Positions 1-64,000 of a stretch of DNA of 64,000 nt are shown one piece after another. The notes beneath the pieces are model-generated. The model was not told where the DNA came from, made no database searches, and worked only from the letters and a program-made list of their open reading frames with translations. Both the position numbers and the translations under genes were made by a program. Numbering within the stretch: position 1 is the first letter of the stretch; every line of letters begins with the position of its first letter. The DNA comes from Methanosarcina acetivorans C2A (GTDB lineage: Archaea; Halobacteriota; Methanosarcinia; Methanosarcinales; Methanosarcinaceae): the NCBI RefSeq assembly GCF_000007345.1, contig NC_003552.1, forward strand, positions 1,426,001-1,490,000. Reading direction: 5' to 3'.

Positions 1-981
1 GTGCTCCAGTTAAGCGACGGAAAGGTAGTAAGCCTTTCCGAAGTCTCAAAATTCGAGTTTCCTGACTCTGCAGGGCTGCTTACAAAGCCAACCCTGGTCT
101 GGCAGGTTTATTCCCCTGTTGCAGGCAGCCGGGATGTCCTTACTTCCTATCTTACGGGCGGCATGAGCTGGAATGCGGATTACATCGTGAAGACGAATGC
201 GGATGATACAAAGGCTGACATCCAGGGCTGGGTCAGTATTGACAATGAGGCAGGGACCACCTATGAGGATGCCAGGTTGAAGCTTGTTGCAGGAGAAGTC
301 CACCGCGTAACTGTACCTCAGCCTATGTACTATGATTATGTGGTTGAGACAGAAGAAGAAGTAGCGTATGATGGGGGAAAGGGTAGTTTTGTTGAAGAGT
401 CCCTCTTTGAGTACCACCTTTATACTCTTGAAAGGACGGCTACCCTGAAAAATAATCAGGTAAAGCAGATTTCCCTGCTCTCTGCGGATTCCGTGCCCGT
501 GGAAAAGGAACTTATCTTTGACGTTTCAAAAAGCGAGAATGTCCAGGCAGTCCTGAACCTCGAGAATTCCGAGGAAAAGGGTCTTGGAATGCCTCTCCCT
601 GCCGGAGTTGTGAGGGTCTATAAAAGCGATTCCGATGGGCAGCTCCAGTTCCTCGGAGAAGACAGTATAGACCACACCCCTAAAGACGAGGATGTCGAAG
701 TTGTTGTCGGAGATTCCTTTGATGTTACTGCCACAAGGACTCAAACCGACTACGACAAGGTAAGCAATGATGTCCGGCGGCAAAGTTATGAGGTTGAATT
801 AAAGAACCATAAATCCGAAGCCCAGACAGTCAGGATTGTGGAACATTTCTATGGTGACTGGGAAATTATCACAAGTTCCGATAGTTCTGAAAAGACGGAT
901 GCTTATACTGTCGAATGGGAAGTGACCGTGCCATCGGATGGTTCGAAAAAAGTCACTTTCACAGTGGAATACAGATATTGA
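1..981 (+). CDS. DUF4139 domain protein, C-terminal part (cut by window edge)
   Basis: This is an open frame from the first base that ends at TGA 981. It reads as a beta-rich protein with the layout of the DUF4139 (mucoidy-inhibitor-like) family: a segment around residues 48-60 (YLTGGMSWNADYIVK), then an immunoglobulin-like C-terminal region ending in a TFTVEYRY strand. A GTG sits at base 1, but the usual N-terminal coiled-coil half of the family is missing, so the gene probably begins before the window. Such proteins are often exported or surface-linked in archaea, but no signal peptide is visible here. The role is unknown. It converges with the ABC operon that ends at 1236. Confidence 0.6.
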   Translation: MLQLSDGKVVSLSEVSKFEFPDSAGLLTKPTLVWQVYSPVAGSRDVLTSYLTGGMSWNADYIVKTNADDTKADIQGWVSIDNEAGTTYEDARLKLVAGEVHRVTVPQPMYYDYVVETEEEVAYDGGKGSFVEESLFEYHLYTLERTATLKNNQVKQISLLSADSVPVEKELIFDVSKSENVQAVLNLENSEEKGLGMPLPAGVVRVYKSDSDGQLQFLGEDSIDHTPKDEDVEVVVGDSFDVTATRTQTDYDKVSNDVRRQSYEVELKNHKSEAQTVRIVEHFYGDWEIITSSDSSEKTDAYTVEWEVTVPSDGSKKVTFTVEYRY

Positions 982-1061
982 GTTTCCAAAGCTAGTGAAC
1001 TCCTGATTCAATATACTGAAAATGTCCAGGGTTCCAACCGGATGAAAAATTTTTGAGAAAT

Positions 1062-1091
1062 TAATTAAGAGGGTTCATACCTTCTTAATTA
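1062..1091. terminator. Perfectly placed hairpin between converging genes
   Basis: TAATTAAGA and TCTTAATTA arms flank a short GGG-N5-CCT-type centre, giving a stem of about 12 bp 80 bases after the DUF4139 stop codon and about 145 bases before the converging operon end. It could end or stabilise transcripts from either side. The remaining bases from 982 to 1235 show no gene. Confidence 0.4.
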
Positions 1092-1235
1092 GTTTCCTCC
1101 GTTCGGTGCTGGTAGTTTTGATTTTCGTATTCTTTTTACCGATTAATTTGATAACCTCATATGAGATTATTCACGATTGGAGGTGTCGTTTTTTCGAAAA
1201 CATCTGCAGAAGGCAGGGTACATAAATTAATTCCT

Positions 1236-2312
1236 TCATTGGGGGTTTAATATTAAGTCCAGCTCCTCTTCACTTAATTCATAATTGTAAAATGTAGAAT
1301 AAAACTTTCTTGTCTCAGCATTCATATCCAGGTCTTCGAAAAGTTCGGGATGGGTAATTTTTGCCGACCACAGTGTTTGCATCGCCGTCTCTGCGCTTCT
1401 TACTCCCCACAGGTAAACGCCTTTTGGGTTGACATAGATCTTTCCGGTTTTAACCGCGGAGATATCATGATACTGATCGTTTGTCAGCAGTTCCTCCTTT
1501 GTCTTGCTATCCCTTGTTACTATGATATCGGGATTCTGCGTAATCAGATCTTCCATTGAGATAGTGCCGCGTTCTTTGACTCCGGCTTCGGCCGCAACAT
1601 TTATTCCTCCGGCATTTTCAATCCATGAGGTAGTGATCGAACCGATCCCCTCGGTGGAAAGAATATCCGCTCCGGCAACGAATACTTTTACTTTTTCTTC
1701 ATCAGTAAGGTTTTTTGTTCTTTCCGTAACATAATTTAAATTCCCGTCATAATAATTGCAGAACTCCTCAGCTTTTTTATATTCTTCTTCTCCAAACAGG
1801 TCGCCTACAAGCAAAACCTCTTTTTTAATGTCTTCCGGACTCTGGTTTCTTATGTCCAGATCAACAAGTCCGTATTCTTCGGCGTCATCAAGATTTCCAA
1901 TGATAACATCCGGATCTAATTTGACCAATTCTTCAAAGTTGACATCCTGGCCTGTAACAAAGATGGTTTCTACTTCAGTAATTCGGGGATATATCTTTAC
2001 GAACATTTCGTTCTGTTGAACGACAGAAGCTGTTCCGACCAGCTTGTCAGCGCCTCCGACCATAAACACGATCTGATTTCCCGCTCCGTTTGCTACTACG
2101 CTTTTTACTTCCTTCGGAATTGTCCACACCACTCCGTCCATATCCGTTATGGTTCTGGTTTCCGCCTCCGCGTCAGTTTCCTGCCCTGTGCCTTTTACTG
2201 TGGGTGTTTCGGCTGATGTTTCTACCACATCATTTGTTTGCTGTAAACATCCGCTTATCAGCAGGCAGGGCAGCAAAATAAGCAGAACTAGCGTTATTTT
2301 TATTGTTTTCAT
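1236..2312 (-). CDS. Metal/chelate ABC transporter substrate-binding lipoprotein
   Basis: This protein binds a metal chelate or oxyanion outside the membrane for the permease and ATPase encoded just upstream. The start at ATG 2312 gives a typical lipoprotein signal (MKTIKITLVLLILLP, then LLISGC, the lipobox Cys). A GGAG lies 9 bases before it. An in-frame ATG at 2396 overlaps the ATPase stop codon but would add 28 residues ahead of the signal. The body has the two-lobe TroA/BtuF-type fold marks: TITDMDGVVWTIP near the N terminus, then NPDIIVTRDS, then the family ending FYSTFYNYELSEEELDLIL. It is the last gene of the minus-strand operon. Substrate is not known; iron chelate, cobalamin, molybdate and vanadate are all possible for this fold. 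Confidence 0.85.
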   Translation of the reverse strand: MKTIKITLVLLILLPCLLISGCLQQTNDVVETSAETPTVKGTGQETDAEAETRTITDMDGVVWTIPKEVKSVVANGAGNQIVFMVGGADKLVGTASVVQQNEMFVKIYPRITEVETIFVTGQDVNFEELVKLDPDVIIGNLDDAEEYGLVDLDIRNQSPEDIKKEVLLVGDLFGEEEYKKAEEFCNYYDGNLNYVTERTKNLTDEEKVKVFVAGADILSTEGIGSITTSWIENAGGINVAAEAGVKERGTISMEDLITQNPDIIVTRDSKTKEELLTNDQYHDISAVKTGKIYVNPKGVYLWGVRSAETAMQTLWSAKITHPELFEDLDMNAETRKFYSTFYNYELSEEELDLILNPQ

Positions 2313-2395
2313 ATTAAATTTCTCCATGATGATTATTGATAATCGTAGTTGCAGCTTCGTAGTTGCAGCTCCCTTTTTGTGGTATAAATTGAACA

Positions 2396-3178
2396 TCAGC
2401 TCAGCATCGGAATACAGGTTTTAATTGAATCGCCATTTTTGCCAGTAACACTTGCAACCATTATGTCAACTCCATATGCGGAGCGCAGGTTGTTTTCGGT
2501 TACTATTTCGTGGGCAGCCCCAATTTCAAAGATCCCGTTTCTTTGTAAAAGTGCTACTTTCGTCGAGCAGAGAAAAGCGTGATCCGGTGAATGTGATGTC
2601 ATTATCACACCCAGGCCCGTCTTTGCCAGAGTAACTATTCTTTCCAGAACCCTTACCTGATTGCCGTAATCGAGGTTTGAAGTGGGCTCATCCATAAATA
2701 AAATTTTTGGCTGTTGGGCAAGGGCTCTTGCAATAAGGACCATCTGCCTTTCCCCCCCGCTGATATCCGTATACACTTTATCCTTCAGGTATGTAATTCC
2801 GAGCAAATCCAGGTTCTCTTCCGCAATTACGGTATCTTTTTTTGTCGGAGAGGCACAGGCCCCTAAGTATGGGGTTCGTCCCATAAGCACAACCTCTAAA
2901 ACGGTAAACGGAAATGGAGGGGTATGGGCCTGCGGGACATACCCTATTACCTTTGCAAAGTCTTTTTTTGACCATTTCTTCACGTTCTCCCCGTCCAGGA
3001 GAATTTCTCCACTTTGCAGTGCCAGAAGGCCTAAAATAGTTTTGAACAGGGTTGTTTTCCCCACACCGTTTGGACCCAAAAGGCACATAATTTCCCCGGA
3101 TTTGATTTTCATCGAAATATTGCTGACAATTGTTTTTTTCCCATAACCGCAATTGGCATTGACAACTTTCAGTTCCAT
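2396..3178 (-). CDS. FecE/BtuD-type ABC transporter ATPase
   Basis: This is the cytoplasmic ATPase of a FecCD-family importer. Walker A is GPNGVGKTT (about residues 35-43), the Q-loop region is VPQAHTPPFPF, the signature is ISGGERQ, Walker B is ILFMDEPTS, and the switch histidine lies in MTSHSPDHA. The length of 260 residues is normal. It overlaps the end of the permease gene by 10 bases, and its stop shares a base with a downstream ATG (TGATG), so translation of the operon is likely coupled. The close paralogue at 40.3 kb serves a second system with the same layout. Confidence 0.92.
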   Translation of the reverse strand: MELKVVNANCGYGKKTIVSNISMKIKSGEIMCLLGPNGVGKTTLFKTILGLLALQSGEILLDGENVKKWSKKDFAKVIGYVPQAHTPPFPFTVLEVVLMGRTPYLGACASPTKKDTVIAEENLDLLGITYLKDKVYTDISGGERQMVLIARALAQQPKILFMDEPTSNLDYGNQVRVLERIVTLAKTGLGVIMTSHSPDHAFLCSTKVALLQRNGIFEIGAAHEIVTENNLRSAYGVDIMVASVTGKNGDSIKTCIPMLS

Positions 3179-4212
3179 TTTGCTTTCCTCCTTTCTTTTA
3201 GTAAAAGATACAGGAAAAACGGCGCTCCTAGAAGTGCTGTTAATATCCCCAGTGGTATTTCTGCTGAGAAAGCGTTTCTTGCAACGTCATCAACAATCAA
3301 CAGAAACGAACCGCCCACAAACATGGATGCAAAAAGAAGGTGTTTGTAATTGGGTCCGACAAACTGTCTTGCGATATGAGGAACAATAAGCCCTATCCAG
3401 CCAATCATTCCGCTTATCGAAACGGATGATGCGACAAGTAGCGTGGAAGAAAAAATAATTATTGACCTCACTTTTTTTGTATCCACTCCCATCGCCTGTG
3501 CCTCTTCATCCCCAAAGGCCAAAACATTCAGTTTCCATCTTAAAAATAATAAGGGGATCATACCCAATACGGTCGGGATCAACAAAATGAGGACATCTTT
3601 TCTTGTTATCGATGCCAGACTTCCCATTAGCCAGAATGTTATGGCAGGCAGCTTTTCGTCCGTATCGGCAACATATTTCGTCATTGAGGTAAATGCCGCG
3701 AACATTGTCGAAACAACCATTCCGGTCAAAACCATTGTCAGTGTCGCATTATCTCCATGCCCTACAATTTTACTTATGGTGTAACTGAGTAGAACGGCTC
3801 CGAGTCCGAATAATAATGAAGACATCTGTATGCCGGCAGTTCCAAATGAAAGTAATATTGCTACTGCTGCTCCAAATCCGGCTCCATGTGACGCTCCCAG
3901 GATGTCCGGAGATACCATTGGATTTTTAAACATTCCCTGATACGCGGCTCCTGCAGTAGCCAGGTTGGCACCGATAAGTATCGCGGCAATTATCCTTGGC
4001 AGTCTTACCTTAAACAGAATCGTGTCAGCCGTATCAGGCAAAGTGTAATCAACATTTGCAATTTTGCCTGCCACTGCCATTATTAGCTGACCCGGGGTAA
4101 TCGTGTATCTTCCTATATATACAGAAATGAAAAATGTTAAGATAAGTACAATCGCCAGAAGTGTCAATACAGGCAGCTCAAATTCTTTTTTATTTCGCAA
4201 AAAAAATTCCAT
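3169..4212 (-). CDS. FecCD-type ABC transporter permease
   Basis: A polytopic membrane protein of 347 residues with about ten hydrophobic segments, starting with a short cytoplasmic tail (MEFFLRNKKEFELP). Conserved FecCD-family motifs are visible: LPRIIAAILIGANLATAGAA, NPMVSPDILGASHGAGFGA, GWIGLIVPHIAR and EIPLGILTALLGAPFFLYLL. It forms the dimeric channel for metal chelates or oxyanions and pairs with the ATPase whose gene overlaps its 3' end. The 174-base gap after the upstream binding-protein gene holds no other gene. Confidence 0.92.
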   Translation of the reverse strand: MEFFLRNKKEFELPVLTLLAIVLILTFFISVYIGRYTITPGQLIMAVAGKIANVDYTLPDTADTILFKVRLPRIIAAILIGANLATAGAAYQGMFKNPMVSPDILGASHGAGFGAAVAILLSFGTAGIQMSSLLFGLGAVLLSYTISKIVGHGDNATLTMVLTGMVVSTMFAAFTSMTKYVADTDEKLPAITFWLMGSLASITRKDVLILLIPTVLGMIPLLFLRWKLNVLAFGDEEAQAMGVDTKKVRSIIIFSSTLLVASSVSISGMIGWIGLIVPHIARQFVGPNYKHLLFASMFVGGSFLLIVDDVARNAFSAEIPLGILTALLGAPFFLYLLLKERRKAKWN

Positions 4213-4386
4213 TACTATGCAACCTCCTGACCTGAAGACCTCGTTTGTCGGACATGGTATTATGGAATCTGCTGCCGCAATGGATATTTCCGATAGCGTC
4301 GGTTTCTACATGAGCTCCGGTATATAAGGATCCAAAGAACCCGGTTTCCGGGATCAAAACCGGAAATTTTCCCTTCTCGCTCATGT

Positions 4387-5478
4387 TCAGGTCCCTGCCT
4401 GAGGGTTAAGGAGCATATCCAGTTCTTCATCCGTGAGCTCATAGTGGAAGAATTCCGAGTAGAACTCACGGGTCAGCCCGGAGAGGTCCGTATCTGCAAA
4501 AAGATCCGGATACAGCATTTTTGCAGTCCAGGCAGTCCCTATTATGAGGTGAGGACCCTGGGGCCTATCGATCCAGCAGAAAGGATTCTGAGGGGCAAGG
4601 TATACCCGTTTGTTCCGGACAGCATCCACACTTGTCCATAGAGAGTCAGAATATACGGATGCGTAAAACTGCGGATTGGAAGTGATAATTATCTCAGGGT
4701 TCCAGTCCATGACCTGTTCTATTGAAACCTGGGTCATGCCGGTTCCGGACTTGAGGGGGCAGTCGGCAACATTGATGCCCCCGCAGATATCAATGAGCTG
4801 GGAGTGTGGAGAACCCGAAGGGTCGGTCATCAGGCCTTTCGGGCCTTCGGCATAGTAAACCCGTACTTTTTCATCTTCGGGAATGTCTTTTACAGTGCTG
4901 TTGATCTCGTTGAGGATTGAACTGCGGAACTCGATCAGTTTTTCGGCCCTGGCTTCACAATCGAGCAGCTTACCCGTATATTCGATAGTGGGATCGGATT
5001 GTGTCACAAGGAGAATAGAATCATCAATAACCACCACCGGGATTCTGCCAAGACTTTCCTGCCTGCGTTCTATGGCTTCATTGATTTGTCCTTCCGTGGA
5101 GGTACTTTCAATAACAATATCAGGATGCATTTCGATAATGGTTTCATAATTTCCGGTTTTGGATCCTAACCAGTTTCCTATTACAGGCAGGTTTGAGTAA
5201 TTCTCATCCATGAAGGGTTGGGTGAGATTTTGTTTGGAGTTCCAGCCCGCAAGTTTCTCCGGGGCGAGCATATACACAAGGATGGTGGAAGGCGAAGAAG
5301 TACCTATAGTCGAGGATATTTCCGCAGGCACGGTTAATTGCCTGCCCAGCATGTCGGTGATATGCACAGTGCTTGAGTTCGGAACAACCTGTTGATCTGC
5401 ATTTCCTGCACATCCACTGAAAGCAACAACTAGAACCAGAAGATAAAGTATCAATGTTGTACCTATTTTTCCACCCAT
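4387..5478 (-). CDS. Metal/chelate ABC transporter substrate-binding lipoprotein, first gene of operon
   Basis: A second binding protein of the TroA/BtuF type for the same importer. The open frame extends to 5637, but that stretch carries the promoter-linked palindrome at 5512-5533, so the start at ATG 5478 is chosen. It gives a clean lipoprotein signal (MGGKIGTTLILYLLVLV, then FSGC). The body includes VHITDMLGRQLTVP, WNPEIIITSNP, and the family ending FYSEFFHYELTDEELDMLL. Its promoter carries elements A and B, shared with the nitrogenase operons, so this uptake system is probably induced together with the alternative nitrogenases. Two binding proteins for one permease suggests a broadened or two-form substrate range. 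Confidence 0.85.
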   Translation of the reverse strand: MGGKIGTTLILYLLVLVVAFSGCAGNADQQVVPNSSTVHITDMLGRQLTVPAEISSTIGTSSPSTILVYMLAPEKLAGWNSKQNLTQPFMDENYSNLPVIGNWLGSKTGNYETIIEMHPDIVIESTSTEGQINEAIERRQESLGRIPVVVIDDSILLVTQSDPTIEYTGKLLDCEARAEKLIEFRSSILNEINSTVKDIPEDEKVRVYYAEGPKGLMTDPSGSPHSQLIDICGGINVADCPLKSGTGMTQVSIEQVMDWNPEIIITSNPQFYASVYSDSLWTSVDAVRNKRVYLAPQNPFCWIDRPQGPHLIIGTAWTAKMLYPDLFADTDLSGLTREFYSEFFHYELTDEELDMLLNPQAGT

Positions 5479-5511
5479 AGAGATACCTGACAAACTTTTG
5501 AGTATATAGTT

Positions 5512-5533
5512 GTTATGTTCGAATAAACATAAT
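5512..5533. promoter_or_regulatory. Element B palindrome (metal ABC operon leader)
   Basis: A 22-bp palindrome of the form GTTATGTTC-N4-AAACATAAT, 34 bases before the chosen start at 5478. It matches palindromes at anfH, the anf operon, vnfH and the 42-kb operon. It lies 111 bases from element A, farther than the 14-20 bases seen elsewhere. Confidence 0.65.
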
Positions 5534-5644
5534 GCAAGTCGATGTCCTATCTTATGAGAAATTGAAAAACGCTGTCGAACATGGTTATTTAATAATTCCT
5601 GCGTTTTTGTAGCGTTTTTCGAATTTTCACGCTTCATATATTAT

Positions 5645-5667
5645 AGGAAAACGGTTACCTATTTCCT
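5645..5667 (-). promoter_or_regulatory. Element A palindrome with TATA box (metal ABC operon promoter)
   Basis: Read on the minus strand this is AGGAAA-TA-GGT-A-ACC-GT-TTTCCT, the most symmetric copy in the window. It is preceded by an AT-rich TATA box (ATTTATAT, about 5679-5686). Its place between TATA box and the likely transcription start fits a repressor operator. Confidence 0.65.
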
Positions 5668-5989
5668 AGTAATCATATAAATATTTTTTTATTCGTGTGG
5701 AACTCGAATACTCTGCAAACATTATCACAAAATATGCGCGTATCTCTTCCATATCAGAATTTATCATAAGAGGAAAGGTCTGAGGCCTCTGAGTTTAGGT
5801 CGCAAAAAAATAGCTCTTAATCTTGAAAACAACAAAGTAAGGAGTTGTAACTCTCGACAAACTGGATCAATAAACGAGTTGATCCCAAGAAGGCCTTCAG
5901 AACTGAGACTTTCTCTTGGATGGATATTCATTTCCGGCTGACTGTACTAATTTTTCAATAAATTATTTCTTTCGATTCCTTTGTGGCAA

Positions 5990-6437
5990 AAAAACAGTCT
6001 ATTTCCCTGTTTTGAGGATGCTGTTCCGATGAGCTATGTATGGCACAACGGTTCTGTTTATTTTCGTGGAACGGGTTCAGGTAAGAAAGAAGATCTTCTT
6101 TCCCAAAATCCACCTGTTTGTTTTACAATATATAGGGAACAGGGTATCGTGACTGACCCGGTGCCCTGTCACGCTGATACGGCATATATGAGCGTAATGC
6201 TTTTTGGAAAGTGAAAAAGTGATTGACCAGGAAGAAGCTGCTGAGGCTCTCCAGAAACTGGTTGACAAATATATGCCGAAGTACTACAGTAACCCCTTGA
6301 CCAGCACCTTTATTGAGAAGTATAGATCTTCACTTGATGGGAATGCAGTTTCGGTTTATCGAATAACTCCGCAGTGGATGACAGCCAAAGAAAACTCGGT
6401 AGAATCTGGCAAATTGTTTAACCTGGAAGCGCAGTAA
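5990..6437 (+). pseudogene. PNPOx-like flavin-binding protein relic, 5'-truncated and frameshifted
   Basis: This stretch matches the intact gene at 12658-13191 nearly throughout its last three quarters: the first frame carries VPMSYVWHNGSVYFRGTGSG and DPVPCHADTAYMSVM, and the second ends in RITPQWMTAKENSVES. About 2 bases are missing near 6212 (GGAAAG-TGAAAA against GGAAAGGCTGAAAA), which shifts the frame, and the N-terminal 40 codons are gone. Together with the anfO relic at 8095-8624 it repeats the convergent PNPOx-anfO arrangement of the working iron-only nitrogenase locus, so a whole block was duplicated and has decayed. Confidence 0.85.
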
Positions 6438-6686
6438 CTACGCGCTGTAGTCACACGAAACAAAGGTACTTTGGGAGAAATTCATGAAGAATTAGTCTGT
6501 TGGATTCACAATCAAGAAAACAAATTTTAATAAAGCCGAACTGGTTAATCCCACATGCTCGTGAAGTTTGCACTTTTTCATAAGGGATAAAGGAAGCTAC
6601 CTTCAATCAGATATGAAAGCTCTGTGCGAGTTGTTGGGGATTAACCAGAGGGTCTTGCCCTTTATTTGTTTCAGTTTAAAAGTATG

Positions 6687-6797
6687 GGACTTACGCAGTT
6701 GAATGAAAAACCAATAAATTTTAACTGAAACATCTGGAGACAGCTTTTAATCTCAGTGCTTTTCGAGTTTGATTTAGTTTCTCAAGTACGTAAGTCC
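6687..6797. mobile_element. MITE-like element with GGACTTACG ends
   Basis: A 111-bp stretch with inverted ends (GGACTTACGCAGTTGA on the left; GGACTTACGTACTTGA reading in from the right). A further copy of the right-hand end starts at about 7536 (GGACTTACGTACTTGAGAG). There is no coding capacity, so it looks like a non-autonomous insertion or an IS remnant. The rest of 6438-6871 shows no gene. Confidence 0.5.
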
Positions 6798-6871
6798 TGT
6801 GTATTTTTGCCGGATTTGATCCGTAGCCCATCTTGTAATTTTACAAACTAGTTATTATTTTTTTAATTACA

Positions 6872-7246
6872 TCAGGTTCCATTAGTTTCATTAGTTACAG
6901 TTGCATTTTCAGGTATTGAATTATTTATGAGATCGGTCAACTTAGAAAAATCCACAAAATTTGAAGGAGAAACAGGACCATTTGTTGAATTTAACGTATT
7001 ATTCATGAGATTGATTACCTCAGAAATATTCTCAAGATCTGAAGGAGAAACAGAACTATTTGTTGAATTCCCTGTCGTATTCCCATCAGTTGCGTTTCCT
7101 CTAATTTCGTCCCAATCTATGTTTTCCCAATTCCGCTGCATATCCTCTGGTATATTCCATGCAGCAAGTGCATTCCCTGTTAATGCTGTACAAATTAACA
7201 TCCCTACAAATAGGGATAGTGCTTTTGTTCCTTTATATTTACTCAT
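6872..7246 (-). CDS. Small secreted Asn-rich protein of unknown function
   Basis: This 124-residue protein has a classical signal peptide (MSKYKGTKALSLFVGMLICT, then cleavage near ALA-AW), so it should be exported. The mature part is short, acidic and rich in Asn and Thr. It contains an imperfect internal repeat (SPSDLENISEVINLMNNTLN against SPSNFVDFSKLTDLINNSIP) and several NxS/T sequons suitable for archaeal N-glycosylation. No known domain is recognised. It lies inside the decayed block between two mobile-element-like repeats, and nothing nearby suggests a partner. Confidence 0.6.
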   Translation of the reverse strand: MSKYKGTKALSLFVGMLICTALTGNALAAWNIPEDMQRNWENIDWDEIRGNATDGNTTGNSTNSSVSPSDLENISEVINLMNNTLNSTNGPVSPSNFVDFSKLTDLINNSIPENATVTNETNGT

Positions 7247-7593
7247 ACTTTTTACCCCCGTATCAAATTTAGTTAATATAACTTAAGTTATAATTTTACA
7301 TTTTTTTAGTCAAATAGTTCAGTCAGAAACAAACCGAGTACGACGATATTATACTCAAATCTGACTATTAAATCCCAGAAATAACTTTAAAACCCCACAC
7401 TTAACTATTAGAATTCAAGTGATATAATATATAAAGAAACATGGATTAGAAAGGAAAATTTTTATTAAATATATGAAACCCATCAATATAGAAAATCCAT
7501 CAAATAATTGCACGAAAAATAAATTAGTCCGGACTTACGTACTTGAGAGACTAAATCATGAACGACAGATATTGATGTCAAAAACGTGATTTA

Positions 7594-7724
7594 GAGCTTA
7601 TCCAAAAAGTGGTTGCCTGCTATAACTTTTACAATCTGCAATATGCAAAACCGGAACGGATGCCCTAATCCTATAGACCTTACAAGTTTTACAACATGCA
7701 GTTATTGACTTTTCGGATAGGCTC
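7594..7724. mobile_element. MITE-like element with GAGCCTATCC-type ends
   Basis: A 131-bp stretch with inverted ends (GAGCTTATCCAAAAAGT and, reading in from the right, GAGCCTATCCGAAAAGT). Its inside is not coding. Ends of this sort are familiar from Methanosarcina insertion elements. It sits beside a GGACTTACG end at 7536, suggesting nested insertions. Confidence 0.55.
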
Positions 7725-7784
7725 TTAGACTGTTGAAGGTTTAATACATATGATTTTTCAGTTCAACCGTATTCCTATCATTTT

Positions 7785-7875
7785 TAATAGCAGTTTTCTA
7801 CCCTCTGCCTTCATCGAAGAGGTCCTGTAAAGTGACTTTCCAGCACCCTTTTTACCACCTATCGTGAGTCCCATG
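7785..7875 (-). pseudogene. Possible P-loop ATPase N-terminal relic
   Basis: On the minus strand this reads MGLTIGGKKGAGKS, resembling the deviant Walker A start of MinD/CooC/NifH-type ATPases (GGKGGVGKS), followed by unrelated or degraded sequence. There is no long frame. It may be a remnant of another gene of the duplicated block. The match is short, so chance is possible. Confidence 0.3.
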
Positions 7876-8094
7876 TATTAAAATCAGTGCTTTGGATTAT
7901 ACTTGTCTATCAAGTCCAGATGGCAGTCCACATTAGGCTGAACGAGCCTCAAAGAATCAAGTTTGAACTTGCTGTTTCCGGAAAATTCCCGCCTTTCACG
8001 GAGTCTGCGCACGCACTATCCTGACTGTCTTCCTATTCTGCGATTAGTTCACAGTTCCATATTCAAACCCCATGGATCTTAAATCTGTGACAAA

Positions 8095-8624
8095 CTACTT
8101 TGGAATATGACTACAAACGACATCCGGCCTGTTGAATTTTTCATTTTTCAGATGGGGGATCAGAATTTTCCTTGAACTCAACCCCGGATTCTTTAACATG
8201 ATTTCTTCCATATTAATAGAAAAATCCCCTTTATTCATACCAGGTTTCAAAAATTCCATGATATCGAACTTACGGGGTTCTTTCTGTCGCTCCTCAATTG
8301 CCTCAAGCATTTCTTTTTTGATTGGATCAAGGACATCAAGCACGTCACTTTCCACAAGGAATATGTCAAAACCTGCTGCTTGAAAGGCGCCGGACGCTAT
8401 CCCCGGAATTTCACTTGCAACCACTATTTTTACATCACCAAGTTGCTTTATGGTATCCGCCACAGCCATGCGTACCGCAGCCATGCCTTTCGCGTTGCAA
8501 ACTTTATTTTCAAAACGGCTCAGGACTTTCCATTTCCCCCGTCTTCCTCATATGTTGCAATGAATTCCGGTTCAAATATTGAACTGGTTTGTTGGTTATC
8601 GTTTTCCACAACTGCAATTTTCAA
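8095..8624 (-). pseudogene. anfO pseudogene (single-base frameshift)
   Basis: A second copy of the AnfO-family gene at 13308-13997. The TTG start after GGAGGACATGTC, the N-terminal MKIAVVEND, and the C-terminal part (SRKILIPHLKNEKFNRPDVV, then CSHIPK) are all recognisable. One base is missing near 8533-8541 compared with the intact gene (CCATTTCCCCC against CCATTCTCCTCC), which puts the N-terminal third out of frame. The C terminus is also about 50 residues shorter. The remaining open frame of 129 codons begins inside the gene and has no ribosome-binding site of its own. Confidence 0.8.
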
Positions 8625-8836
8625 GACATGTCCTCCTTGCATGTTGAAATTCATGATAGGTTCAGGTATCATCAAAACAATTGATCGCCGTTGCAACGAT
8701 CTGCTCTATTCGCCTACAATCCTGTGGAATTAATTCTGCAATCAAAGGAATATACGTTTGCGACAACGTGAACATACCCAGTTGCTATGGGGTGCGCTAG
8801 CACAACTTTGATTTTACTGTAATAATCTGGATGTAA

Positions 8837-10630
8837 TTAGGCATGAGTACATCTCATCGCATGCCGTGGCCAGATACCTGAAGAAGGTCTATGAAAAGAT
8901 CTGTTAGGCATGGCTTCCTTAAACCGCATACCATAAAACTGCATGTAAAAGTCATCAGCTTCCTCTTTCAGGTCGATTCCAAGTTTTCCGGGATGTAGTT
9001 TGTCTGTTATATATAAAAGGCCCAGTATCCAGCGGGGGTTTCCAAAATCCCATGCAGCCGGAACCGCATAAACCTGCCTTTTTTTTACAGCATCTGCATG
9101 TATTCCATATTTCTGGCACAGCTCATAGAACTCATTAAGGGGCCGCGAAAGGAAACTGGAAATGAAAATGGCTTCCGGATTGTGCTCATTGATAAATGCA
9201 GGAGATACATTCACTCCCGGTTTTCCTTTTTTTTGAAGCTGTTTATTGATACTAATGCCTCCGGAAAGCGTCACCAGGTTGTTTTCCATTCTCTCGGCGT
9301 TCAGGGCAAAGAGGGGAGAGCCCATGCAATAATAAGCTTTTTTACAACCTTCATCTTCTGCTGCAATATTCTGGACAATTTCAAGGCGACTGCGAATGAA
9401 AGAGACAAGCTTTCCTCCTTTTTTAGGTACGTTGGCTTTTTTAGCGACAAGTTCTATGAAATCCAGATAAGAATGTGGTTGCTGTGTCATTTTATGTATG
9501 TGTATAAGGGTTCTGGTATCGGAAACTTCTCTCCAGACATCCATTAATTTATCATCCATCCAGAAATCCACTAACTTATCGTCCCGTATATCCAGGCACG
9601 TAAGCACTGCGTGGACCATACGGAAAGCCTGGACTACTCTGTGACCGTCCATAAAGCCAGTTTCACTGAAACTTTCATTGGCAGTTGTCCCTTTAACCGG
9701 AATGCTGTTGCCACAACCACACTTATAACTCACCTTTACAAACCTGGAACCCATGAATTCCTGGAATTCCCTCTCTATTAACGGGCTGCCACATTCGGAA
9801 CAATAGGTGCCCAATAATTCCGTTCCCGGGGAATTAAAGAGGTAAACATAGTCCACATGCTTACGCAGGGAAGAACACAATTTTTCCGCTTCTCCTATTG
9901 AAGGTTCAAGTTCCATCGGAGCATAGCCGAAAGGAAGAAATCTCATGACCTGCAAGGGAATTGTGGGGGAGATTTCAGCCACTGCTTCTGCAACTTTTAT
10001 CATCTCTTCCTCATTTCCTCTGGAATAAACGATTGAAGTTTCGACGTGTACTCCCATGTCGAAGAGCTTTGAAAGGTTGCGGAAAACCGGGGCTGACGAA
10101 GGAACTCCGCAATTCATGTAGCTCCTGTCAGAGTATCCTTTAATTCCCACGTTCATGAAATCTACAAGCTGTCCAAGCTCTTCTAAAGTCTCTTCTGTGA
10201 AATAACAATTGGTTGAACAGCCTGCAAGCAAACCCTGTTCTTTTGCCTTCACCGCAAGGTTCCTGAAGAGATAATAATTTGCAGCAGGCTCATTCATTGT
10301 GGAAACCACACCAAGGCAATTCTGCTGCAGGGCTTTTTCCACTATTTGAGAGGGTTTGAGGGCCAGCTGGTTAAGGGGTCTGCTTGAAGCCAGCACCCTG
10401 GCCATGCAGCCGGGACATTGGAAATTGCAGCCCGTACTAAAAACCTGAAGGAATTTACCTGAAGGATAATAATGAAGCAAAGGAACTGCTTCTATTGAAA
10501 TTGGATATGCCCCAAGGTATCCCATCCCAGGACACTGGGCAATATTGTCGCCTGTACACACATAAGCTCCACATCTGCCCATGCTACATCCTCCGATTTC
10601 GCACCTGACTTCACATATATTGCATTGCAT
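8837..10630 (-). CDS. Radical SAM enzyme fused to an ABC binding-protein lobe
   Basis: This 597-residue protein has three parts. Residues 1-35 hold a Cys-rich cluster (CNICEVRC, CSMGRCGAYVC). Residues about 60-280 form a radical SAM core of the pyruvate-formate-lyase-activase type, with CNFQCPGC as the [4Fe-4S] motif, followed by zinc-ribbon-like CSEC and CGC pairs near 290-325. The last 200 residues match the C-terminal lobe of the metal-binding ABC proteins in this window: NPEAIFIS, RQVYAVPAAWDFGNPRW, then LHPGKLGIDLKEEADDFYMQ. There is no signal peptide, so this lobe works in the cytoplasm. The gene lies divergent from anfH. A role in metal-cofactor chemistry or metal sensing for nitrogenase is inference. 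Confidence 0.75.
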   Translation of the reverse strand: MQCNICEVRCEIGGCSMGRCGAYVCTGDNIAQCPGMGYLGAYPISIEAVPLLHYYPSGKFLQVFSTGCNFQCPGCMARVLASSRPLNQLALKPSQIVEKALQQNCLGVVSTMNEPAANYYLFRNLAVKAKEQGLLAGCSTNCYFTEETLEELGQLVDFMNVGIKGYSDRSYMNCGVPSSAPVFRNLSKLFDMGVHVETSIVYSRGNEEEMIKVAEAVAEISPTIPLQVMRFLPFGYAPMELEPSIGEAEKLCSSLRKHVDYVYLFNSPGTELLGTYCSECGSPLIEREFQEFMGSRFVKVSYKCGCGNSIPVKGTTANESFSETGFMDGHRVVQAFRMVHAVLTCLDIRDDKLVDFWMDDKLMDVWREVSDTRTLIHIHKMTQQPHSYLDFIELVAKKANVPKKGGKLVSFIRSRLEIVQNIAAEDEGCKKAYYCMGSPLFALNAERMENNLVTLSGGISINKQLQKKGKPGVNVSPAFINEHNPEAIFISSFLSRPLNEFYELCQKYGIHADAVKKRQVYAVPAAWDFGNPRWILGLLYITDKLHPGKLGIDLKEEADDFYMQFYGMRFKEAMPNRSFHRPSSGIWPRHAMRCTHA

Positions 10631-11025
10631 TTTTTAGTCTCCGTTGCTTAACACTGTCCGGTTCCGCACCGGCCGGATTCCTCCTGAACCGCACGGCAGG
10701 GGATGGCTGTCTACCTTCAAGTTTTCTTAATGGCCTCAAGTTTTTCCGGGATGAATTTTTATTGATAGGCTTTTTTTTAACATACAGTATCAATTTTCTA
10801 TTAGTTCTGTGCTCCAGGTCTTTTTTCCCAGAAAAGCAATCTACCTACCGTTTTTTGGTTAATTTATTATGTATAACTGTACATAACCACGTGCATCTGC
10901 TCGGATATGAGTAAAAATATTACACTTTTTGGGGAGGAAAGTTCTGTTTTCGTAAACATGGTGATGTACTGTTTGGTATGTTTTTTACCAAAACAGCTGC
11001 ATGTTCGCGATTTGTGTGTTTGAGC

Positions 11026-11045
11026 GTTATGTATTTAAACATAAC
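11026..11045. promoter_or_regulatory. Element B palindrome (distal, anfH/radical SAM)
   Basis: GTTATGT-N6-ACATAAC, a perfect 7-bp inverted repeat with a spacing 2 bases shorter overall than the other copies. It lies about 490 bases before anfH and 395 before the radical SAM gene. Confidence 0.55.
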
Positions 11046-11110
11046 GGTATCATCTGTCTCATAACTCATCTGGCTTCCCAAATATGTTATTTTTTCTCTT
11101 CAGGTACTTC

Positions 11111-11132
11111 GTTATGTTTATATAAACATATC
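11111..11132. promoter_or_regulatory. Element B palindrome (middle, anfH upstream)
   Basis: GTTATGTTT-N4-AAACATATC, one mismatch from the common form. It lies 85 bases after the distal copy. Confidence 0.55.
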
Positions 11133-11298
11133 TACTTTTCTACCTTGAATTCAAATTTTGCAGTATTCTTTTTTAGTGGAAACGTCTATTGATGCTGTTT
11201 ATTCCTTCTGGACTTTCTTTTTACCTCCCGGACATTTTCTCTTTCTAATTTGTGGGTGTTTCTAATTTGTTAATAGATATTTATTTATAGTATTAAAT

Positions 11299-11321
11299 AG
11301 GAAATAGGAAACTGTATTCCT
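11299..11321 (+). promoter_or_regulatory. Element A operator in anfH promoter
   Basis: AGGAAA-TA-GGA-A-ACT-GT-ATTCCT, starting 9 bases after a TTTATA box at 11284-11289. It has the same layout as the vnfH promoter. Confidence 0.65.
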
Positions 11322-11335
11322 TAATATAAAGCTTA

Positions 11336-11357
11336 GTTATGTTTGATTAAACATAAC
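11336..11357. promoter_or_regulatory. Element B palindrome (proximal, anfH)
   Basis: GTTATGTTT-GATT-AAACATAAC, a perfect 9-bp inverted repeat 14 bases after element A, as at vnfH. It falls within the expected 5' untranslated region. Confidence 0.65.
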
Positions 11358-11375
11358 ACTTTATGGTCTATATGT

Positions 11376-11396
11376 GGAGGTGTGTAACTGGAGTAG
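11376..11396 (+). promoter_or_regulatory. Leader motif GGAGG-N7-CTGGAGTAG before anfH
   Basis: A strong ribosome-binding-site-like GGAGG is followed by CTG GAG TAG. At the same place in the vnfH leader the sequence is GGAGG-N6-ATGGAGTAG, a two-codon frame. Here the ATG is CTG. The true anfH start lies 120 bases farther on, so this is a conserved leader signal rather than the gene start. Confidence 0.4.
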
Positions 11397-11518
11397 GTCT
11401 ACAGAAAAAGTATTTTCATTCTGTCGGATATGGCGATCAGTTGTTCCGAATTCGATATTCAAATAAGTAAGTTCTGAGTTTTGAGATTCGATTTGCAAAA
11501 AGTATTGGAGAGTTGTAA

Positions 11519-12346
<828 letters not shown>

Positions 12347-12657
12347 TTTTTCCAGGGAAGGTCGAAAAAATAGTTACTCCATATAAATAGTTACTCCATG
12401 TATTGTCTGGCCGAGAGAATAAAATAACTGACTACTGGCAGAAGCCGGGTATTATCGCTTTAAAAACTTCTTATAGAAAGTAGAAGTTGGAAAAATACCT
12501 GGCAGAAGTCATTATTCCTTAATAAATATTTTCCAAAAAATCTTTTATCCGCTGAATATACCGGAAAATTGCTTATTTGCCTTTAATATGCCAGCAGGAC
12601 TAAGTCGCTAATATCTTTCTTACTCAACTAGAACAAATATGCATAGGGTGTTCTTTA

Positions 12658-13191
12658 ATGGATCAGGTTCGTTATACCCAGAGAAACTGTACAGATAAGG
12701 AGAAAATAGAATCATTTCTTTTGCAGGAAAGAACCGGTGTACTGGGGATGGTAAACGGTATTTTCCCTTATGCTGTCCCGATGAATTATGTATGGCACAA
12801 AGGTTCTGTTTATTTACATGGAATGGGATCAGGCAAAAAGGAAGAGATTCTTTCCCGGAGTCCGCCTGTTTGTTTCACGATATATAAGGAACATGGTACA
12901 GTGACCGACCCGGTTCCCTGCCATGCTGATACTGCATACATGAGCGTAATGATTTTCGGAAAGGCTGAAAAGGTGAGTGACCAGGAAGAAGCTGCTGAAG
13001 CCCTCTGGAAGCTGGTTAATAAATATATGCCAGGGTATTACAATAACCCTTTAACCGGTACTTTTGTTGAGAAGTATCGGTCATCACTTGACGAAAATCC
13101 TGTTTCTGTTTATCGAATAACTCCGCAGTGGATGACAGCCAAAGAAAACTCAGTGGAGTCCGAAAACCTGTTTAATTTGGAAATAAAATAA
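12658..13191 (+). CDS. Pyridoxamine 5'-phosphate oxidase-like flavin-binding protein
   Basis: A 177-residue split-barrel protein of the PNPOx/NimA-like family that usually binds FMN or a related cofactor. Conserved stretches are the N-terminal ERTGVLGMVNGIFPYAVPMN, VWHKGSVYLHGMGSGKKEE and the C-terminal YRITPQWMTAKEN. The start ATG 12658 follows a TATA-like AT-rich stretch. It lies between anfH and the converging anfO gene, and the decayed copy at 5990-6437 keeps the same neighbour, which hints at a link to the iron-only nitrogenase, such as redox or detoxification. The actual reaction is unknown. The 310 bases before it hold a direct repeat (ATAGTTACTCCAT, 12372-12400) but no gene. Confidence 0.75.
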   Translation: MDQVRYTQRNCTDKEKIESFLLQERTGVLGMVNGIFPYAVPMNYVWHKGSVYLHGMGSGKKEEILSRSPPVCFTIYKEHGTVTDPVPCHADTAYMSVMIFGKAEKVSDQEEAAEALWKLVNKYMPGYYNNPLTGTFVEKYRSSLDENPVSVYRITPQWMTAKENSVESENLFNLEIK

Positions 13192-13307
13192 TTATATGCC
13201 AGGTTCCATAAAGAGAAGGCGCTTTGGGGTAAAGCTCCAAAAACGCCTCTTGATACTGCCGTTATCAGCAATAAATCAGATAGTGGAGTCCACTATGGAT
13301 TTGCTAG

Positions 13308-13997
13308 TCAGAGATTTTGTGCATTCATTATTCTGAGAGTCATGGATTTGCTGGTTAAAGATTTTGTGCATTCATTACTCTCATTCATTATTCTGAGAGT
13401 CACCTTATTTTGCAATTCACTCATGATTTCATACTTTAACCCAAAACCTGCTAATTCCGTGTCAAACCACTTCGGAATATGACTGAAAAGTATGTCCAGT
13501 TTGTTAAACCCTTTATCTTTTAGATAAGGAATTAAAATTTTCTTTGAACTCAAATCAGGATTTATTAACATGACTTCTTCCAGATTAAGGGAAAAATCAC
13601 CTTTATTCACACCAGGTTTCAAAAATTGCATAATATCGAATCTGGAGGGTTCTTCCTGCCTCTTTTTAGCGATCTCAAGCATCCCTTTTTTGACGGAACC
13701 AAGAATATCCAGTACGCGATCTTCCACAAGGAATATATTAAGGCTTGCTGCTTGAAAAGCTCCGAAAGCTATCCCTGGAATGTCACTTGCAACCAATATC
13801 CTTACATCGTCAAGCTGCTTTACGGCATCTCCCACAGCTACCCGTACAGCAGAAATACCCTTCGCATCACAAACTTTGTTTTCAAAACGTTTAAGAATTT
13901 TCCATTCTCCTCCGTCTTCCTCATATACTGAAATAAATCCAGGTTCAAATATTGAACTCGTTTTTTGGTTATTGTCTTCCACAACTGCAATTTTCAA
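13308..13997 (-). CDS. anfO: AnfO-family iron-only nitrogenase accessory protein
   Basis: AnfO proteins are found only with iron-only nitrogenases, usually directly downstream of anfK, as here. Their exact function is unknown. The 229-residue product starts MKIAVVEDNNQKTSS and has VASDIPGIAFGAFQAA in the middle. Near the C terminus it has the conserved block SKKILIPYLKDKGFNKLDI, then SHIPKWFDTELAGFGL. The start is TTG at 13997 after GGAGGAAATATC. The last 30 codons hold a tandem duplication of a TLRIMN-coding unit, visible as direct repeats at 13300-13405. The assignment rests on recalled family features plus position. The 400 bases up to anfK hold hairpins and no convincing gene. Confidence 0.72.
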   Translation of the reverse strand: MKIAVVEDNNQKTSSIFEPGFISVYEEDGGEWKILKRFENKVCDAKGISAVRVAVGDAVKQLDDVRILVASDIPGIAFGAFQAASLNIFLVEDRVLDILGSVKKGMLEIAKKRQEEPSRFDIMQFLKPGVNKGDFSLNLEEVMLINPDLSSKKILIPYLKDKGFNKLDILFSHIPKWFDTELAGFGLKYEIMSELQNKVTLRIMNESNECTKSLTSKSMTLRIMNAQNL

Positions 13998-14402
13998 GAT
14001 ATTTCCTCCTTTCAGATTGGAAATTAGAGTATATTTATATTAAAACTAAAATAGTTATTTTCCTCTGAAACGTTCTGCTCCTTCACATAAGTTCCGAAGG
14101 GTTGTATTTCTTAAGTAAAATGATTCTAACTTTACAACAATTTAACATAAAGGTAAGATAACATAAAAACAGGCAGCTGATAAAAGCAGTGTAGATGCAC
14201 CCCTGCATTTTTTGTTTCGCAAAGGAGCAAGAGGGCGAAAGCTTATCTTTTGCAATCGGATGCATCATCACATTTGAGTTTATGTTTACTGTTAATTGAT
14301 CCTGCCAGAAATCAGTAACACTGTGAACTGGCAGACCCCAAAAAAATCTCAAGTGACTCTCACATGCTTGAGAGTTCAAAGGTTTTATTCAACGAATAAG
14401 CC

Positions 14403-15791
14403 TTACCATACATTCAATATCCATTCCCTGTCTTTCTTATATTCCATATCTGCGAAGAGCGTGTTTGCCATCTGTTCAGCAAGCCATATAGCGCCTTCAT
14501 ATCCAACAACTGGATGGCGGTACATCCCTGCACGATCAAAAGTGGGGAAACCCACACGTACCATAGGGATATTGTTGTCGATAGCAGTCCATCGACCCTT
14601 GGAATGCCCCATAATCAAATCAAGTTCAATTTCCTTATCCTTGATCCTCCTTTCAAGTTCCCACATATCTGCATTCATAATAATCTCCATATCGAAATCG
14701 ACTTTTTCCTGCAATTCTTTGATGCGTGGATCATCCGGATAAGTTTTGTTGTCATCTCCAAGAAGAAGAACCATAGGTTTCATCTCCATATCGAGGCAGA
14801 ATTCAGCAAGACCAATGACAAGGTCTGGATTTCCGTATATAGCAACCTTCTTGTCTGCGAAAAACATGTGAGTAAGGTCAGTAATTGCATCGATTGCAAT
14901 TCCTCTTTCGCAAACAAGTGATTCTGGAATTGGTTTTCCTGTCATTTTCTTCAAATTTTGCAGGAAAGTATCCGTATTACGGATTCCGATCGGAGTCGGT
15001 CCTATGATTGCAGGAACATCAAATTCGCTTTCAAGATATTTGGCGGCTTTTGCACCTTCATATCTGTTCAGTGCAATTGTTCCTGTTGCATTTGCAGTTC
15101 CGGTCAGATCTTCTATCGTTGTACTGCCATGGGCAACTCCACTTTTATCCGGCATCAAAGGAGAATCAAAGCTTTCGATTTCGAAAAGGACTGTTGCATC
15201 GATGTCCATTGCTGACAAAAGATGCTTGAGTGCAGTAACATCTCCAGGATTGACCCATCCGGTGATCAGGTTGATTTTTCCATTAGGTTTATCTTTTTTG
15301 GCAAATTCCTTTACTATATCATGGACCGCCACATCATAGCCAGTTACCATACTTCCTTTAAAACTTGGAGTATGGATAGGAATAAGGTGTACCTCCCGAT
15401 CTGCATATTTCTCTTTCAGAAGCTTTTTGTTTAGTTTCCGAATAAGACCGTCAATATCATCTCCAATAACTTCAGTCGAGCACGTCGTGATGATTGGTAC
15501 AACCTTCACACGTGGGTACCTCGTCAAGAGCACATCGACAGCCTCTTCAACTCTATTGAGAGCTCCAAATACTGCACCGTCCTCATGTAGAGATGAGGAT
15601 GCGATCTCGAAGCTATCCTTGAAATGCTGTGCGAGTAGCATACGGACGAACATTACGCATCCCTGCCCTCCATGAACGATTGCGATACAGTCCTTTATTC
15701 CTATACTGGCATACTGTGCTCCGCAGGGCTGGCATGTGAATATAGGGTTGATAATTCCCGGACGTTCTCGTTCTTTTAGTTCACAAGACAT
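14403..15791 (-). CDS. anfK: Iron-only nitrogenase FeFe protein beta subunit
   Basis: This 462-residue protein is the beta subunit of the alpha2-beta2-delta2 iron-only nitrogenase. It helps hold the P-cluster: CQPCGAQYA near residue 19 and the GGQGCVMFVR loop near 44 carry two of the expected Cys ligands, with TTCSTEVIGDDI near residue 105 holding the third. The C terminus ends DREWILNVW like VnfK. The start is ATG 15791, 15 bases after anfG. It resembles the vnfK product at 23778 along its whole length but belongs to the AnfDGK set by its neighbours. Confidence 0.92.
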   Translation of the reverse strand: MSCELKERERPGIINPIFTCQPCGAQYASIGIKDCIAIVHGGQGCVMFVRMLLAQHFKDSFEIASSSLHEDGAVFGALNRVEEAVDVLLTRYPRVKVVPIITTCSTEVIGDDIDGLIRKLNKKLLKEKYADREVHLIPIHTPSFKGSMVTGYDVAVHDIVKEFAKKDKPNGKINLITGWVNPGDVTALKHLLSAMDIDATVLFEIESFDSPLMPDKSGVAHGSTTIEDLTGTANATGTIALNRYEGAKAAKYLESEFDVPAIIGPTPIGIRNTDTFLQNLKKMTGKPIPESLVCERGIAIDAITDLTHMFFADKKVAIYGNPDLVIGLAEFCLDMEMKPMVLLLGDDNKTYPDDPRIKELQEKVDFDMEIIMNADMWELERRIKDKEIELDLIMGHSKGRWTAIDNNIPMVRVGFPTFDRAGMYRHPVVGYEGAIWLAEQMANTLFADMEYKKDREWILNVW

Positions 15792-15806
15792 AATATTTCC
15801 TTTTCC

Positions 15807-16157
15807 TCAATAGAGCGGGTTAGTGAGTTCTTGATTAAGTGACCCGTTAATAGTTAAGTAGTCGATACGGTCTTTTAGCCCCTGCATAAGCAGCTTGATA
15901 TCTTTTTTTTCCATCGTGCCCAGCCAGGGGTACGTCTTTTTGAAACCATTAGCCAGATACACAGCATCTACCCAATAGCATCTATCTGAAGGCGTGCTGA
16001 GATCAACAGGTTCGTCACACAGTAATTGCATGGTTTTCGTAAGGATCCCTTCATTTTGTCTCTCTCTGTCCCAGGAACGTGAATGAAACTGCCACAGGCA
16101 CCATTTCATAATAAAATCTACAAGCTGCTCTATTCTATCTTTCATAACGTCGTCCAT
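15807..16157 (-). CDS. anfG: Iron-only nitrogenase delta subunit
   Basis: The delta subunit is found only in V- and Fe-only nitrogenases and is needed for cofactor insertion and activity. At 116 residues it has the expected size. The mark is the aromatic-rich stretch [20 protein letters not shown] (residues 20-39), shared with VnfG at 23399 (CLWQFFSRSWDREENIEG). It sits between anfD and anfK with gaps of 22 and 15 bases, as in other anf operons. Confidence 0.92.
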
Positions 16158-16179
16158 TTATGACCTCACCCTCTTTCTA

Positions 16180-17769
<1,590 letters not shown>

Positions 17770-17775
17770 TTATTT

Positions 17776-18156
17776 TTATAGAAGGGCACTATCTCCCTGG
17801 TCGTCTGTTCTCACTCGAATGGCATTATCCACCGGACAGATGAAAACTCTCCCGTCGCCAATCTGAGCTGTTTGATTGACTTTAATTATTGTGTCAACAG
17901 CAGTATCGACATCTTCATCACTGACGATTAAATACAGCAGACGTTTGGGAATAAATTCCATATATTTCATTCCAGCCAACAAGCCCTGATCCAAAAGACC
18001 GGGACGAATATCAATGTTGAGCTCTTCTGCAATACCTCGTTGCTTGCCTCGTCCAAATACCGGGACTACAGTTACACTCGGGATTCCAAGTTCCACAAGA
18101 GCTTCCTTTGTAGGTTCAACTTTTTTTGGACGAATTATTGCAATTATTTCTTTCAA
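17776..18156 (-). CDS. nifI2: NifI2 PII-type regulator of nitrogenase
   Basis: NifI1 and NifI2 form a complex that binds and switches off nitrogenase after ammonium addition; 2-oxoglutarate relieves the inhibition. This GlnB-family protein shows the start KEIIAIIRPKKVEPTKEAL, the T-loop region VVPVFGRGKQRGI and the ending GDGRVFICPVDNAIRVRT. The frame is open to 18213, but comparison with VnfI2 (MKEVTAVVRP) places the start at TTG 18156, with GAGGTG ahead of it. That leaves 13 bases after nifI1 and yields 126 residues. It is part of the operon nifI1-nifI2-anfDGK-anfO. Confidence 0.9.
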   Translation of the reverse strand: MKEIIAIIRPKKVEPTKEALVELGIPSVTVVPVFGRGKQRGIAEELNIDIRPGLLDQGLLAGMKYMEFIPKRLLYLIVSDEDVDTAVDTIIKVNQTAQIGDGRVFICPVDNAIRVRTDDQGDSALL

Positions 18157-18169
18157 AGCGGCACCTCTT

Positions 18170-18487
18170 TTAAAGCCCTGAAACTCCAGTACGTATCGTG
18201 TACGCGTCGTCAACAGGAGTTATAAAAATTTTACCATCCCCACAATTGCCTGTGTACGCTTTGTATTTAATAAGTTTAGCAACTTCTTCAACAGACTTAT
18301 CTTCAACGACTAGCATTATCACTGTTTTAGGAAGTTCATCATAATGTATTATTCCTACTGTAATTCCTTTTTGTTTCCCACGACCAAATACATCTATTTT
18401 TGTCAGTGAGAAAAAACCAGCCCCTTCAAGTCCGTCGATAACATCATCAGCGGCTTCAGGACGTATTATAGCTTTGATCATTTTCAC
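18170..18487 (-). CDS. nifI1: NifI1 PII-type regulator of nitrogenase, first gene of the anf operon
   Basis: Partner of NifI2 in post-translational nitrogenase control. The sequence MKMIKAIIRPEAADDVIDGL, the T-loop FGRGKQKGITVG and the ending GDGKIFITPVDDAYTIRT are typical PII features; its 105 residues fit NifI1. Its promoter has element A and element B in the same order and spacing as vnfH and anfH. Here nifI1 heads the operon because anfH lies apart on the other strand, whereas in the vnf operon nifH precedes nifI1. Confidence 0.92.
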   Translation of the reverse strand: MKMIKAIIRPEAADDVIDGLEGAGFFSLTKIDVFGRGKQKGITVGIIHYDELPKTVIMLVVEDKSVEEVAKLIKYKAYTGNCGDGKIFITPVDDAYTIRTGVSGL

Positions 18488-18658
18488 ATTAATCCTCCTT
18501 TTTCCATCATGCTTCCAATATGGAATTTCATCCTACGGCAAAGCCTTGTATGCAGGCAATGAGGCATGCATACAGAGTGGAATTTTGCGCTTCAACATCC
18601 AATGTGCATAATTAACTTCTCTTTATTTTTCCTAACCTCCTTTGTAGCTATTAACTGA

Positions 18659-18680
18659 GATATGTTTAATAAAACATAAC
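18659..18680. promoter_or_regulatory. Element B palindrome (anf operon)
   Basis: GATATGTTT-N4-AAACATAAC, one mismatch in the left arm. It lies 15 bases downstream of element A in the direction of the anf operon. Confidence 0.6.
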
Positions 18681-18695
18681 AAATATTTATATCAA

Positions 18696-18718
18696 AGGAA
18701 AACAGTTACCTATTTCCT
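18696..18718 (-). promoter_or_regulatory. Element A operator in anf operon promoter
   Basis: On the minus strand: AGGAAA-TA-GGT-A-ACT-GT-TTTCCT. The TATA box (TATTTATAA, about 18727-18735) sits 9 bases upstream, the same spacing as at anfH and vnfH. The start codon is 210 bases farther on. Confidence 0.65.
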
Positions 18719-18801
18719 ATTTAATATTATAAATAGCTTTCTATTGACAAAAGAAAATTTAATCCTTATTTGTCGACGAAAGCCCTCTGGAACAAAATAT
18801 G

Positions 18802-18823
18802 GTTATGTAATTCTAAACATAAC
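18802..18823. promoter_or_regulatory. Element B palindrome (upstream of anf TATA box)
   Basis: GTTATGTAA-N4-AAACATAAC, two mismatches. It lies about 70 bases upstream of the anf TATA box, where an activator could bind. Confidence 0.5.
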
Positions 18824-19419
18824 GAATAATAACCATGAATTAAAAGTTCAGAGTCGGAAATAGCCAAAATGCTTCAAAAACATTCTAAATATGAAAACAT
18901 TCTAAATATGCATTTGGGCCGTTATTGAGGAGAGTCCCCATTACTTCAAAAAGTTTCATAATACAAAAAATGTACTTTTTAATAAAATCAATTAGTTGCT
19001 TCGCTATTTTGAGCGGGGATTCCAATCACTTTTTAAATATGATTAATACTTAAACACCTTTTGTTTGAGAAATCATACCCAGAATCGATTTTTATCCATT
19101 AATAGAATTGCTATATTTCAATTGGGCACCATTTGTTACCTATATGATTCCAAAATTCTGCATTATTTTTATTGAGATAATTATTTCTCATGATATCGTT
19201 TTTGAAATAAATCAATATATTCTAAAATCATAGTAAAATAGTTGAAAATCGAATGCTATTGTTTTTTAGTCGCTAGTTTTTTAGTCGCTAGATACACATT
19301 TACCTGCCTTTAATTCCTGCACAAGAGTTTAATCAGGTTCACGTTAATTTAAAAATTGGCCAAAATTAAAATTATGAAACTGCGAAATTTTGATGCGGAG
19401 AGTGAGATAACACATTGAA

Positions 19420-19530
19420 TTGCCGTAATTAGGCATAGATGCTTCGTCACATACTGTGGCTAGATGTTAGAAGAAGACCTGTTAAACCCGGCTTCTTTGA
19501 ATTTTCATACCTCACAAATGCCGTATAACT
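19420..19530 (-). pseudogene. Relic of the radical SAM/binding-protein gene 3' end
   Basis: The stretch GTAATTAGGCAT, CATACTGTGGCTAGAT, then AGACCTGTTAA and GGCTTCTTTGAATTTTCATACC follows 8832-8935, the 3' end of the radical SAM gene and its flank, base for base with scattered changes. The rest of the gene is missing. It lies about 0.9 kb before vnfH on the strand opposite to it, mirroring the position of the intact gene before anfH. Confidence 0.6.
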
Positions 19531-19702
19531 TATCTGCCTTCCACTTCTGCTGGCATGAAGTGTTATGGACTATGTTTTTGAGTTTACATGTCCCCTCTAA
19601 ATATACTAACTAATTTTCTTAAATAAGTACTCGTTTAATAAGTACTCGTTTAATACCTTTTATGCGAAAAACTTAAGGTGCATTCGTTTTTCATGTGAGT
19701 TT

Positions 19703-19724
19703 GTTATGTTCAGTTAAGCATAAC
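19703..19724. promoter_or_regulatory. Element B palindrome (vnfH distal)
   Basis: GTTATGTTC-AGTT-AAGCATAAC, one internal mismatch between the arms. First of three copies within 500 bases before vnfH. Confidence 0.55.
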
Positions 19725-19780
19725 CTGATGAGGTACTTAGTTTCACGAGATAAAAAACCAAAATTTATTGAAATAAAATA

Positions 19781-19802
19781 GTTATGTTTACTTAAACATA
19801 AC
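19781..19802. promoter_or_regulatory. Element B palindrome (vnfH middle)
   Basis: GTTATGTTT-ACTT-AAACATAAC, perfect 9-bp inverted repeat, 56 bases after the distal copy. Confidence 0.6.
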
Positions 19803-20137
19803 AATATGCAATTCACACCCTTTTGTACTGAAAGCAATGCACACCCACGATTTGGAAATTAAGTGTTTGTGTAAAAAGCATACTGTACTATGTTTTCCTT
19901 ATTACATAATGATGCCGTATGCAATCGATAATTGACCACTATCTTGTAAGTTTTATATTATGCATAAACATAATTCAAACTCTTTCTTTTGGAATAAAAC
20001 AATTATCGATAAATTATACATAAATGGATACTGATATCTTTTTTTAGTAACCGTTTTTCTAACTATACATATCTCAAATTTTTGTTTTTATCTCTTTTTC
20101 AAGGACTGGCGATAGATACTTATTTATAGTTTCATAT

Positions 20138-20160
20138 AGGAAATAGGTTACTGTTTTCCT
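20138..20160 (+). promoter_or_regulatory. Element A operator in vnfH promoter
   Basis: AGGAAA-TA-GGT-T-ACT-GT-TTTCCT, 9 bases after a TTTATA box at 20123-20128. Confidence 0.65.
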
Positions 20161-20175
20161 GAAACTTAAATCATT

Positions 20176-20197
20176 GTTATGTTTGAATAAACATAAT
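20176..20197. promoter_or_regulatory. Element B palindrome (vnfH proximal)
   Basis: GTTATGTTT-GAAT-AAACATAAT, 15 bases after element A and inside the expected leader. Confidence 0.65.
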
Positions 20198-20215
20198 ACA
20201 GATTAAACTATTAAA

Positions 20216-20235
20216 GGAGGCAGAAAATGGAGTAG
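20216..20235 (+). promoter_or_regulatory. Two-codon leader frame (ATG GAG TAG) with strong ribosome-binding site
   Basis: AAAGGAGG is followed 6 bases later by ATG GAG TAG at 20227-20235, 120 bases before vnfH. The same block, with CTG for ATG, occurs in the anfH leader at 11376-11396. A minimal start-stop frame could hold a ribosome and affect leader stability or downstream translation. It may equally be a remnant of an older gene start. Confidence 0.4.
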
Positions 20236-20324
20236 GCAATTAGGGGAAATCTTGTTACTTTGGTTAGAAAATTGATTGATTTTTCAGAGTATGTTACTCA
20301 AGGAAATGAATTGTGATTTTTTAG

Positions 20325-21185
<861 letters not shown>

Positions 21186-21204
21186 CCTGGGGGTGAGTTG
21201 GCAA

Positions 21205-21522
21205 ATGAAGATGATTCGTGCTATATTAAGACCTGAGTGGACGGAAGAAGTAACCGATGGACTTTCAGAAGCTGGATATTATTCTCTTACAAAAATAAAC
21301 GTTTTCGGTAGAGGTAAACAAAAAGGGATTACTGTTGGTGATATGCACTACGACGAACTCTCAAAAACCATGATCATGATGGCTGTGGAAGATGAAGCGG
21401 TTGAAGAAGTAATAAAAATCATTTCTGGTAAAGCATATACAGGCAGTATGGGAGATGGAAAAATCTTTGTGAGCCCGATCGATGACGCATACACGATTAG
21501 TTCGGGTGCAAAAGGATTATGA
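21205..21522 (+). CDS. nifI1: NifI1 PII-type regulator of the vnf operon
   Basis: Partner of the next gene in ammonium switch-off. MKMIRAILRPEWTEEVTDGL at the start, the T-loop FGRGKQKGITVGDMHYDELS and the ending GDGKIFVSPIDDAYTISS mark NifI1. A GTG at 21193 is in frame, but GGGGGTGA ahead of ATG 21205 and alignment with the anf copy favour the ATG. At 105 residues it equals the anf NifI1 in length. Confidence 0.92.
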   Translation: MKMIRAILRPEWTEEVTDGLSEAGYYSLTKINVFGRGKQKGITVGDMHYDELSKTMIMMAVEDEAVEEVIKIISGKAYTGSMGDGKIFVSPIDDAYTISSGAKGL

Positions 21523-21568
21523 AAATAATTCTAAAAGCAGGAAATTTTGAAAACCGGGAGGTTTCCAT

Positions 21569-23737
<2,169 letters not shown>

Positions 23738-23774
23738 CTGAACAAAAATATCAGCTGAATCAAAAGGGGGTTAA

Positions 23775-25163
<1,389 letters not shown>

Positions 25164-25180
25164 CCGAAAGGAGGCAAAAA

Positions 25181-25255
25181 ATGGAAGAATTATATGAAAT
25201 CGGGAAAAGGCCCTGGTTCAGTATAGTTGAGCTGTCCTTTGTGGTAGCTTTCTGA
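25181..25255 (+). CDS. 24-residue small ORF between vnfK and vnfE
   Basis: ATG 25181 has a near-ideal AAAGGAGG 6 bases ahead and lies 17 bases after the vnfK stop codon. The peptide starts MEELYEIGKRPWFSIVEL and ends in a short hydrophobic stretch. No homologue is recognised. It may be a real small peptide of the operon, or the truncated start of a lost gene, since the next 110 bases are non-coding and contain a hairpin. Confidence 0.4.
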   Translation: MEELYEIGKRPWFSIVELSFVVAF

Positions 25256-25305
25256 GCAACAATTGCCTTGATTCCCGTTCAGGTGGCATAAAGTTGTAGC
25301 TAAAG

Positions 25306-25332
25306 CAATCAAGAATTTTTTATTTTTGATTG
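25306..25332. promoter_or_regulatory. Hairpin between vnfK and vnfE
   Basis: CAATCAA and TTGATTG arms flank an AT-rich loop with a T-run, 30-60 bases before vnfE. It could be an mRNA processing or partial-termination site that lowers expression of the cofactor-assembly genes relative to vnfDGK. Confidence 0.4.
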
Positions 25333-25364
25333 TAATCAACTGCATAAAAGGAATGAGGTTTAAT

Positions 25365-26894
25365 ATGGTCGGCATCGCTAATGAGAGTGTAGTATTTTTT
25401 GGAAATTTAAGCGAGCTTTATCAACTGGCAAAAGACGGGAAAATCGATACGAAATTACAGGGCAGCCATACCCGACCCTGTAAATTCTGGACTGCAATGA
25501 AAATACTGAGTGGGATTAAAAATGCTGTCGTGATTGCTCACGGCCCCAGCGGCTGTGCATTCGGAGTAAAGCAGACCTATAAGCTAACAAATTGCAGAAA
25601 CAGTGGTTCGCCTTATGAAGCTGTCATTACCACAAATATTGATGAGAAAGCTGTTGTGTACGGGGGCGAAAGGGAACTGAAGGGTGCCATACAGGAGGTC
25701 GACAGCAAGTATAAGCCGGACATCATTTTTGTAGCGACAAGCTGCGCTACCGGAATAATAGGAGACTATGTGGACGCAGTAGTGAGTAGAGTCCGGCCTG
25801 AAATTAACGCCAAAATCATGGCCGTTCACTGCGAGGGCTTTGCCGGAGAATACAGGAGTGGGTTCGATCTCGTTTTCAGGCAGATCGTTCAGCTCATGGA
25901 TAAGCCTGATTCGGAAAGCAGAGTAGCGCTTGCCAGTTCGGTCAATATCGTCGGGGGGAAGATGGGTCCCGAGAGGACGGAAATTGATACTGATGTTAAA
26001 GAATTGCGGCGCTTAATTGAAGACATGGGCGCAAGCGTAAATGCAATTATTGCAGGCAACTGCTCGCTGGAGGAGATACAGCGGGCTCCCAGTGTGGCTG
26101 TAAACTGTACTTTATGCCTGGACCTCGGGTATGCGATAGGAAGAGAAATGCTTGACCAATTTGACACCCCTCTGAATTCGACGATTCTTCCTTATGGTAT
26201 CAGTGCAACGGAAAGATGGCTGAGGGAAGCGGCTAAGCATTTACACATGGAAGCTGAGGCTGAAGCCCTGATCAAAAGAGAATATGAAGCAATACGTGTC
26301 GAATTTGAAGAGGCAAAAAAACATCTTGCCGGCAAGCTGGCAATTGTTGAAGGACATGACGCGATAAAGGCTCTGTCAATTGCTCACATGCTCGAACGTG
26401 ATTTCGATATGCGTGTGGTCATATACAATTTCCATCCCTGGAGCACGGAAGCAAGAGAAACAAGTATCGATTACCTTCTGGAGACCGGGCTTGACCCTGA
26501 AATACTGATAACAAAGGGTACGCTTGCTTTCGGAAAATATGAGGCAATGCTTCAAACTGAAAATGAGCTGCTTGAATATCTGGGAGATATGAGTCCGGAA
26601 AGAACCGTATACTTCGGGTCATCAATGAGTTTCCCGAATATTCCGGTAGTCGACTTAAACGCCATATTGAACCGTCCGAGATTCGGTTACAGGGGGGCCT
26701 TAAAGGTGGCAAAATGTATTTGCACTGCTCTTGAGTATTCCTTCAGACCACGCAGCTGGGTAACAAAAAGAATGGTGTTTCCTGAAAAATCAGGGCTCTC
26801 TTCGGCTCAGTCGCTTACCCCGAAACTTGCTCAGGAGCTGCCGGATTGTACAATCTATGCAGGGAAGGGGAGGGGCAAATGTATGATGAGCTAA
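25365..26894 (+). CDS. vnfE: Cofactor scaffold alpha-like subunit NifE/VnfE
   Basis: VnfE and VnfN form the scaffold on which the FeV-cofactor precursor from NifB is matured. The frame is open to 25326, but the start ATG 25365 (MVGIANESVVFFGNLSEL) has GAGG 6 bases ahead, giving 509 residues. P-cluster-like Cys positions are kept: GSHTRPCKFW, GPSGCAFGVKQ and ATSCATGIIGDYVDAV. It overlaps the start of vnfN by 16 bases. NifB itself is not in the window and must be supplied from elsewhere. Confidence 0.9.
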   Translation: MVGIANESVVFFGNLSELYQLAKDGKIDTKLQGSHTRPCKFWTAMKILSGIKNAVVIAHGPSGCAFGVKQTYKLTNCRNSGSPYEAVITTNIDEKAVVYGGERELKGAIQEVDSKYKPDIIFVATSCATGIIGDYVDAVVSRVRPEINAKIMAVHCEGFAGEYRSGFDLVFRQIVQLMDKPDSESRVALASSVNIVGGKMGPERTEIDTDVKELRRLIEDMGASVNAIIAGNCSLEEIQRAPSVAVNCTLCLDLGYAIGREMLDQFDTPLNSTILPYGISATERWLREAAKHLHMEAEAEALIKREYEAIRVEFEEAKKHLAGKLAIVEGHDAIKALSIAHMLERDFDMRVVIYNFHPWSTEARETSIDYLLETGLDPEILITKGTLAFGKYEAMLQTENELLEYLGDMSPERTVYFGSSMSFPNIPVVDLNAILNRPRFGYRGALKVAKCICTALEYSFRPRSWVTKRMVFPEKSGLSSAQSLTPKLAQELPDCTIYAGKGRGKCMMS

Positions 26895-28219
26895 AATTCG
26901 AGAATTGCAACCATAGCAAGGACCCGATGGTCGGATGCGCTCTTGAAGGTGCTGCCGGCATACTGGCCGGTATTAAGGATATCAGCATTGTCATACATTC
27001 TCCTCAAGGTTGTTCTTCAACGGTTTCAGTAGCTTATGATACCCACGAAATTGACTTTACAAAGCGAAAGGTTGCATGCACCCGGCTTTTTGAAACGGAT
27101 ATAGTTATGGGCGCTTCGGATAAGCTGAAGGAATTGATCAGGGAAGTTGATTCGAAATTTAAAACCCGGGCTATTTTCGTAATTGGCACATGTGCAGCTG
27201 ATATTATCGGTGAGGATCTTGAGGGCTTATGCAGAAATCTCCAGCCGCAGATCAATGCGAAGCTTATCCCCCTGATGGCAGGAGGGTTTCGAGGAGACAG
27301 CTATGCCGGGATTGACATGGGGCTGAAAGTCTTATTCCCTTTCATCAAAAAGCAGAGTGAAAAAATTCCAAACACTGTGAACTTAATAGCCCCTCAGGCA
27401 AACCTGAATCCTACATGGTGGGCGGATTTGAAATGGATACGTGAAGTCCTCGAAAAAATCGGTATTCGAGTGCTGGCTGTGCTGCCTCATGAGACTTCAC
27501 TGGAGGAGCTGGGTAGTGCGGGGCTGGCATCGGCAGATATACTTCTCAGTCATGATGCAGGGTATGAATTCGGATTAAAAATGCAGGAGGTTCATGGGAT
27601 CCCTCTCATACTTTCGGATATCCCTCTCCCGGTCGGGCTGAAAAATACGGCAAGGTGGCTTCGTGCGCTGGGTAAGTATTTCGGCATTGAAGAAAATGTC
27701 GAGACGATAATAAAAGAAGGAGAAGATCTGACCATCGACGTGCTGAGACGAAGGGGATTGATGATGATTCAACGGTATCGCAACTGCAGAGTAGCCGTTT
27801 CAGCCGATGCAACCCTGGGAATAGGTTTGACCAGGATGCTGTTCGAAGAGCTGGAAATGATTCCGGAGCTGTTGCTTTTCAGGTCTTCTATGCCCGACTC
27901 TCAGTCGTTGTTGGAAAATGAACTTAAAGCTATGGGGATTTCTCCCAGGGTTGTTTTTTCCGCAGATGGGTATCAGGTAAAGCAATCCTTAATGGACAGC
28001 AACGTTGATGCCGTATTTGGTTCTTCCTGGGAATATTACATGGCTGAAGAACTGGGGATAAAGTTTGCATTTGACGTTTTCAACCCGACAAATAGAGTCA
28101 ATTATCTGAATAAGTCCTATTTCGGATATGAAGGGATGCTGAACTTTTTAGAAAATGTCGCAAATGATTGGGAAAGATCACTGCGTTCGAAGCAGATTAA
28201 CTGGGAAGAGTATTTGTAA
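26879..28219 (+). CDS. vnfN: Cofactor scaffold beta-like subunit NifN/VnfN
   Basis: Partner of VnfE, 446 residues from ATG 26879 (MYDELKFENCNHSKDPMVGC), preceded by GGAGGGG. It has NifN/NifK-fold marks such as LEGAAGILAGIKD, VIHSPQGCSSTVS and FVIGTCAADIIGEDLEGL. The overlap with vnfE implies coupled translation and a matched amount of the two scaffold subunits. The next gene, a NifX-like carrier, follows after 23 bases. Confidence 0.9.
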   Translation: MYDELKFENCNHSKDPMVGCALEGAAGILAGIKDISIVIHSPQGCSSTVSVAYDTHEIDFTKRKVACTRLFETDIVMGASDKLKELIREVDSKFKTRAIFVIGTCAADIIGEDLEGLCRNLQPQINAKLIPLMAGGFRGDSYAGIDMGLKVLFPFIKKQSEKIPNTVNLIAPQANLNPTWWADLKWIREVLEKIGIRVLAVLPHETSLEELGSAGLASADILLSHDAGYEFGLKMQEVHGIPLILSDIPLPVGLKNTARWLRALGKYFGIEENVETIIKEGEDLTIDVLRRRGLMMIQRYRNCRVAVSADATLGIGLTRMLFEELEMIPELLLFRSSMPDSQSLLENELKAMGISPRVVFSADGYQVKQSLMDSNVDAVFGSSWEYYMAEELGIKFAFDVFNPTNRVNYLNKSYFGYEGMLNFLENVANDWERSLRSKQINWEEYL

Positions 28220-28242
28220 CTAAGAGGAATTGAGGTGGCAAT

Positions 28243-28800
28243 ATGGATTGTGCATTCACAGCCCTGAAAAAGAGTGTACGGATGCGTGGGATCTTGCTGG
28301 CAAATACCACAGGTTTTAAAGAGGGAGATGTGGGGTTGTTGAATGAAGAGGAAGTGTTTACCGACGGTCATTCAAGAGAACTTGCAGACGATACATTTGT
28401 GCAGGATAAGCAAAAAAAAGAGGTTGAAAACAGGGACAATGGGAAATTCAAGGTAGCGGTCACTTCCAGAGGAGGAAAGCTTGTTGACCAGCATTTCGGG
28501 AAAGCAACTACTTTTATGATTTTTGAAATTGAAGGTCAGGATTGCAAATTTCTTGAGACGCGTTCAACAAAGAAATACTGCAACGGAGGAAGCGGAATCG
28601 GTGTGGAACCCCTTGAGAAAAACGAAACAATAAAGTCGATTTCGGATTGTGATGCCGTGCTTACCATGAAAATCGGGTCAGGAGCGCAAAAAAAGCTTCA
28701 AGAATACGGGATTGATTGCGTTGAATATTGTTATACTATAGAGTGTGGATTAAAGTATTTGCAGATGGTGGGGAAACAGAGAGACAGGTATAAAATTTAA
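28243..28800 (+). CDS. vnfX: NifX/NafY-domain cofactor carrier (VnfX-like)
   Basis: The C-terminal 115 residues form a dinitrogenase-cofactor-biosynthesis domain: KVAVTSRGGKLVDQHFGKAT, where the GG-x-V-x-QHFG signature matches NifX, NafY and the NifB C terminus, followed by a Cys-containing region and DCDAVLTMKIGSGAQKKL. Such domains carry NifB-co or finished cofactor. The first 70 residues, rich in charged residues, are not recognised. It is the last gene of the vnf operon. The gene symbol is by position. Confidence 0.7.
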   Translation: MDCAFTALKKSVRMRGILLANTTGFKEGDVGLLNEEEVFTDGHSRELADDTFVQDKQKKEVENRDNGKFKVAVTSRGGKLVDQHFGKATTFMIFEIEGQDCKFLETRSTKKYCNGGSGIGVEPLEKNETIKSISDCDAVLTMKIGSGAQKKLQEYGIDCVEYCYTIECGLKYLQMVGKQRDRYKI

Positions 28801-28802
28801 CC

Positions 28803-28867
28803 GAGTTATACGGCAAACTGAATTATACGGCAAACTGAATTATACGGCAAACCGAATTATACGGCAT
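28803..28867 (+). repeat. Four tandem 17-bp repeats after the vnf operon
   Basis: The unit GAATTATACGGCAAACT occurs nearly four times directly after the vnfX stop. It might take part in ending the operon transcript or be simple slippage. The rest of the gap to 29058 shows no gene. Confidence 0.7.
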
Positions 28868-29057
28868 TATTTTCGAATATCGATAGTTTTTCTCGATTCC
28901 GGAATTTAATAAGCCGTCAACCATTATTTTCCTTTTGATGCAAAGTTTTTTGGAAGCATTTTACTTCTGATAACCGGGGGTATAACCGGAAGCATCTTTA
29001 CAATGGATATTTCCTGGAAATTGGTGCTGAATTCTAAGAATAAAAAGAGGTACCTGA

Positions 29058-30155
29058 ATGAACACAAAAATAATAACTATTCTCTTCATCGCATTCTTAT
29101 CGGTATTATTTTTCACTGGCTGTATAGAAGAAAAAATCAGCTCGCAGGAACATGGGAGCACAAAAGGCATATCCTCTTCAAACGATGAAAACACAGAGAA
29201 TAGGACTGTTACTGATTCGTTAGGTCGACAAGTTCAGGTTCCTTTAATGGTAGAAAGGGTTGCAGATACCTGGATGGGGCATAATGAGGTGCTGGCTATG
29301 CTTGGAGCTGATGACAGGCTTGTTGCTACAATGTTCAGTCCCCAAAGTAGGCCGTGGATGTATAAAGTTTGTCCGACCTTCAACGATGCTGTGACACTGA
29401 GCCCGACGTATGATATCGAAGAGTTGCTTGCTACAAAACCTGATGTTGTTTTCATGTCGAAATCCGATAAGAATCTCGAAAAGATATCCAATCTTGGAAT
29501 TCCTGCAGTACAGGTAAGTTTTACAGATTTCGATTCTATGAAAAAATGCATTTCAGATACTGCCAATGTGTTGGGGGATGAAGAAGCCCTGGAACGCGCA
29601 CAGCAATATAATACATATCTGGACAGTAAACTGGAATCGGTAAGAAATACTTCATCCCAGATACCTGACGAAAATAGGCCAAAAGTTCTTCATGTGGTTT
29701 CACTCTCACCTTTGTGTGTAGATGGCGGTGGAAATATTATAAGCGATTGGATTGAGGCCGCAGGAGGGGTTAATGCAGCCGAAGAGGTAAAAGGGGGTAT
29801 CATGCAGGAAGTTTCAATGGAACAAATATTAAAGTGGAATCCGGATGTGATTATTCTTAGTGTGAACGCCAAATCCCGGGAGAAAGAACAAATTATGAAC
29901 AGTGACCAATGGAAAAAAGTTAAAGCAATTCAGGATAACAGGGTGTTTCTAAATCCGGAAGGGGCATTTATCTGGAGCCGGGCCGGAGCAGAAGAAGCGC
30001 TTCAGATTCAATGGGCTGCAAAAACCATCAATCCGGATAAGTTTCAGTTCATTGACATAAATAATGAAACAAAGTGGTTCTACAAAACTTTCTTTGAGTA
30101 TGAACTTACGGATGAGGAAGTTCAAAAAATTCTGAATGCAGAGGCGCCAAATTGA
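29058..30155 (+). CDS. Metal/chelate ABC transporter substrate-binding lipoprotein
   Basis: A TroA/BtuF-type binding protein of 365 residues with a lipoprotein signal (MNTKIITILFIAFLSVLFF, then TGC). Family marks are TVTDSLGRQVQVP, WNPDVIILSVNAK and the ending FFEYELTDEEVQKIL. AGAGGT lies 6 bases ahead of the ATG. No permease or ATPase is adjacent, so it must feed one of the other importers in the window or elsewhere. It directly follows the vnf operon, which suggests uptake of a metal needed for that enzyme; vanadium would be a natural candidate, but nothing in the sequence proves it. Confidence 0.82.
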   Translation: MNTKIITILFIAFLSVLFFTGCIEEKISSQEHGSTKGISSSNDENTENRTVTDSLGRQVQVPLMVERVADTWMGHNEVLAMLGADDRLVATMFSPQSRPWMYKVCPTFNDAVTLSPTYDIEELLATKPDVVFMSKSDKNLEKISNLGIPAVQVSFTDFDSMKKCISDTANVLGDEEALERAQQYNTYLDSKLESVRNTSSQIPDENRPKVLHVVSLSPLCVDGGGNIISDWIEAAGGVNAAEEVKGGIMQEVSMEQILKWNPDVIILSVNAKSREKEQIMNSDQWKKVKAIQDNRVFLNPEGAFIWSRAGAEEALQIQWAAKTINPDKFQFIDINNETKWFYKTFFEYELTDEEVQKILNAEAPN

Positions 30156-30237
30156 TCTATAACTGGCAGTTTGGCGGAAAATTTTGGTGCTTTTTAAGGT
30201 ATAAATGCATTAAAAAATTTACTTTCAGGTGAGGGTG

Positions 30238-30732
30238 ATGGCAAATCCTATTGTAGGCAGAGTCTGGAAATTCGGAGATGACATTAATACCGATGCGATT
30301 ATCCCGGGGAAATACCTGCGAACAAGGGATATGCAGATATTCGGAACTCATGCAATGGAAGGCATTGACCCTGAGTTCACAAAAAAAGCAAAACCCGGAG
30401 ATATCATTGTTGCAGGCACTAATTTCGGGTGCGGTTCTTCAAGGGAGCAGGCTCCCCTCGCTTTGAAACACTCCGGAATAGCCTGTATTGTGGCAAAGTC
30501 TTTTGCAAGGATCTTTTTTAGAAATGCAATCAATATAGGACTGCCTCTCATGGAAGCAGATGTCGAGTGTCAGGAAGGAGATGAGATTAAAGTTGACCTG
30601 TTCAAGGGGGAAGTTCTGGTTCCGGAAAAGGGCATATTCAAAGGAAACAAACTGCCTGATTTCCTGCTCGATATACTCAATGACGGCGGACTTGTAGCTC
30701 ACAGAAAAAAAGTTAAGGGTGAGCATAAATAA
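30238..30732 (+). CDS. hacB: Homoaconitase small subunit (LeuD family)
   Basis: The small swivelling subunit of methanogen homoaconitase, which with a large subunit turns homocitrate into homoisocitrate in the 2-oxosuberate route to coenzyme B. The loop GKYLRTRD holds YLRT at residues 26-29, the signature of homoaconitase; isopropylmalate isomerase has YLVx there. The conserved [17 protein letters not shown] follows. A GTG at 30229 is in frame, but GGTGA before ATG 30238 fits better. It has a TATA-like box near 30200. No large subunit is in the window. Its place next to vnf and nifV genes ties homocitrate use for CoB and for nitrogenase cofactor together. Confidence 0.85.
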
Positions 30733-30809
30733 TAACGGAATCCGATAACTAATTCGTATCTCAGTGATAATCGAAATCGGGTACTCAAAATCGGGTACTT
30801 GAAATCGGG

Positions 30810-31748
30810 TTACATGCAGCCCTTACATTTAGAACAATCTCCGCAAGTTGGAGACTCCGTATAGTCCCCGCCTGTGATTTTGAACGTGGAATCGGATATC
30901 CTGTATTCGTTTGCTTTAGTCCCGTCGTCAATAGTTACGGCATCATCGTCAAAGCTCAATTTTATTGGCACTTTTTCATACTCTTCCGTCAGGCCGGGTT
31001 TCAGCTTAGGGAAAGTTACTTTCATTTCACCGTTGCTTTTTTTGACCGAAATGATATCAAAGGTAGCAAGAGAAGTTAACCTTCCATTTCTATCAAAGCG
31101 CAGGGAATTTATATCAGCATCAATACCCACTGCAGCCGCATCATACGCATTGATCAAACCGATAGGGGTTTCAACAGGAACCGGTTTTGCCGGTTCTACG
31201 GACTCCATGCTGCCGTCTTCAAAAAGCTTGACCCCTGTCCGGATGGGAATTTTTCCTGCCGGGGTGTCAACTGCGATTCTTTCTGTCGGCCACAGGATCA
31301 GACTTCTGACTTTTCCGTCCGGATAAAAACGCAGACCGATTATTTTTGCACTGAAGCTCCCGAACGGAAATGTGAAATCATATTTCTGCGCCAGGGCACC
31401 TTCCTCTTCTTCCGACCAGAAACCGCTTATTTGCCCGTTTAACGGGAATAAACTATTAAGCGAACCGTCTTCAAAAAAAGTGACCAGTTCAGCCGGAAAG
31501 TTGCCTATTGAAGTGCTTATTTCTGTCTGCTGCTCCAGTGAAATGTTTTTAACTTTTCCACTCTTATAAAAAGAAAGGGCATTTAACTGCTTTCTCCTTA
31601 TTCCGGGGTTTCCATACTGGGGAACAAAATCCCCGTATTTTGTGTGGATTAAATTGTACTCATTAAGCTTACACTCTTTCAGTCCACCACTATCATACGT
31701 GGTGAAGCTTGTAATTCCTTTTATGTTGCTTGTTTCGACAGTGAACAT
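30810..31748 (-). CDS. Repeat protein with Cys-rich tail, unknown function
   Basis: Not assigned to a known function. Repeated short units of the form LxFYxxGKVxxI are visible (LSFYKSGKVKNI, VTFFEDGSLNSL, LRFYPDGKVRSL, VKLFEDGSMESV), like MORN/YwqK-type beta-hairpin repeats. The C terminus ends CGDCSKCKGCM, three CxxC-style pairs suited to an iron-sulphur cluster or metal. GGGTGAT stands before ATG 31748; a GTG at 31757 is also in frame. It is the last gene of the train with split nifV, so a link to homocitrate or cofactor work is inferred from position only. Confidence 0.7.
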   Translation of the reverse strand: MFTVETSNIKGITSFTTYDSGGLKECKLNEYNLIHTKYGDFVPQYGNPGIRRKQLNALSFYKSGKVKNISLEQQTEISTSIGNFPAELVTFFEDGSLNSLFPLNGQISGFWSEEEEGALAQKYDFTFPFGSFSAKIIGLRFYPDGKVRSLILWPTERIAVDTPAGKIPIRTGVKLFEDGSMESVEPAKPVPVETPIGLINAYDAAAVGIDADINSLRFDRNGRLTSLATFDIISVKKSNGEMKVTFPKLKPGLTEEYEKVPIKLSFDDDAVTIDDGTKANEYRISDSTFKITGGDYTESPTCGDCSKCKGCM

Positions 31749-31847
31749 TCGTATCACCCTGACTAAAAATGAATCAAATTTTTTGCTTTAACTCATATTC
31801 TGAAAAGCAATGCTGCGTATTAAGAATAAAAATAAAGTTAAATTATA

Positions 31848-32717
31848 TTAATTATCTACAACATTTTGTGTAAAGGGTCCCACTACTGGCTTATACGGAA
31901 ACAATGTTCTTTCGCTTGCTTTTGCGACCATCTCAACCAGGGACGGTAAAGCTTTAAGCTCAATTCCGCAATCATAGTTGTAAAAGTGTTTTAAAGACAC
32001 GGCTGTTTCTTCCATTGACGCATTTCCTGCACGCTCACCGATCCCTGTTATTGTCACGCTGGCAAACTTTGCTCCCGCTCTGTATGCTGCCAGGGTATTT
32101 GCCAGGGCCAGGCCAAAATCATTGTGTGCATGAATTTCAACCGGAAGAGGGCTGCGATTTACAATGCTTTCGATTTTATTATAAGTCGTAAAATGATCCA
32201 GGCATCCGACCGTATCCGAATATCGTATCCTTATCGCACCGTAAGAAGCCGCAACATCCGCATATTGAAGAAAGAAATCCGGGTCTGCTCTGGATGCATC
32301 CTCCGCTCCTACAATAATCGTTATCCCGCTGTTTTTGAGATATTCCAGGCAGGTTTTCAATTGATCAAGCACCCAGGCCCTGCTTTTTTGAAGCTTATAT
32401 TCTATATGCAGGTCGGATACCGGCAGGGAAACATGAACAAATTTAAATCCGCATTCGATAGAAGCCTTTAAATCCTTTAAATTTGCCCTGTTCCACGCGA
32501 TAAGATTCGATTTTATCGGGAGTTCTAGCATAAGGCTCAGAGCTTCACATTCCTGTTTGCCCATAGCAGGGATACCGGCTTCAATCCATTTCACGTTTGC
32601 TTTATCTAAAGCCGAAATGATATTCACCCTTTCTTCAATCGAAAATACAACACCTGCAGATTGTTCCCCATCACGCAAAGTTGTATCAACGATTTCAAAG
32701 CTTTTGTTTTCAGTCAC
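31848..32717 (-). CDS. nifV: Homocitrate synthase catalytic subunit NifV-alpha
   Basis: The TIM-barrel half of homocitrate synthase, 289 residues. It joins acetyl-CoA and 2-oxoglutarate to make homocitrate, the organic ligand of nitrogenase cofactors. The metal and catalytic residues are present: DTTLRDGEQSAGV at the start and EIHAHNDFGLALANT (HxHND) near residue 200. It lacks the usual C-terminal regulatory and catalytic extension, which is on the previous gene. The start overlaps that gene by 8 bases, so the two are made together. This is the same split as the NifV-omega/alpha pair known in Clostridium pasteurianum. Confidence 0.85.
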   Translation of the reverse strand: MTENKSFEIVDTTLRDGEQSAGVVFSIEERVNIISALDKANVKWIEAGIPAMGKQECEALSLMLELPIKSNLIAWNRANLKDLKASIECGFKFVHVSLPVSDLHIEYKLQKSRAWVLDQLKTCLEYLKNSGITIIVGAEDASRADPDFFLQYADVAASYGAIRIRYSDTVGCLDHFTTYNKIESIVNRSPLPVEIHAHNDFGLALANTLAAYRAGAKFASVTITGIGERAGNASMEETAVSLKHFYNYDCGIELKALPSLVEMVAKASERTLFPYKPVVGPFTQNVVDN

Positions 32718-33840
32718 AGGGCATTTCTCCTTTGCCTGATAAATGAATATTCGGGTCTTTTACCGATTCCATCTGCAAATCGTAAAGAGTTTTAAGCTGC
32801 AAATCCGTTAACGGTTTTTTTTGCAGGATCGCAGTATTTCTTACTTTCTCGAGCAATGCAGCCGCTTTCTCGGGACTCAATGATAAACCCAGATGCCGGA
32901 GCTTCTGCACTAACGATGCTGTCCCCGAGTGTTTTCCAATTACTAAAAGCCTCCGCAGGCCCACCTCCTCCGGCTTAATCGCTTCGTATAAATTAGGATT
33001 TTTAAGAACACCGTCAACGTGAATCCCGGATTCATGCGCAAATACATTTTTTCCTATGATGGCCTTTTCTCCGGGCAACATAATACCAGCCCTGTATAAA
33101 ATATTCTCACAATCTGCTGCAATGCTATATCCATCGGGCACCAGTTCATTTTTCCACAAATGCCTTGCTGCCATCAAAACTTCTTCCATGGCCGCCACTC
33201 CTGGAATTCCGATTCCGCTGACAGCCGTTGCGACGTATTCAATGCCTGCTCTTAACGCTGAAAGCGTGTTGGCTGTAGCAGTCCCGTAATCGTTGTACCC
33301 CACATATTCAACAGGACATTGAATTGTATTCCCTAAAAAGCCAAGTTTATCATAGGTGGTGAAAGGGTCCGCTTTCCCGCTTCTATCGCCCAGTATTAAC
33401 CTTTTTATCCCGTATTTGGGAATAAGGGGATATATTGTTTCTACGTCCCTTATTGAGAATTCCAGAGCATTATCAATGCTCAAATAAATTTCCTGGTCGT
33501 TGCTACAGGCCATTTGCAATACAGGTTCAAGCATATCCTGTATGGGGGTGAGGGGGTTGAGAGAAGTGTTTATTACTATTTTGGAAAAACCGAGCTTTTT
33601 CGCCCTGAATATCTCCTGTCCGGAACACTTTACTCTGCATCTCATACTTTCCGAAAATTCATCAGCCTCAAATTCGACCATATTTTTTTCTAAATTATTC
33701 AATGAGACATCTGCCGCATCGAATGAGTACTTTTTCAGAACTGACAGCATAAACCTTACATCGGCAGGATTATTAACCCCCAGGCGTACGACCTCATTGA
33801 TTGTCTGGTCCACAATCGAAACCTTAATGTCTGCTTTCAA
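32710..33840 (-). CDS. nifV: Homocitrate synthase partner subunit NifV-omega
   Basis: At 376 residues this is a barrel that looks inactive (VDQTINEVVRLG instead of DTTLRDGEQ, and VEYVGYNDYGTATANT instead of HxHND) joined to an intact C-terminal part: GKNVFAHESGIHVDGVLKNP, then RLLVIGKHSGTASL. It therefore supplies the C-terminal domains that complete the alpha subunit's active site. It is followed, with 8 bases of overlap, by nifV-alpha. Confidence 0.85.
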   Translation of the reverse strand: MKADIKVSIVDQTINEVVRLGVNNPADVRFMLSVLKKYSFDAADVSLNNLEKNMVEFEADEFSESMRCRVKCSGQEIFRAKKLGFSKIVINTSLNPLTPIQDMLEPVLQMACSNDQEIYLSIDNALEFSIRDVETIYPLIPKYGIKRLILGDRSGKADPFTTYDKLGFLGNTIQCPVEYVGYNDYGTATANTLSALRAGIEYVATAVSGIGIPGVAAMEEVLMAARHLWKNELVPDGYSIAADCENILYRAGIMLPGEKAIIGKNVFAHESGIHVDGVLKNPNLYEAIKPEEVGLRRLLVIGKHSGTASLVQKLRHLGLSLSPEKAAALLEKVRNTAILQKKPLTDLQLKTLYDLQMESVKDPNIHLSGKGEMPCD

Positions 33841-33893
33841 CTCAATTCCTCCGCCGATAATTCAAAGTTTAGAAAGACCTTTTTTAATTTTCG

Positions 33894-34904
33894 TCATCCT
33901 GAACACCAGTTGAGTTCGGTATCAATCCGCCCTCCTCTTCTCAACATATCACGCAGCTCCGTCATTTTGCAATCCAGAAACTCCATGTATTCCAAATTCA
34001 TTCTTTCCTGCTTACTTGTTTCAATAATATTGGATATTGCACCGTTCCTGATTACAATCCGACGATCGCCCATTAAAGCTAACAGTGGATCATGGGTAGA
34101 TACGAGCACTATTTTCTCTTTATCAACCAGGAGTTCCAGCGCTTTTTTCCTGTTAACTCCTGCATTCTCGATCTCATCAATCAAAACGATAGGAGATGCA
34201 CTTAATAAAGCCGTATCCGCAATCATTAACGAACGTGTCTGCCCCCCACTAAGCTGGGTAATTGAAACATCGGCACTGAATTTTTCTCCTGTCAGTTCAT
34301 TTGCCATATAAATTATGTCATTGACTGTTTCATCCTTCCTGGAAATCATGCGGCACTCGGCATGCATTGTAATGAACTCTTTTACTGTAAGGTCTACAAC
34401 AAAATTCATGTTTTGAGACAATTGTGCCACTATCTTCTGGTTCATCGAAAAGCGTTTCTGCGCTTCAGGTACACAGCCATTTATTAAGATCTGCCTCCCT
34501 GTCGGCGTATCTTTCTGGGCCATACATTCAATATCCGCCAGCAATCGACTTTTTCCAGAACCGGTAGGGCCAACGATACAAACTACCTCTCCGGGCTTCA
34601 ATGTAATACTCGCATTCTCCGGATTACCGGACTTATCTTTTCCTCCAATTACTGTAAGGGAGCTCACCCGATGTTGTTTCTCTGGTATGGCATTTATCTG
34701 GATTATTTCTTCGATATGGTTTAATATCTGTTTCCGATCCATTCCCGAATCCCTCAGGAATTCATCGGTCAATCCTGCAAGCCAATCCTGTAAGGTCAAG
34801 GACCGGGGTAGCTCTTTTAATCCGATTGATGCAAAAAAATCCATGATGAAGGGATGAGAATTCAATATATCGTTAATCGATGAAGTTAACAGTTGATCGT
34901 CCAC
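33894..34904 (-). CDS. ABC ATPase with N-terminal DUF1858-like domain
   Basis: Residues 1-70 resemble the DUF1858 helical domain (INDILNSHPFIMDFFASIGL). The ABC domain follows: GPTGSGKSRL (Walker A), TQLSGGQTRSLMIAD (signature), PIVLIDEIENAG (Walker B) and STHDPLLA (switch His). It ends in a charged helix with LNWCSG. No membrane permease lies beside it, so it is probably a soluble ATPase, acting with the GTPase (2 bases apart) and the signal-less binding-like protein upstream. Function is not known. Confidence 0.75.
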   Translation of the reverse strand: MDDQLLTSSINDILNSHPFIMDFFASIGLKELPRSLTLQDWLAGLTDEFLRDSGMDRKQILNHIEEIIQINAIPEKQHRVSSLTVIGGKDKSGNPENASITLKPGEVVCIVGPTGSGKSRLLADIECMAQKDTPTGRQILINGCVPEAQKRFSMNQKIVAQLSQNMNFVVDLTVKEFITMHAECRMISRKDETVNDIIYMANELTGEKFSADVSITQLSGGQTRSLMIADTALLSASPIVLIDEIENAGVNRKKALELLVDKEKIVLVSTHDPLLALMGDRRIVIRNGAISNIIETSKQERMNLEYMEFLDCKMTELRDMLRRGGRIDTELNWCSG

Positions 34905-34906
34905 TT

Positions 34907-35599
34907 TTACACCTCCTTAAATATCATTTTTTTTGCATTGCCGCGCTGGTAGTCTTTACTGATTACAGTTTCTCCCACACAATAAGGGCATACAGCTGAA
35001 GGCATGGAAAAACGCAGTTTTTTCCCTTCCAGTGCGTCCACTTCAGCTGCGCTATGCAAATAATAACTTAAATCAAAAGCTCCCTGCCCGGTAATACCAT
35101 TGACAAACATAATTTCGGCCTTCGGATTTGCCAATCTTACATTGAAGGCAAAAACTTCCCTTTCTGCTTGCGATACGATATCGCCCTTTGTTATAACAAC
35201 AATATCCGCTAATTTCAACATCGGGCCGATTTTTTTTGGTGTATGAACCCCTGCAAGATTATCAATAACACATACCCCCATCACTCCTTTTATGTGAGGA
35301 GAGCATCTGTTGCACAAACCTGCACTCTCGGTAATAAGCATATCCAGTTCGTTTTTTAACCCCCAGGCCAGACATTCGTCAATGTTACTCACAAAGAAAT
35401 GGTCAGGGCATAAATTCCCAGAGAGTCCGACAATAACCGGTAGTTCCATTTTTTTATATGCAAGGTCATCTTTTGTGGAAAGCGCATCAAACTTGATAAT
35501 GCCTATTTTTTTCCCTTCTTCTTTTAAGTGTTCAACCGTTTTCAGTATGACTGAAGTCTTTCCAACTGAAGGCGGCCCTGCCACTGTAATTAATCTCAT
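34907..35599 (-). CDS. HypB/UreG-like P-loop GTPase with CxxC motifs
   Basis: This 230-residue protein opens RLITVAGPPSVGKTSVILKT (Walker A). In place of the metal-binding loop of HypB and UreG it has TESAGLCNRCSPHIKG near residue 92. VITKGDIVSQAE is the nucleotide-specificity motif (TKGD rather than the usual NKxD), and CPYC occurs near the C terminus. HypB and UreG insert nickel into enzymes with GTP; this relative likely handles a metal or a metal enzyme. It lies between the ABC ATPase and the cytosolic binding-like protein with gaps of 2 and 38 bases. Confidence 0.75.
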   Translation of the reverse strand: MRLITVAGPPSVGKTSVILKTVEHLKEEGKKIGIIKFDALSTKDDLAYKKMELPVIVGLSGNLCPDHFFVSNIDECLAWGLKNELDMLITESAGLCNRCSPHIKGVMGVCVIDNLAGVHTPKKIGPMLKLADIVVITKGDIVSQAEREVFAFNVRLANPKAEIMFVNGITGQGAFDLSYYLHSAAEVDALEGKKLRFSMPSAVCPYCVGETVISKDYQRGNAKKMIFKEV

Positions 35600-35637
35600 C
35601 TAGCGGATCTCCTTTCGGTTTTGGTATTTTGCCTCTC

Positions 35638-36735
35638 TTAAGTCTCAATTTTGGTAAAAAGGAGAGGCTGCCATGCTTCAAAAAATACTTCTGATGCCAG
35701 TCGGATTAATTCCATGGTATCGTTGGAACGCACGTAATCCCACCCCAGCCATTTCAATTTTGCATTCTCCGGATATCTGTACTCCACTTCAGGATTTAAT
35801 GGCGGATAACAATTGTCGGATAAATATTGCCCTATTTTTCTACCGGTAGTGTACTTTATCAATACATCCAGTTCCTCCAGCTTTGCTTTCTTGGCTAAAA
35901 TATAAAACGGGAACGCCAGAGCCCCGTCTTCCGGCCATATAACTGAAGTCTTCCCGCGTCTCGGACAAATATCAGCCAGAAACCAGGGAATGATATATAT
36001 GGCTGCGCCAAGCTCGCTATCCGAACCTGCAATTCTCGACATGTGGACGTAATGCAGCATGTTTTTCGTATTATACGCGAGGTGCTTTAGGCCCTGAATG
36101 CCATGGTCTTTATATATATTTAAAAATAAAAACGTGTTAAACTCGGAATACGGGCTTTTTTCATCTTTCCTCCAGCCTCCGACAATTATCTTATCATGGT
36201 AAATCGGGTCAAGAATATCACTCCAACGCCCTGGGACGGGCAGGCCGCCCAGCCTCCAATGGTCTACAAGAAAAACAATGGGAACTACGGCAAAAATAGT
36301 GAATCGCTTTTCAGGGTCTTCGATCCCGCAATCAGCATATATGGGGGGTAATGGTTTGGGCTGGCACGCCTGGAAATAACCCTTATCGATAAATTTCTCG
36401 AAAAAATTTTTCTCAAATACATTATCAAATGATGAAGACAACACCATGTTGGGAAAGTCATCAATGTTGTCCACCTCGTGAATATGCTGAAAAGGTGAAT
36501 AGCCGCTTCCTCCACCCATGGGAAAATAGCATTTGAGCCGGATTCCTTTTTCAATCCGATAATTCCTTAGTATGGCTTCCAAACCATCCTTGAACGTATA
36601 CTTTAAGGGGACCGGAATTCGTCCCATAAAGTCAAATTCTCCGGGTGGAAGGTCACCGCTGCAAAGTTCGGTTTCGGAATTGTAGTCATTTCCTTCTGTA
36701 CGTAAATCTAAAGTATCTCTATTTTCTACCTTAAT
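35638..36735 (-). CDS. Cytosolic ABC binding-protein-like protein, possible ATT start
   Basis: The first gene of the module with the GTPase and ABC ATPase. The fold looks like a type-2 extracellular solute-binding protein (IIVGGWRKDEKSPYSEFNTF, DGALAFPFYILAKKAK, GRKIGQYLSDNCYPP), but it has no signal peptide. An ATG at 36627 is usable, but the coding frame runs 36 codons upstream with protein-like sequence (LCSGDLPPGEFDFMG) to a TGA. Within it no ATG, GTG or TTG exists. The only start-like codon is ATT 36735, with GAGGGGGTGA 4 bases ahead. So either a rare ATT start is used or the gene lost its true start. Ligand is unknown. Confidence 0.65.
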   Translation of the reverse strand: MKVENRDTLDLRTEGNDYNSETELCSGDLPPGEFDFMGRIPVPLKYTFKDGLEAILRNYRIEKGIRLKCYFPMGGGSGYSPFQHIHEVDNIDDFPNMVLSSSFDNVFEKNFFEKFIDKGYFQACQPKPLPPIYADCGIEDPEKRFTIFAVVPIVFLVDHWRLGGLPVPGRWSDILDPIYHDKIIVGGWRKDEKSPYSEFNTFLFLNIYKDHGIQGLKHLAYNTKNMLHYVHMSRIAGSDSELGAAIYIIPWFLADICPRRGKTSVIWPEDGALAFPFYILAKKAKLEELDVLIKYTTGRKIGQYLSDNCYPPLNPEVEYRYPENAKLKWLGWDYVRSNDTMELIRLASEVFFEAWQPLLFTKIET

Positions 36736-36769
36736 GTTTTCACCCCCTCATTTTGTTGTTTCTCTGTTT

Positions 36770-37861
36770 TCATGTCGAGCTTGCAGGAGGCAGATGCTGC
36801 AGTATCCTGTTTGCTTCATCATCTGTCAGGTTATAGTGGTAGAATCTCGAGTAGTAATCTTTGACCTCACTGGTCATGTTCAGATCCTCAAACAGTTCCG
36901 GATGTAGAGTTTTGGCAAAATACTCCATAAGCAACACCCCTTCAGCACCATAGTCCCACCAGGCTACTCCCTGTGGGCAGAGATATACCCTGTTATTCTG
37001 CACAGCCTTCAAGTTACTGAACCTGGGGTCATTCGTAAATATATCTGTACTGTTGACATGTCCTACATAGATTACATCAGGATTCCATACAAGCAGCTGC
37101 TCCGGTGTAATTGTTTCAATCCCTTCCATATCTCCGGAAATATATTTGCCGCCAGCCATCTCCACATAAAACTGCGGATAAGAGTTTTTACCCTGATTTG
37201 TCATTGCATCATTGGCATAGTATACCGTGGGACGCTCACTATCTGTAAGGTTTGCAGTTCTCGATGTCACATAATTCGCCTTCCGATCAAAGTATACACC
37301 CCATTCGTCAGCAGTCTTTTTTGCATCCGGGCCCATTACTTCACCATAAAGCGCGATTTCCTGCTTCACATATTTAACGAATGAGTCTACGTTATCAGGA
37401 TTTCCTGAGTTTTTCTGAGTAACCACAACAGGAATATTACTCGAATTTAATTTATCCCTTGTAAAATCCAGGCAAAATACTACCTGTACTTTTTTGCTTA
37501 TGAGATCTTCAACATTAGGATTTTGTTGATTTCCATTCATTGGGATATTTCTCAACTGCGGAGCTACCTTATAGGCCCATGGGAAATCATTGGACACACG
37601 TATTGTCACTGCCATTTTGTCTGTTTGGTTTAGCAAAATTAATTTTTCATATGATTGACCAGCAAGAGCAGCGACATGAGTCACATTTGCTGGTATAGTT
37701 ACAACTCGTCCCTCTTGATCTGTAATCTGAACGTATTTATCAGACTCTATCTCAATACTTTGATCAGATTTTGTGTTACTATGACCTACATGTGCAGCAA
37801 CGGATACTATTGCAAGGACTGCAATAAGTGCAACAACAGCCACTATACCCCTTTTATCCAT
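36770..37861 (-). CDS. Metal/chelate ABC binding protein, tandem copy 1
   Basis: One of three tandem paralogues of the TroA/BtuF type. The N terminus (MDKRGIVAVVALIAVLAIVS) is one hydrophobic stretch without a lipobox Cys, so the protein is membrane-anchored or cleaved. YVQITDQEGRVVTIP and the ending YYSRFYHYNLTDDEANRIL are family marks. WWDYGAEGVLLMEY is shared by all three copies. GGTGTGA precedes the ATG. It sits downstream of the permease and ATPase at 40.3-42.2 kb. Confidence 0.85.
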   Translation of the reverse strand: MDKRGIVAVVALIAVLAIVSVAAHVGHSNTKSDQSIEIESDKYVQITDQEGRVVTIPANVTHVAALAGQSYEKLILLNQTDKMAVTIRVSNDFPWAYKVAPQLRNIPMNGNQQNPNVEDLISKKVQVVFCLDFTRDKLNSSNIPVVVTQKNSGNPDNVDSFVKYVKQEIALYGEVMGPDAKKTADEWGVYFDRKANYVTSRTANLTDSERPTVYYANDAMTNQGKNSYPQFYVEMAGGKYISGDMEGIETITPEQLLVWNPDVIYVGHVNSTDIFTNDPRFSNLKAVQNNRVYLCPQGVAWWDYGAEGVLLMEYFAKTLHPELFEDLNMTSEVKDYYSRFYHYNLTDDEANRILQHLPPASST

Positions 37862-37867
37862 TCAATC

Positions 37868-37978
37868 ACACCTTTAACTCCATTTTAATTTTGTATTGAT
37901 TTTTTTCTTCGACCGATGAAGGTACAATTAATTTTATGCCTTCGTTGCTGTCGATTTCTTCAAAAGCATTAATAACTG
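37868..37978 (-). repeat. Spacer repeated between the tandem binding-protein genes (copy 1)
   Basis: About 110 bases including TTTTCTTCGACCGAT and CCTTCGTTGCTGTCG are almost identical to the spacer at 39060-39168. The repeated unit of gene plus spacer is about 1.19 kb, showing recent tandem duplication. Confidence 0.75.
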
Positions 37979-39054
37979 GCAGGCGGGAGATGCTGCAGTA
38001 TCCTGTTTGCTTCCTCGTCTGTCAGGTTATAATGGTAGAACCTCGAGTAGTAGTCTTTGACCTCACTGGTCATGTTCAGGTCTTCAAATAGCTCAGGATG
38101 CAGGGTCTTGGCAAAATATTCCATGAGTAGTACCCCTTCTGCACCATAATCCCACCAGGCCACTCCCTGCGGACAGAGATATACTCTGTTATTCTGTACA
38201 GCCTCTAAATTAATGAACTTGGAATCGTTCGTAAATATATCCGTACTGTTAACATGACCAACATAGATCACATCAGGATTCCATACGAGTAGCTGCTCCG
38301 GTGTAATTGTTTGAATCCCTTCTGTATCTCCTGAAATATACTTGCCGCCAGCCATCTCCACATAAAACTGCGGATAAGAGTTTTTACCCTGATTTGTCGT
38401 TGCGTCTCTGGCATAGTATACCGTGGGACGCTCACTATCTGTAAGGTTTTCAGTTCTCGATGTCACATAATTCACTTTCTGGTCAAAGTATGCACCCCAT
38501 TCCCCTGCGGTCTCTTTTGAATCCGGCCCCATCACTTCGCCGTAAAGCGCTACCTCCTGCTTCACATATTTTACGAATGAGTCTGCATCATCAGGATTTC
38601 CTGAGTTCTTCTGAGTGACCACAGCAGCTATATTGGTCGATTTCAGTTTCTCTTTCGTACCATCGTATGATCTGCAAAATACTACCTGTACTTTTTTGCT
38701 GATAAGATCTTCAACATTAGGATCGTCTTCCATTGGAATATCCTTCAACTGCGGAGCTATTTTATAGGCCCACGGAAAATCATTTGACACATGCATTGTC
38801 ACTACCATTTTGTCCGTTTGGTTTAGCAATATCAATTTTTCATACGCCTGACCGGAAACAGCAGCCACACGGGTGACATTCTCCGGTACAGTTACGATTC
38901 GTCCTTCCTGGTCTGTAATCTGAACGTATTTATCAGACCCTATCTCACTACCTTGATCAGATTTTGTGTTACTATGACCTACATGTGCAGCAACGGATAC
39001 TATTGCAAGGACTGCAATAAGCGCAACAACAGCCACTATTCCCCTTTTATCCAT
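37969..39054 (-). CDS. Metal/chelate ABC binding protein, tandem copy 2
   Basis: This 361-residue protein is very close to copy 1: the first 35 residues are the same, and they diverge mainly around residues 90-140 (IPMEDDPNVEDL here, IPMNGNQQNPNVEDL in copy 1). That region lines the ligand cleft in this fold, so the copies may bind different forms. GGTGA precedes the ATG. Confidence 0.85.
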   Translation of the reverse strand: MDKRGIVAVVALIAVLAIVSVAAHVGHSNTKSDQGSEIGSDKYVQITDQEGRIVTVPENVTRVAAVSGQAYEKLILLNQTDKMVVTMHVSNDFPWAYKIAPQLKDIPMEDDPNVEDLISKKVQVVFCRSYDGTKEKLKSTNIAAVVTQKNSGNPDDADSFVKYVKQEVALYGEVMGPDSKETAGEWGAYFDQKVNYVTSRTENLTDSERPTVYYARDATTNQGKNSYPQFYVEMAGGKYISGDTEGIQTITPEQLLVWNPDVIYVGHVNSTDIFTNDSKFINLEAVQNNRVYLCPQGVAWWDYGAEGVLLMEYFAKTLHPELFEDLNMTSEVKDYYSRFYHYNLTDEEANRILQHLPPASY

Positions 39055-39059
39055 TCAAT

Positions 39060-39168
39060 CACCTTGAACTCCATTTTAATTTTGTATTGATTTTTTCTTC
39101 GACCGATTAAGGTACAATTAATTTTATGCCTTCGTTGCTGTCGATTTCTTCAAAAGCATTAATAACTG
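39060..39168 (-). repeat. Spacer repeated between the tandem binding-protein genes (copy 2)
   Basis: Near-identical to 37868-37978; together they mark the boundaries of the duplicated unit. Confidence 0.75.
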
Positions 39169-40250
39169 GTAGGCGGTAGATGCTGTAGTATTCTGTTTGC
39201 TTCCTCGTCTGTCAGGTTATAGTGGTAGAATCTCGAGTAGTAATCTTTGACTTCACCGGTCATGTTCAGGTCTTCAAATAGCTCAGGATGCAGGGTTTTG
39301 GCAAAATACTCCATAAGTAACACCCCTTCAGCGCCGTAATCCCAGTAGGCCACTCCCTGCGGACAGAGATACACCCTGTCATCCTGTACGGCTTTTACGT
39401 TACTCAGCCGGGTGTCATTTGTAATTATATCCGTACTGTTAACCCGGCCTACAAAAATTACATCAGGATTCCATGCCAGTAACTGTTCCATTGTGACGCT
39501 TTGAAGTCCTTCTTTATTGGTATTTTTTGCAACGTAGTCGCCACCGGCCATTTCCACATAAAACTGCGTATAAGAGTTTTTACCCTGTGTTGTTATCGCA
39601 TCCGGACCCCTTGCATAATACACTTTGGGACGCTGACTATCTGTAAGGTTTGCAGTTCTCGATGTCACATAATTCACTTTCTGATCAAAGTACGTACCCC
39701 ATTCATCAGCAATTTCCTCCGCATCCGGGCCCATCACTTCGCCGTAAAGCGCTATTTCCTGCTTCACGTACTTAACAAATGAGTCTGCGTTCTCGGGGTT
39801 TCCCGAGTTCTTCTGAGTGATCACAACAGCTATATTGCTCGAATTCAGTTTCTCCTTATTACCGTCGTATGACAAACAAAAAACGACCTGCACTTTTTTG
39901 CTGATAAGATCTTCCACATTGGGATCGTTTTCTATAGGGATATCTTTCAACTGTGGGGCTATCTTATATGACCAGGGCAGATTGGTCCATGCCGATATTG
40001 TCACTGCCATCTTGTCGGTCTGATTTAGCAAAATTAATTTTTCATATGACTGACCGGCAAGAGCAGCCACATGAGTCACATTCGCCGGCACAGTTACAAC
40101 TCTTCCCGTCTGGTCTGTTATCTGAACGCCCTGATCAGCTCTTATCCCGATATTACTATCTAGCTCAGACCTTGTGTTACTGTAACCTACACCTGCAATG
40201 GATAAAATTGCAATAACTGCAATGATAGCCACCATACCCTTTTTATCCAT
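39159..40250 (-). CDS. Metal/chelate ABC binding protein, tandem copy 3
   Basis: This 363-residue protein is the most diverged of the three and nearest to the ATPase, so probably the ancestral copy. It starts MDKKGMVAIIAVIAILSIAG, again without a lipobox, and has VTISAWTNLPWSYKIAP and SVTMEQLLAWNPDVIFVG. The C-terminal 60 residues equal copies 1 and 2 closely, suggesting exchange among them. GGTGA precedes the start. Confidence 0.85.
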   Translation of the reverse strand: MDKKGMVAIIAVIAILSIAGVGYSNTRSELDSNIGIRADQGVQITDQTGRVVTVPANVTHVAALAGQSYEKLILLNQTDKMAVTISAWTNLPWSYKIAPQLKDIPIENDPNVEDLISKKVQVVFCLSYDGNKEKLNSSNIAVVITQKNSGNPENADSFVKYVKQEIALYGEVMGPDAEEIADEWGTYFDQKVNYVTSRTANLTDSQRPKVYYARGPDAITTQGKNSYTQFYVEMAGGDYVAKNTNKEGLQSVTMEQLLAWNPDVIFVGRVNSTDIITNDTRLSNVKAVQDDRVYLCPQGVAYWDYGAEGVLLMEYFAKTLHPELFEDLNMTGEVKDYYSRFYHYNLTDEEANRILQHLPPTSY

Positions 40251-40327
40251 CCAATCACCTTAATTTCCCATCATATGTCCGGATCGATTTGTTTTCATAG
40301 CCCCGTTGTTTTCATAGCCCTGTGTGG

Positions 40328-41110
40328 TTATTGTATCTGCATAGGTATGCATGCTTTTCTTTGTTCATCCACATCCAGTATTTTTACGTCTATGCCATAG
40401 GCTTGTTTCATATTTTCTTCCGTGACTACGGTTCTCGGGTCTCCCATCTCCATGATTGTGCCCTGATTCATTATAGCGACCTTGTTGGAAGATAAAAAGG
40501 CATGGTCTGGAAAATGAGAAGTCATAACAACTGATAGCCCACTTTTAGACAATTTATTTATGACTTTGAGTGTTCGTATCTGGTTCCCGAAATCCAGATG
40601 GGATGTAGGCTCGTCCAGAAGAAGAATTTCGGGTCTTTGGGCTATTGCTCTGGCCATCAGTACTAGCTGTCTTTCTCCCCCACTGATCTCAGTGTAGATT
40701 TTATCCTTCAGGTGCAGGATTCCAAGATTTTCCAGAGCCTCTTCAGCTATTTTATAATCATTTTTCCCGGGAACCGACGTTATGCTTAAATAGGGAGTCC
40801 TGCCCATTAAAACGATATCGAGAACTGAATATGCAAAGGTTGAATTGTTTGATTGGGGGATGTACCCCATGACCTTGGCGATTTCGGTATTATTCATTGA
40901 ATATATATTTTTGTCCTTCAATAATATCTTGCCACTTTTTAGTTTGAGCAGGCTGCTCATACATTTGATTAACGTTGATTTTCCGGTTCCATTTGGTCCT
41001 AATATACACAGAACATCTCCTCTCTCAATTGAGATGTTCACGTTTCGGAAAATGCTTTTCTTTCCATTGTAAGAAAATTCTGCATTCCTTATATCCATAA
41101 TATTTTTCAC
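40328..41110 (-). CDS. FecE/BtuD-type ABC transporter ATPase
   Basis: ATPase of the second FecCD-type importer. Walker A is GPNGTGKST, the signature ISGGERQLVLMARA, Walker B ILLLDEPTSHLD and the switch region MTSHFPDHAF. The frame extends to 41215 inside the permease gene, but GTG 41110 overlaps the permease stop as GTGA with GAGGG ahead and yields the normal size of 260 residues. An ATG at 41098 is the alternative. Three tandem binding-protein genes follow. Confidence 0.9.
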   Translation of the reverse strand: MKNIMDIRNAEFSYNGKKSIFRNVNISIERGDVLCILGPNGTGKSTLIKCMSSLLKLKSGKILLKDKNIYSMNNTEIAKVMGYIPQSNNSTFAYSVLDIVLMGRTPYLSITSVPGKNDYKIAEEALENLGILHLKDKIYTEISGGERQLVLMARAIAQRPEILLLDEPTSHLDFGNQIRTLKVINKLSKSGLSVVMTSHFPDHAFLSSNKVAIMNQGTIMEMGDPRTVVTEENMKQAYGIDVKILDVDEQRKACIPMQIQ

Positions 41111-42138
41111 GACCATCCCTCGTAGCCTTTTTGGAGTAGATACACAAAAAAAGGTGCTCCTATAATGGCTGTTAATATTCCCAGAGGAATTTCGATAGAT
41201 GTGGCTGTTCTGCACACATCATCCACCAGCAGGAGAAAAGCAGCTCCCAGTGAAATACTTGCAGGCAAAAGCTTCCTGTGGTCCGGACCTACAATCATCC
41301 GGGCCGCGTGAGGTATTACAAGGCCCACCCAGCCAATGATTCCACTAATACTTACGGCAGCAGCTGTTAGGAGTGTGCAACAAAAAATTATCAACAGTCT
41401 CATTTTTTCCGTGTTTATACCAAGTGAACGTGCCTCATCGTCACTCATTGAAAGGACATTAATTCTCCATCCGATAAGCAGTAATGCTGTAAACCCAACT
41501 AAAACAGGTCCTGCTATCATCAATATACTGCTGCTTTCAACCGCAGAGAGACTGCCCATAAGCCAGTATACTATTTCAGGGAGTTTGCTGTCCGGATCTG
41601 CAAGATATTTGATGCATGAAATGAGAGCGGAAAAGAGTGCTGCAATAGCTATCCCCCCCAGCACCATCATTAAAACGGTATTGCCCTTAAATCTTTTACT
41701 CAGAAAGTAAGTGAGGAAAACCGCAAGGAGGCCGAATAAAAAAGCTGTAGTCTGAATCATCACCATGGAAAAACTGAATAAAATAGCTATTGCGGCCCCA
41801 AAACCCGCGCCTGAAGAAACTCCCAGGATATCCGGGGATACCAGCGGATTCTGGAAAGTCCCCTGAAAAGAAGCCCCTGAAATTGATAACGCTGCACCCA
41901 CGATCATCGCAGCTATTATGCGAGGCAAACGTATGTCCCAGACTACTGTATAAATAGTGGGGTCCAAATTTGTTTCCATAGGCACAAAAACCGATACAAT
42001 GGCCAGTATTACGTCCAGGGGAGACACTGGATATCGGCCAATCATAAAAGACCCGAAAAATAAAATGACCGGGAGTGCTATCAGCACAGTTGTTGAAGAG
42101 ATATTTCGGATGGTTTCCCTGTTTATTCGCCTGTTCAT
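41107..42138 (-). CDS. FecCD-type ABC transporter permease
   Basis: A polytopic membrane protein with the FecCD signatures LPRIIAAMIVGAALSISGAS, NPLVSPDILGVSSGAGFGA, GWVGLVIPHAARM and EIPLGILTAIIGAPFFVYLL. The frame is open to 42195, but the element B palindrome occupies 42172-42193, so ATG 42138 (MNRRINRETIRN) is the likely start. It is the first gene of the minus-strand train that runs through binding proteins and nifV to 30810. Substrate is unknown. Confidence 0.9.
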   Translation of the reverse strand: MNRRINRETIRNISSTTVLIALPVILFFGSFMIGRYPVSPLDVILAIVSVFVPMETNLDPTIYTVVWDIRLPRIIAAMIVGAALSISGASFQGTFQNPLVSPDILGVSSGAGFGAAIAILFSFSMVMIQTTAFLFGLLAVFLTYFLSKRFKGNTVLMMVLGGIAIAALFSALISCIKYLADPDSKLPEIVYWLMGSLSAVESSSILMIAGPVLVGFTALLLIGWRINVLSMSDDEARSLGINTEKMRLLIIFCCTLLTAAAVSISGIIGWVGLVIPHAARMIVGPDHRKLLPASISLGAAFLLLVDDVCRTATSIEIPLGILTAIIGAPFFVYLLQKGYEGWS

Positions 42139-42171
42139 TGTTCTTTCCACACCGGATCTATGTACATATCC

Positions 42172-42193
42172 ATTATGTTTATTTGAACATAAC
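42172..42193. promoter_or_regulatory. Element B palindrome (42-kb metal operon)
   Basis: ATTATGTTT-N4-GAACATAAC, one or two mismatches in the arms. It lies 34 bases before the permease start and 20 bases downstream of a degraded element A. Confidence 0.6.
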
Positions 42194-42213
42194 AACTATT
42201 ATATAATGAAATA

Positions 42214-42236
42214 CAGAAAGGAGTTACCTACTTTAT
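42214..42236 (-). promoter_or_regulatory. Degenerate element A (42-kb metal operon)
   Basis: The central GGT-A-ACT on the minus strand and parts of both arms are kept (ATAAAGTA before, CCTTTCTG after), with a TATA-like CTATTTATG just upstream at about 42240-42248. This suggests weaker or different binding. Confidence 0.45.
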
Positions 42237-42503
42237 AGCATAAATAGATATCTATTTAATAAAATACTAATTGTATAAATGTTTTCTCAAAGAAACAATA
42301 ACAGAAGATCTAATAACGGAAAAATCATTTTGTGAGTATAAAACTGAGATCCTGGTTAGCTAAAAAGGAGCATTTGTGAAATCGTGATTGGATATAGATA
42401 TGTTGAACATGACATAACGTTTTGTTTAGAAATAGAAAGATTATAGTTTGGGGCTCCAAATAAAAAATCCTCTGTAAAATGAATATTTATTTATATGATA
42501 AAT

Positions 42504-42526
42504 AGGAAATAGGTTACTGTATTCCT
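42504..42526 (+). promoter_or_regulatory. Element A operator upstream of the nifH relic
   Basis: AGGAAA-TA-GGT-T-ACT-GT-ATTCCT with TTTATATG about 10 bases upstream. It is well preserved although the gene it served has decayed. No element B follows. Confidence 0.6.
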
Positions 42527-42590
42527 ATATATAAAAATTGGCTACGATGGAATAAACCTATTCCTTATACAAATATAGTGGAGGTAAATA

Positions 42591-42755
42591 AGAAAAATGT
42601 CTTTTCATGGAAAAAGTGGTATCGAAAAGTCATTGCCCAGCAAAATACTAAGGATACTATCATTATCAGGTTAAATGAGTTCGTATTCATGGTTGTGATA
42701 TTTAAATAGTGGAGATTGAAGTGCATCATTTGCAACAGTCTCAAAGTCGATATTT
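42591..42755 (+). pseudogene. nifH relic with internal deletion
   Basis: The sequence follows the anfH/vnfH start: AGAAAAATGTCTTTTCATGG, then AAAAAGTGGTATCGAAAAGTC against AAAGGTGGTATTGGAAAATCC (the P-loop codons), then TGTGATATTTA against TGTGATCCCA. It then jumps to a piece of the middle of the gene (GAGATTGAAGTGCATCATTT, GCAACAGTCTCAAAGTCGATA against AACAGCCGTAAGGTCGATA). About 400 bases are deleted in between and frames are broken. It is preceded by a leader with GTGGAGG and by element A, so a third nitrogenase reductase gene once stood here. Confidence 0.75.
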
Positions 42756-42787
42756 TGATTCAGTTGCATGATTAAGGAGGTTAGAAC

Positions 42788-42916
42788 TTGGGTGCTGAAT
42801 GTGAAACAAGATTCCAGAATCTACACGATGAAATCGAGAAAATAAATACAGAGATTAAAGAGCTAAAGAACGAGATTAGAAAGAATAAAATAAACAACTC
42901 GCCTGCGAATATATGA
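42788..42916 (+). CDS. 42-residue coiled-coil small ORF
   Basis: TTG 42788 has AAGGAGG 7 bases ahead. The peptide contains a charged heptad-like helix (LHDEIEKINTEIKELKNEIR). It directly follows the nifH relic. It may be a small functional protein under the surviving element A promoter, or the start of a decayed gene. The bases from 42917 to 43351 hold only broken frames. Confidence 0.4.
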   Translation: MGAECETRFQNLHDEIEKINTEIKELKNEIRKNKINNSPANI

Positions 42917-43351
42917 AAAGACAGGAGACAAGTTCAAAAGCAAACTAAGAAATCACAGAAAAAGATTTCACGAATGTAATAAGAAAAGTATTATATTTCA
43001 GACTGGAATGACAAGTAAATCCGGGCTCTTCGGTATTTCGAGAGGTAATTTGATCTGTTTCCTGGAAAAGTATAACATATAAACTGAAAATACTATTGAA
43101 AACCAACCCGTGTATCATATTTTTCTGATTGGTCCGCCAAATTATATCTTCAGTATTATTTATATTCTCTACAAAAACGAGGAGAGTCCGGAAGGTAAAA
43201 TACACTGGCAAAATAATTCCAGTACAGAGCTTAAGTAAATATTAGCTCGTTACTGCCATTTGAGCTTGAAAAAACAATTATGCAATGGTGAGCTGTCAGT
43301 ACACTGCCATAATCAATATCCCATCTACAATAAAATATTCTATTTGTTGGG

Positions 43352-44485
43352 TCAGAAATTACGGAATGCTACTACTTTATTCATTTCCAGTCTGACCAGG
43401 CAGAAACCGCCTGCATGCAGCTCCAGGGAATCAACAAATTGTGCAGGTACTTCTGCAATCAGAGTTTTGTTATACCTTACAAGTTTAAGGGTAATTCTTT
43501 TTTTAGGCCCTTTATTTATGATATTGTTCACATGTGCAGAATAAATATTTTCATCCTGATCTTCAGAGCCGGAAACCGGCAAAAGAGTTATGTTTTCCGG
43601 GTAGATCCCCCAGGTAACTTTATCCCCTGCTTTGAAGTTCGGAGATTCTATTTTTATTCTCATGTCTCCACTTCTTAATACTGTACTTTTTGACTCTTTA
43701 TCGTACTCTTCAACATAGGCATCGTCAAAAATATTTGATATCCCAATAAGTTCTGACACCTGAAGGTTTGCAGGCTGATAAAAGATTTCTTCCGGAGTCC
43801 CGAACTGCTGGATCTTTCCTCCATGTAAGATGAGAATCCTGTCAGCCAGCAGGAAAGCTTCCTCAAGGTTGTGTGTGATGAATAACAGAGGTATCTCAAT
43901 CTTTTTTTGCAAATTTTTTATTTTATCGGCAAGTTCGGTCCTTATTTCCATATCCAGTGCGGAAAACGGTTCATCCAGAAGTAAAATCCCCGGTTTGGGG
44001 GCAAGGGCTCTTGCCAGGGCGACTCTCTGTTTCTGTCCACCTGATATCTGTGAAGGGTAGCGGGTTTCCAGCTCCTCAATATGGAGCAGGTTCAGCATTT
44101 CCATGACCCTTACTTCCCTGTCCTCTTTTTCCCATTTTTTGAGGCCGCATTCTATGTTTTTTCTCACGTTCATGTGGGGAAAGAGGGTATAGTTCTGAAA
44201 AACATAGCCAAGATTACGTTTCTGGATTGGCAGGTTAATTTTTTTGTCTTTGTCGTAGTATATTTTACTCCCTACAGTTATCTTTCCGTTATCCGGCTGT
44301 GTGATTCCCGAAATGCATTTAAACAACGTGGTCTTTCCGGACCCTGAAGGCCCGAAAAGCACCACAAGTTCGTTATCCATTTCAAAGCTGACATCTAACG
44401 TAAAAGCTTTTCCAGTGCTTCTTTTCCTATTGATTTCAGCTTCAGTATAATGTTTTTTAATATCAACTTTAACGCCCAATCTCAT
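43352..44485 (-). CDS. modC: Molybdate/tungstate ABC transporter ATPase
   Basis: The ATPase of a ModABC importer. Motifs are GPSGSGKTTLFKCISG (Walker A), QISGGQKQRVALARALAP (signature), ILLLDEPFSALD (Walker B) and FITHNLEEA. The C-terminal 120 residues hold a TOBE-like domain (VTWGIYPENITLLPV, KRITLKLVRYNKTLIAEVP) that can bind oxyanions. Its ATG overlaps the modB stop codon by 4 bases. The N terminus has about 25 residues more than usual before the first strand. Confidence 0.88.
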   Translation of the reverse strand: MRLGVKVDIKKHYTEAEINRKRSTGKAFTLDVSFEMDNELVVLFGPSGSGKTTLFKCISGITQPDNGKITVGSKIYYDKDKKINLPIQKRNLGYVFQNYTLFPHMNVRKNIECGLKKWEKEDREVRVMEMLNLLHIEELETRYPSQISGGQKQRVALARALAPKPGILLLDEPFSALDMEIRTELADKIKNLQKKIEIPLLFITHNLEEAFLLADRILILHGGKIQQFGTPEEIFYQPANLQVSELIGISNIFDDAYVEEYDKESKSTVLRSGDMRIKIESPNFKAGDKVTWGIYPENITLLPVSGSEDQDENIYSAHVNNIINKGPKKRITLKLVRYNKTLIAEVPAQFVDSLELHAGGFCLVRLEMNKVVAFRNF

Positions 44486-45159
44486 ACCTCTAATTTTCCT
44501 GCGAATCTTCCGGTCAATGCAATGGTCAGCAGGGACATAAAGACCAGGATTAAGACCAGCACCTGGGCAAGTTCGTTATTTCCCGCCTGAAAGGCGCTAT
44601 ATATCGAGATCGACATTGTGTTCGTTTTTCCCGGGATATTTCCTGCCAGCATAAGAGTTGCTCCGAATTCTCCCATAGCCCTGGCAAAACTGAGTATCAG
44701 CCCTGCCAGTATTCCTTTTTTTGCAATTGGTAGGGTTATTTGCAGAGCGGTCTCAAGTTCACTTTTTCCAAGGATATAGGCAGCATATTCTATTTCCCTA
44801 TCCACTGCTTCAATGGCTGCTTTTGCGGTATATACCATCAGGGGAAGGGAAACCGTATATGCCGCAATAACTGCTGCCTGCCAGGTGAACATGATCCCTG
44901 TCCCCAGAAAATTGAGAATCATCTGCCCTAAAAATCCATTTCTTCCCACCAGGACAACAAGAAGGTAACCAATTACGGTAGGGGGAAGGACAAGGGGAAG
45001 AGTTAGTAGTAGTTCCGCAAGTCCTTTCCCCCTGAAATCCCGCCTTGCAAACACATAAGCTATGGCTACGCCACTGGATAGTACGAAAAAAGACGATATA
45101 GCTGCTATCCAGAGCGTGAGTGATAAAGGAAACCAGATATTGTCCAGCATAGGTATCAT
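44482..45159 (-). CDS. modB: Molybdate ABC transporter permease
   Basis: A 225-residue inner-membrane protein of the ModB type with several hydrophobic helices. The EAA-loop motif is SFARAMGEFGATLMLAGNIP, and LPLVLPPTVIGYLLVVLVGR is the other conserved family block. It is coupled to modC by overlap. The gap of 128 bases before it, on the side of modA, holds a tandem repeat. Confidence 0.92.
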   Translation of the reverse strand: MIPMLDNIWFPLSLTLWIAAISSFFVLSSGVAIAYVFARRDFRGKGLAELLLTLPLVLPPTVIGYLLVVLVGRNGFLGQMILNFLGTGIMFTWQAAVIAAYTVSLPLMVYTAKAAIEAVDREIEYAAYILGKSELETALQITLPIAKKGILAGLILSFARAMGEFGATLMLAGNIPGKTNTMSISIYSAFQAGNNELAQVLVLILVFMSLLTIALTGRFAGKLEV

Positions 45160-45174
45160 TTCTTACGTTTTGGT

Positions 45175-45287
45175 CTTACGTTTTCTAGTTTCTGTTTTTA
45201 GCTTCTGCTTTAGCTTCTGCTTTTAGCTTATGCCTTTAGCTTCTGTTTTTAGCTTCTGTTTTTAGCTTCTGTTTCTAGCTTACGTTT
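45175..45287 (-). repeat. Tandem repeat of about 12 bp between modA and modB
   Basis: The unit CAGAAGCTAAAA (minus strand) or TTTTAGCTTCTG (plus strand) occurs about eight times with small changes. It fills almost the whole spacer between the modA stop and the modB start. It may be a slippage-prone spacer that lowers read-through or stabilises the upstream modA transcript. Confidence 0.75.
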
Positions 45288-46118
45288 TCATTCTGATTCG
45301 GGAGTGAACCCGTATTCCTCAAGTATTTCCTGGCCTTCCTGTCCTGTTACGAAATCGATGAATTCCTGTGCTTCTTCTTTGTTTTCAGACGCCGAAACCA
45401 CAGCTATGGGGTAGCTAATAGGGGTAGTTACAGGCACTGTTGCAACGATTTCGATGGTTTCGGGCTCTGCGGTCTTTGCGTCGGTCATGTACACAAAACC
45501 TGCATCAACCTCTCCTCTTTCAACATATACAAGGACCTGTTTTACATCTTCGGCAAGTACTGTCTTTCCTTCCAGCTGGTCCCAGATGCCTGCTTCGGTC
45601 AGAGACTGGGTTGTATATTTGCCTACAGGAGCTGTTTCGGGATTTCCGATTGCGATCCTCTCAACTTCGAGGGAGGTCAGGTCTTCTATTCCGCTTATGT
45701 TGAGGGTACTGCTTGATGGAACTATGAGCACGAGGGAGTTCTGGGCGAAGTCTTCCCTTGAGCTGTTCTCAATTAACCCCTCTCCGGCAAGTATGTCCAT
45801 GTGGCTCTGGGAAGCCGAAGCAAAAACATCAACCGGAGCTCCTCCCTCTATTTGCGTACGCAGGCTTCCGGACCCTGCAAAGTTGAAATTAACGTCTACG
45901 CCAGGGTTTTCGGTTTCAAACTGGGATTCCATATCCGTAAAGACTTCGGTTAGGCTGGCAGCTGCAGAAACTAAAATAGTTTCGGACTCCTGCCCGGGTA
46001 CCGCTGTTTCTGCTGTGGGGGTGCCCGTTTCGTTTACAGCTTCGCTTCCGTTTTCAGCACATCCTATTGCAAGGAATACACCTAATAACACTAACAGAAC
46101 GATCAGTTCTTTCCTCAT
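45288..46118 (-). CDS. modA: Molybdate/tungstate-binding lipoprotein
   Basis: A binding protein of the ModA family, 276 residues, with a lipoprotein signal (MRKELIVLLVLLGVFLAIGC). The mature part starts ILVSAAASLTEVFTDMESQF, the typical ModA opening with Ser ligands, followed by FNFAGSGSLRTQIEGGAPVD, FVYMTDAKTA and a C-terminal helix. It is the first gene of modABC. The 485 bases before it hold AT-rich sequence but no element A or B, so it is probably not in that regulon. Confidence 0.92.
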   Translation of the reverse strand: MRKELIVLLVLLGVFLAIGCAENGSEAVNETGTPTAETAVPGQESETILVSAAASLTEVFTDMESQFETENPGVDVNFNFAGSGSLRTQIEGGAPVDVFASASQSHMDILAGEGLIENSSREDFAQNSLVLIVPSSSTLNISGIEDLTSLEVERIAIGNPETAPVGKYTTQSLTEAGIWDQLEGKTVLAEDVKQVLVYVERGEVDAGFVYMTDAKTAEPETIEIVATVPVTTPISYPIAVVSASENKEEAQEFIDFVTGQEGQEILEEYGFTPESE

Positions 46119-46604
46119 GATTTCGCCTACTAAAAATATTTTTTTATAATTACGTACTTACTCAATTGAACTAAGGATCGAAAGCAATGGACCTCTGAAA
46201 GTACGAATAACTTTTTGTTTTCATCTATTTTTATTTTTCCATATAAATAAATTTCAAAAAAAAGCTTCAATCATCTAAGTCCGTATAAGGTATGGACCCT
46301 GAAGAGAGTAATTACTTTCTTAAAAGCTTATTAATTAATAATGATGTTTAAGAGCAAATTTTTCCGTGGAACGTTCTACATTATCGAGTTGAGTATCCAA
46401 ATATGGTGAAGTAAGTAAAACTACTGCTCAAGAATAATAAGACCAGATAAGGATCCACATTCCGCAGATGTACACATATGTATGATTTATCTGCTTTTTT
46501 AAACTAATCCGATTAATACAAGGTGACTCTTGTGCATTTCTACGGAAAGCGGAATAAGGTTTTGCCTATTTATTCTCCGTTAAGGATAAAAGGAAATAAA
46601 GCTT
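46119..46604. other. Gene-free region between modA and mop
   Basis: I see no gene, tRNA or repeat in this AT-rich stretch. The modA promoter should lie at its left end. Confidence 0.5.
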
Positions 46605-46814
46605 TCAGTCTGTTGCTATCATCACACTTGAGGCCTTGAATGCTGCGTATACTTCGCTTCCTTCCTTCAACTTCATATTTTCAGCTGAGGTCTTCGTAAT
46701 GATGGAAGTGACTTCTGTTCCACTTGGCAATTCTACTACAATTTCCGCATTGACCATCCCGATGACGATACTTTTTACCTTCCCCTTAAAGACATTGCGT
46801 GCGCTCAGTTTCAT
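46605..46814 (-). CDS. mop: Molybdopterin/molybdate-binding Mop protein 1
   Basis: A 69-residue single Mop (TOBE) domain: KLSARNVFKGKVKSIVIGMV, then VELPSGTEVTSIITKTSAE and VYAAFKASSVMIATD. Molbindins of this size form hexamers that store molybdate or tungstate in the cytoplasm. A GGAGG-type site precedes the ATG. A near-identical second gene lies 290 bases upstream. Confidence 0.88.
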   Translation of the reverse strand: MKLSARNVFKGKVKSIVIGMVNAEIVVELPSGTEVTSIITKTSAENMKLKEGSEVYAAFKASSVMIATD

Positions 46815-47104
46815 ATTTTTCTCCTCCTTACAGGCAATTAATTATCCACCAATAGGTAATCAATTCCCTATTTTTACTGGTCTTGGATTATATTTGAACC
46901 TATCTATAAATTCGATTTAAGGTCTTTCTAAAAACTTTGTATTGAGCTAAGATTCTACATTTTGTAGCTGTACACAGGTATATAATTCATCCGCTTTTTT
47001 TTAAGGTACTGTTGATAAATCAAGCAGGCTTTAAGGCACTTCTCTGGAATGCGGAATTAGTATTTCTGGCCACATCTCTCATTAGTGACGATAGATCAAA
47101 GCTT

Positions 47105-47314
47105 TTAATCTGTGCCTATCATCACATTTGAGGCCTTGAGTGCTGCGCATACTTCGCTTCCTACTTTCAAATTCATACTCTCAGCTGATGTTTTTGTGAT
47201 GATGGAAGTGATTTCCGTTCCCTCTGGCAATTCGATTACAATTTCAGTATTAACCATTCCGGTGACAATGCTTTTAACCTTGCCTTTCAAAACGTTACGT
47301 GCACTCAGTTTCAT
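47105..47314 (-). CDS. mop: Molybdate-binding Mop protein 2
   Basis: A 69-residue paralogue of the previous gene (MKLSARNVLKGKVKSIVTGM, then VCAALKASNVMIGTD). The frame is open to 47359, but ATG 47314 has GGAGG 7 bases ahead and gives the family size. It has Cys at VCAALK where the other copy has Tyr. The two genes look like a tandem duplication. Confidence 0.88.
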   Translation of the reverse strand: MKLSARNVLKGKVKSIVTGMVNTEIVIELPEGTEITSIITKTSAESMNLKVGSEVCAALKASNVMIGTD

Positions 47315-47605
47315 TTTTAATCCTCCATTCAATACGGAAGGCGATTTCCGCCATCTCACATATAAAGTTTCTTTTATATATAATTTGCGAACTTTAGATC
47401 AGCTTCTGTCCTCATGATTTATATCCGGGAATGAGGTAGATTTTCTACTCAAATACGTTAAGAGTCGATATGTTTATATCTAATCGTAAATTTACTTCCG
47501 AATGTAAATTCTTTATGCTGTTTATATATAACTTGAGATAAAACAGTTTACTGATGACGAACCTGGATATGGGAATCGTTAACTGGTAAATGACAGCAAA
47601 GAAAC

Positions 47606-47824
47606 TTGAACACGGTTTTTTTCTATTGGGACCCGGAAAGCCCTGGGCTTTCTTTGATTCCCCCACCCGTCTTCCTGACTGCAGGGAACAGGCGTATTCC
47701 TATACCTGTTGACATTGGAGTACTAGTTCATAAAAATGAAACAGTGCTGTGCAATTGCTGTGCTCTGTTCTTTCAGCATGAAAATGAACTGCTGTACAGC
47801 TCACGGAACAATGTTGAGAGGTAA
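47606..47824 (+). CDS. Short ORF before the fmdB paralogue, doubtful
   Basis: This 72-residue frame starts at TTG and has a CNCC pair (ETVLCNCCALFFQHENELLY). It ends 5 bases before the next small ORF. No family is recognised and no clear ribosome-binding site is seen. It may be a remnant. The 47315-47605 stretch shows no gene. Confidence 0.25.
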   Translation: MNTVFFYWDPESPGLSLIPPPVFLTAGNRRIPIPVDIGVLVHKNETVLCNCCALFFQHENELLYSSRNNVER

Positions 47825-47829
47825 GCAAA

Positions 47830-47913
47830 ATGCAAGATGATAAGCTATTATCCGATTTTCCTGGAATGAGCTCTGAATCGACGGCTTTGGATATTAATGT
47901 CGGAGGCTGGTGA
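47830..47913 (+). CDS. 27-residue small ORF overlapping the fmdB paralogue's start region
   Basis: ATG 47830 has AGAGGT 8 bases ahead. The peptide starts MQDDKLLSDFPGMSSES and ends in a GGW, and its stop lies 2 bases before ATG 47916. It could couple translation to the next gene. No homologue is recognised. Confidence 0.35.
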   Translation: MQDDKLLSDFPGMSSESTALDINVGGW

Positions 47914-47915
47914 TT

Positions 47916-49241
47916 ATGTTTTTCAAAAACATAATTTGTCCTGCCTGTGGGGCTGCCTGCGACGATATTCAGGTTGAATTCAAGAACGGAGCAATTGAAG
48001 CCAAAAATATATGCAAAGTTGGGAATGCCAGGTTCAAGGCGCTTACCAGTTCCCGGAGACTCAAACAGCCCCTTATAAAGTTTGAGGGAAAATTAAAGTC
48101 TGTTTCCTGGGACGAAGCCCTCGAAAAAGCTGCTGATATCCTTGTTTCGGCAAAACGTCCTCTGCTTTTTATGGGAAGTGATATTTCCTGTGAAACGCAT
48201 GAAATCGGGCTTCGAATCGGAGAATATCTGGGTGCGGTTGTGGATTCCAATACTACTCTGGGGAACGGGCCAGCAGCCATGGGCCTTCAGGAGTCAGGGA
48301 AAACAGCTGCAACAGAAGGACAAAAGAAAAACAGAGGCGACCTTGTAGTCTACTGGGGAACCAATCCTCTCGAATCCATGCCCAGGCAGATGTCCAGGTA
48401 CGGAGTTTTCCCGAGAGGTTACTGGACCGGACGCGGGCGTTTTGACCGGACAGTTATAACGGTGGATCCAAGAAAAACTCTCACTTCCGAGGCTTCCGAC
48501 CTGCACGTGCAGCTCAAACCTAACTCCGATTACGAACTGATAAGTGGCCTGCTGACCCTGCTCCACGGAAAAACTCCTCATCCCTCAATAGAAGAAGTCA
48601 CAGGAATTCCCATCTTCTTGATGGAACGGATGCTCTATATGATGAAAAACTGTAACTTCGGTTCAATCTCAGTAGGAGTTGGGCTTTCTTCTTCAATCGG
48701 GAAGCACAGAAACGTCGAAATTGCCATGAACCTCGTAAAGGAACTGAACAATTATACCAAGTTTACCCTTGGAGTTCTCCGCAGTCACTGCAATGCTGCA
48801 GGCTTTAACCAGATCGCATCCGGCATGTACGGCTATCCCTTCGGGCTTGACTTCATGAAGGGGTATCCCCGTTACAACCCCGGGGAGTTCACCACTGCGG
48901 ATTTGTTGCGGGAAAGGGATGTGGACGCTGTCTTTGTGATAGGCACCGATCTTTTAAACGAGGTCCCTGCGGATTGTGCAGCTTACCTTTCAGAAATTCC
49001 CCTGATCTGCCTGGACATTGTTCCATGTCCTACCATAATTGTCTCGGATGTCGTGCTTCCGGCTGTTATTGATGCAATGGAATGCGATGGAACCTTCTAC
49101 AGGCTCGATGACGTGGCTGTTCACTTCGAGCCCTTCATGGATTCTTCCTTTGAGTTCACAAAGAGTAATGAAGACACCTTAAAGCAGCTTTTTGTGAAGA
49201 TCAAAGAAAAATGTAACTATAAGCCTGTCAAAATCAGTTAA
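47916..49241 (+). CDS. Formylmethanofuran dehydrogenase subunit B paralogue lacking the metal-ligand Cys
   Basis: FmdB/FwdB is the Mo/W-pterin subunit that reduces CO2 to formylmethanofuran. The N-terminal cluster motif CPACGAACDD (Cys 8, 11, 15) and Cys33 are kept, as are KNRGDLVVYWGTNPLESMPR and TVITVDPRKTLTSEASDLHV. But where FwdB has the metal-binding Cys (or Sec) in a PxCTLGExKNR context, this protein reads SGKTAATEGQKKNRGD, with no Cys. The 441 residues are normal in length. GGAGG stands 9 bases before ATG 47916; GTG 47910 is also in frame. It stands alone, without subunits A, C or D, next to Mop genes. Confidence 0.8.
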   Translation: MFFKNIICPACGAACDDIQVEFKNGAIEAKNICKVGNARFKALTSSRRLKQPLIKFEGKLKSVSWDEALEKAADILVSAKRPLLFMGSDISCETHEIGLRIGEYLGAVVDSNTTLGNGPAAMGLQESGKTAATEGQKKNRGDLVVYWGTNPLESMPRQMSRYGVFPRGYWTGRGRFDRTVITVDPRKTLTSEASDLHVQLKPNSDYELISGLLTLLHGKTPHPSIEEVTGIPIFLMERMLYMMKNCNFGSISVGVGLSSSIGKHRNVEIAMNLVKELNNYTKFTLGVLRSHCNAAGFNQIASGMYGYPFGLDFMKGYPRYNPGEFTTADLLRERDVDAVFVIGTDLLNEVPADCAAYLSEIPLICLDIVPCPTIIVSDVVLPAVIDAMECDGTFYRLDDVAVHFEPFMDSSFEFTKSNEDTLKQLFVKIKEKCNYKPVKIS

Positions 49242-49411
49242 TGGATATCAAAAAGTCATTTTTGCAGTGGAACGCAGATATAAGTCCGGACTTCGGTTTG
49301 ATTGGGAAAATCTCAAATTAAGTGAGCCTTTGCCAATTTCACTATTAATGCTTTAAAATCAAATTAAAAGCACTAAACTTCCTTTTTTTTAAAAAAATTG
49401 CTTTTACTTGC

Positions 49412-50947
49412 TCAGATATTCAACCTTCTAAAAGCTCCTGGTGCTCTTATCAGATCATGTCTTCCAACTTTAAAAGCTGTAAGTGCCGTAAGTAATGCGG
49501 CAATATTGCTTATCGATACATAGATTTTAGCCCATTCACTTCCTCTGGTTGGTGTTTTTGATCTATTGTATCCAACAACATCGTTTGAATTTTTCCTTTC
49601 AACAGTGGTTCTTATATTGTACAATTTTCCAAGCAATTTATGATAAATTCTTGGGACGTATTGAGCTCTGAAGTGGTTCCCCTTTTCTGTTTTCAAGATA
49701 TTTCCAACACTATTCGCTCTTGCAGCTATGACTGGAATAACCCCTTTCTCAATTACTGTTTCATTGGAAAGATGACTATCAGGTCCTGCATCAGCGATCA
49801 CAAAAAACGGTTTTTCTGTTGCTGATTTCATACATTGGTTTATTGTATCCTGAAATATGGTGTTGTCATTTTTACTAGCGTTTACTGCATCCCAATAAAC
49901 AGGTAAACCCCACCAGCTATCAACAATACATGTATCAGTGTATCCTGTTCCTGATAATACACTAAATTTACCTGTTTTCTTGACATAATGTCCAGCATCT
50001 GGATCGGAAAGCTGTCCAGTCTCTTTATTTTTCAAACCACTGCAATTACACTCAAAAAATCTTCGATCCCAAATCCAGATTTTGTCACCAATAAGGTTAA
50101 GATTTCTACATTCTTGGATTAGTAATTCTGCATATGTGTCCAGATAAGGATAAATCATTTTTAGGTTTCGTCGATAAGAAGAAAGAGTAATCTTTTCTCC
50201 GCTTTTGATTTTTAATTCATTCCTTAGAGCTTGGTTCTGGTTGTAATCTCTGATAAATGATTCAAGATTAGAATATCCAAGTTTGCATCTTGATAACTCT
50301 AGCTTGAAAATATTATTGAAAGATAGTTCTTCAAGTTGAGGTTTATACCCCATTGATACCTGAATGTCATTAAAATAAGAACCAAGCGAAGGGTTTAATT
50401 CAAAAATGTTCCTCAAATATCCTCTAAATTTTTTAAGATTTTGAAAAGCGAGTATTTGACTCAGAGGAAGAACATTCTCCATATAGTCCTTACTCTTCAC
50501 AATTAAAGGTTTAACCTTGTAAGGGACATTAATTTTCCGTTTGAGGACATTTATTATGTCCTCAAAGAAATCAGACAGTACTCTTTGATACGTAGATATG
50601 ACACAATGTCTACTGTTTTCTGCTTTTTTCTTATTCTTTTTATCACTCTTCAGGAACATAATTTTAAATTTTGAATTTTTAAAAAGAAAATGGTCCTTGA
50701 AAGTGGTGATACATATCGTTTTTTCAAAAAAATTACCTATAAAGCTTGCAAGCGTTGACTGGTTAACGTGAACGGTAAGAATTCTTGAATTGTCCTTTTT
50801 GTCTTCGAATTTTCTTCCAAATATCTTTTCATATTTTTTCCTGCCTTCAACACTCTTCAAGCTTACAACTATTGTTTTTGTAATCTCTAAAAAGTCACTC
50901 AACTGAAGCAAAAAATACTTATATCCCTTACCAACAATTTTTATCAT
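49412..50947 (-). CDS. DDE transposase (IS4-like superfamily)
   Basis: A 511-residue transposase that seems intact. Its catalytic DDE residues are probably in KIWIWDRRFFE (first Asp), FFVIADAGPDSH (second Asp) and RTTVERKNSNDVVGYNRSKT (Glu). The codon and base use is AT-rich. Clear terminal inverted repeats could not be fixed by eye; an imperfect inverted repeat lies just upstream of the start at 50946-51018. It separates the molybdenum genes from the defence-type gene. Confidence 0.8.
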   Translation of the reverse strand: MIKIVGKGYKYFLLQLSDFLEITKTIVVSLKSVEGRKKYEKIFGRKFEDKKDNSRILTVHVNQSTLASFIGNFFEKTICITTFKDHFLFKNSKFKIMFLKSDKKNKKKAENSRHCVISTYQRVLSDFFEDIINVLKRKINVPYKVKPLIVKSKDYMENVLPLSQILAFQNLKKFRGYLRNIFELNPSLGSYFNDIQVSMGYKPQLEELSFNNIFKLELSRCKLGYSNLESFIRDYNQNQALRNELKIKSGEKITLSSYRRNLKMIYPYLDTYAELLIQECRNLNLIGDKIWIWDRRFFECNCSGLKNKETGQLSDPDAGHYVKKTGKFSVLSGTGYTDTCIVDSWWGLPVYWDAVNASKNDNTIFQDTINQCMKSATEKPFFVIADAGPDSHLSNETVIEKGVIPVIAARANSVGNILKTEKGNHFRAQYVPRIYHKLLGKLYNIRTTVERKNSNDVVGYNRSKTPTRGSEWAKIYVSISNIAALLTALTAFKVGRHDLIRAPGAFRRLNI

Positions 50948-51018
50948 GGATTATACCTTATTAAGGTTTATTTTTAGATTGGTACCTTAAAATAGGTTTA
51001 ATTAGGTATAATCCTTAT
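50946..51018. repeat. Nested inverted repeat at the transposase 5' end
   Basis: GGATTATACCTTATTAA and TTAATTAGGTATAATCC form outer arms, and TTAAGGT/ACCTTAA inner arms, around a short AT-rich centre. It may be part of the IS end or its promoter control. Confidence 0.55.
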
Positions 51019-51761
51019 TATTTGATTTGAAATGGTATTTTAAAGACCAATAAATAATATTTCGATGAAATAATCTTTTTTTATTGTTATTTTAAAAAAA
51101 GAAGTAATTTAAAGAAAAATGGTAAAACCTCAAGTAAGTGAGTATTTTGCCTTATCACTTTTTAAGCCAGCTCTTCTAACTTTTTTTTCTGAAAATCGGT
51201 GGTTTTCGAGCAATCGTTTGATCTATGCCAGAGCCCAGAAGGAGTTTTAGTTTTCTCTATTATGCTGCGGGTTGAAGTTCCCCTATAGCCAGATAGATGC
51301 TTTTTCTTTATTGGGGTGGTTTTTTTATTTGTAATAGAGCTCATCCCAAAACTCTAAATTGGTTCTCTTATTCCCCAATTTTGAACGATTAATCAAGTTT
51401 CTTATCATGGAAAATAGTTCTGAAACTTTTATTGATTTAAGACGAAATTTGGTTTTGGGATGAGCTCATAAAGTGTCTTAGCAGCTTTTCTACCAGTCAT
51501 GTAAAAAAAGAAGAAGTAAGTAGAAAGAATATATATATGAGAAAGACAAAAGTCGGCAAGGATAGATTTGATGTCTCTTTCATCTCTTTTTTATTGTGGG
51601 AAACCCTTTTTTAAATATTAAACTTACTTTAATGCACTCGGCTGCAAGCGATGGGATATTTTCGCGCCTTTGCAGTTATGATTTAAGTACAGAAAGAATT
51701 AAAAATAGTAATCTTTTTGACTTAGTACTCTCATTTGATTTTTAAATCCTAAACACCGAAG
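51019..51761. other. AT-rich region before the SIR2-NACHT gene
   Basis: No credible gene. It holds one MITE-like element (51337-51466). A 60-codon minus-strand frame at 51162-51344 is noted but not accepted. Confidence 0.5.
51337..51466. mobile_element. MITE-like element with GAGCTCATCCCAAAA ends
   Basis: The 15-bp ends GAGCTCATCCCAAAA and TTTTGGGATGAGCTC are perfect inverted repeats enclosing about 100 bp of non-coding AT-rich sequence, a typical non-autonomous element. Confidence 0.7.
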
Positions 51762-54700
51762 ATGGTACTCCATATGTCAGATTCCATAAGAGGTTTAGCC
51801 AGTAACATGGTTTCAAGAAAAAAAGAGGGTATTGATCCATATATCTTATTTCTCGGAGCTGGAGCATCCATAAGTTCTGGGTGCTCAAGTATGATGCAAA
51901 TTGTTGATGATGTCTTGAAACATCACGCTACTAAATCAGATCTTGATAAATGGAAAAGTGAAGTTGAAAATGCTACTCAAAAGGATCCGAAATTTGGAGA
52001 TCTTGTTAGAAATGAACAAAATAAAATAAAGCGTACTCGTTTTTTTGAGATATGGAGAACATTAGACCACGATACTCAGCAATCAATCCTTAAACAACAT
52101 CTGTGGGATAGAAAGCCCTCAGAAGGATACGACATTATAGTTAAGCTAATAAAAAAAGGTTTTATTAGAAAAATTCTTTCAACAAATTTGGATAATTTGC
52201 TAGAAAAAGCCTTGCACAAGGCAAATATGTGCTATTCAGATGATTTTGTAGTTCTTGTCAATGGAAAAGATCGACCAGAGGTAATAGCCAAACAACTTAA
52301 TTCTTCCTCTAATTTTTTGGAAATTATTAAATTACATGGTAGTTTAGAGTTCTCAGCAAGCTACGCCTTTACCCCAGAAGAAACATCTTTTTTTGAAAAT
52401 CAAATCGAGTCTGAGATTTATAAATTCATCAACCAAAGTCTCATAATTGTAGGATCTAGCATGCAAGATCAAGATATCCATGCACTTTTTAAAGAGAAAG
52501 GAAAGGAAATTTATTTCGTAAATTCCGCAACTCCAGAGGCAGAAAGTGAAAGTTCTCGGATTTTGTCACTTCGCGGTAAAGGGAAAGTAATAGATGGAAA
52601 AGATGGACATTTTGACGAATTTTTTAGGAAATTATTAACGTGCATGGAGTATGAAGAAAATAATGTTTCATCTCCTTTCAATGAAAGTGGAGTTAACGTT
52701 TCAGGAATTGAAGCCCCAGGACTTGGAAATATAGTGGCTCATAAGCTCTCCAGAGAGCCTTATACTACTGAGATTTTCACCTGTTCTTCTATGAATACGA
52801 AATATAAAGTAGTAGAGCTTTATGAATCTAAAGAAAACTATTCCATTGTTCCCGATTATTTGCCCAGAAAAGTGTGCAAAGTGAAGAACTTCAGTCCCAG
52901 CATTGCTTTGTTTTCAAGCGAAAATAATTATGAAAATATTTGCCAAGCAATTAATGAAAACAAACACATTGTACTTCTTTGCGACGCTGGAGTAGGGAAA
53001 ACGACCGAGCTAAAGCAACTTGATTATCAATGTTCGAGGCTTCACTCCTACTGTCCAATTTTCATTCCTCTCAATTTATACACAAATAAGAGAATTAAGG
53101 AGTATTTCCCTAAGAACTGGGAGTTAATACCAGAAAAAGAGCTTCTTGTTTTGCTTGATGGATTTGATGAAATTGAAAGTAAAAATATTAATGATGCAAT
53201 TCGCGAAATTGAATTTTTTGTAAGAGAGTGTCCCGACGCGCATATTGTAGTTTCTTGCAGAACTAATTTTTACAAAATAGAAACTGAAGAAGATGAAGGT
53301 CTGTTAAATGGATTTACTTCTTATATACTTCTTGACCTTGAAAACAAAGAAATTAAAAAATATGCCAAAGATAAGCTGGATTTTAAATCAACTTATTTTT
53401 TTGATTCAATCTACGAGAAAGATCTTTACCCTTTACTAAAATCCCCTTTTTATTTAAAATATTTGGTTGAAATGTATATAATAAATAATAATCTTTCCAA
53501 AAGTAAAGTCGAGATATTCAAAAATTTATTAAAATCAAGAATTAAACTTGACATTAAACATTATCGCACAACAAAAGAGCTGGAGAATGAGACGAAAAAC
53601 TTGATGAAAAACCTAGAACACGTTGCCTTGGCAATGGAATGTCTAGGAAGAAACTATATTGATAATGAAGAATTAGAAGAGATATTACCAGAAAGATCTT
53701 CAAGAGAATTATTGAAATACTGCACAACATGGGTTAAGCAAGAAATTGATCAAGTAACTTGGCAGTTTGAGCATAATAATTTTCAGGAATATTTAGCAGC
53801 CAAAAAACTAGCAAATTATCCTATTGAAGTGATTAAGGAATTTGTATCTTCTGAAAATGAACATGAAAAAATTGCTCTGTCTTGGGTAAATACACTTTCT
53901 TTCCTTGTTAGTATCTATGGTACTGACGATCTACAAAAATGGATTTTATCCGTGCAACCTGAACTTTTTGTAAAGTTTGAGTATAATACAATCAGTAGAA
54001 AAGAGAGAATTAGAATATTCAAAGAAATATTCGAAAGCTATGAAGAAAAAGAAATATGGATACCATTAGGTAAGTTCCGAATTGATGAACTTGCGAGATT
54101 CGGGCAATCTGATGAGATAGTTGATTATTTGCTAAACAAAATCGAGAAAGGTGCACATTTCACTACAATAGGAACGGCAATCGAATTATTGTGCGAAATA
54201 AAAGATATACCGACAGAATATAAAGAGAGGGCAAAAGATATTTTAATAGCACGTGCTTTGGAAACAAGTTATAATGGAATTGTGCAAAATTATGCCCTTG
54301 AGTGCTTGTCGGTTCACAAATTTGATTCAAAAGAAATCATTGACCAAATTGTGCCATCACTGAGAAGATCAAAAGATGATAACATTAGATCAGGATTGTA
54401 TCGTCTCTTATGTAACAGTGATTATCTTAATGATTACATAGATATTTTTTTAGAGGGAGTTGATTGTGCATATTCCCGAAAAATTTTTTCTTTTTCAGAA
54501 TTTACATATCTAATGGAAGGTTTTAATAAAGCTAATTCTCCCAAATCAATCCGAAAAATAGTAGAATTCTTTAGGAAAGAACCTGAAAATTTAGAGAATA
54601 TTTATTTTAACCGAGAAATTGGTTTTTTGGACAATGCTGCCCAAGTATACATGAAAGATCCTTCAATTTTAGAATCCTGTTTAGAACTATTCAAAGTATT

Positions 54701-56366
54701 ATTAATAGGACATGAAAAACAAGCTCAAAACTTTTTGAGATTTTTTGATAATACCAATTCAAGACTTCAGGTTTTTCAAAAGATTTATTCGGAACGGAAT
54801 GTTGAGAAATACGCAATTTTAAACCTTGGAACTTTAGCTGATATGGACTGTATTGAATTTTATGTTAAAGAATATGAGGAGGGAAGAATTACAGATTCCG
54901 AAATATGGAAACTACAAAATTCGCTTGCATTTGAAAATAAGCAGTTATGTACTCAATTTAACAAACTGATTGTCGATAAGTTTGGAGATAAGTTTGCTTT
55001 GCCTCCAAATATAGATTATGAGAAAGTAAGGATAGAAGGAGTTCAGAGGGACGTTGAGTTAATTTTTAACAAAGAGCTATTCCTCGAAGAAATTGTTAGG
55101 ATCTTCAAAATAAGCAAGAAAGAAAAACTTACACGCTTGGAACTATCTCATGTAGGATTAGAAAATTTTGAAGACAATGTCTCTAAGTTAATAATTCATT
55201 TATTATACAAAATTGCTGGTGATAAAACAGTTTCTCTCGAAGAAGCTATTGAATATATTAATGGTTTAAACTGGGATTCTTTTGTCATAGGAAAAGTTTA
55301 CGAGATGTCAATAAGAGATGAGGACATTAGTCTTACACTGGAACAAAAACGATATGTATCTGAGTGGTGTCTTTCACATGTTCATGATGTTGATTTTAGA
55401 AAAGTAATTTCTAAAAAAGATAACAGAATAATTACTGATCGAAAAGCTATACTTCTGTGGTATTTTTTAAGAAAATTTGGCCTTTTCTATCCAGTAAATG
55501 TTCTATTAGATTTAATTTCTTTTGACAGTTCTGATTTAGGAACCGAATTTGTTGGAATAGAATATCTGGAAAGACGATTGCCTCTCCAAGAAATGAAAAA
55601 AAGAATTTTAGAAAATTTGAATGAGGGAATCGAATATGACTTCATTTTGGAAAACCACATTATTTTCTGCAAAAACCACAGAATAAAACAAATACTACAA
55701 TTTACTCCTGATATCATAACTGATGTAAATCGAGCCTATAGTGTACGAAAAATAGCACTGGACATTACTATTGAAATGTCAGAAGATCTAGATGAATTAG
55801 AGGTTATATTAACAAAAATAAATGATGCCTTTAAATGGGTAGTTCTTAAAACACTTATTGATAATAATAAGAATTGCGAAGTTTTTCTTTTGAATACTTA
55901 TAATGAAGGAAACGAAAACGATAAATTAGAGGCTTCTATTTATTTAATGAAATCCCAAAACATAAAGGGAATCGAACTTCTTATTGAATGGATAAAAGAA
56001 AATGAAAAATATCCTTGGTTTATCGGTGAATCTCCTCTACGATCCCTCTCTGATTCTATTTTTGTTCCAGGTCTATTAAACCTACTCAAAATAAGTTATC
56101 AAGAAAATATTTCCCAAGATAGTTTCCACAGTTTACATAATGACGTTTTGGAAGCTTTATCAAGAATAGCAATGAACTCTGAACGAAATCTCTCCGAAAT
56201 TAAAAGTTGCATTGAGAATTTTATAACTGAGAATTCGTCAAATATAAAGAATATTAATTTCTTGTATTCTTACTTGGAAAACTTAGAACTCAATTTTAGT
56301 GAGACAAGAAATAAGGATATAAATTATGTAATAGCTAAGTTTCAAGATCTGAATATCACTATATAA
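51762..56366 (+). CDS. Giant SIR2-NACHT (STAND) protein, probable antiviral defence
   Basis: 1534 residues in three parts. The N-terminal SIR2 domain has the NAD-binding GAGAS (32-36), the STNLDNLLEKAL motif near 140 and LHGSL with the likely catalytic His near 190. A NACHT ATPase follows: DAGVGKTTEL (Walker A near 408) and LLVLLDGFDEIES (Walker B near 460). The remaining 800 residues look like helical repeats, the likely sensor. This order is that of SIR2-effector STAND defence proteins, which sense a phage protein and destroy NAD+; that activity is inferred. Low GC and the neighbouring transposase suggest acquisition by transfer. ATG 51774 is an alternative start. Confidence 0.82.
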   Translation: MVLHMSDSIRGLASNMVSRKKEGIDPYILFLGAGASISSGCSSMMQIVDDVLKHHATKSDLDKWKSEVENATQKDPKFGDLVRNEQNKIKRTRFFEIWRTLDHDTQQSILKQHLWDRKPSEGYDIIVKLIKKGFIRKILSTNLDNLLEKALHKANMCYSDDFVVLVNGKDRPEVIAKQLNSSSNFLEIIKLHGSLEFSASYAFTPEETSFFENQIESEIYKFINQSLIIVGSSMQDQDIHALFKEKGKEIYFVNSATPEAESESSRILSLRGKGKVIDGKDGHFDEFFRKLLTCMEYEENNVSSPFNESGVNVSGIEAPGLGNIVAHKLSREPYTTEIFTCSSMNTKYKVVELYESKENYSIVPDYLPRKVCKVKNFSPSIALFSSENNYENICQAINENKHIVLLCDAGVGKTTELKQLDYQCSRLHSYCPIFIPLNLYTNKRIKEYFPKNWELIPEKELLVLLDGFDEIESKNINDAIREIEFFVRECPDAHIVVSCRTNFYKIETEEDEGLLNGFTSYILLDLENKEIKKYAKDKLDFKSTYFFDSIYEKDLYPLLKSPFYLKYLVEMYIINNNLSKSKVEIFKNLLKSRIKLDIKHYRTTKELENETKNLMKNLEHVALAMECLGRNYIDNEELEEILPERSSRELLKYCTTWVKQEIDQVTWQFEHNNFQEYLAAKKLANYPIEVIKEFVSSENEHEKIALSWVNTLSFLVSIYGTDDLQKWILSVQPELFVKFEYNTISRKERIRIFKEIFESYEEKEIWIPLGKFRIDELARFGQSDEIVDYLLNKIEKGAHFTTIGTAIELLCEIKDIPTEYKERAKDILIARALETSYNGIVQNYALECLSVHKFDSKEIIDQIVPSLRRSKDDNIRSGLYRLLCNSDYLNDYIDIFLEGVDCAYSRKIFSFSEFTYLMEGFNKANSPKSIRKIVEFFRKEPENLENIYFNREIGFLDNAAQVYMKDPSILESCLELFKVLLIGHEKQAQNFLRFFDNTNSRLQVFQKIYSERNVEKYAILNLGTLADMDCIEFYVKEYEEGRITDSEIWKLQNSLAFENKQLCTQFNKLIVDKFGDKFALPPNIDYEKVRIEGVQRDVELIFNKELFLEEIVRIFKISKKEKLTRLELSHVGLENFEDNVSKLIIHLLYKIAGDKTVSLEEAIEYINGLNWDSFVIGKVYEMSIRDEDISLTLEQKRYVSEWCLSHVHDVDFRKVISKKDNRIITDRKAILLWYFLRKFGLFYPVNVLLDLISFDSSDLGTEFVGIEYLERRLPLQEMKKRILENLNEGIEYDFILENHIIFCKNHRIKQILQFTPDIITDVNRAYSVRKIALDITIEMSEDLDELEVILTKINDAFKWVVLKTLIDNNKNCEVFLLNTYNEGNENDKLEASIYLMKSQNIKGIELLIEWIKENEKYPWFIGESPLRSLSDSIFVPGLLNLLKISYQENISQDSFHSLHNDVLEALSRIAMNSERNLSEIKSCIENFITENSSNIKNINFLYSYLENLELNFSETRNKDINYVIAKFQDLNITI

Positions 56367-56583
56367 TAAATAGATCGTTTTCTGCGTCAAGCGTGACAAG
56401 AAAGGTTTCGTAGTCCCTTTTATGGATTATTGTAGGGATTATAGGTTTTGTCTTACTTTTTCAGCTTATATGTCTCATTATGTGGGTACCGAGATTCAGA
56501 AGATTTCTCCTTAGTTTTTCTTTTCCTGCACACGTAATTCCTGTGGATAAAACAGTTTCTGGATAACAATGTCTGGATTGCAG

Positions 56584-57501
56584 TCATTTTGCTTTCCAGC
56601 ACCTCACCAATCTCCCCGAAACATCCCTTAATTTTTGAGGTTCTTTGCACATGTCCGTTCTCTCCCGGCACAATCTGAAGTAGGGACAGCCCGAAAAACC
56701 AGCTGGCTGCGCTTCTCCTTCCTCGGGAAGCACAAGCTCAAGCGACACATACCGTACTGCATCCAGAAGGGCACGCGTATACGGGTGCAGAGGCTGATCA
56801 AAGACATCCTTTCCTTCCTCAACAATTTCACCTGCATACATCACCAGCCCCCGGTCCGAAACAGCCTTTGCCGTCTCCAGGTCGTGCGTGATAAACACCA
56901 TTCCAAGCTCTCGTTTCTTCTGAATCTCTTTGAGCACCGCCACAATAAACGCCTGTACCGACACATCGAGCATTGAGGTCGCTTCATCGCAGACCAGCAG
57001 CTCGGGCTTCAGAGCAAGCGCCCTGGCAATTACCACCCTCTGCAGCTCTCCTCCTGACAGCTCATGCGGATATCGGGGCTTGTGCTCTGCAGAAAGCCCC
57101 ACTTCCGCAAACAGGGCATCTACCTTTGCCGAAATATCCTCTCTGGAAAAAGCCCTGGAAATCACCAGCGGCTCGGCAACCGACCTTTCAACCGTCCATC
57201 TCGGATCAAGCACATCAGCCGGGTTCTGGGGGATCAGCTGGATTTTTCCCATAAACCTCCGGAGCTTCTTCCAGCTCATCCCCGTCAGTTTCGTCTCGTC
57301 GAAAAACACTTCCCCTGAAGCCGGTGACAGTTGCTGGACAAGCAGCTTTGCAAGCGTTGATTTTCCGCACCCTGACTCTCCGACAATAGCTACCGCCTCG
57401 CCCGGAAGAATCTCAAGATCCACGCTGCGGACAGCTGTCTTTTTGGTGGTTTTAATCAGGCCGGAGGTGTAAACATAACGCAGATTCTCTGCCTTAAGCA
57501 T
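56584..57501 (-). CDS. Nickel/oligopeptide-type ABC ATPase (NikE/DppF-like)
   Basis: The second ATPase of a dipeptide/nickel family importer, 305 residues. Motifs are GESGCGKSTLAKLLV, HELSGGELQRVVIARALALKP, LLVCDEATSMLD and FITHDLETAKAV. The C-terminal region includes a Cys-containing block (GCPYFRLCRERTDMC) typical of the family's iron-sulphur or zinc-like tail. It overlaps the end of the first ATPase gene. It is the final gene of the operon; the 217 bases beyond it, toward the defence gene, show no gene. Confidence 0.88.
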   Translation of the reverse strand: MLKAENLRYVYTSGLIKTTKKTAVRSVDLEILPGEAVAIVGESGCGKSTLAKLLVQQLSPASGEVFFDETKLTGMSWKKLRRFMGKIQLIPQNPADVLDPRWTVERSVAEPLVISRAFSREDISAKVDALFAEVGLSAEHKPRYPHELSGGELQRVVIARALALKPELLVCDEATSMLDVSVQAFIVAVLKEIQKKRELGMVFITHDLETAKAVSDRGLVMYAGEIVEEGKDVFDQPLHPYTRALLDAVRYVSLELVLPEEGEAQPAGFSGCPYFRLCRERTDMCKEPQKLRDVSGRLVRCWKAK

Positions 57502-58432
57502 ACATCCAGCACCTCACACATCTTCCCCCCAATTCCACAACCGGCGGATCAGTCAGGCATCTGTCCGTTTTGTACGGGCATCGTGGATGAAACCTGCAAC
57601 CTTCCGGCACCGCAATCATTGAAGGGGACTGGCCCGGAATGGGGTGCATGCCGCGTTCCGGCACCGCATCCAGAAGCGCTTTTGAATATGGATGCAGAGG
57701 CTCTTTGAAAAACGGGTCCTTTCCTGCAATCTCTATTATCTGCCCGCAGTAGTTTACCGCGATTCGGTCCGACATCACCCGAGCAAAACCGACATCATGC
57801 GTAATTAAAAGAAACGCACAACCTTTCGAGACAACCTTCTTAAAAATTGCCGCAATATTGCGCTTTTTTAGCACATCAACACCTTTTGTTGGTTCATCAG
57901 CGATGATCAGCTCGGGATCTGCAGCCGTTCCCATTGCAACCATAGCCCGCTGCAGCATTCCGCCGCTGTACTGGAACGGGTATTCCCTTTCCCGCACCTC
58001 GGAAGGGATGATGTCAAAATACTTCAGAGCCCGGCAAGCCCTGGTCTTTGAGTCCTCTTTACTTATCCCGAGATGTGCCCGCATCGGCTCAGCAATCTGA
58101 GTGCCAACTCTTATCCCGGGATTCATCGCAAGATACGGGTTCTGGGCAATTGATGCAACCGTTTTGCCGCGGACTTTCTGCATCTCTTTTTCGGAAAGAG
58201 CGGATATCTCTGTACCGCAAAGTTCCACTTTCCCGGAAAACACTGCATTCGGGGGAAGCAGCCGCATTATTGCCTGGCCAAGTATCGATTTTCCGCTTCC
58301 TGACTCACCTATCAGTGAAAACACCTCATGTCTATTAATAGAAAATACCGCATCATCAACTGCGTGAACTGATCCCTGTCCGGTTGGGATTGATACGGAA
58401 ACCCCGGATACTTTCAGCAACACATCAGGCAT
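57494..58432 (-). CDS. Nickel/oligopeptide-type ABC ATPase (NikD/DppD-like)
   Basis: The first ATPase, 312 residues. Motifs: GESGSGKSILGQAIMRLL, YSGGMLQRAMVAMG, LIIADEPTKGVD and LITHDVGFARVM, with CRFHPRCPYKTDRC near the C terminus. The frame is open to 58456, but GGAGG 7 bases before ATG 58432 (MPDVLLKVSG) decides the start. The signature reads SGGMLQR, a common variant of NikD. Confidence 0.88.
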   Translation of the reverse strand: MPDVLLKVSGVSVSIPTGQGSVHAVDDAVFSINRHEVFSLIGESGSGKSILGQAIMRLLPPNAVFSGKVELCGTEISALSEKEMQKVRGKTVASIAQNPYLAMNPGIRVGTQIAEPMRAHLGISKEDSKTRACRALKYFDIIPSEVREREYPFQYSGGMLQRAMVAMGTAADPELIIADEPTKGVDVLKKRNIAAIFKKVVSKGCAFLLITHDVGFARVMSDRIAVNYCGQIIEIAGKDPFFKEPLHPYSKALLDAVPERGMHPIPGQSPSMIAVPEGCRFHPRCPYKTDRCLTDPPVVELGGRCVRCWMYA

Positions 58433-58433
58433 A

Positions 58434-59273
58434 TCAGAACCTCCCTTCAAGCTCAATATTTTTCATCTTCTGGTCAAGTGCATCCCGCAGCCCGTCACCG
58501 AAGTAGTTGAACGCAAGCACGGTTATCATGATGAAAAGACCCGGGAAGAGCATCAGCCAGGGAGCGGTTGTGACATATGTCCTGCCCGCATTCAGCATTG
58601 CACCCCATTCCGGTGTTGAAGGCTGCACCCCAAGCCCGAGGAAACTTAAACCGGCTGCTGCCAGAATCACGTTCCCAATTCCAAGCGTTGCCATTATCAA
58701 AACAGGTGAGATAATATTCGGAAGGATATGCTTTATCATCACATAACTGTTTGAAGCACCGACCCAGCGGGAGGCCCGGACATAGCCTTTTGTCTTGACG
58801 TCAAGGGTTGAACCGCGTGCAACTCTCGCAAACACCGTCCACTCGACAACAATTAAAGCAAGCATCATGTTTTCCATCCCCTGACCCAGAAATGCTGTAA
58901 TTGCAAGGGCCAGAAACATCGACGGAAATGCAAGGAAACTATCCGTCAGCCGCATGATAATCTCATCCAGCCAGCCGCCGTAATACCCTGCCAGAACGCC
59001 AAGTACTACTCCTACCGAAAGCGAAACACTTACAACCGCAAACCCGACGAAAAGGGATGCCCTTGCACCGTACATCACCATTGTCAGAATATCGCGGCCA
59101 AGGTGGTCGGTCCCGAATATGTGGTCGGAAGAAGGAGGTTGCAGACGGTTTTGCAGGTCCTTTTCCGTGTAGTCATATGGGGCTAAAACCCCAGCAAACA
59201 CCGCCATGAAGATAAGCCCTCCGAGAATTATCAGGGAGAGGGTAATCTGCCGGTTTTTAAGAATTTCGATCAT
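58434..59273 (-). CDS. Nickel/oligopeptide-type ABC permease (NikC/DppC-like)
   Basis: A polytopic membrane protein, 279 residues. The family's N-terminal block LAPYDYTEKDLQNRLQPPSS followed by HIFGTDHLGRDILTMVMYGA and the EAA motif region GASNSYVMIKHILPNIISP are clear. The start ATG 59273 has GGAG 8 bases ahead and overlaps the end of the nikB-like gene by 17 bases. An in-frame ATG at 59300 would lie further inside that gene. Confidence 0.9.
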   Translation of the reverse strand: MIEILKNRQITLSLIILGGLIFMAVFAGVLAPYDYTEKDLQNRLQPPSSDHIFGTDHLGRDILTMVMYGARASLFVGFAVVSVSLSVGVVLGVLAGYYGGWLDEIIMRLTDSFLAFPSMFLALAITAFLGQGMENMMLALIVVEWTVFARVARGSTLDVKTKGYVRASRWVGASNSYVMIKHILPNIISPVLIMATLGIGNVILAAAGLSFLGLGVQPSTPEWGAMLNAGRTYVTTAPWLMLFPGLFIMITVLAFNYFGDGLRDALDQKMKNIELEGRF

Positions 59274-60207
59274 AGCGTATCTCCGGGTTTGCCCAAACAT
59301 AGAATAAGTCTACAAAGAAGTTGATCAAAAGAAAAATAACGGCAACAAAGAGCACCGTGCCCTGTACCATCATATAATCATGGGAAAGAATCGAGTCCAC
59401 CACAAGATTTCCAATACCCGCCCATCCGAAAATTGTCTCAACAACAACCGAGCCGTTTAAGAGAAAACCAATCGACAGCCCGACCACTGTGATAACCGGA
59501 ACAAGCGCGTTTTTCAATGCATGCCTGAAGACAACGATTTGTTCAGAAAGCCCTTTTCCGCGTGCAGTCTGGATATATTCCTTTCCCATGACTTCCAGCA
59601 TGCTTGAACGGATCATTCGCATCATCACCGCCGCCGATCCTGTCCCAAGAACGGTCGCCGGCAGGATCATGTAGCTGATGTCTGTCCCGTGACCGAATCC
59701 GGATGCCGGGAACCAGTGAATTATTACCGAGAAGAGAATTATCACCAGATAGGCCTGCCAGAAGTTTGGCATGGACACTCCGAGAAGAGCGCCAAAGCGG
59801 CAGGCGTCATCAACAATAGTGTTATGTTTCAGAGCTGATACGACGCCAAAGGGAATGGAGATAAAAAGAGCAATTGCAAGGGCAAGAACGGAAAGTGTCA
59901 GTGTATTTTTGAATGCATTCAGAACAGTTTCAAACACCGGCTGTTCGCTCATGTACGAGTAACCAAAGTCTCCGACAGCTGCGGCTTTGAGCCAGTTCAG
60001 ATACTGGATGTAAAACGGCTGGTCAAGCCCGTGGGCTATGCGGAACGCTTCAACAGCTGCTTCATCATACCCCCCCGAGGGACTAGTCATCATAATCTCT
60101 GCCGGGTCACCCGGAGCGATGTAGATGAGTGAGAAACTCATAAATGAGATAAATATGAGAACCGGGAAGAGATATAGGGCCCGACGGATGAAATACTCTT
60201 TTAGCAT
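59257..60207 (-). CDS. Nickel/oligopeptide-type ABC permease (NikB/DppB-like)
   Basis: A membrane protein, 316 residues, starting MLKEYFIRRALYLFPVLIFI. Family blocks are DQPFYIQYLNWLKAAAVGDF, VMGKEYIQTARGKGLSEQIV (the EAA region) and HALKNALVPVITVVGLSIGF. It partners the next permease. It lies 31 bases after a methyltransferase gene in the same operon. Confidence 0.9.
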   Translation of the reverse strand: MLKEYFIRRALYLFPVLIFISFMSFSLIYIAPGDPAEIMMTSPSGGYDEAAVEAFRIAHGLDQPFYIQYLNWLKAAAVGDFGYSYMSEQPVFETVLNAFKNTLTLSVLALAIALFISIPFGVVSALKHNTIVDDACRFGALLGVSMPNFWQAYLVIILFSVIIHWFPASGFGHGTDISYMILPATVLGTGSAAVMMRMIRSSMLEVMGKEYIQTARGKGLSEQIVVFRHALKNALVPVITVVGLSIGFLLNGSVVVETIFGWAGIGNLVVDSILSHDYMMVQGTVLFVAVIFLLINFFVDLFYVWANPEIRYDRNS

Positions 60208-60238
60208 TACAGTGCCTCTTGAAAACTTCAGCTCTTCC

Positions 60239-60931
60239 TCAATATTTTACTCCGGTGGCAAGGTATGGAACAGATAAATAGTCATGACCTTCCGGATCGC
60301 ATCTTTTCATATACTCGGCATACTCGGGAAGAGCTTTCCAGGAGACATCCGAAAACCCGTTATTTTCCATGAGGCCTGCAATCATTTCAGGCGAGTTGCT
60401 TTTGTAAAGCGGAAGATACTCGATTAACTCCTCGTGAGTTCTTTCTTCAGGGTTATTATTTCCGTCTGAAACGTATTCTTGCTGGAACCATTGCCCGTCA
60501 ATCGCAAGAATCCTGCCTCCGGGAACCAGGACTCTTTTGCATTCACTGAAGAATTTGTCGTGATCCGTGAGCGTCCAGAGAAGATGCATGTTTACAATAA
60601 TATCAAACGTACAGGCTTCAAAAGGCAGGTTCTCTCCGTCCCCTTCAACAAACCTGATTAACAAATTACGGTTCCTTGCCCCTTCTTTTGCCCCTGCAAG
60701 CATCTCTTTTGAGATGTCGAGGGCCGTAACATTGTGTCCCAGCTCGGCGAAAACAAAGGCCTGGATTCCAGGTCCAGTTCCGATATCAAGGACACTGAGT
60801 TTTTTACCTGCAGGCAATTTCTCTGAAAAGAGGTTTTTCATAAGGAGAATCTCTTCATCAAGGTGGTCACGATACATTTTACGGTAACTTGGACTTCTTT
60901 TATTCCAGTGTGCTGTAATTTTGTCTTTCAT
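60239..60931 (-). CDS. SAM-dependent class I methyltransferase
   Basis: 230 residues with the SAM-binding motif SVLDIGTGPGIQAF, then VTALDISKEML and FDIIVNMHLLWTLTDHDKFF, of the ubiquinone/menaquinone-type methyltransferase family. It lies between the binding-protein and permease genes of the nickel/peptide operon with gaps of 11 and 31 bases, so it is co-transcribed. It may modify a small-molecule ligand taken up by the transporter, such as a metallophore, but this is only a positional guess. Confidence 0.82.
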   Translation of the reverse strand: MKDKITAHWNKRSPSYRKMYRDHLDEEILLMKNLFSEKLPAGKKLSVLDIGTGPGIQAFVFAELGHNVTALDISKEMLAGAKEGARNRNLLIRFVEGDGENLPFEACTFDIIVNMHLLWTLTDHDKFFSECKRVLVPGGRILAIDGQWFQQEYVSDGNNNPEERTHEELIEYLPLYKSNSPEMIAGLMENNGFSDVSWKALPEYAEYMKRCDPEGHDYLSVPYLATGVKY

Positions 60932-60942
60932 TTTTTAATCCT

Positions 60943-62505
60943 TCAGGCAAGTTCCATTTCGTTTGTAAGGAACGTGTATTCGTTCGGATAAATTTCAAAA
61001 CCTTTGAGGTCGGGCGAGCCCCCGTCAATTTCTTTCTTGTATGCAATACAGACAAGTACCGCGTCATTCTGGACCTGTTCCTGAATCATGTCATAGAGTT
61101 CTGTACGTTTTTCTTTGTCTGTTTCGGCCCTTGCTTCAAGAATCCATTCGTCAACCTGGGGATTCGAATAACGGAGCCAGTTAGACGCGTAGGTACCGGT
61201 TGAAAGGAAGTGGCTGGACACGAAGTAGTCAGGATCTCCTACAGGTGCAACTCCCCAGGAATAGAGTGCAAGGTCATAGTTTCCGGCTACTGCATCGGCA
61301 CTAATTGAGTTTGTTTCGGCAATTTTTATCGTAACGGGGATGCTTATTTTTTCAAACTGGGTGGCAATTACTTCTGCCATTGGCTGGTGTGCTGCCTGTT
61401 TTGTATAGGTCTGGATTTCAATTGTGAACGGCTCTCCGTTGTAATAGAGCCTCCCATCACTTCCCGGTTTGATTCCCGCTTCAGCAAGGAGTTCCAGAGC
61501 TTTTTCAGGGTTATATTCGTAAGCTTCAATCTTGTAATTCGCACTCCAGGGCATGATGTCCGGGAATATTCCGGTTGCCGGAGAGCCTGCAACGCCTTCG
61601 AGGGCTGTGTCAACGATTTCCTGGCGGTCAAGAGCATAATTAAGCGCCTGGCGAACTCTTACATCGTCGAATGGAGCTTTTCCTTCGTTAATATACATAA
61701 AGTAGGTTCGAAGCGTTTCTCTGGATAAGATCTCAATATCAGGATCAGCTTCAAGGTTTTGGTATTCGCTTTGCAGGATATCTCTTGTAAGGTCAACATC
61801 GCCTGATCTGAGCAAAAGAGTTCGAGCTGCGGCGTCTTTACTGTACTGGATAATTATCCGGTCGATTTTTGGTTCCTCACCCCAGTAAACAGGATTCTTT
61901 ACCAGTTCTATACTGGAGCCAGGTTCGAATGATACAAACATGTACGGACCTGTTCCGACCGGCTCTTTGTCGAGGTCACTGGCGTTGGGACTTACAATTG
62001 ACATGATAGTGTCCGTGAACATGAGAATCGTTGGCGCGTATGGTTCATTTGTTTCCAAAACGATTGCGTAGTCATCGGTTTTGTAGATGTTTTTGATAAA
62101 AGAGTATTCCGATGACCTGCTGTTTGAAGGAGCAAGAACTCTGTTGATGGAATATATCACGGTATCTGCGTCCATTACGGTCCCATCATGGAAGCTTACA
62201 TTCCTGCGGAGCTGAATTTTCCATGCTGTCTCATTTAGCTGCTTATAGTCTGTTGCAAGTTCAGGCTGGAGCGTCATGTTTTCGTCGTAAGAAAAGAGTG
62301 TCTCATAGATTCCGGTTCTTCGCATGGGCCAGCCTTCCCATGAAATGGAAGGATCAAGGCTTCCTCCTGTATCAGGGCCGGTCGTGAGAGCTACGTGAAG
62401 AATTTTTTCTTCAGAACCCTCTGTCTGAACACAACCCGAACAGATGATTATTGCAACAAAAATAATTGCAGTACAGGCAAACGATAACTCCATCCTCAAA
62501 GCCAT
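60943..62505 (-). CDS. Nickel/oligopeptide-type ABC binding lipoprotein
   Basis: An SBP_bac_5 family protein, 520 residues, with a lipoprotein signal (MELSFACTAIIFVAIIICS, then GC). The family blocks VSFHDGTVMDADTVIYSINR, GTGPYMFVSFEPGSSIEL and RVRQALNYALDRQEIVDTAL are present. ATG 62505 has AGAGGT 7 bases ahead; an ATG at 62541 is in frame but lacks a ribosome-binding site. It is closely related to the next gene, so the operon has two binding proteins. Nickel and short peptides cannot be told apart by sequence. Confidence 0.85.
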   Translation of the reverse strand: MALRMELSFACTAIIFVAIIICSGCVQTEGSEEKILHVALTTGPDTGGSLDPSISWEGWPMRRTGIYETLFSYDENMTLQPELATDYKQLNETAWKIQLRRNVSFHDGTVMDADTVIYSINRVLAPSNSRSSEYSFIKNIYKTDDYAIVLETNEPYAPTILMFTDTIMSIVSPNASDLDKEPVGTGPYMFVSFEPGSSIELVKNPVYWGEEPKIDRIIIQYSKDAAARTLLLRSGDVDLTRDILQSEYQNLEADPDIEILSRETLRTYFMYINEGKAPFDDVRVRQALNYALDRQEIVDTALEGVAGSPATGIFPDIMPWSANYKIEAYEYNPEKALELLAEAGIKPGSDGRLYYNGEPFTIEIQTYTKQAAHQPMAEVIATQFEKISIPVTIKIAETNSISADAVAGNYDLALYSWGVAPVGDPDYFVSSHFLSTGTYASNWLRYSNPQVDEWILEARAETDKEKRTELYDMIQEQVQNDAVLVCIAYKKEIDGGSPDLKGFEIYPNEYTFLTNEMELA

Positions 62506-62721
62506 GTCAATACCTCTTACAGTCAAAAAATTACTATCCAACCTGGATGAAACAAGCTCAAAATCAACTTTTTACCTCACAGATTTTTTTCCATGAGATT
62601 AAGTTTCCGCAGATACCTGTTTCCAGAAATCTTCTCGTTATTTCGGAGCTTGTTCCGGGCATGTTTTTGAATGGGATAGGCCAGAACTTCGCTGTAGAAG
62701 TCCCTGGCCTCCTCAAGAAAT

Positions 62722-64000
62722 TTATACAAATCCGATATCTTTGGTGATGATTGTGTACTCGTTTGGATACATTACAAAACCTTCAACATCTGATGACAGT
62801 GCATAGATTTCGTTGGCATAGAAGACGGGCAGTATTGCTGCATCTTCCTGAATCTGTATCTGGATTTCGTCATATAGCTCCGCGCGTCTCTCTTCGTCCG
62901 TCTCTTTCCTTGCTTCAAGAATCAATTCATCGACCTGAGGGTTAGAATAGCGAAGCCAGTTGGCTGCGTAATTCCCGGTTGAGAGATAATGAAGCGAGAG
63001 GAAGTAATCAGGATCACCTGTCGGTGCCGTACTCCACGCAGCAAGTGAAAAGTCATACGTTCCTGCAACAGCGTTTGCTGTAAGGGCAGAACTATCCAGA
63101 ATTGTCACAGTCGAGATAATGCCTATATCTTCCAGCTGTGAGGCGAGGATTTCCGCACTCGGCTGAAGAGCTGCACGTTTTGTGTAGGTCTGGATTTCAA
63201 TGGTAAACGGCTCCCCGTTGTAGTAGAGTTTGCCATCTGTGCCTTTCGTGATTCCCGCTTCTTCGAAGAGTTCCAGAGCTTTTTCAGGGTTATATTCATA
63301 GGCTTCGATCTGGTCTTTTGCGTTCCAGGGCATGGTATTTGTGAATATGCCGGTTGCCGGAATGCCGGAAACCCCTTCAAGTGCCGTATCCACGATTTCC
63401 TGGCGGTTGATTGCATAGGAGAGGGCCTGGCGGACTCTGACATCGTCAAATGGGGCTTTGCCACCATTTACAAACAGGAAGTACGTACGCAGGGTTTCTC
63501 TGGAAATGACGTTTATATCAGGATTGGCCTGAAGTGCCGAATAGTCGCTCTGGAGAGGATCTCTGGCAATGTCGACATCTCCTGATTTTATCATCAGGGT
63601 TCTGGCAGTGCTGTCTTTGTTGTACTGAATAAGTATACGGTCAACTTTGACATCACCGCCCCAGTAATCAGGGTTCTTTTCTATTTCAAGGCTTGTACTT
63701 GGTTCAAAGGAAACAAACTTGAAGGGACCGGTCCCGATCGGCTCTTTGTCTGCGTCAACAATGCTGGGGCTAACGATCGACATTATCGGGTCTACAAGGG
63801 ACGCTATCAATGGAGCATAAACGTCATTAGTTTCGATGACAATGGTGTACTCGCCGTTTTTTCGTACTTCTTTGATGAAGGAGTACTCGGATGATCTGCT
63901 GTTTGTCGGGTCAAGTACTCTGTTCAGCGAAAAGAGAACTGCATCCGCATTCATCTTTGTTCCGTCATGGAAGCTTACATCCTCACGGAGCTGGATTTCC
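62722..64000 (-). CDS. Nickel/oligopeptide-type ABC binding protein, cut by window edge
   Basis: A second SBP_bac_5 protein, similar throughout to the one at 60943. The first ATG in view is 63954, but coding sequence continues upstream in frame to the window edge (EIQLREDVSFHDGTK before it), so the N terminus lies outside. Its C-terminal part follows the partner closely (RVRQALSYAINRQEIVDTAL, GDPDYFLSLHYLSTGNYAAN). The 216-base gap to the next gene shows no gene. Confidence 0.85.
   Translation of the reverse strand, partial: EIQLREDVSFHDGTKMNADAVLFSLNRVLDPTNSRSSEYSFIKEVRKNGEYTIVIETNDVYAPLIASLVDPIMSIVSPSIVDADKEPIGTGPFKFVSFEPSTSLEIEKNPDYWGGDVKVDRILIQYNKDSTARTLMIKSGDVDIARDPLQSDYSALQANPDINVISRETLRTYFLFVNGGKAPFDDVRVRQALSYAINRQEIVDTALEGVSGIPATGIFTNTMPWNAKDQIEAYEYNPEKALELFEEAGITKGTDGKLYYNGEPFTIEIQTYTKRAALQPSAEILASQLEDIGIISTVTILDSSALTANAVAGTYDFSLAAWSTAPTGDPDYFLSLHYLSTGNYAANWLRYSNPQVDELILEARKETDEERRAELYDEIQIQIQEDAAILPVFYANEIYALSSDVEGFVMYPNEYTIITKDIGFV

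Follow-up and report, generated by a model that had tools for sequence, protein, structure and literature searches.

Gene content of the locus

The window, i.e., the whole stretch of 64,000 nucleotides analyzed here, corresponds to C1:1426001-1490000 of the Methanosarcina acetivorans genome (5,751,492 bases). It carries on its minus strand a gene in which a radical SAM (rSAM) domain is joined to the C-terminal lobe of a binding protein. The following features were assigned to this fusion gene (residue numbers refer to the protein):

8837..10630 (−), rSAM/binding-protein C-lobe fusion gene, 597 aa
10571..10624 (−), N-terminal Cys motif C3/C6/C10/C20, common to AmmeMemoRadiSam enzymes
9992..10441 (−), Radical_SAM core, residues 64-213 (Pfam PF04055, 1.2e-13)
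10406-10429 (−), CNFQCPGC, residues 68-75, within the Radical_SAM core
9713..9802 (−), zinc-ribbon-like motif C277/C280/C304/C306, kept in 42/42 homologues
9506..9685 (−), helical linker in place of the N-lobe, residues 316-375 (structure model)
8924..9505 (−), backbone helix and C-terminal lobe of class III binding proteins, residues 376-569 (profiles, fold)

The neighborhood contains two importers, two sets of nitrogenase genes and a number of palindromes resembling Mo boxes:

1236-2396 (−), binding protein (Pfam)
2396-3178 (−), ATPase, by similarity to genes of the ancestral operon described below
3169-4212 (−), FecCD permease, by similarity to genes of the same operon
4387..5478 (−), binding protein with 82% identity to its counterpart in the ancestral operon
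10867-10886, 11026-11045 (6-bp spacer), 11112-11131 and 11337-11356, four Mo-box-like palindromes between the fusion gene and the nifH-type gene
11519..12346 (+), nifH-type gene facing the fusion gene; at the nucleotide level, 11498-12346 is 97% identical to vnfH at 20337-21185
13308..18487 (−), anf genes (ANFD, 1144 bits)
18660, 18803, 19704, 19782 and 20177 (span 18660..20196), five more palindromes, in the interval from anf to vnfH
20325..30155 (+), vnf cluster (H, I1, I2, D, G, K, EN-like, X-like, binding protein; VNFD, 1025.8 bits)
36770..42417 (−), another importer of the FecCD type, with a tandem of three MolA-like binding proteins and with palindromes at 42173 and 42398

The radical SAM part

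The PF04055 match scored over the gathering threshold, which bears out the initial annotation of the product as a radical SAM enzyme with the motif CNFQCPGC. The three cysteines C68, C72 and C75 are kept in 41 of 42 fusion homologues; the one copy without them is truncated before residue 99. Residues 1-321 matched the NCBIfam model TIGR04337 (AmmeMemoRadiSam rS) with 95.5 bits, which is under its cut-off of 220. The two further cysteine clusters named in the initial annotation were identified as C3/C6/C10/C20 and C277/C280/C304/C306, and to these C105, C138 and C174 have to be added. Both clusters, together with C68/C72/C75, are conserved over the 42 homologues and recur in two AmmeMemo paralogues from the M. 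acetivorans genome. The fusion homologues likewise conserve C138 and C174, which neither paralogue has, while the conserved C105 is present in one of the two.

The stop-to-stop frame extends the N-terminus by just one residue. Within the first 60 residues no hydrophobic segment was found, the highest 15-residue Kyte-Doolittle mean being 1.18, compared to an average of 2.78 for the neighboring binding proteins. Since the N-terminus holds no such segment, the protein was assigned no signal peptide, as had been stated before. Judged from its sequence, the product is a cytosolic, AmmeMemoRadiSam-like rSAM protein.

The half binding protein

As a single sequence, the protein matched PF01497 (Peripla_BP_2) below the threshold (16.4 vs. 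27.5 bits). A profile of 44 binding proteins, built without two split fusion fragments, matched residues 376-569 with an i-Evalue of about 1e-20. Only positions 146-342 of the 359 profile positions were covered, whereas positions 1-145 were unmatched in the window protein. The same match of the C-terminal half alone was obtained for 39 of the 42 fusion homologues and for none of the shuffled sequences. Compared to the PDB, the C-terminal profile of the family retrieved class III binding proteins (4hn9 at 1.3e-17), the second half of whose chains was aligned. This match to the PDB is independent evidence for the C-lobe.

The AlphaFold model of residues 316-580 reached a pLDDT of 83 and a pTM of 0.84, and its top Foldseek matches were all class III binding proteins (4ovk at 1.6e-9, 4hn9 and MolA 3psa). 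Because the input alignment of the model contained binding proteins, the predicted fold is supporting rather than independent evidence. A full-length model based on four close homologues was discarded (pLDDT 35.5).

The C-terminal lobe of a metal-binding protein, as initially proposed, was thus recovered by profile, PDB comparison and model, and the structure prediction and fold search revealed no different fold. Its extent needs correction, from the last 200 residues to residues 376-569. According to both profile and model, the N-lobe is absent and just 60 residues stand in its place (316-375), which are all-helical in the model, peculiar to the fusion family and free of any match to the binding-protein profile. 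In a search over the window's phylum, the module of linker and C-lobe was essentially confined to fusion frames. Five residues in loops of the lobe (P439, G457, N462, P485 and W534) are almost invariant in both subfamilies of the fusion, the second of which is described below.

Distribution of the fusion family

The window's own phylum was sampled in depth (393 genomes), and a full-length fusion was found in 49 of them, showing that the fusion is a stable protein family. In-frame stops in homologues were mostly ordinary terminal stops, besides some broken copies. A contig scan for close relatives yielded four, every one from Methanosarcina.

For 26 of the 49 fusion-bearing genomes, no nitrogenase alpha subunit over the cut-off was identified. 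The association between fusion and nitrogenase has a p-value of 2e-7 phylum-wide, with kinship ignored; inside the Methanosarcinaceae, the family of the window, no significant association was obtained (p = 0.19). As more than half of the fusion genomes are nitrogenase-free, an outcome named in the initial annotation as speaking against its proposal, a nitrogenase-specific reading of the domain pair, as favored in the initial annotation, fails.

A second, more divergent fusion subfamily (L058:8502, L051, L055 and L056) is 33-37% identical and has other neighbors; genes of the nitrogenase type were found some 6 kb away from one of its members. At L052:7690-9425 (genome G159), the rSAM part and the C-lobe are encoded in two overlapping frames, i.e., as a split or frameshifted fusion. 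A description of the domain pair or of its operon was not found in the open-licence papers searched. The fusion is, on the comparisons above, an rSAM enzyme with half a binding protein, which may have been described earlier.

The ancestral operon

In most loci, the gene order is binding protein, class I SAM methyltransferase, fusion, FecCD permease and ATPase, with genes that overlap or stand few bases apart. Of the 42 fusion copies, 35 have the methyltransferase within 4 kb and 23 have the FecCD permease within 5 kb. Some loci carry extra methyltransferases and a DUF364/DUF4213 protein. The M. acetivorans genome has its own operon copy of the fusion (C1:5581392-5583155), which is 73% identical to the window copy. 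The link to a metal complex proposed earlier is supported by the FecCD importer genes, by the Mo-type operators and by the C-lobe with its conserved loops.

In the methyltransferase of this operon (L042:10300-10806, near 5.583 Mb), codon 169 is an in-frame TAG; homologues carry Lys or Glu at this position, and the homology continues in full beyond it. Read-through as pyrrolysine is a candidate explanation for this TAG, the alternative being a nonsense mutation.

The permease and ATPase genes at 2396-4212 resemble those of the operon. The tandem binding proteins at 36770-40250 are copies that are 78-87% identical to the first, with MolA as the closest solved relative. Molybdate-binding MolA (3psa) is among the closest solved relatives for the binding proteins of both importers with Mo boxes. 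The operon and importer binding proteins also resemble binders of iron and nickel complexes. Upstream of the gene at 4387-5478, a palindrome (5513-5532) is located 34 bp from the Met that aligns with homologues.

A paralogue linked to the vanadium nitrogenase

A second fusion copy was found beside vnf in 6 of 6 VNFD-bearing Methanosarcina genomes, whereas two copies occurred in none of the 25 others. The vnf-linked copies form a monophyletic clade (SH-aLRT 99), which includes the window copy as a paralogue. Their distance to vnfD is about 2.5 kb, compared to 11 kb in the window. In three genomes (G310, G331 and G381), the fusion gene and a cluster with a D subunit of the VNFD type (over 1000 bits) are transcribed divergently. 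No fusion adjoins the anf cluster of G381 (L064), and anf had no match in G310 and G331 in the nitrogenase search. Since the latter two have vnf but no anf match, the copy is tied to vnf, not to anf. By phylogeny and synteny, the window holds a paralogue that was recruited to the genes of the vanadium nitrogenase, with the vnf cluster as its ancestral neighbor.

The nitrogenase tie of the initial annotation therefore holds for the window copy with respect to vnf (6/6 vs. 0/25), but neither for anf nor for the family as a whole. Its divergent position to anfH is literally correct here but secondary, as five other species have the fusion beside vnf. Anf genes between the fusion and vnfH were found in this genome alone. 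The 97% identity of the anf-side and vnf nifH genes suggests a duplication or gene conversion. Two anf-side genes (12770-13182 and 13452-14025) also have degenerate copies beyond the fusion gene, at 6018-6428 and 8080-8651, respectively.

The vnf copies keep 105 of the 119 near-invariant residues of the family, so a wholly new function is not indicated. Their changes cluster at the linker motif GGYR and at residues 291-293. The adjacent methyltransferase is absent beside the vnf copies.

Operator and probable molybdenum regulation

The palindrome TTATGT-N8-ACATAA was found in 13 exact copies genome-wide, compared to 2 for the backward control, and 7 of the 13 are inside the window. The variant with a 6-bp spacer did not outnumber its control over the genome (19 vs. 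26). Exact palindromes are also located at the promoters of modABC and of two fmd (formylmethanofuran dehydrogenase) operons, whose names were read from translations; a further copy falls within the coding sequence of nifK, and for another no target is evident.

A weight matrix was derived solely from the mod and fmd sites. In most Methanosarcinaceae loci, it placed a strong site 33-35 bp upstream of the leading gene of the operon. A few loci deviate in spacing, owing to uncertainty about the true start codon. Sites of this matrix were also present in each of the four vnf-linked intergenic regions. Upstream of the operon outside the Methanosarcinaceae, no matrix site was found, so that control by Mo may not be ancestral.

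Bacterial ModE boxes have the form CGTTATAT...ACATAACG, which is close to TTATGT-N8-ACATAA. A ModE-like protein of the genome (position 340178; 63.8 bits, E 6e-17, below the 98.5-bit cut-off) has an HTH followed by a TOBE-like segment, and its gene adjoins a Wtp/Mod-type transporter. These data point to a ModE-type operator common to modABC, fmd, vnf, anf and the fusion operon, and the latter appears to be switched by molybdenum supply. The fusion and its operon were not found as ModE regulon members in the open-licence papers searched.

Two operators are also located at L093:1-4399 (near 362.7 kb), between an fmd operon and a divergent gene pair for a methyltransferase and a 497-aa putative lipoprotein, both of which are possible further regulon members.

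Proposed role of the fusion

The rSAM domain, the C-lobe, the ancestral operon, the ModE-type operator and the vnf-specific duplication are all read from the sequence. The explanation we favor, giving it about an even chance, is that the fusion is a cytosolic rSAM enzyme of a Mo-regulated metal-acquisition system of methanogens, of which the window holds a vnf-recruited paralogue. At low Mo, the importer would bring in a Mo or W complex (here V) or a thio- or oxyanion. Modification of the imported complex or its organic ligand would fall to the rSAM domain, joined in the ancestral system by the methyltransferase, in analogy to HutW/HmuW, which open imported heme to free iron. The fused C-lobe would be the retained half of a ligand site, holding the complex against the rSAM active site, an arrangement that would take over the role of the missing N-lobe. 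HutW and HmuW are known examples of rSAM enzymes encoded among metal-uptake genes (PMC10035031, PMC10404700). Against this explanation stand the missing methyltransferase beside the vnf copies and the resemblance of the binding proteins to binders of iron and nickel complexes. MolA-like proteins can moreover bind a bare oxyanion, which would make a ligand-opening enzyme needless.

A more specific form is put forward tentatively and is considered somewhat unlikely. The rSAM barrel and the C-lobe would constitute a composite clamshell that processes Mo, W or V chelates in the cytosol under Mo starvation, with a radical enzyme replacing half of a receptor; the vnf paralogue would then be a dedicated vanadium-handling enzyme of the V-nitrogenase.

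Alternatively, the rSAM enzyme and the methyltransferase could make a secreted ligand of the molybdophore or vanadophore type, which is re-imported by the ABC transporter of the operon while the C-lobe holds the growing ligand. The joint encoding of an importer and two SAM-using enzymes fits such a pathway, as do the extra methyltransferases and the DUF364 protein near several homologues. Genome context ties this 'heavy-metal chelation' family to Mo, W and V transport or chelation and to siderophore-like synthesis (PMC2954201). However, the conserved neighbors include neither a backbone synthetase nor an exporter, and the packed operon has no room for a precursor-peptide gene, which leaves this pathway rather improbable.

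It is distinctly less probable that the C-lobe is a ligand-free scaffold or docking domain and the rSAM part a protein activase or modifying enzyme of the AmmeMemo/PflA type. The nearest named families are indeed AmmeMemoRadiSam rS and the glycyl-radical activases, but a survey of nearby genes found no glycyl-radical enzyme, AMMECR1 or Memo among the conserved neighbors of fusion loci, and the five loop residues are near-invariant in both subfamilies. About as improbable is a role restricted to nitrogenase, with the fusion as maturase or sensor in the assembly of the FeV or FeFe cofactor, which was the direction of the initial annotation: the window copy and its orthologues are strictly vnf-linked and have operators in common with vnf, but 26 of the genomes with the parent family are nitrogenase-free, G381 lacks a fusion next to its anf cluster and the vnf copies keep most near-invariant residues.

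How methanogens acquire Mo, W and V in sulfidic, metal-poor settings, and the route of V to the V-nitrogenase, are poorly known. The fusion family connects Mo supply with a radical enzyme, in nitrogenase-bearing and nitrogenase-free organisms. It offers a testable gene set with a predicted operator and an unusual enzyme architecture in the genetically tractable M. acetivorans.

Comparison with known systems

AmmeMemoRadiSam rS (TIGR04337) shares with the fusion the N-terminal CxxCxxxC...C, the rSAM core and the C-terminal Cys4 ribbon. The fusion adds C138, C174 and the C-lobe, and scores below the TIGR04337 cut-off. With the Peripla_BP_2 class III solute-binding proteins (4hn9, 4pag and MolA 3psa), the backbone helix and the C-terminal lobe are in common. 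Unlike these proteins, the fusion has no N-lobe or signal peptide, is predicted to be cytosolic and is joined to an enzyme.

The anaerobic heme-opening rSAM enzymes HutW and HmuW likewise belong to a locus for the uptake of a metal complex, an analogy of function only; a binding-protein lobe is not reported for them in the available text of PMC10035031 and PMC10404700. The ModE regulon corresponds to the fusion operon in its palindromic operator, here at modABC, fmd, vnf and anf; the candidate regulator of the genome, with its HTH and TOBE-like segment, scores below the ModE cut-off. The molybdate importer MolBCA (MolA 3psa, HI1470/71) is, as here, a FecCD-type importer with a MolA-like binding protein, which in the present case stands under a Mo-type operator. 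Compared to MolBCA, the fusion operon adds a methyltransferase and the rSAM fusion.

Follow-up and report, generated by a model that had tools for sequence, protein, structure and literature searches.

A stand-alone fmdB gene beside molybdate uptake genes

The window analyzed here is a stretch of 64,000 nucleotides of the Methanosarcina acetivorans C2A chromosome, which is a single contig of 5,751,492 bases. On its forward strand lies fmdB3, an open reading frame of 441 codons plus a stop, whose product scored 603.8 bits in a profile search against the FmdB/FwdB equivalog model TIGR03129 (cutoff, 327.8 bits). fmdB3 is a genuine gene; a sequencing error or a lone pseudogene was rejected because 13 intact copies are present in 30 genomes, with another in UBA293. 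As the sequence-only reading had described, two Mop-type genes and modABC adjoin fmdB3, and inspection of the locus in the window revealed no FmdA, FmdC, FmdD, or FmdF gene beside it (Table 1). The region between the divergent mop and fmdB3 genes contains a conserved near-palindromic motif, CGATATGTTTATATCTAATCG, a putative promoter or operator that could possibly serve both genes as a shared Mo-dependent operator.

Table 1. Features of the fmdB3 locus in window coordinates
Feature	Position	Strand	Basis
modC-like ATPase	43352-44485	-	modC model, 272 bits, below the cutoff of 285
modB	44482-45159	-	Profile
modA	45288-46118	-	Profile
Second Mop-type protein	46605-46814	-	Profile, neighborhood
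Mop-type molybdopterin/oxyanion-binding protein, divergent from fmdB3	47105-47359	-	Profile, neighborhood
CGATATGTTTATATCTAATCG, conserved near-palindromic motif with TATA-like core (putative promoter/operator)	47466-47486	.	Sequence
Conserved noncoding leader, predicted structured RNA with 81 consensus pairs, specific to fmdB3 loci	47545-47825	+	Alignment, folding, model search
3' part of leader, a homologue of the fmdE tail with its frame broken here	47665-47830	+	DNA search, alignment
Helix P3, 5' strand, CCTGTTGACATTG (predicted)	47705-47717	+	Consensus structure
Helix P3, 3' strand, with Shine-Dalgarno-like GAGAGG (47816-47821) of the scar ORF (predicted)	47809-47821	+	Consensus structure
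Scar ORF, 27 codons: first ~13 codons of fmdF plus last ~15 codons of fmdD	47830-47913	+	Alignment
fmdB3 (441 aa), a stand-alone paralogue of FmdB that lacks the metal-ligand Cys	47916-49241	+	ORF list, profile, alignment, tree
Codons 116-117, Gly-Asn where FmdB/FwdB have the ligand Cys and gating His	48261-48266	+	Alignment
SGKTAATEGQ, residues 127-136, not the ligand position	48294-48323	+	Alignment

Several other genes of the window were recorded. Farther from fmdB3 are an Fe-only nitrogenase set (AnfD, 16180-17742) and a vanadium nitrogenase set (VnfD, 21960-23402); beside these alternative nitrogenase genes is a gene for a radical SAM protein of 597 aa (8837-10630, minus strand) with a long C-terminal part that has no Pfam match and by eye resembles a metal-complex binding protein. 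Three tandem Peripla_BP_2-type lipoproteins of 361-363 aa, much alike, are encoded between the nitrogenase genes and modABC (36770-40250, minus strand). A transposase gene (49412-50947) adjoins the gene for a 1,534-aa protein (51762-56366, plus strand) with SIR2-like and weak STAND/NACHT matches, like those of defense proteins. Elsewhere in the genome there is a second modABC (C1:2801957-2804780; L076 6958-9779), which has neither mop nor fmdB3 with it and whose modA is 98% identical to that of the window.

Loss of the metal ligand and other active-site residues

In formylmethanofuran dehydrogenases, the metal is ligated by a Cys or selenocysteine of subunit B, the His119 position has been proposed as a gate, and the cofactor is held between subunits B and D; the Methylorubrum extorquens homologue, which is without D, has lost the metallopterin (PMC11656701, section 7). 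The sequence-only reading held that the window protein lacks the ligand Cys and placed the loss in the segment SGKTAATEGQ. A phmmer alignment with five solved chains (9sw6_J, 9sfi_Q, 5t5i_B, 8rja_B, and 7bkb_H) confirmed the loss and relocated it: the ligand motif CHGP (XHGP in 9sfi, where X is taken to be selenocysteine) aligns to GNGP at residues 116-119, with Gly116 in place of the ligand. SGKTAATEGQ lies 11-20 residues beyond this site, and Methanosarcina FmdB proteins that retain the ligand Cys read SGKVGATEGQ in the equivalent segment. Displacement of the ligand Cys to another nearby position was rejected for the window protein, since a scan of its sequence found no Cys anywhere from residue 92 to 246. 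Among the intact copies, a Cys is present at position 131 in three genomes (G024, G023, and G014; position 128 in the truncated G014 row) and is missing in the window copy and in the nine copies that have a 3-residue deletion immediately ahead of the ligand site.

Residues were then compared across the 13 intact copies and a set of 29 FmdB and 3 FwdB sequences. The ligand position is Cys in 32/32 sequences of this comparison set and Gly (11 copies), Val (1 copy), or Asp (1 copy) in the stand-alone proteins; the gating His is replaced by Asn117 in all 13. Going beyond the earlier reading, the loss is thus common to the clade, not peculiar to the window, and extends to this His. Gly290 is likewise Ser in 13/13 copies (an interrupted copy in genome G001 retains Gly), and His349 is Gln in 12 and Glu in the window copy. 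Active-site Arg289 and His291 are retained in 12 and 11 of the 13 copies, respectively, a poor fit to full decay of the pocket. Cys 8, 11, 15, and 33, the iron-sulfur residues that the sequence-only reading had seen, are indeed present in the window protein, the N-terminal [4Fe-4S] motif occurs in every intact copy, and 99 of the 128 invariant columns of the comparison set are unchanged in all 13. An AlphaFold model of the product (pLDDT, 64.9; pTM, 0.62; active-site loops below 50) was too poor for judging the pocket. Given that B and D hold the cofactor between them and that the D-less bacterial homologue has lost it, FmdB3 standing alone probably binds little cofactor or none.

Substitutions at the ligand position were also noted in other gene sets. 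In the genomes bog_70 (G016; locus L048) and fen_51 (G015; locus L049), the fmd operon looks complete (F, A, C, D, B), and its FmdB carries Tyr in place of the ligand Cys, with the active-site Arg replaced by His or Asn. A second FmdB was found in neither of these incomplete genomes (92% and 73%), and both may lack a working Mo-type enzyme. In the fwd2 set of M. acetivorans (L071; C1:3590821-3592044), FwdB2 has Arg at the ligand position; the ligand Cys (SSFCLG or SSYCLG type) is present in 18/21 Methanosarcina FwdB2 proteins, with Arg also in G006 and Ser in G008. Expression of fwdB2 was reported to be constitutive in PMC2838876.

Distribution, phylogeny, and selection

Intact stand-alone copies without the ligand Cys occur in 13 of 30 Methanosarcina genomes (G000, which is that of the window, G002, G003, G004, G012, G013, G014, G020, G023, G024, G025, G027, and G029); UBA293, which carries the fourteenth, is outside this set. 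The copy in G001 is interrupted, that in G006 is a stub of ~85 codons, and no trace of a stand-alone copy was found in 15 of the 30 genomes. M. acetivorans itself has a decayed second fmdB3, 18.5 kb away and beyond the end of the window (L057 6204-6570, corresponding to window positions ~66200-66570); it lies beside EF-1alpha/S10 genes and carries the end of the leader and the scar that are described below. In G024, the intact fmdB3 sits at this EF-1alpha/S10 locus. The interrupted, truncated, and decayed copies indicate that the gene is dispensable in places.

Outside Methanosarcina, genomes with a strong match have one FmdB each, and CHGP is present in all 19 FmdB sequences fetched (of 59) from the other genera of this family, so the loss of the Cys is derived. 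In an IQ-TREE phylogeny, the 13 stand-alone copies form one clade (support, 100/99) near the base of Methanosarcina; the window product is 75-81% identical to Methanosarcina FmdB, and the clade derives from a Cys-bearing FmdB. The dN/dS values of the stand-alone copies were 0.060-0.165, as calculated for the 41 pairs (of 78) whose dS was below 1, compared with 0.020-0.056 for operon-encoded FmdB in 11 pairs of our choosing. These values point to selection that is approximately threefold relaxed relative to FmdB yet clearly purifying.

Origin from a collapsed fmdEFACDB operon

A DNA search of the 30 genomes with window positions 47540-47830 matched 14 fmdB3 loci over most or all of the query length at 81-100% identity. 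From base ~126 onward, the 3' part of the query also matches DNA located ~4.2 kb upstream of many fmdB1 and fmdB2 genes, a site that corresponds to the end of fmdE (PF02663), immediately before fmdF. Between this remnant and fmdB3 is a short scar ORF, the stop of which is 2 bases ahead of the fmdB3 start; the ~38 bases at its beginning correspond to the fmdF start and the ~40 at its end to the fmdD end. The two halves are clearest in G001 (32/38 and 33/41) and UBA293 (30/38 and 37/45), and in some other loci one side alone is convincing. The pooled pN/pS of the scar ORF is 0.45 (12 sequences), and the case for a selected peptide is weak. The succession of an fmdE tail, an fmdF-fmdD scar, and fmdB identifies the locus as a collapsed fmdEFACDB operon, in which the frame of fmdE was broken and the whole fmdF-to-fmdD stretch was lost. 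The genome also carries intact fmd operons.

A conserved, predicted structured leader

Per-column identity among the 14 leaders is 90% from about position 47545 onward. The ratio of leader distance to distance at fmdB3 fourfold sites has a median of 0.24 (range, 0.12-0.59; 78 pairs), with the highest value belonging to the closest-related pair among those listed. A protein-coding leader was rejected, because 1-base indels between genomes break the frames and the conservation is therefore not that of a protein; a wholly new element was also rejected, since the 3' part is the fmdE tail.

When compared to shuffled sequences, the plus strand folded with a z score of -2.93 (2/200 shuffles as good) and the minus strand with a z score of -1.34 (19/200). 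The 81 consensus pairs are formed in 97.1% of cells, compared with 40-51% paired for slid structures, a score that is favored by the consensus having been built from the same leaders. Covariation is modest: both sides changed in 5/81 pairs (12 double-change cells; none of 500 shuffles reached as high), and many pairs, including much of P3, never vary. The leader set excludes the G006 stub, the remnant copy of M. acetivorans, and Y variants, and G014 is missing from the upstream alignment. We consider a comparison with the ancestral fmdE tails to be more independent, with the structure again derived from the leaders and with G014 absent: the tails (n = 28 of 29 rows, with L104 dropped) form 74%, 54%, and 79% of the P3, P3a, and P3b pairs, respectively, and the 13 leaders form 100%, 99%, and 95%. 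By this comparison, the predicted pairing was gained after fmdE stopped being a gene. In the predicted structure, P3 buries GAGAGG, the Shine-Dalgarno-like site of the scar ORF.

A search of Rfam 15 found no family match to the leader, the sole match being a chance one to DdR7 (17.9 bits; gathering score, 80) outside the leader. A covariance model gave 14 strong matches in 111 genomes of the family, each of them an fmdB3 leader. Leader RNA was found away from fmdB3 neither by the DNA search of 30 genomes nor by the model search of 111; the other matches were to fmdE-fmdF junctions, the weak ones being individually inspected in part, to the dead copy in M. acetivorans, and to one 36-base chance sequence. 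The leader is also conserved in loci where mop is lost. The conserved structure expected of a riboswitch is thus predicted for the leader, at the modest level of covariation given above.

Neighborhood of fmdB3 in relatives

Gene order was examined at 14 loci, i.e., the 13 intact copies and that of G001. An adjoining mop gene is whole in 7/14, broken in 2/14, and absent in 4/14, and the G014 locus is at a contig end; mod genes are near fmdB3 in 7/14, including one remnant. An association with molybdenum supply thus recurs among the loci without being strict. Downstream, fdhAB directly follows fmdB3 in two loci (G002 and G004), and a gamma-carbonic-anhydrase-like gene follows it whole in five loci and broken in two. 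Genes like those of the Fe-only nitrogenase of the window abut fmdB3 in two loci (G003 and G027), and AnfG/VnfG is present in 8/30 genomes; an alternative nitrogenase is therefore no requirement.

Relation to known systems

FmdB3 shares the full-length fold family and the four Fe-S Cys residues with FmdB/FwdB (TIGR03129; PDB 9sw6, 9sfi, 5t5i, 8rja, and 7bkb) and differs in the replacement of the ligand Cys by Gly and of the gating His by Asn and in a locus without D or other partners. Judged by its sequence, it is a homologue of FmdB that lacks several of the features tested as defining a working FmdB. The D-less M. extorquens homologue is FhcB of the formyltransferase/hydrolase complex. By its published description, this FmdB homologue also works without D and without metallopterin (PMC11656701, section 7); it is bacterial and belongs to a known complex, whereas FmdB3 is archaeal, recent, and stand-alone and retains its Fe-S Cys residues. 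Like Moco and other cofactor-sensing leaders, the fmdB3 leader is a predicted structured 5' leader near molybdenum genes and could hide a ribosome-binding site; unlike them, it has no Rfam match and derives from a broken coding sequence.

A gene named fmdB3 is listed as present in M. acetivorans and Methanosarcina barkeri and absent from Methanosarcina mazei in Table 1 of Rohlin and Gunsalus 2010 (PMC2838876). It is almost certainly the gene in the window, which is the sole M. acetivorans fmdB outside the fmd1/fmd2 and fwd1/fwd2 sets. The accessible text of PMC2838876 contains no remark on the sequence or expression of fmdB3, the missing ligand, its origin, or the leader. In the open-licence literature, the name fmdB3 occurs in that one paper only, and neither the lost ligand nor the leader was found to be described. 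The locus tags of the region are presumably MA1235-MA1240, for which the same literature held nothing relevant. As far as that literature is accessible, fmdB3 has been listed in print and no more.

Possible functions of FmdB3

The sequence-only reading had suggested that the protein became a binding factor, regulator, or chaperone rather than an enzyme, and the analysis carries this suggestion part of the way. There is good support for the view that fmdB3 has ceased to encode a normal formylmethanofuran dehydrogenase subunit: both the ligand Cys and the gating His are gone, and the locus encodes no D that could complete the pterin site. Purifying selection, together with the conserved leader, supports another, selected role. 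Our preferred explanation, to which we give about an even chance, is that FmdB3 is a noncatalytic descendant of FmdB, subunit B of the Mo-type enzyme, that acts as a binding protein or pseudo-subunit in molybdenum/Fmd homeostasis and is expressed via an exapted RNA leader. Early in Methanosarcina, a copy of fmdEFACDB collapsed at the molybdate uptake locus: the frame of fmdE was lost, a deletion removed the stretch between codon ~13 of fmdF and the fmdD tail, and fmdB was left. The remaining protein, which has no D subunit of its own, lost both the gating His and the Cys that ligates Mo/W and should, for these reasons, neither make nor oxidize formylmethanofuran. Purifying selection has nevertheless maintained it, together with the Fe-S Cys residues and the majority of the other invariant positions, and our best guess for its present role is binding, either of the cofactor or of partner subunits of the active Fmd complex. 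The wreck of fmdE may have been reused as a structured 5' leader, predicted to mask the Shine-Dalgarno sequence of the short coupled ORF, so that P3 would set the amount of FmdB3 through translational control.

In this proposal, FmdB3 could borrow partners from intact operons as a dead pseudo-subunit. Arsenite oxidase holds its metal by pterins without a protein ligand, and FmdB3 might likewise have remained a redox enzyme, in which borrowed FmdD (with FmdA, FmdC, and FmdF) and the pterins alone would retain Mo/W, perhaps for another substrate. The identity of FmdB3 to FmdB makes assembly with FmdB partners plausible, intact operons are present in the same genome, fdhAB directly follows the gene in two others, and retention of the Fe-S Cys residues and, in most copies, of Arg289 and His291 would suit such an enzyme. 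We nevertheless regard a ligand-free metalloenzyme as quite unlikely, given that the ligand and gate were lost together, that Gly290 and His349 were replaced too, that D is absent from the locus, and that the D-less M. extorquens homologue lost its metallopterin (PMC11656701).

FmdB3 could also be a slowly decaying relic, in which the constraint on the protein is left over and the leader RNA is what is selected. A dN/dS about three times that of FmdB, the dead or damaged copies in G001, G006, and M. acetivorans, and a leader that evolves more slowly than fourfold sites of the coding region are all consistent with such decay. A relic would hardly be expected to show dN/dS of 0.06-0.165 over dS of up to 1.0 with 13 frames open, to leave 99/128 invariant columns untouched, or to have identical active-site changes fixed across the clade, and we consider it unlikely. 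Were the leader instead a separate small RNA, e.g., a decoy of the fmdE-fmdF junction that titrates a regulator of the fmd operon, its sense-orientation copies of the end of fmdE and the ribosome-binding site of fmdF would be accounted for, as would its conservation where mop is lost; that it ends at the Shine-Dalgarno sequence of a frame coupled to fmdB3, and accompanies fmdB3 in 14/14 strong model matches, makes this very unlikely.

The preferred explanation, a noncatalytic FmdB descendant under leader control, has a bolder extension that we think improbable: the fmdE wreck would represent a new class of archaeal regulatory RNA that senses Mo/W status or the cofactor and switches translation of a dead FmdB, thereby tuning or poisoning Fmd assembly when Mo is short. 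If the preferred explanation is true, a selected dead subunit beside the molybdate transporter would provide a direct handle on how enzyme is matched to metal supply in Methanosarcina, which carry several formylmethanofuran dehydrogenase gene sets. The locus would also be a clear case of a broken protein gene turning into a noncoding structured element and, since fmdE is intact in the sister operons, it allows a base-by-base comparison of ancestor and derivative.
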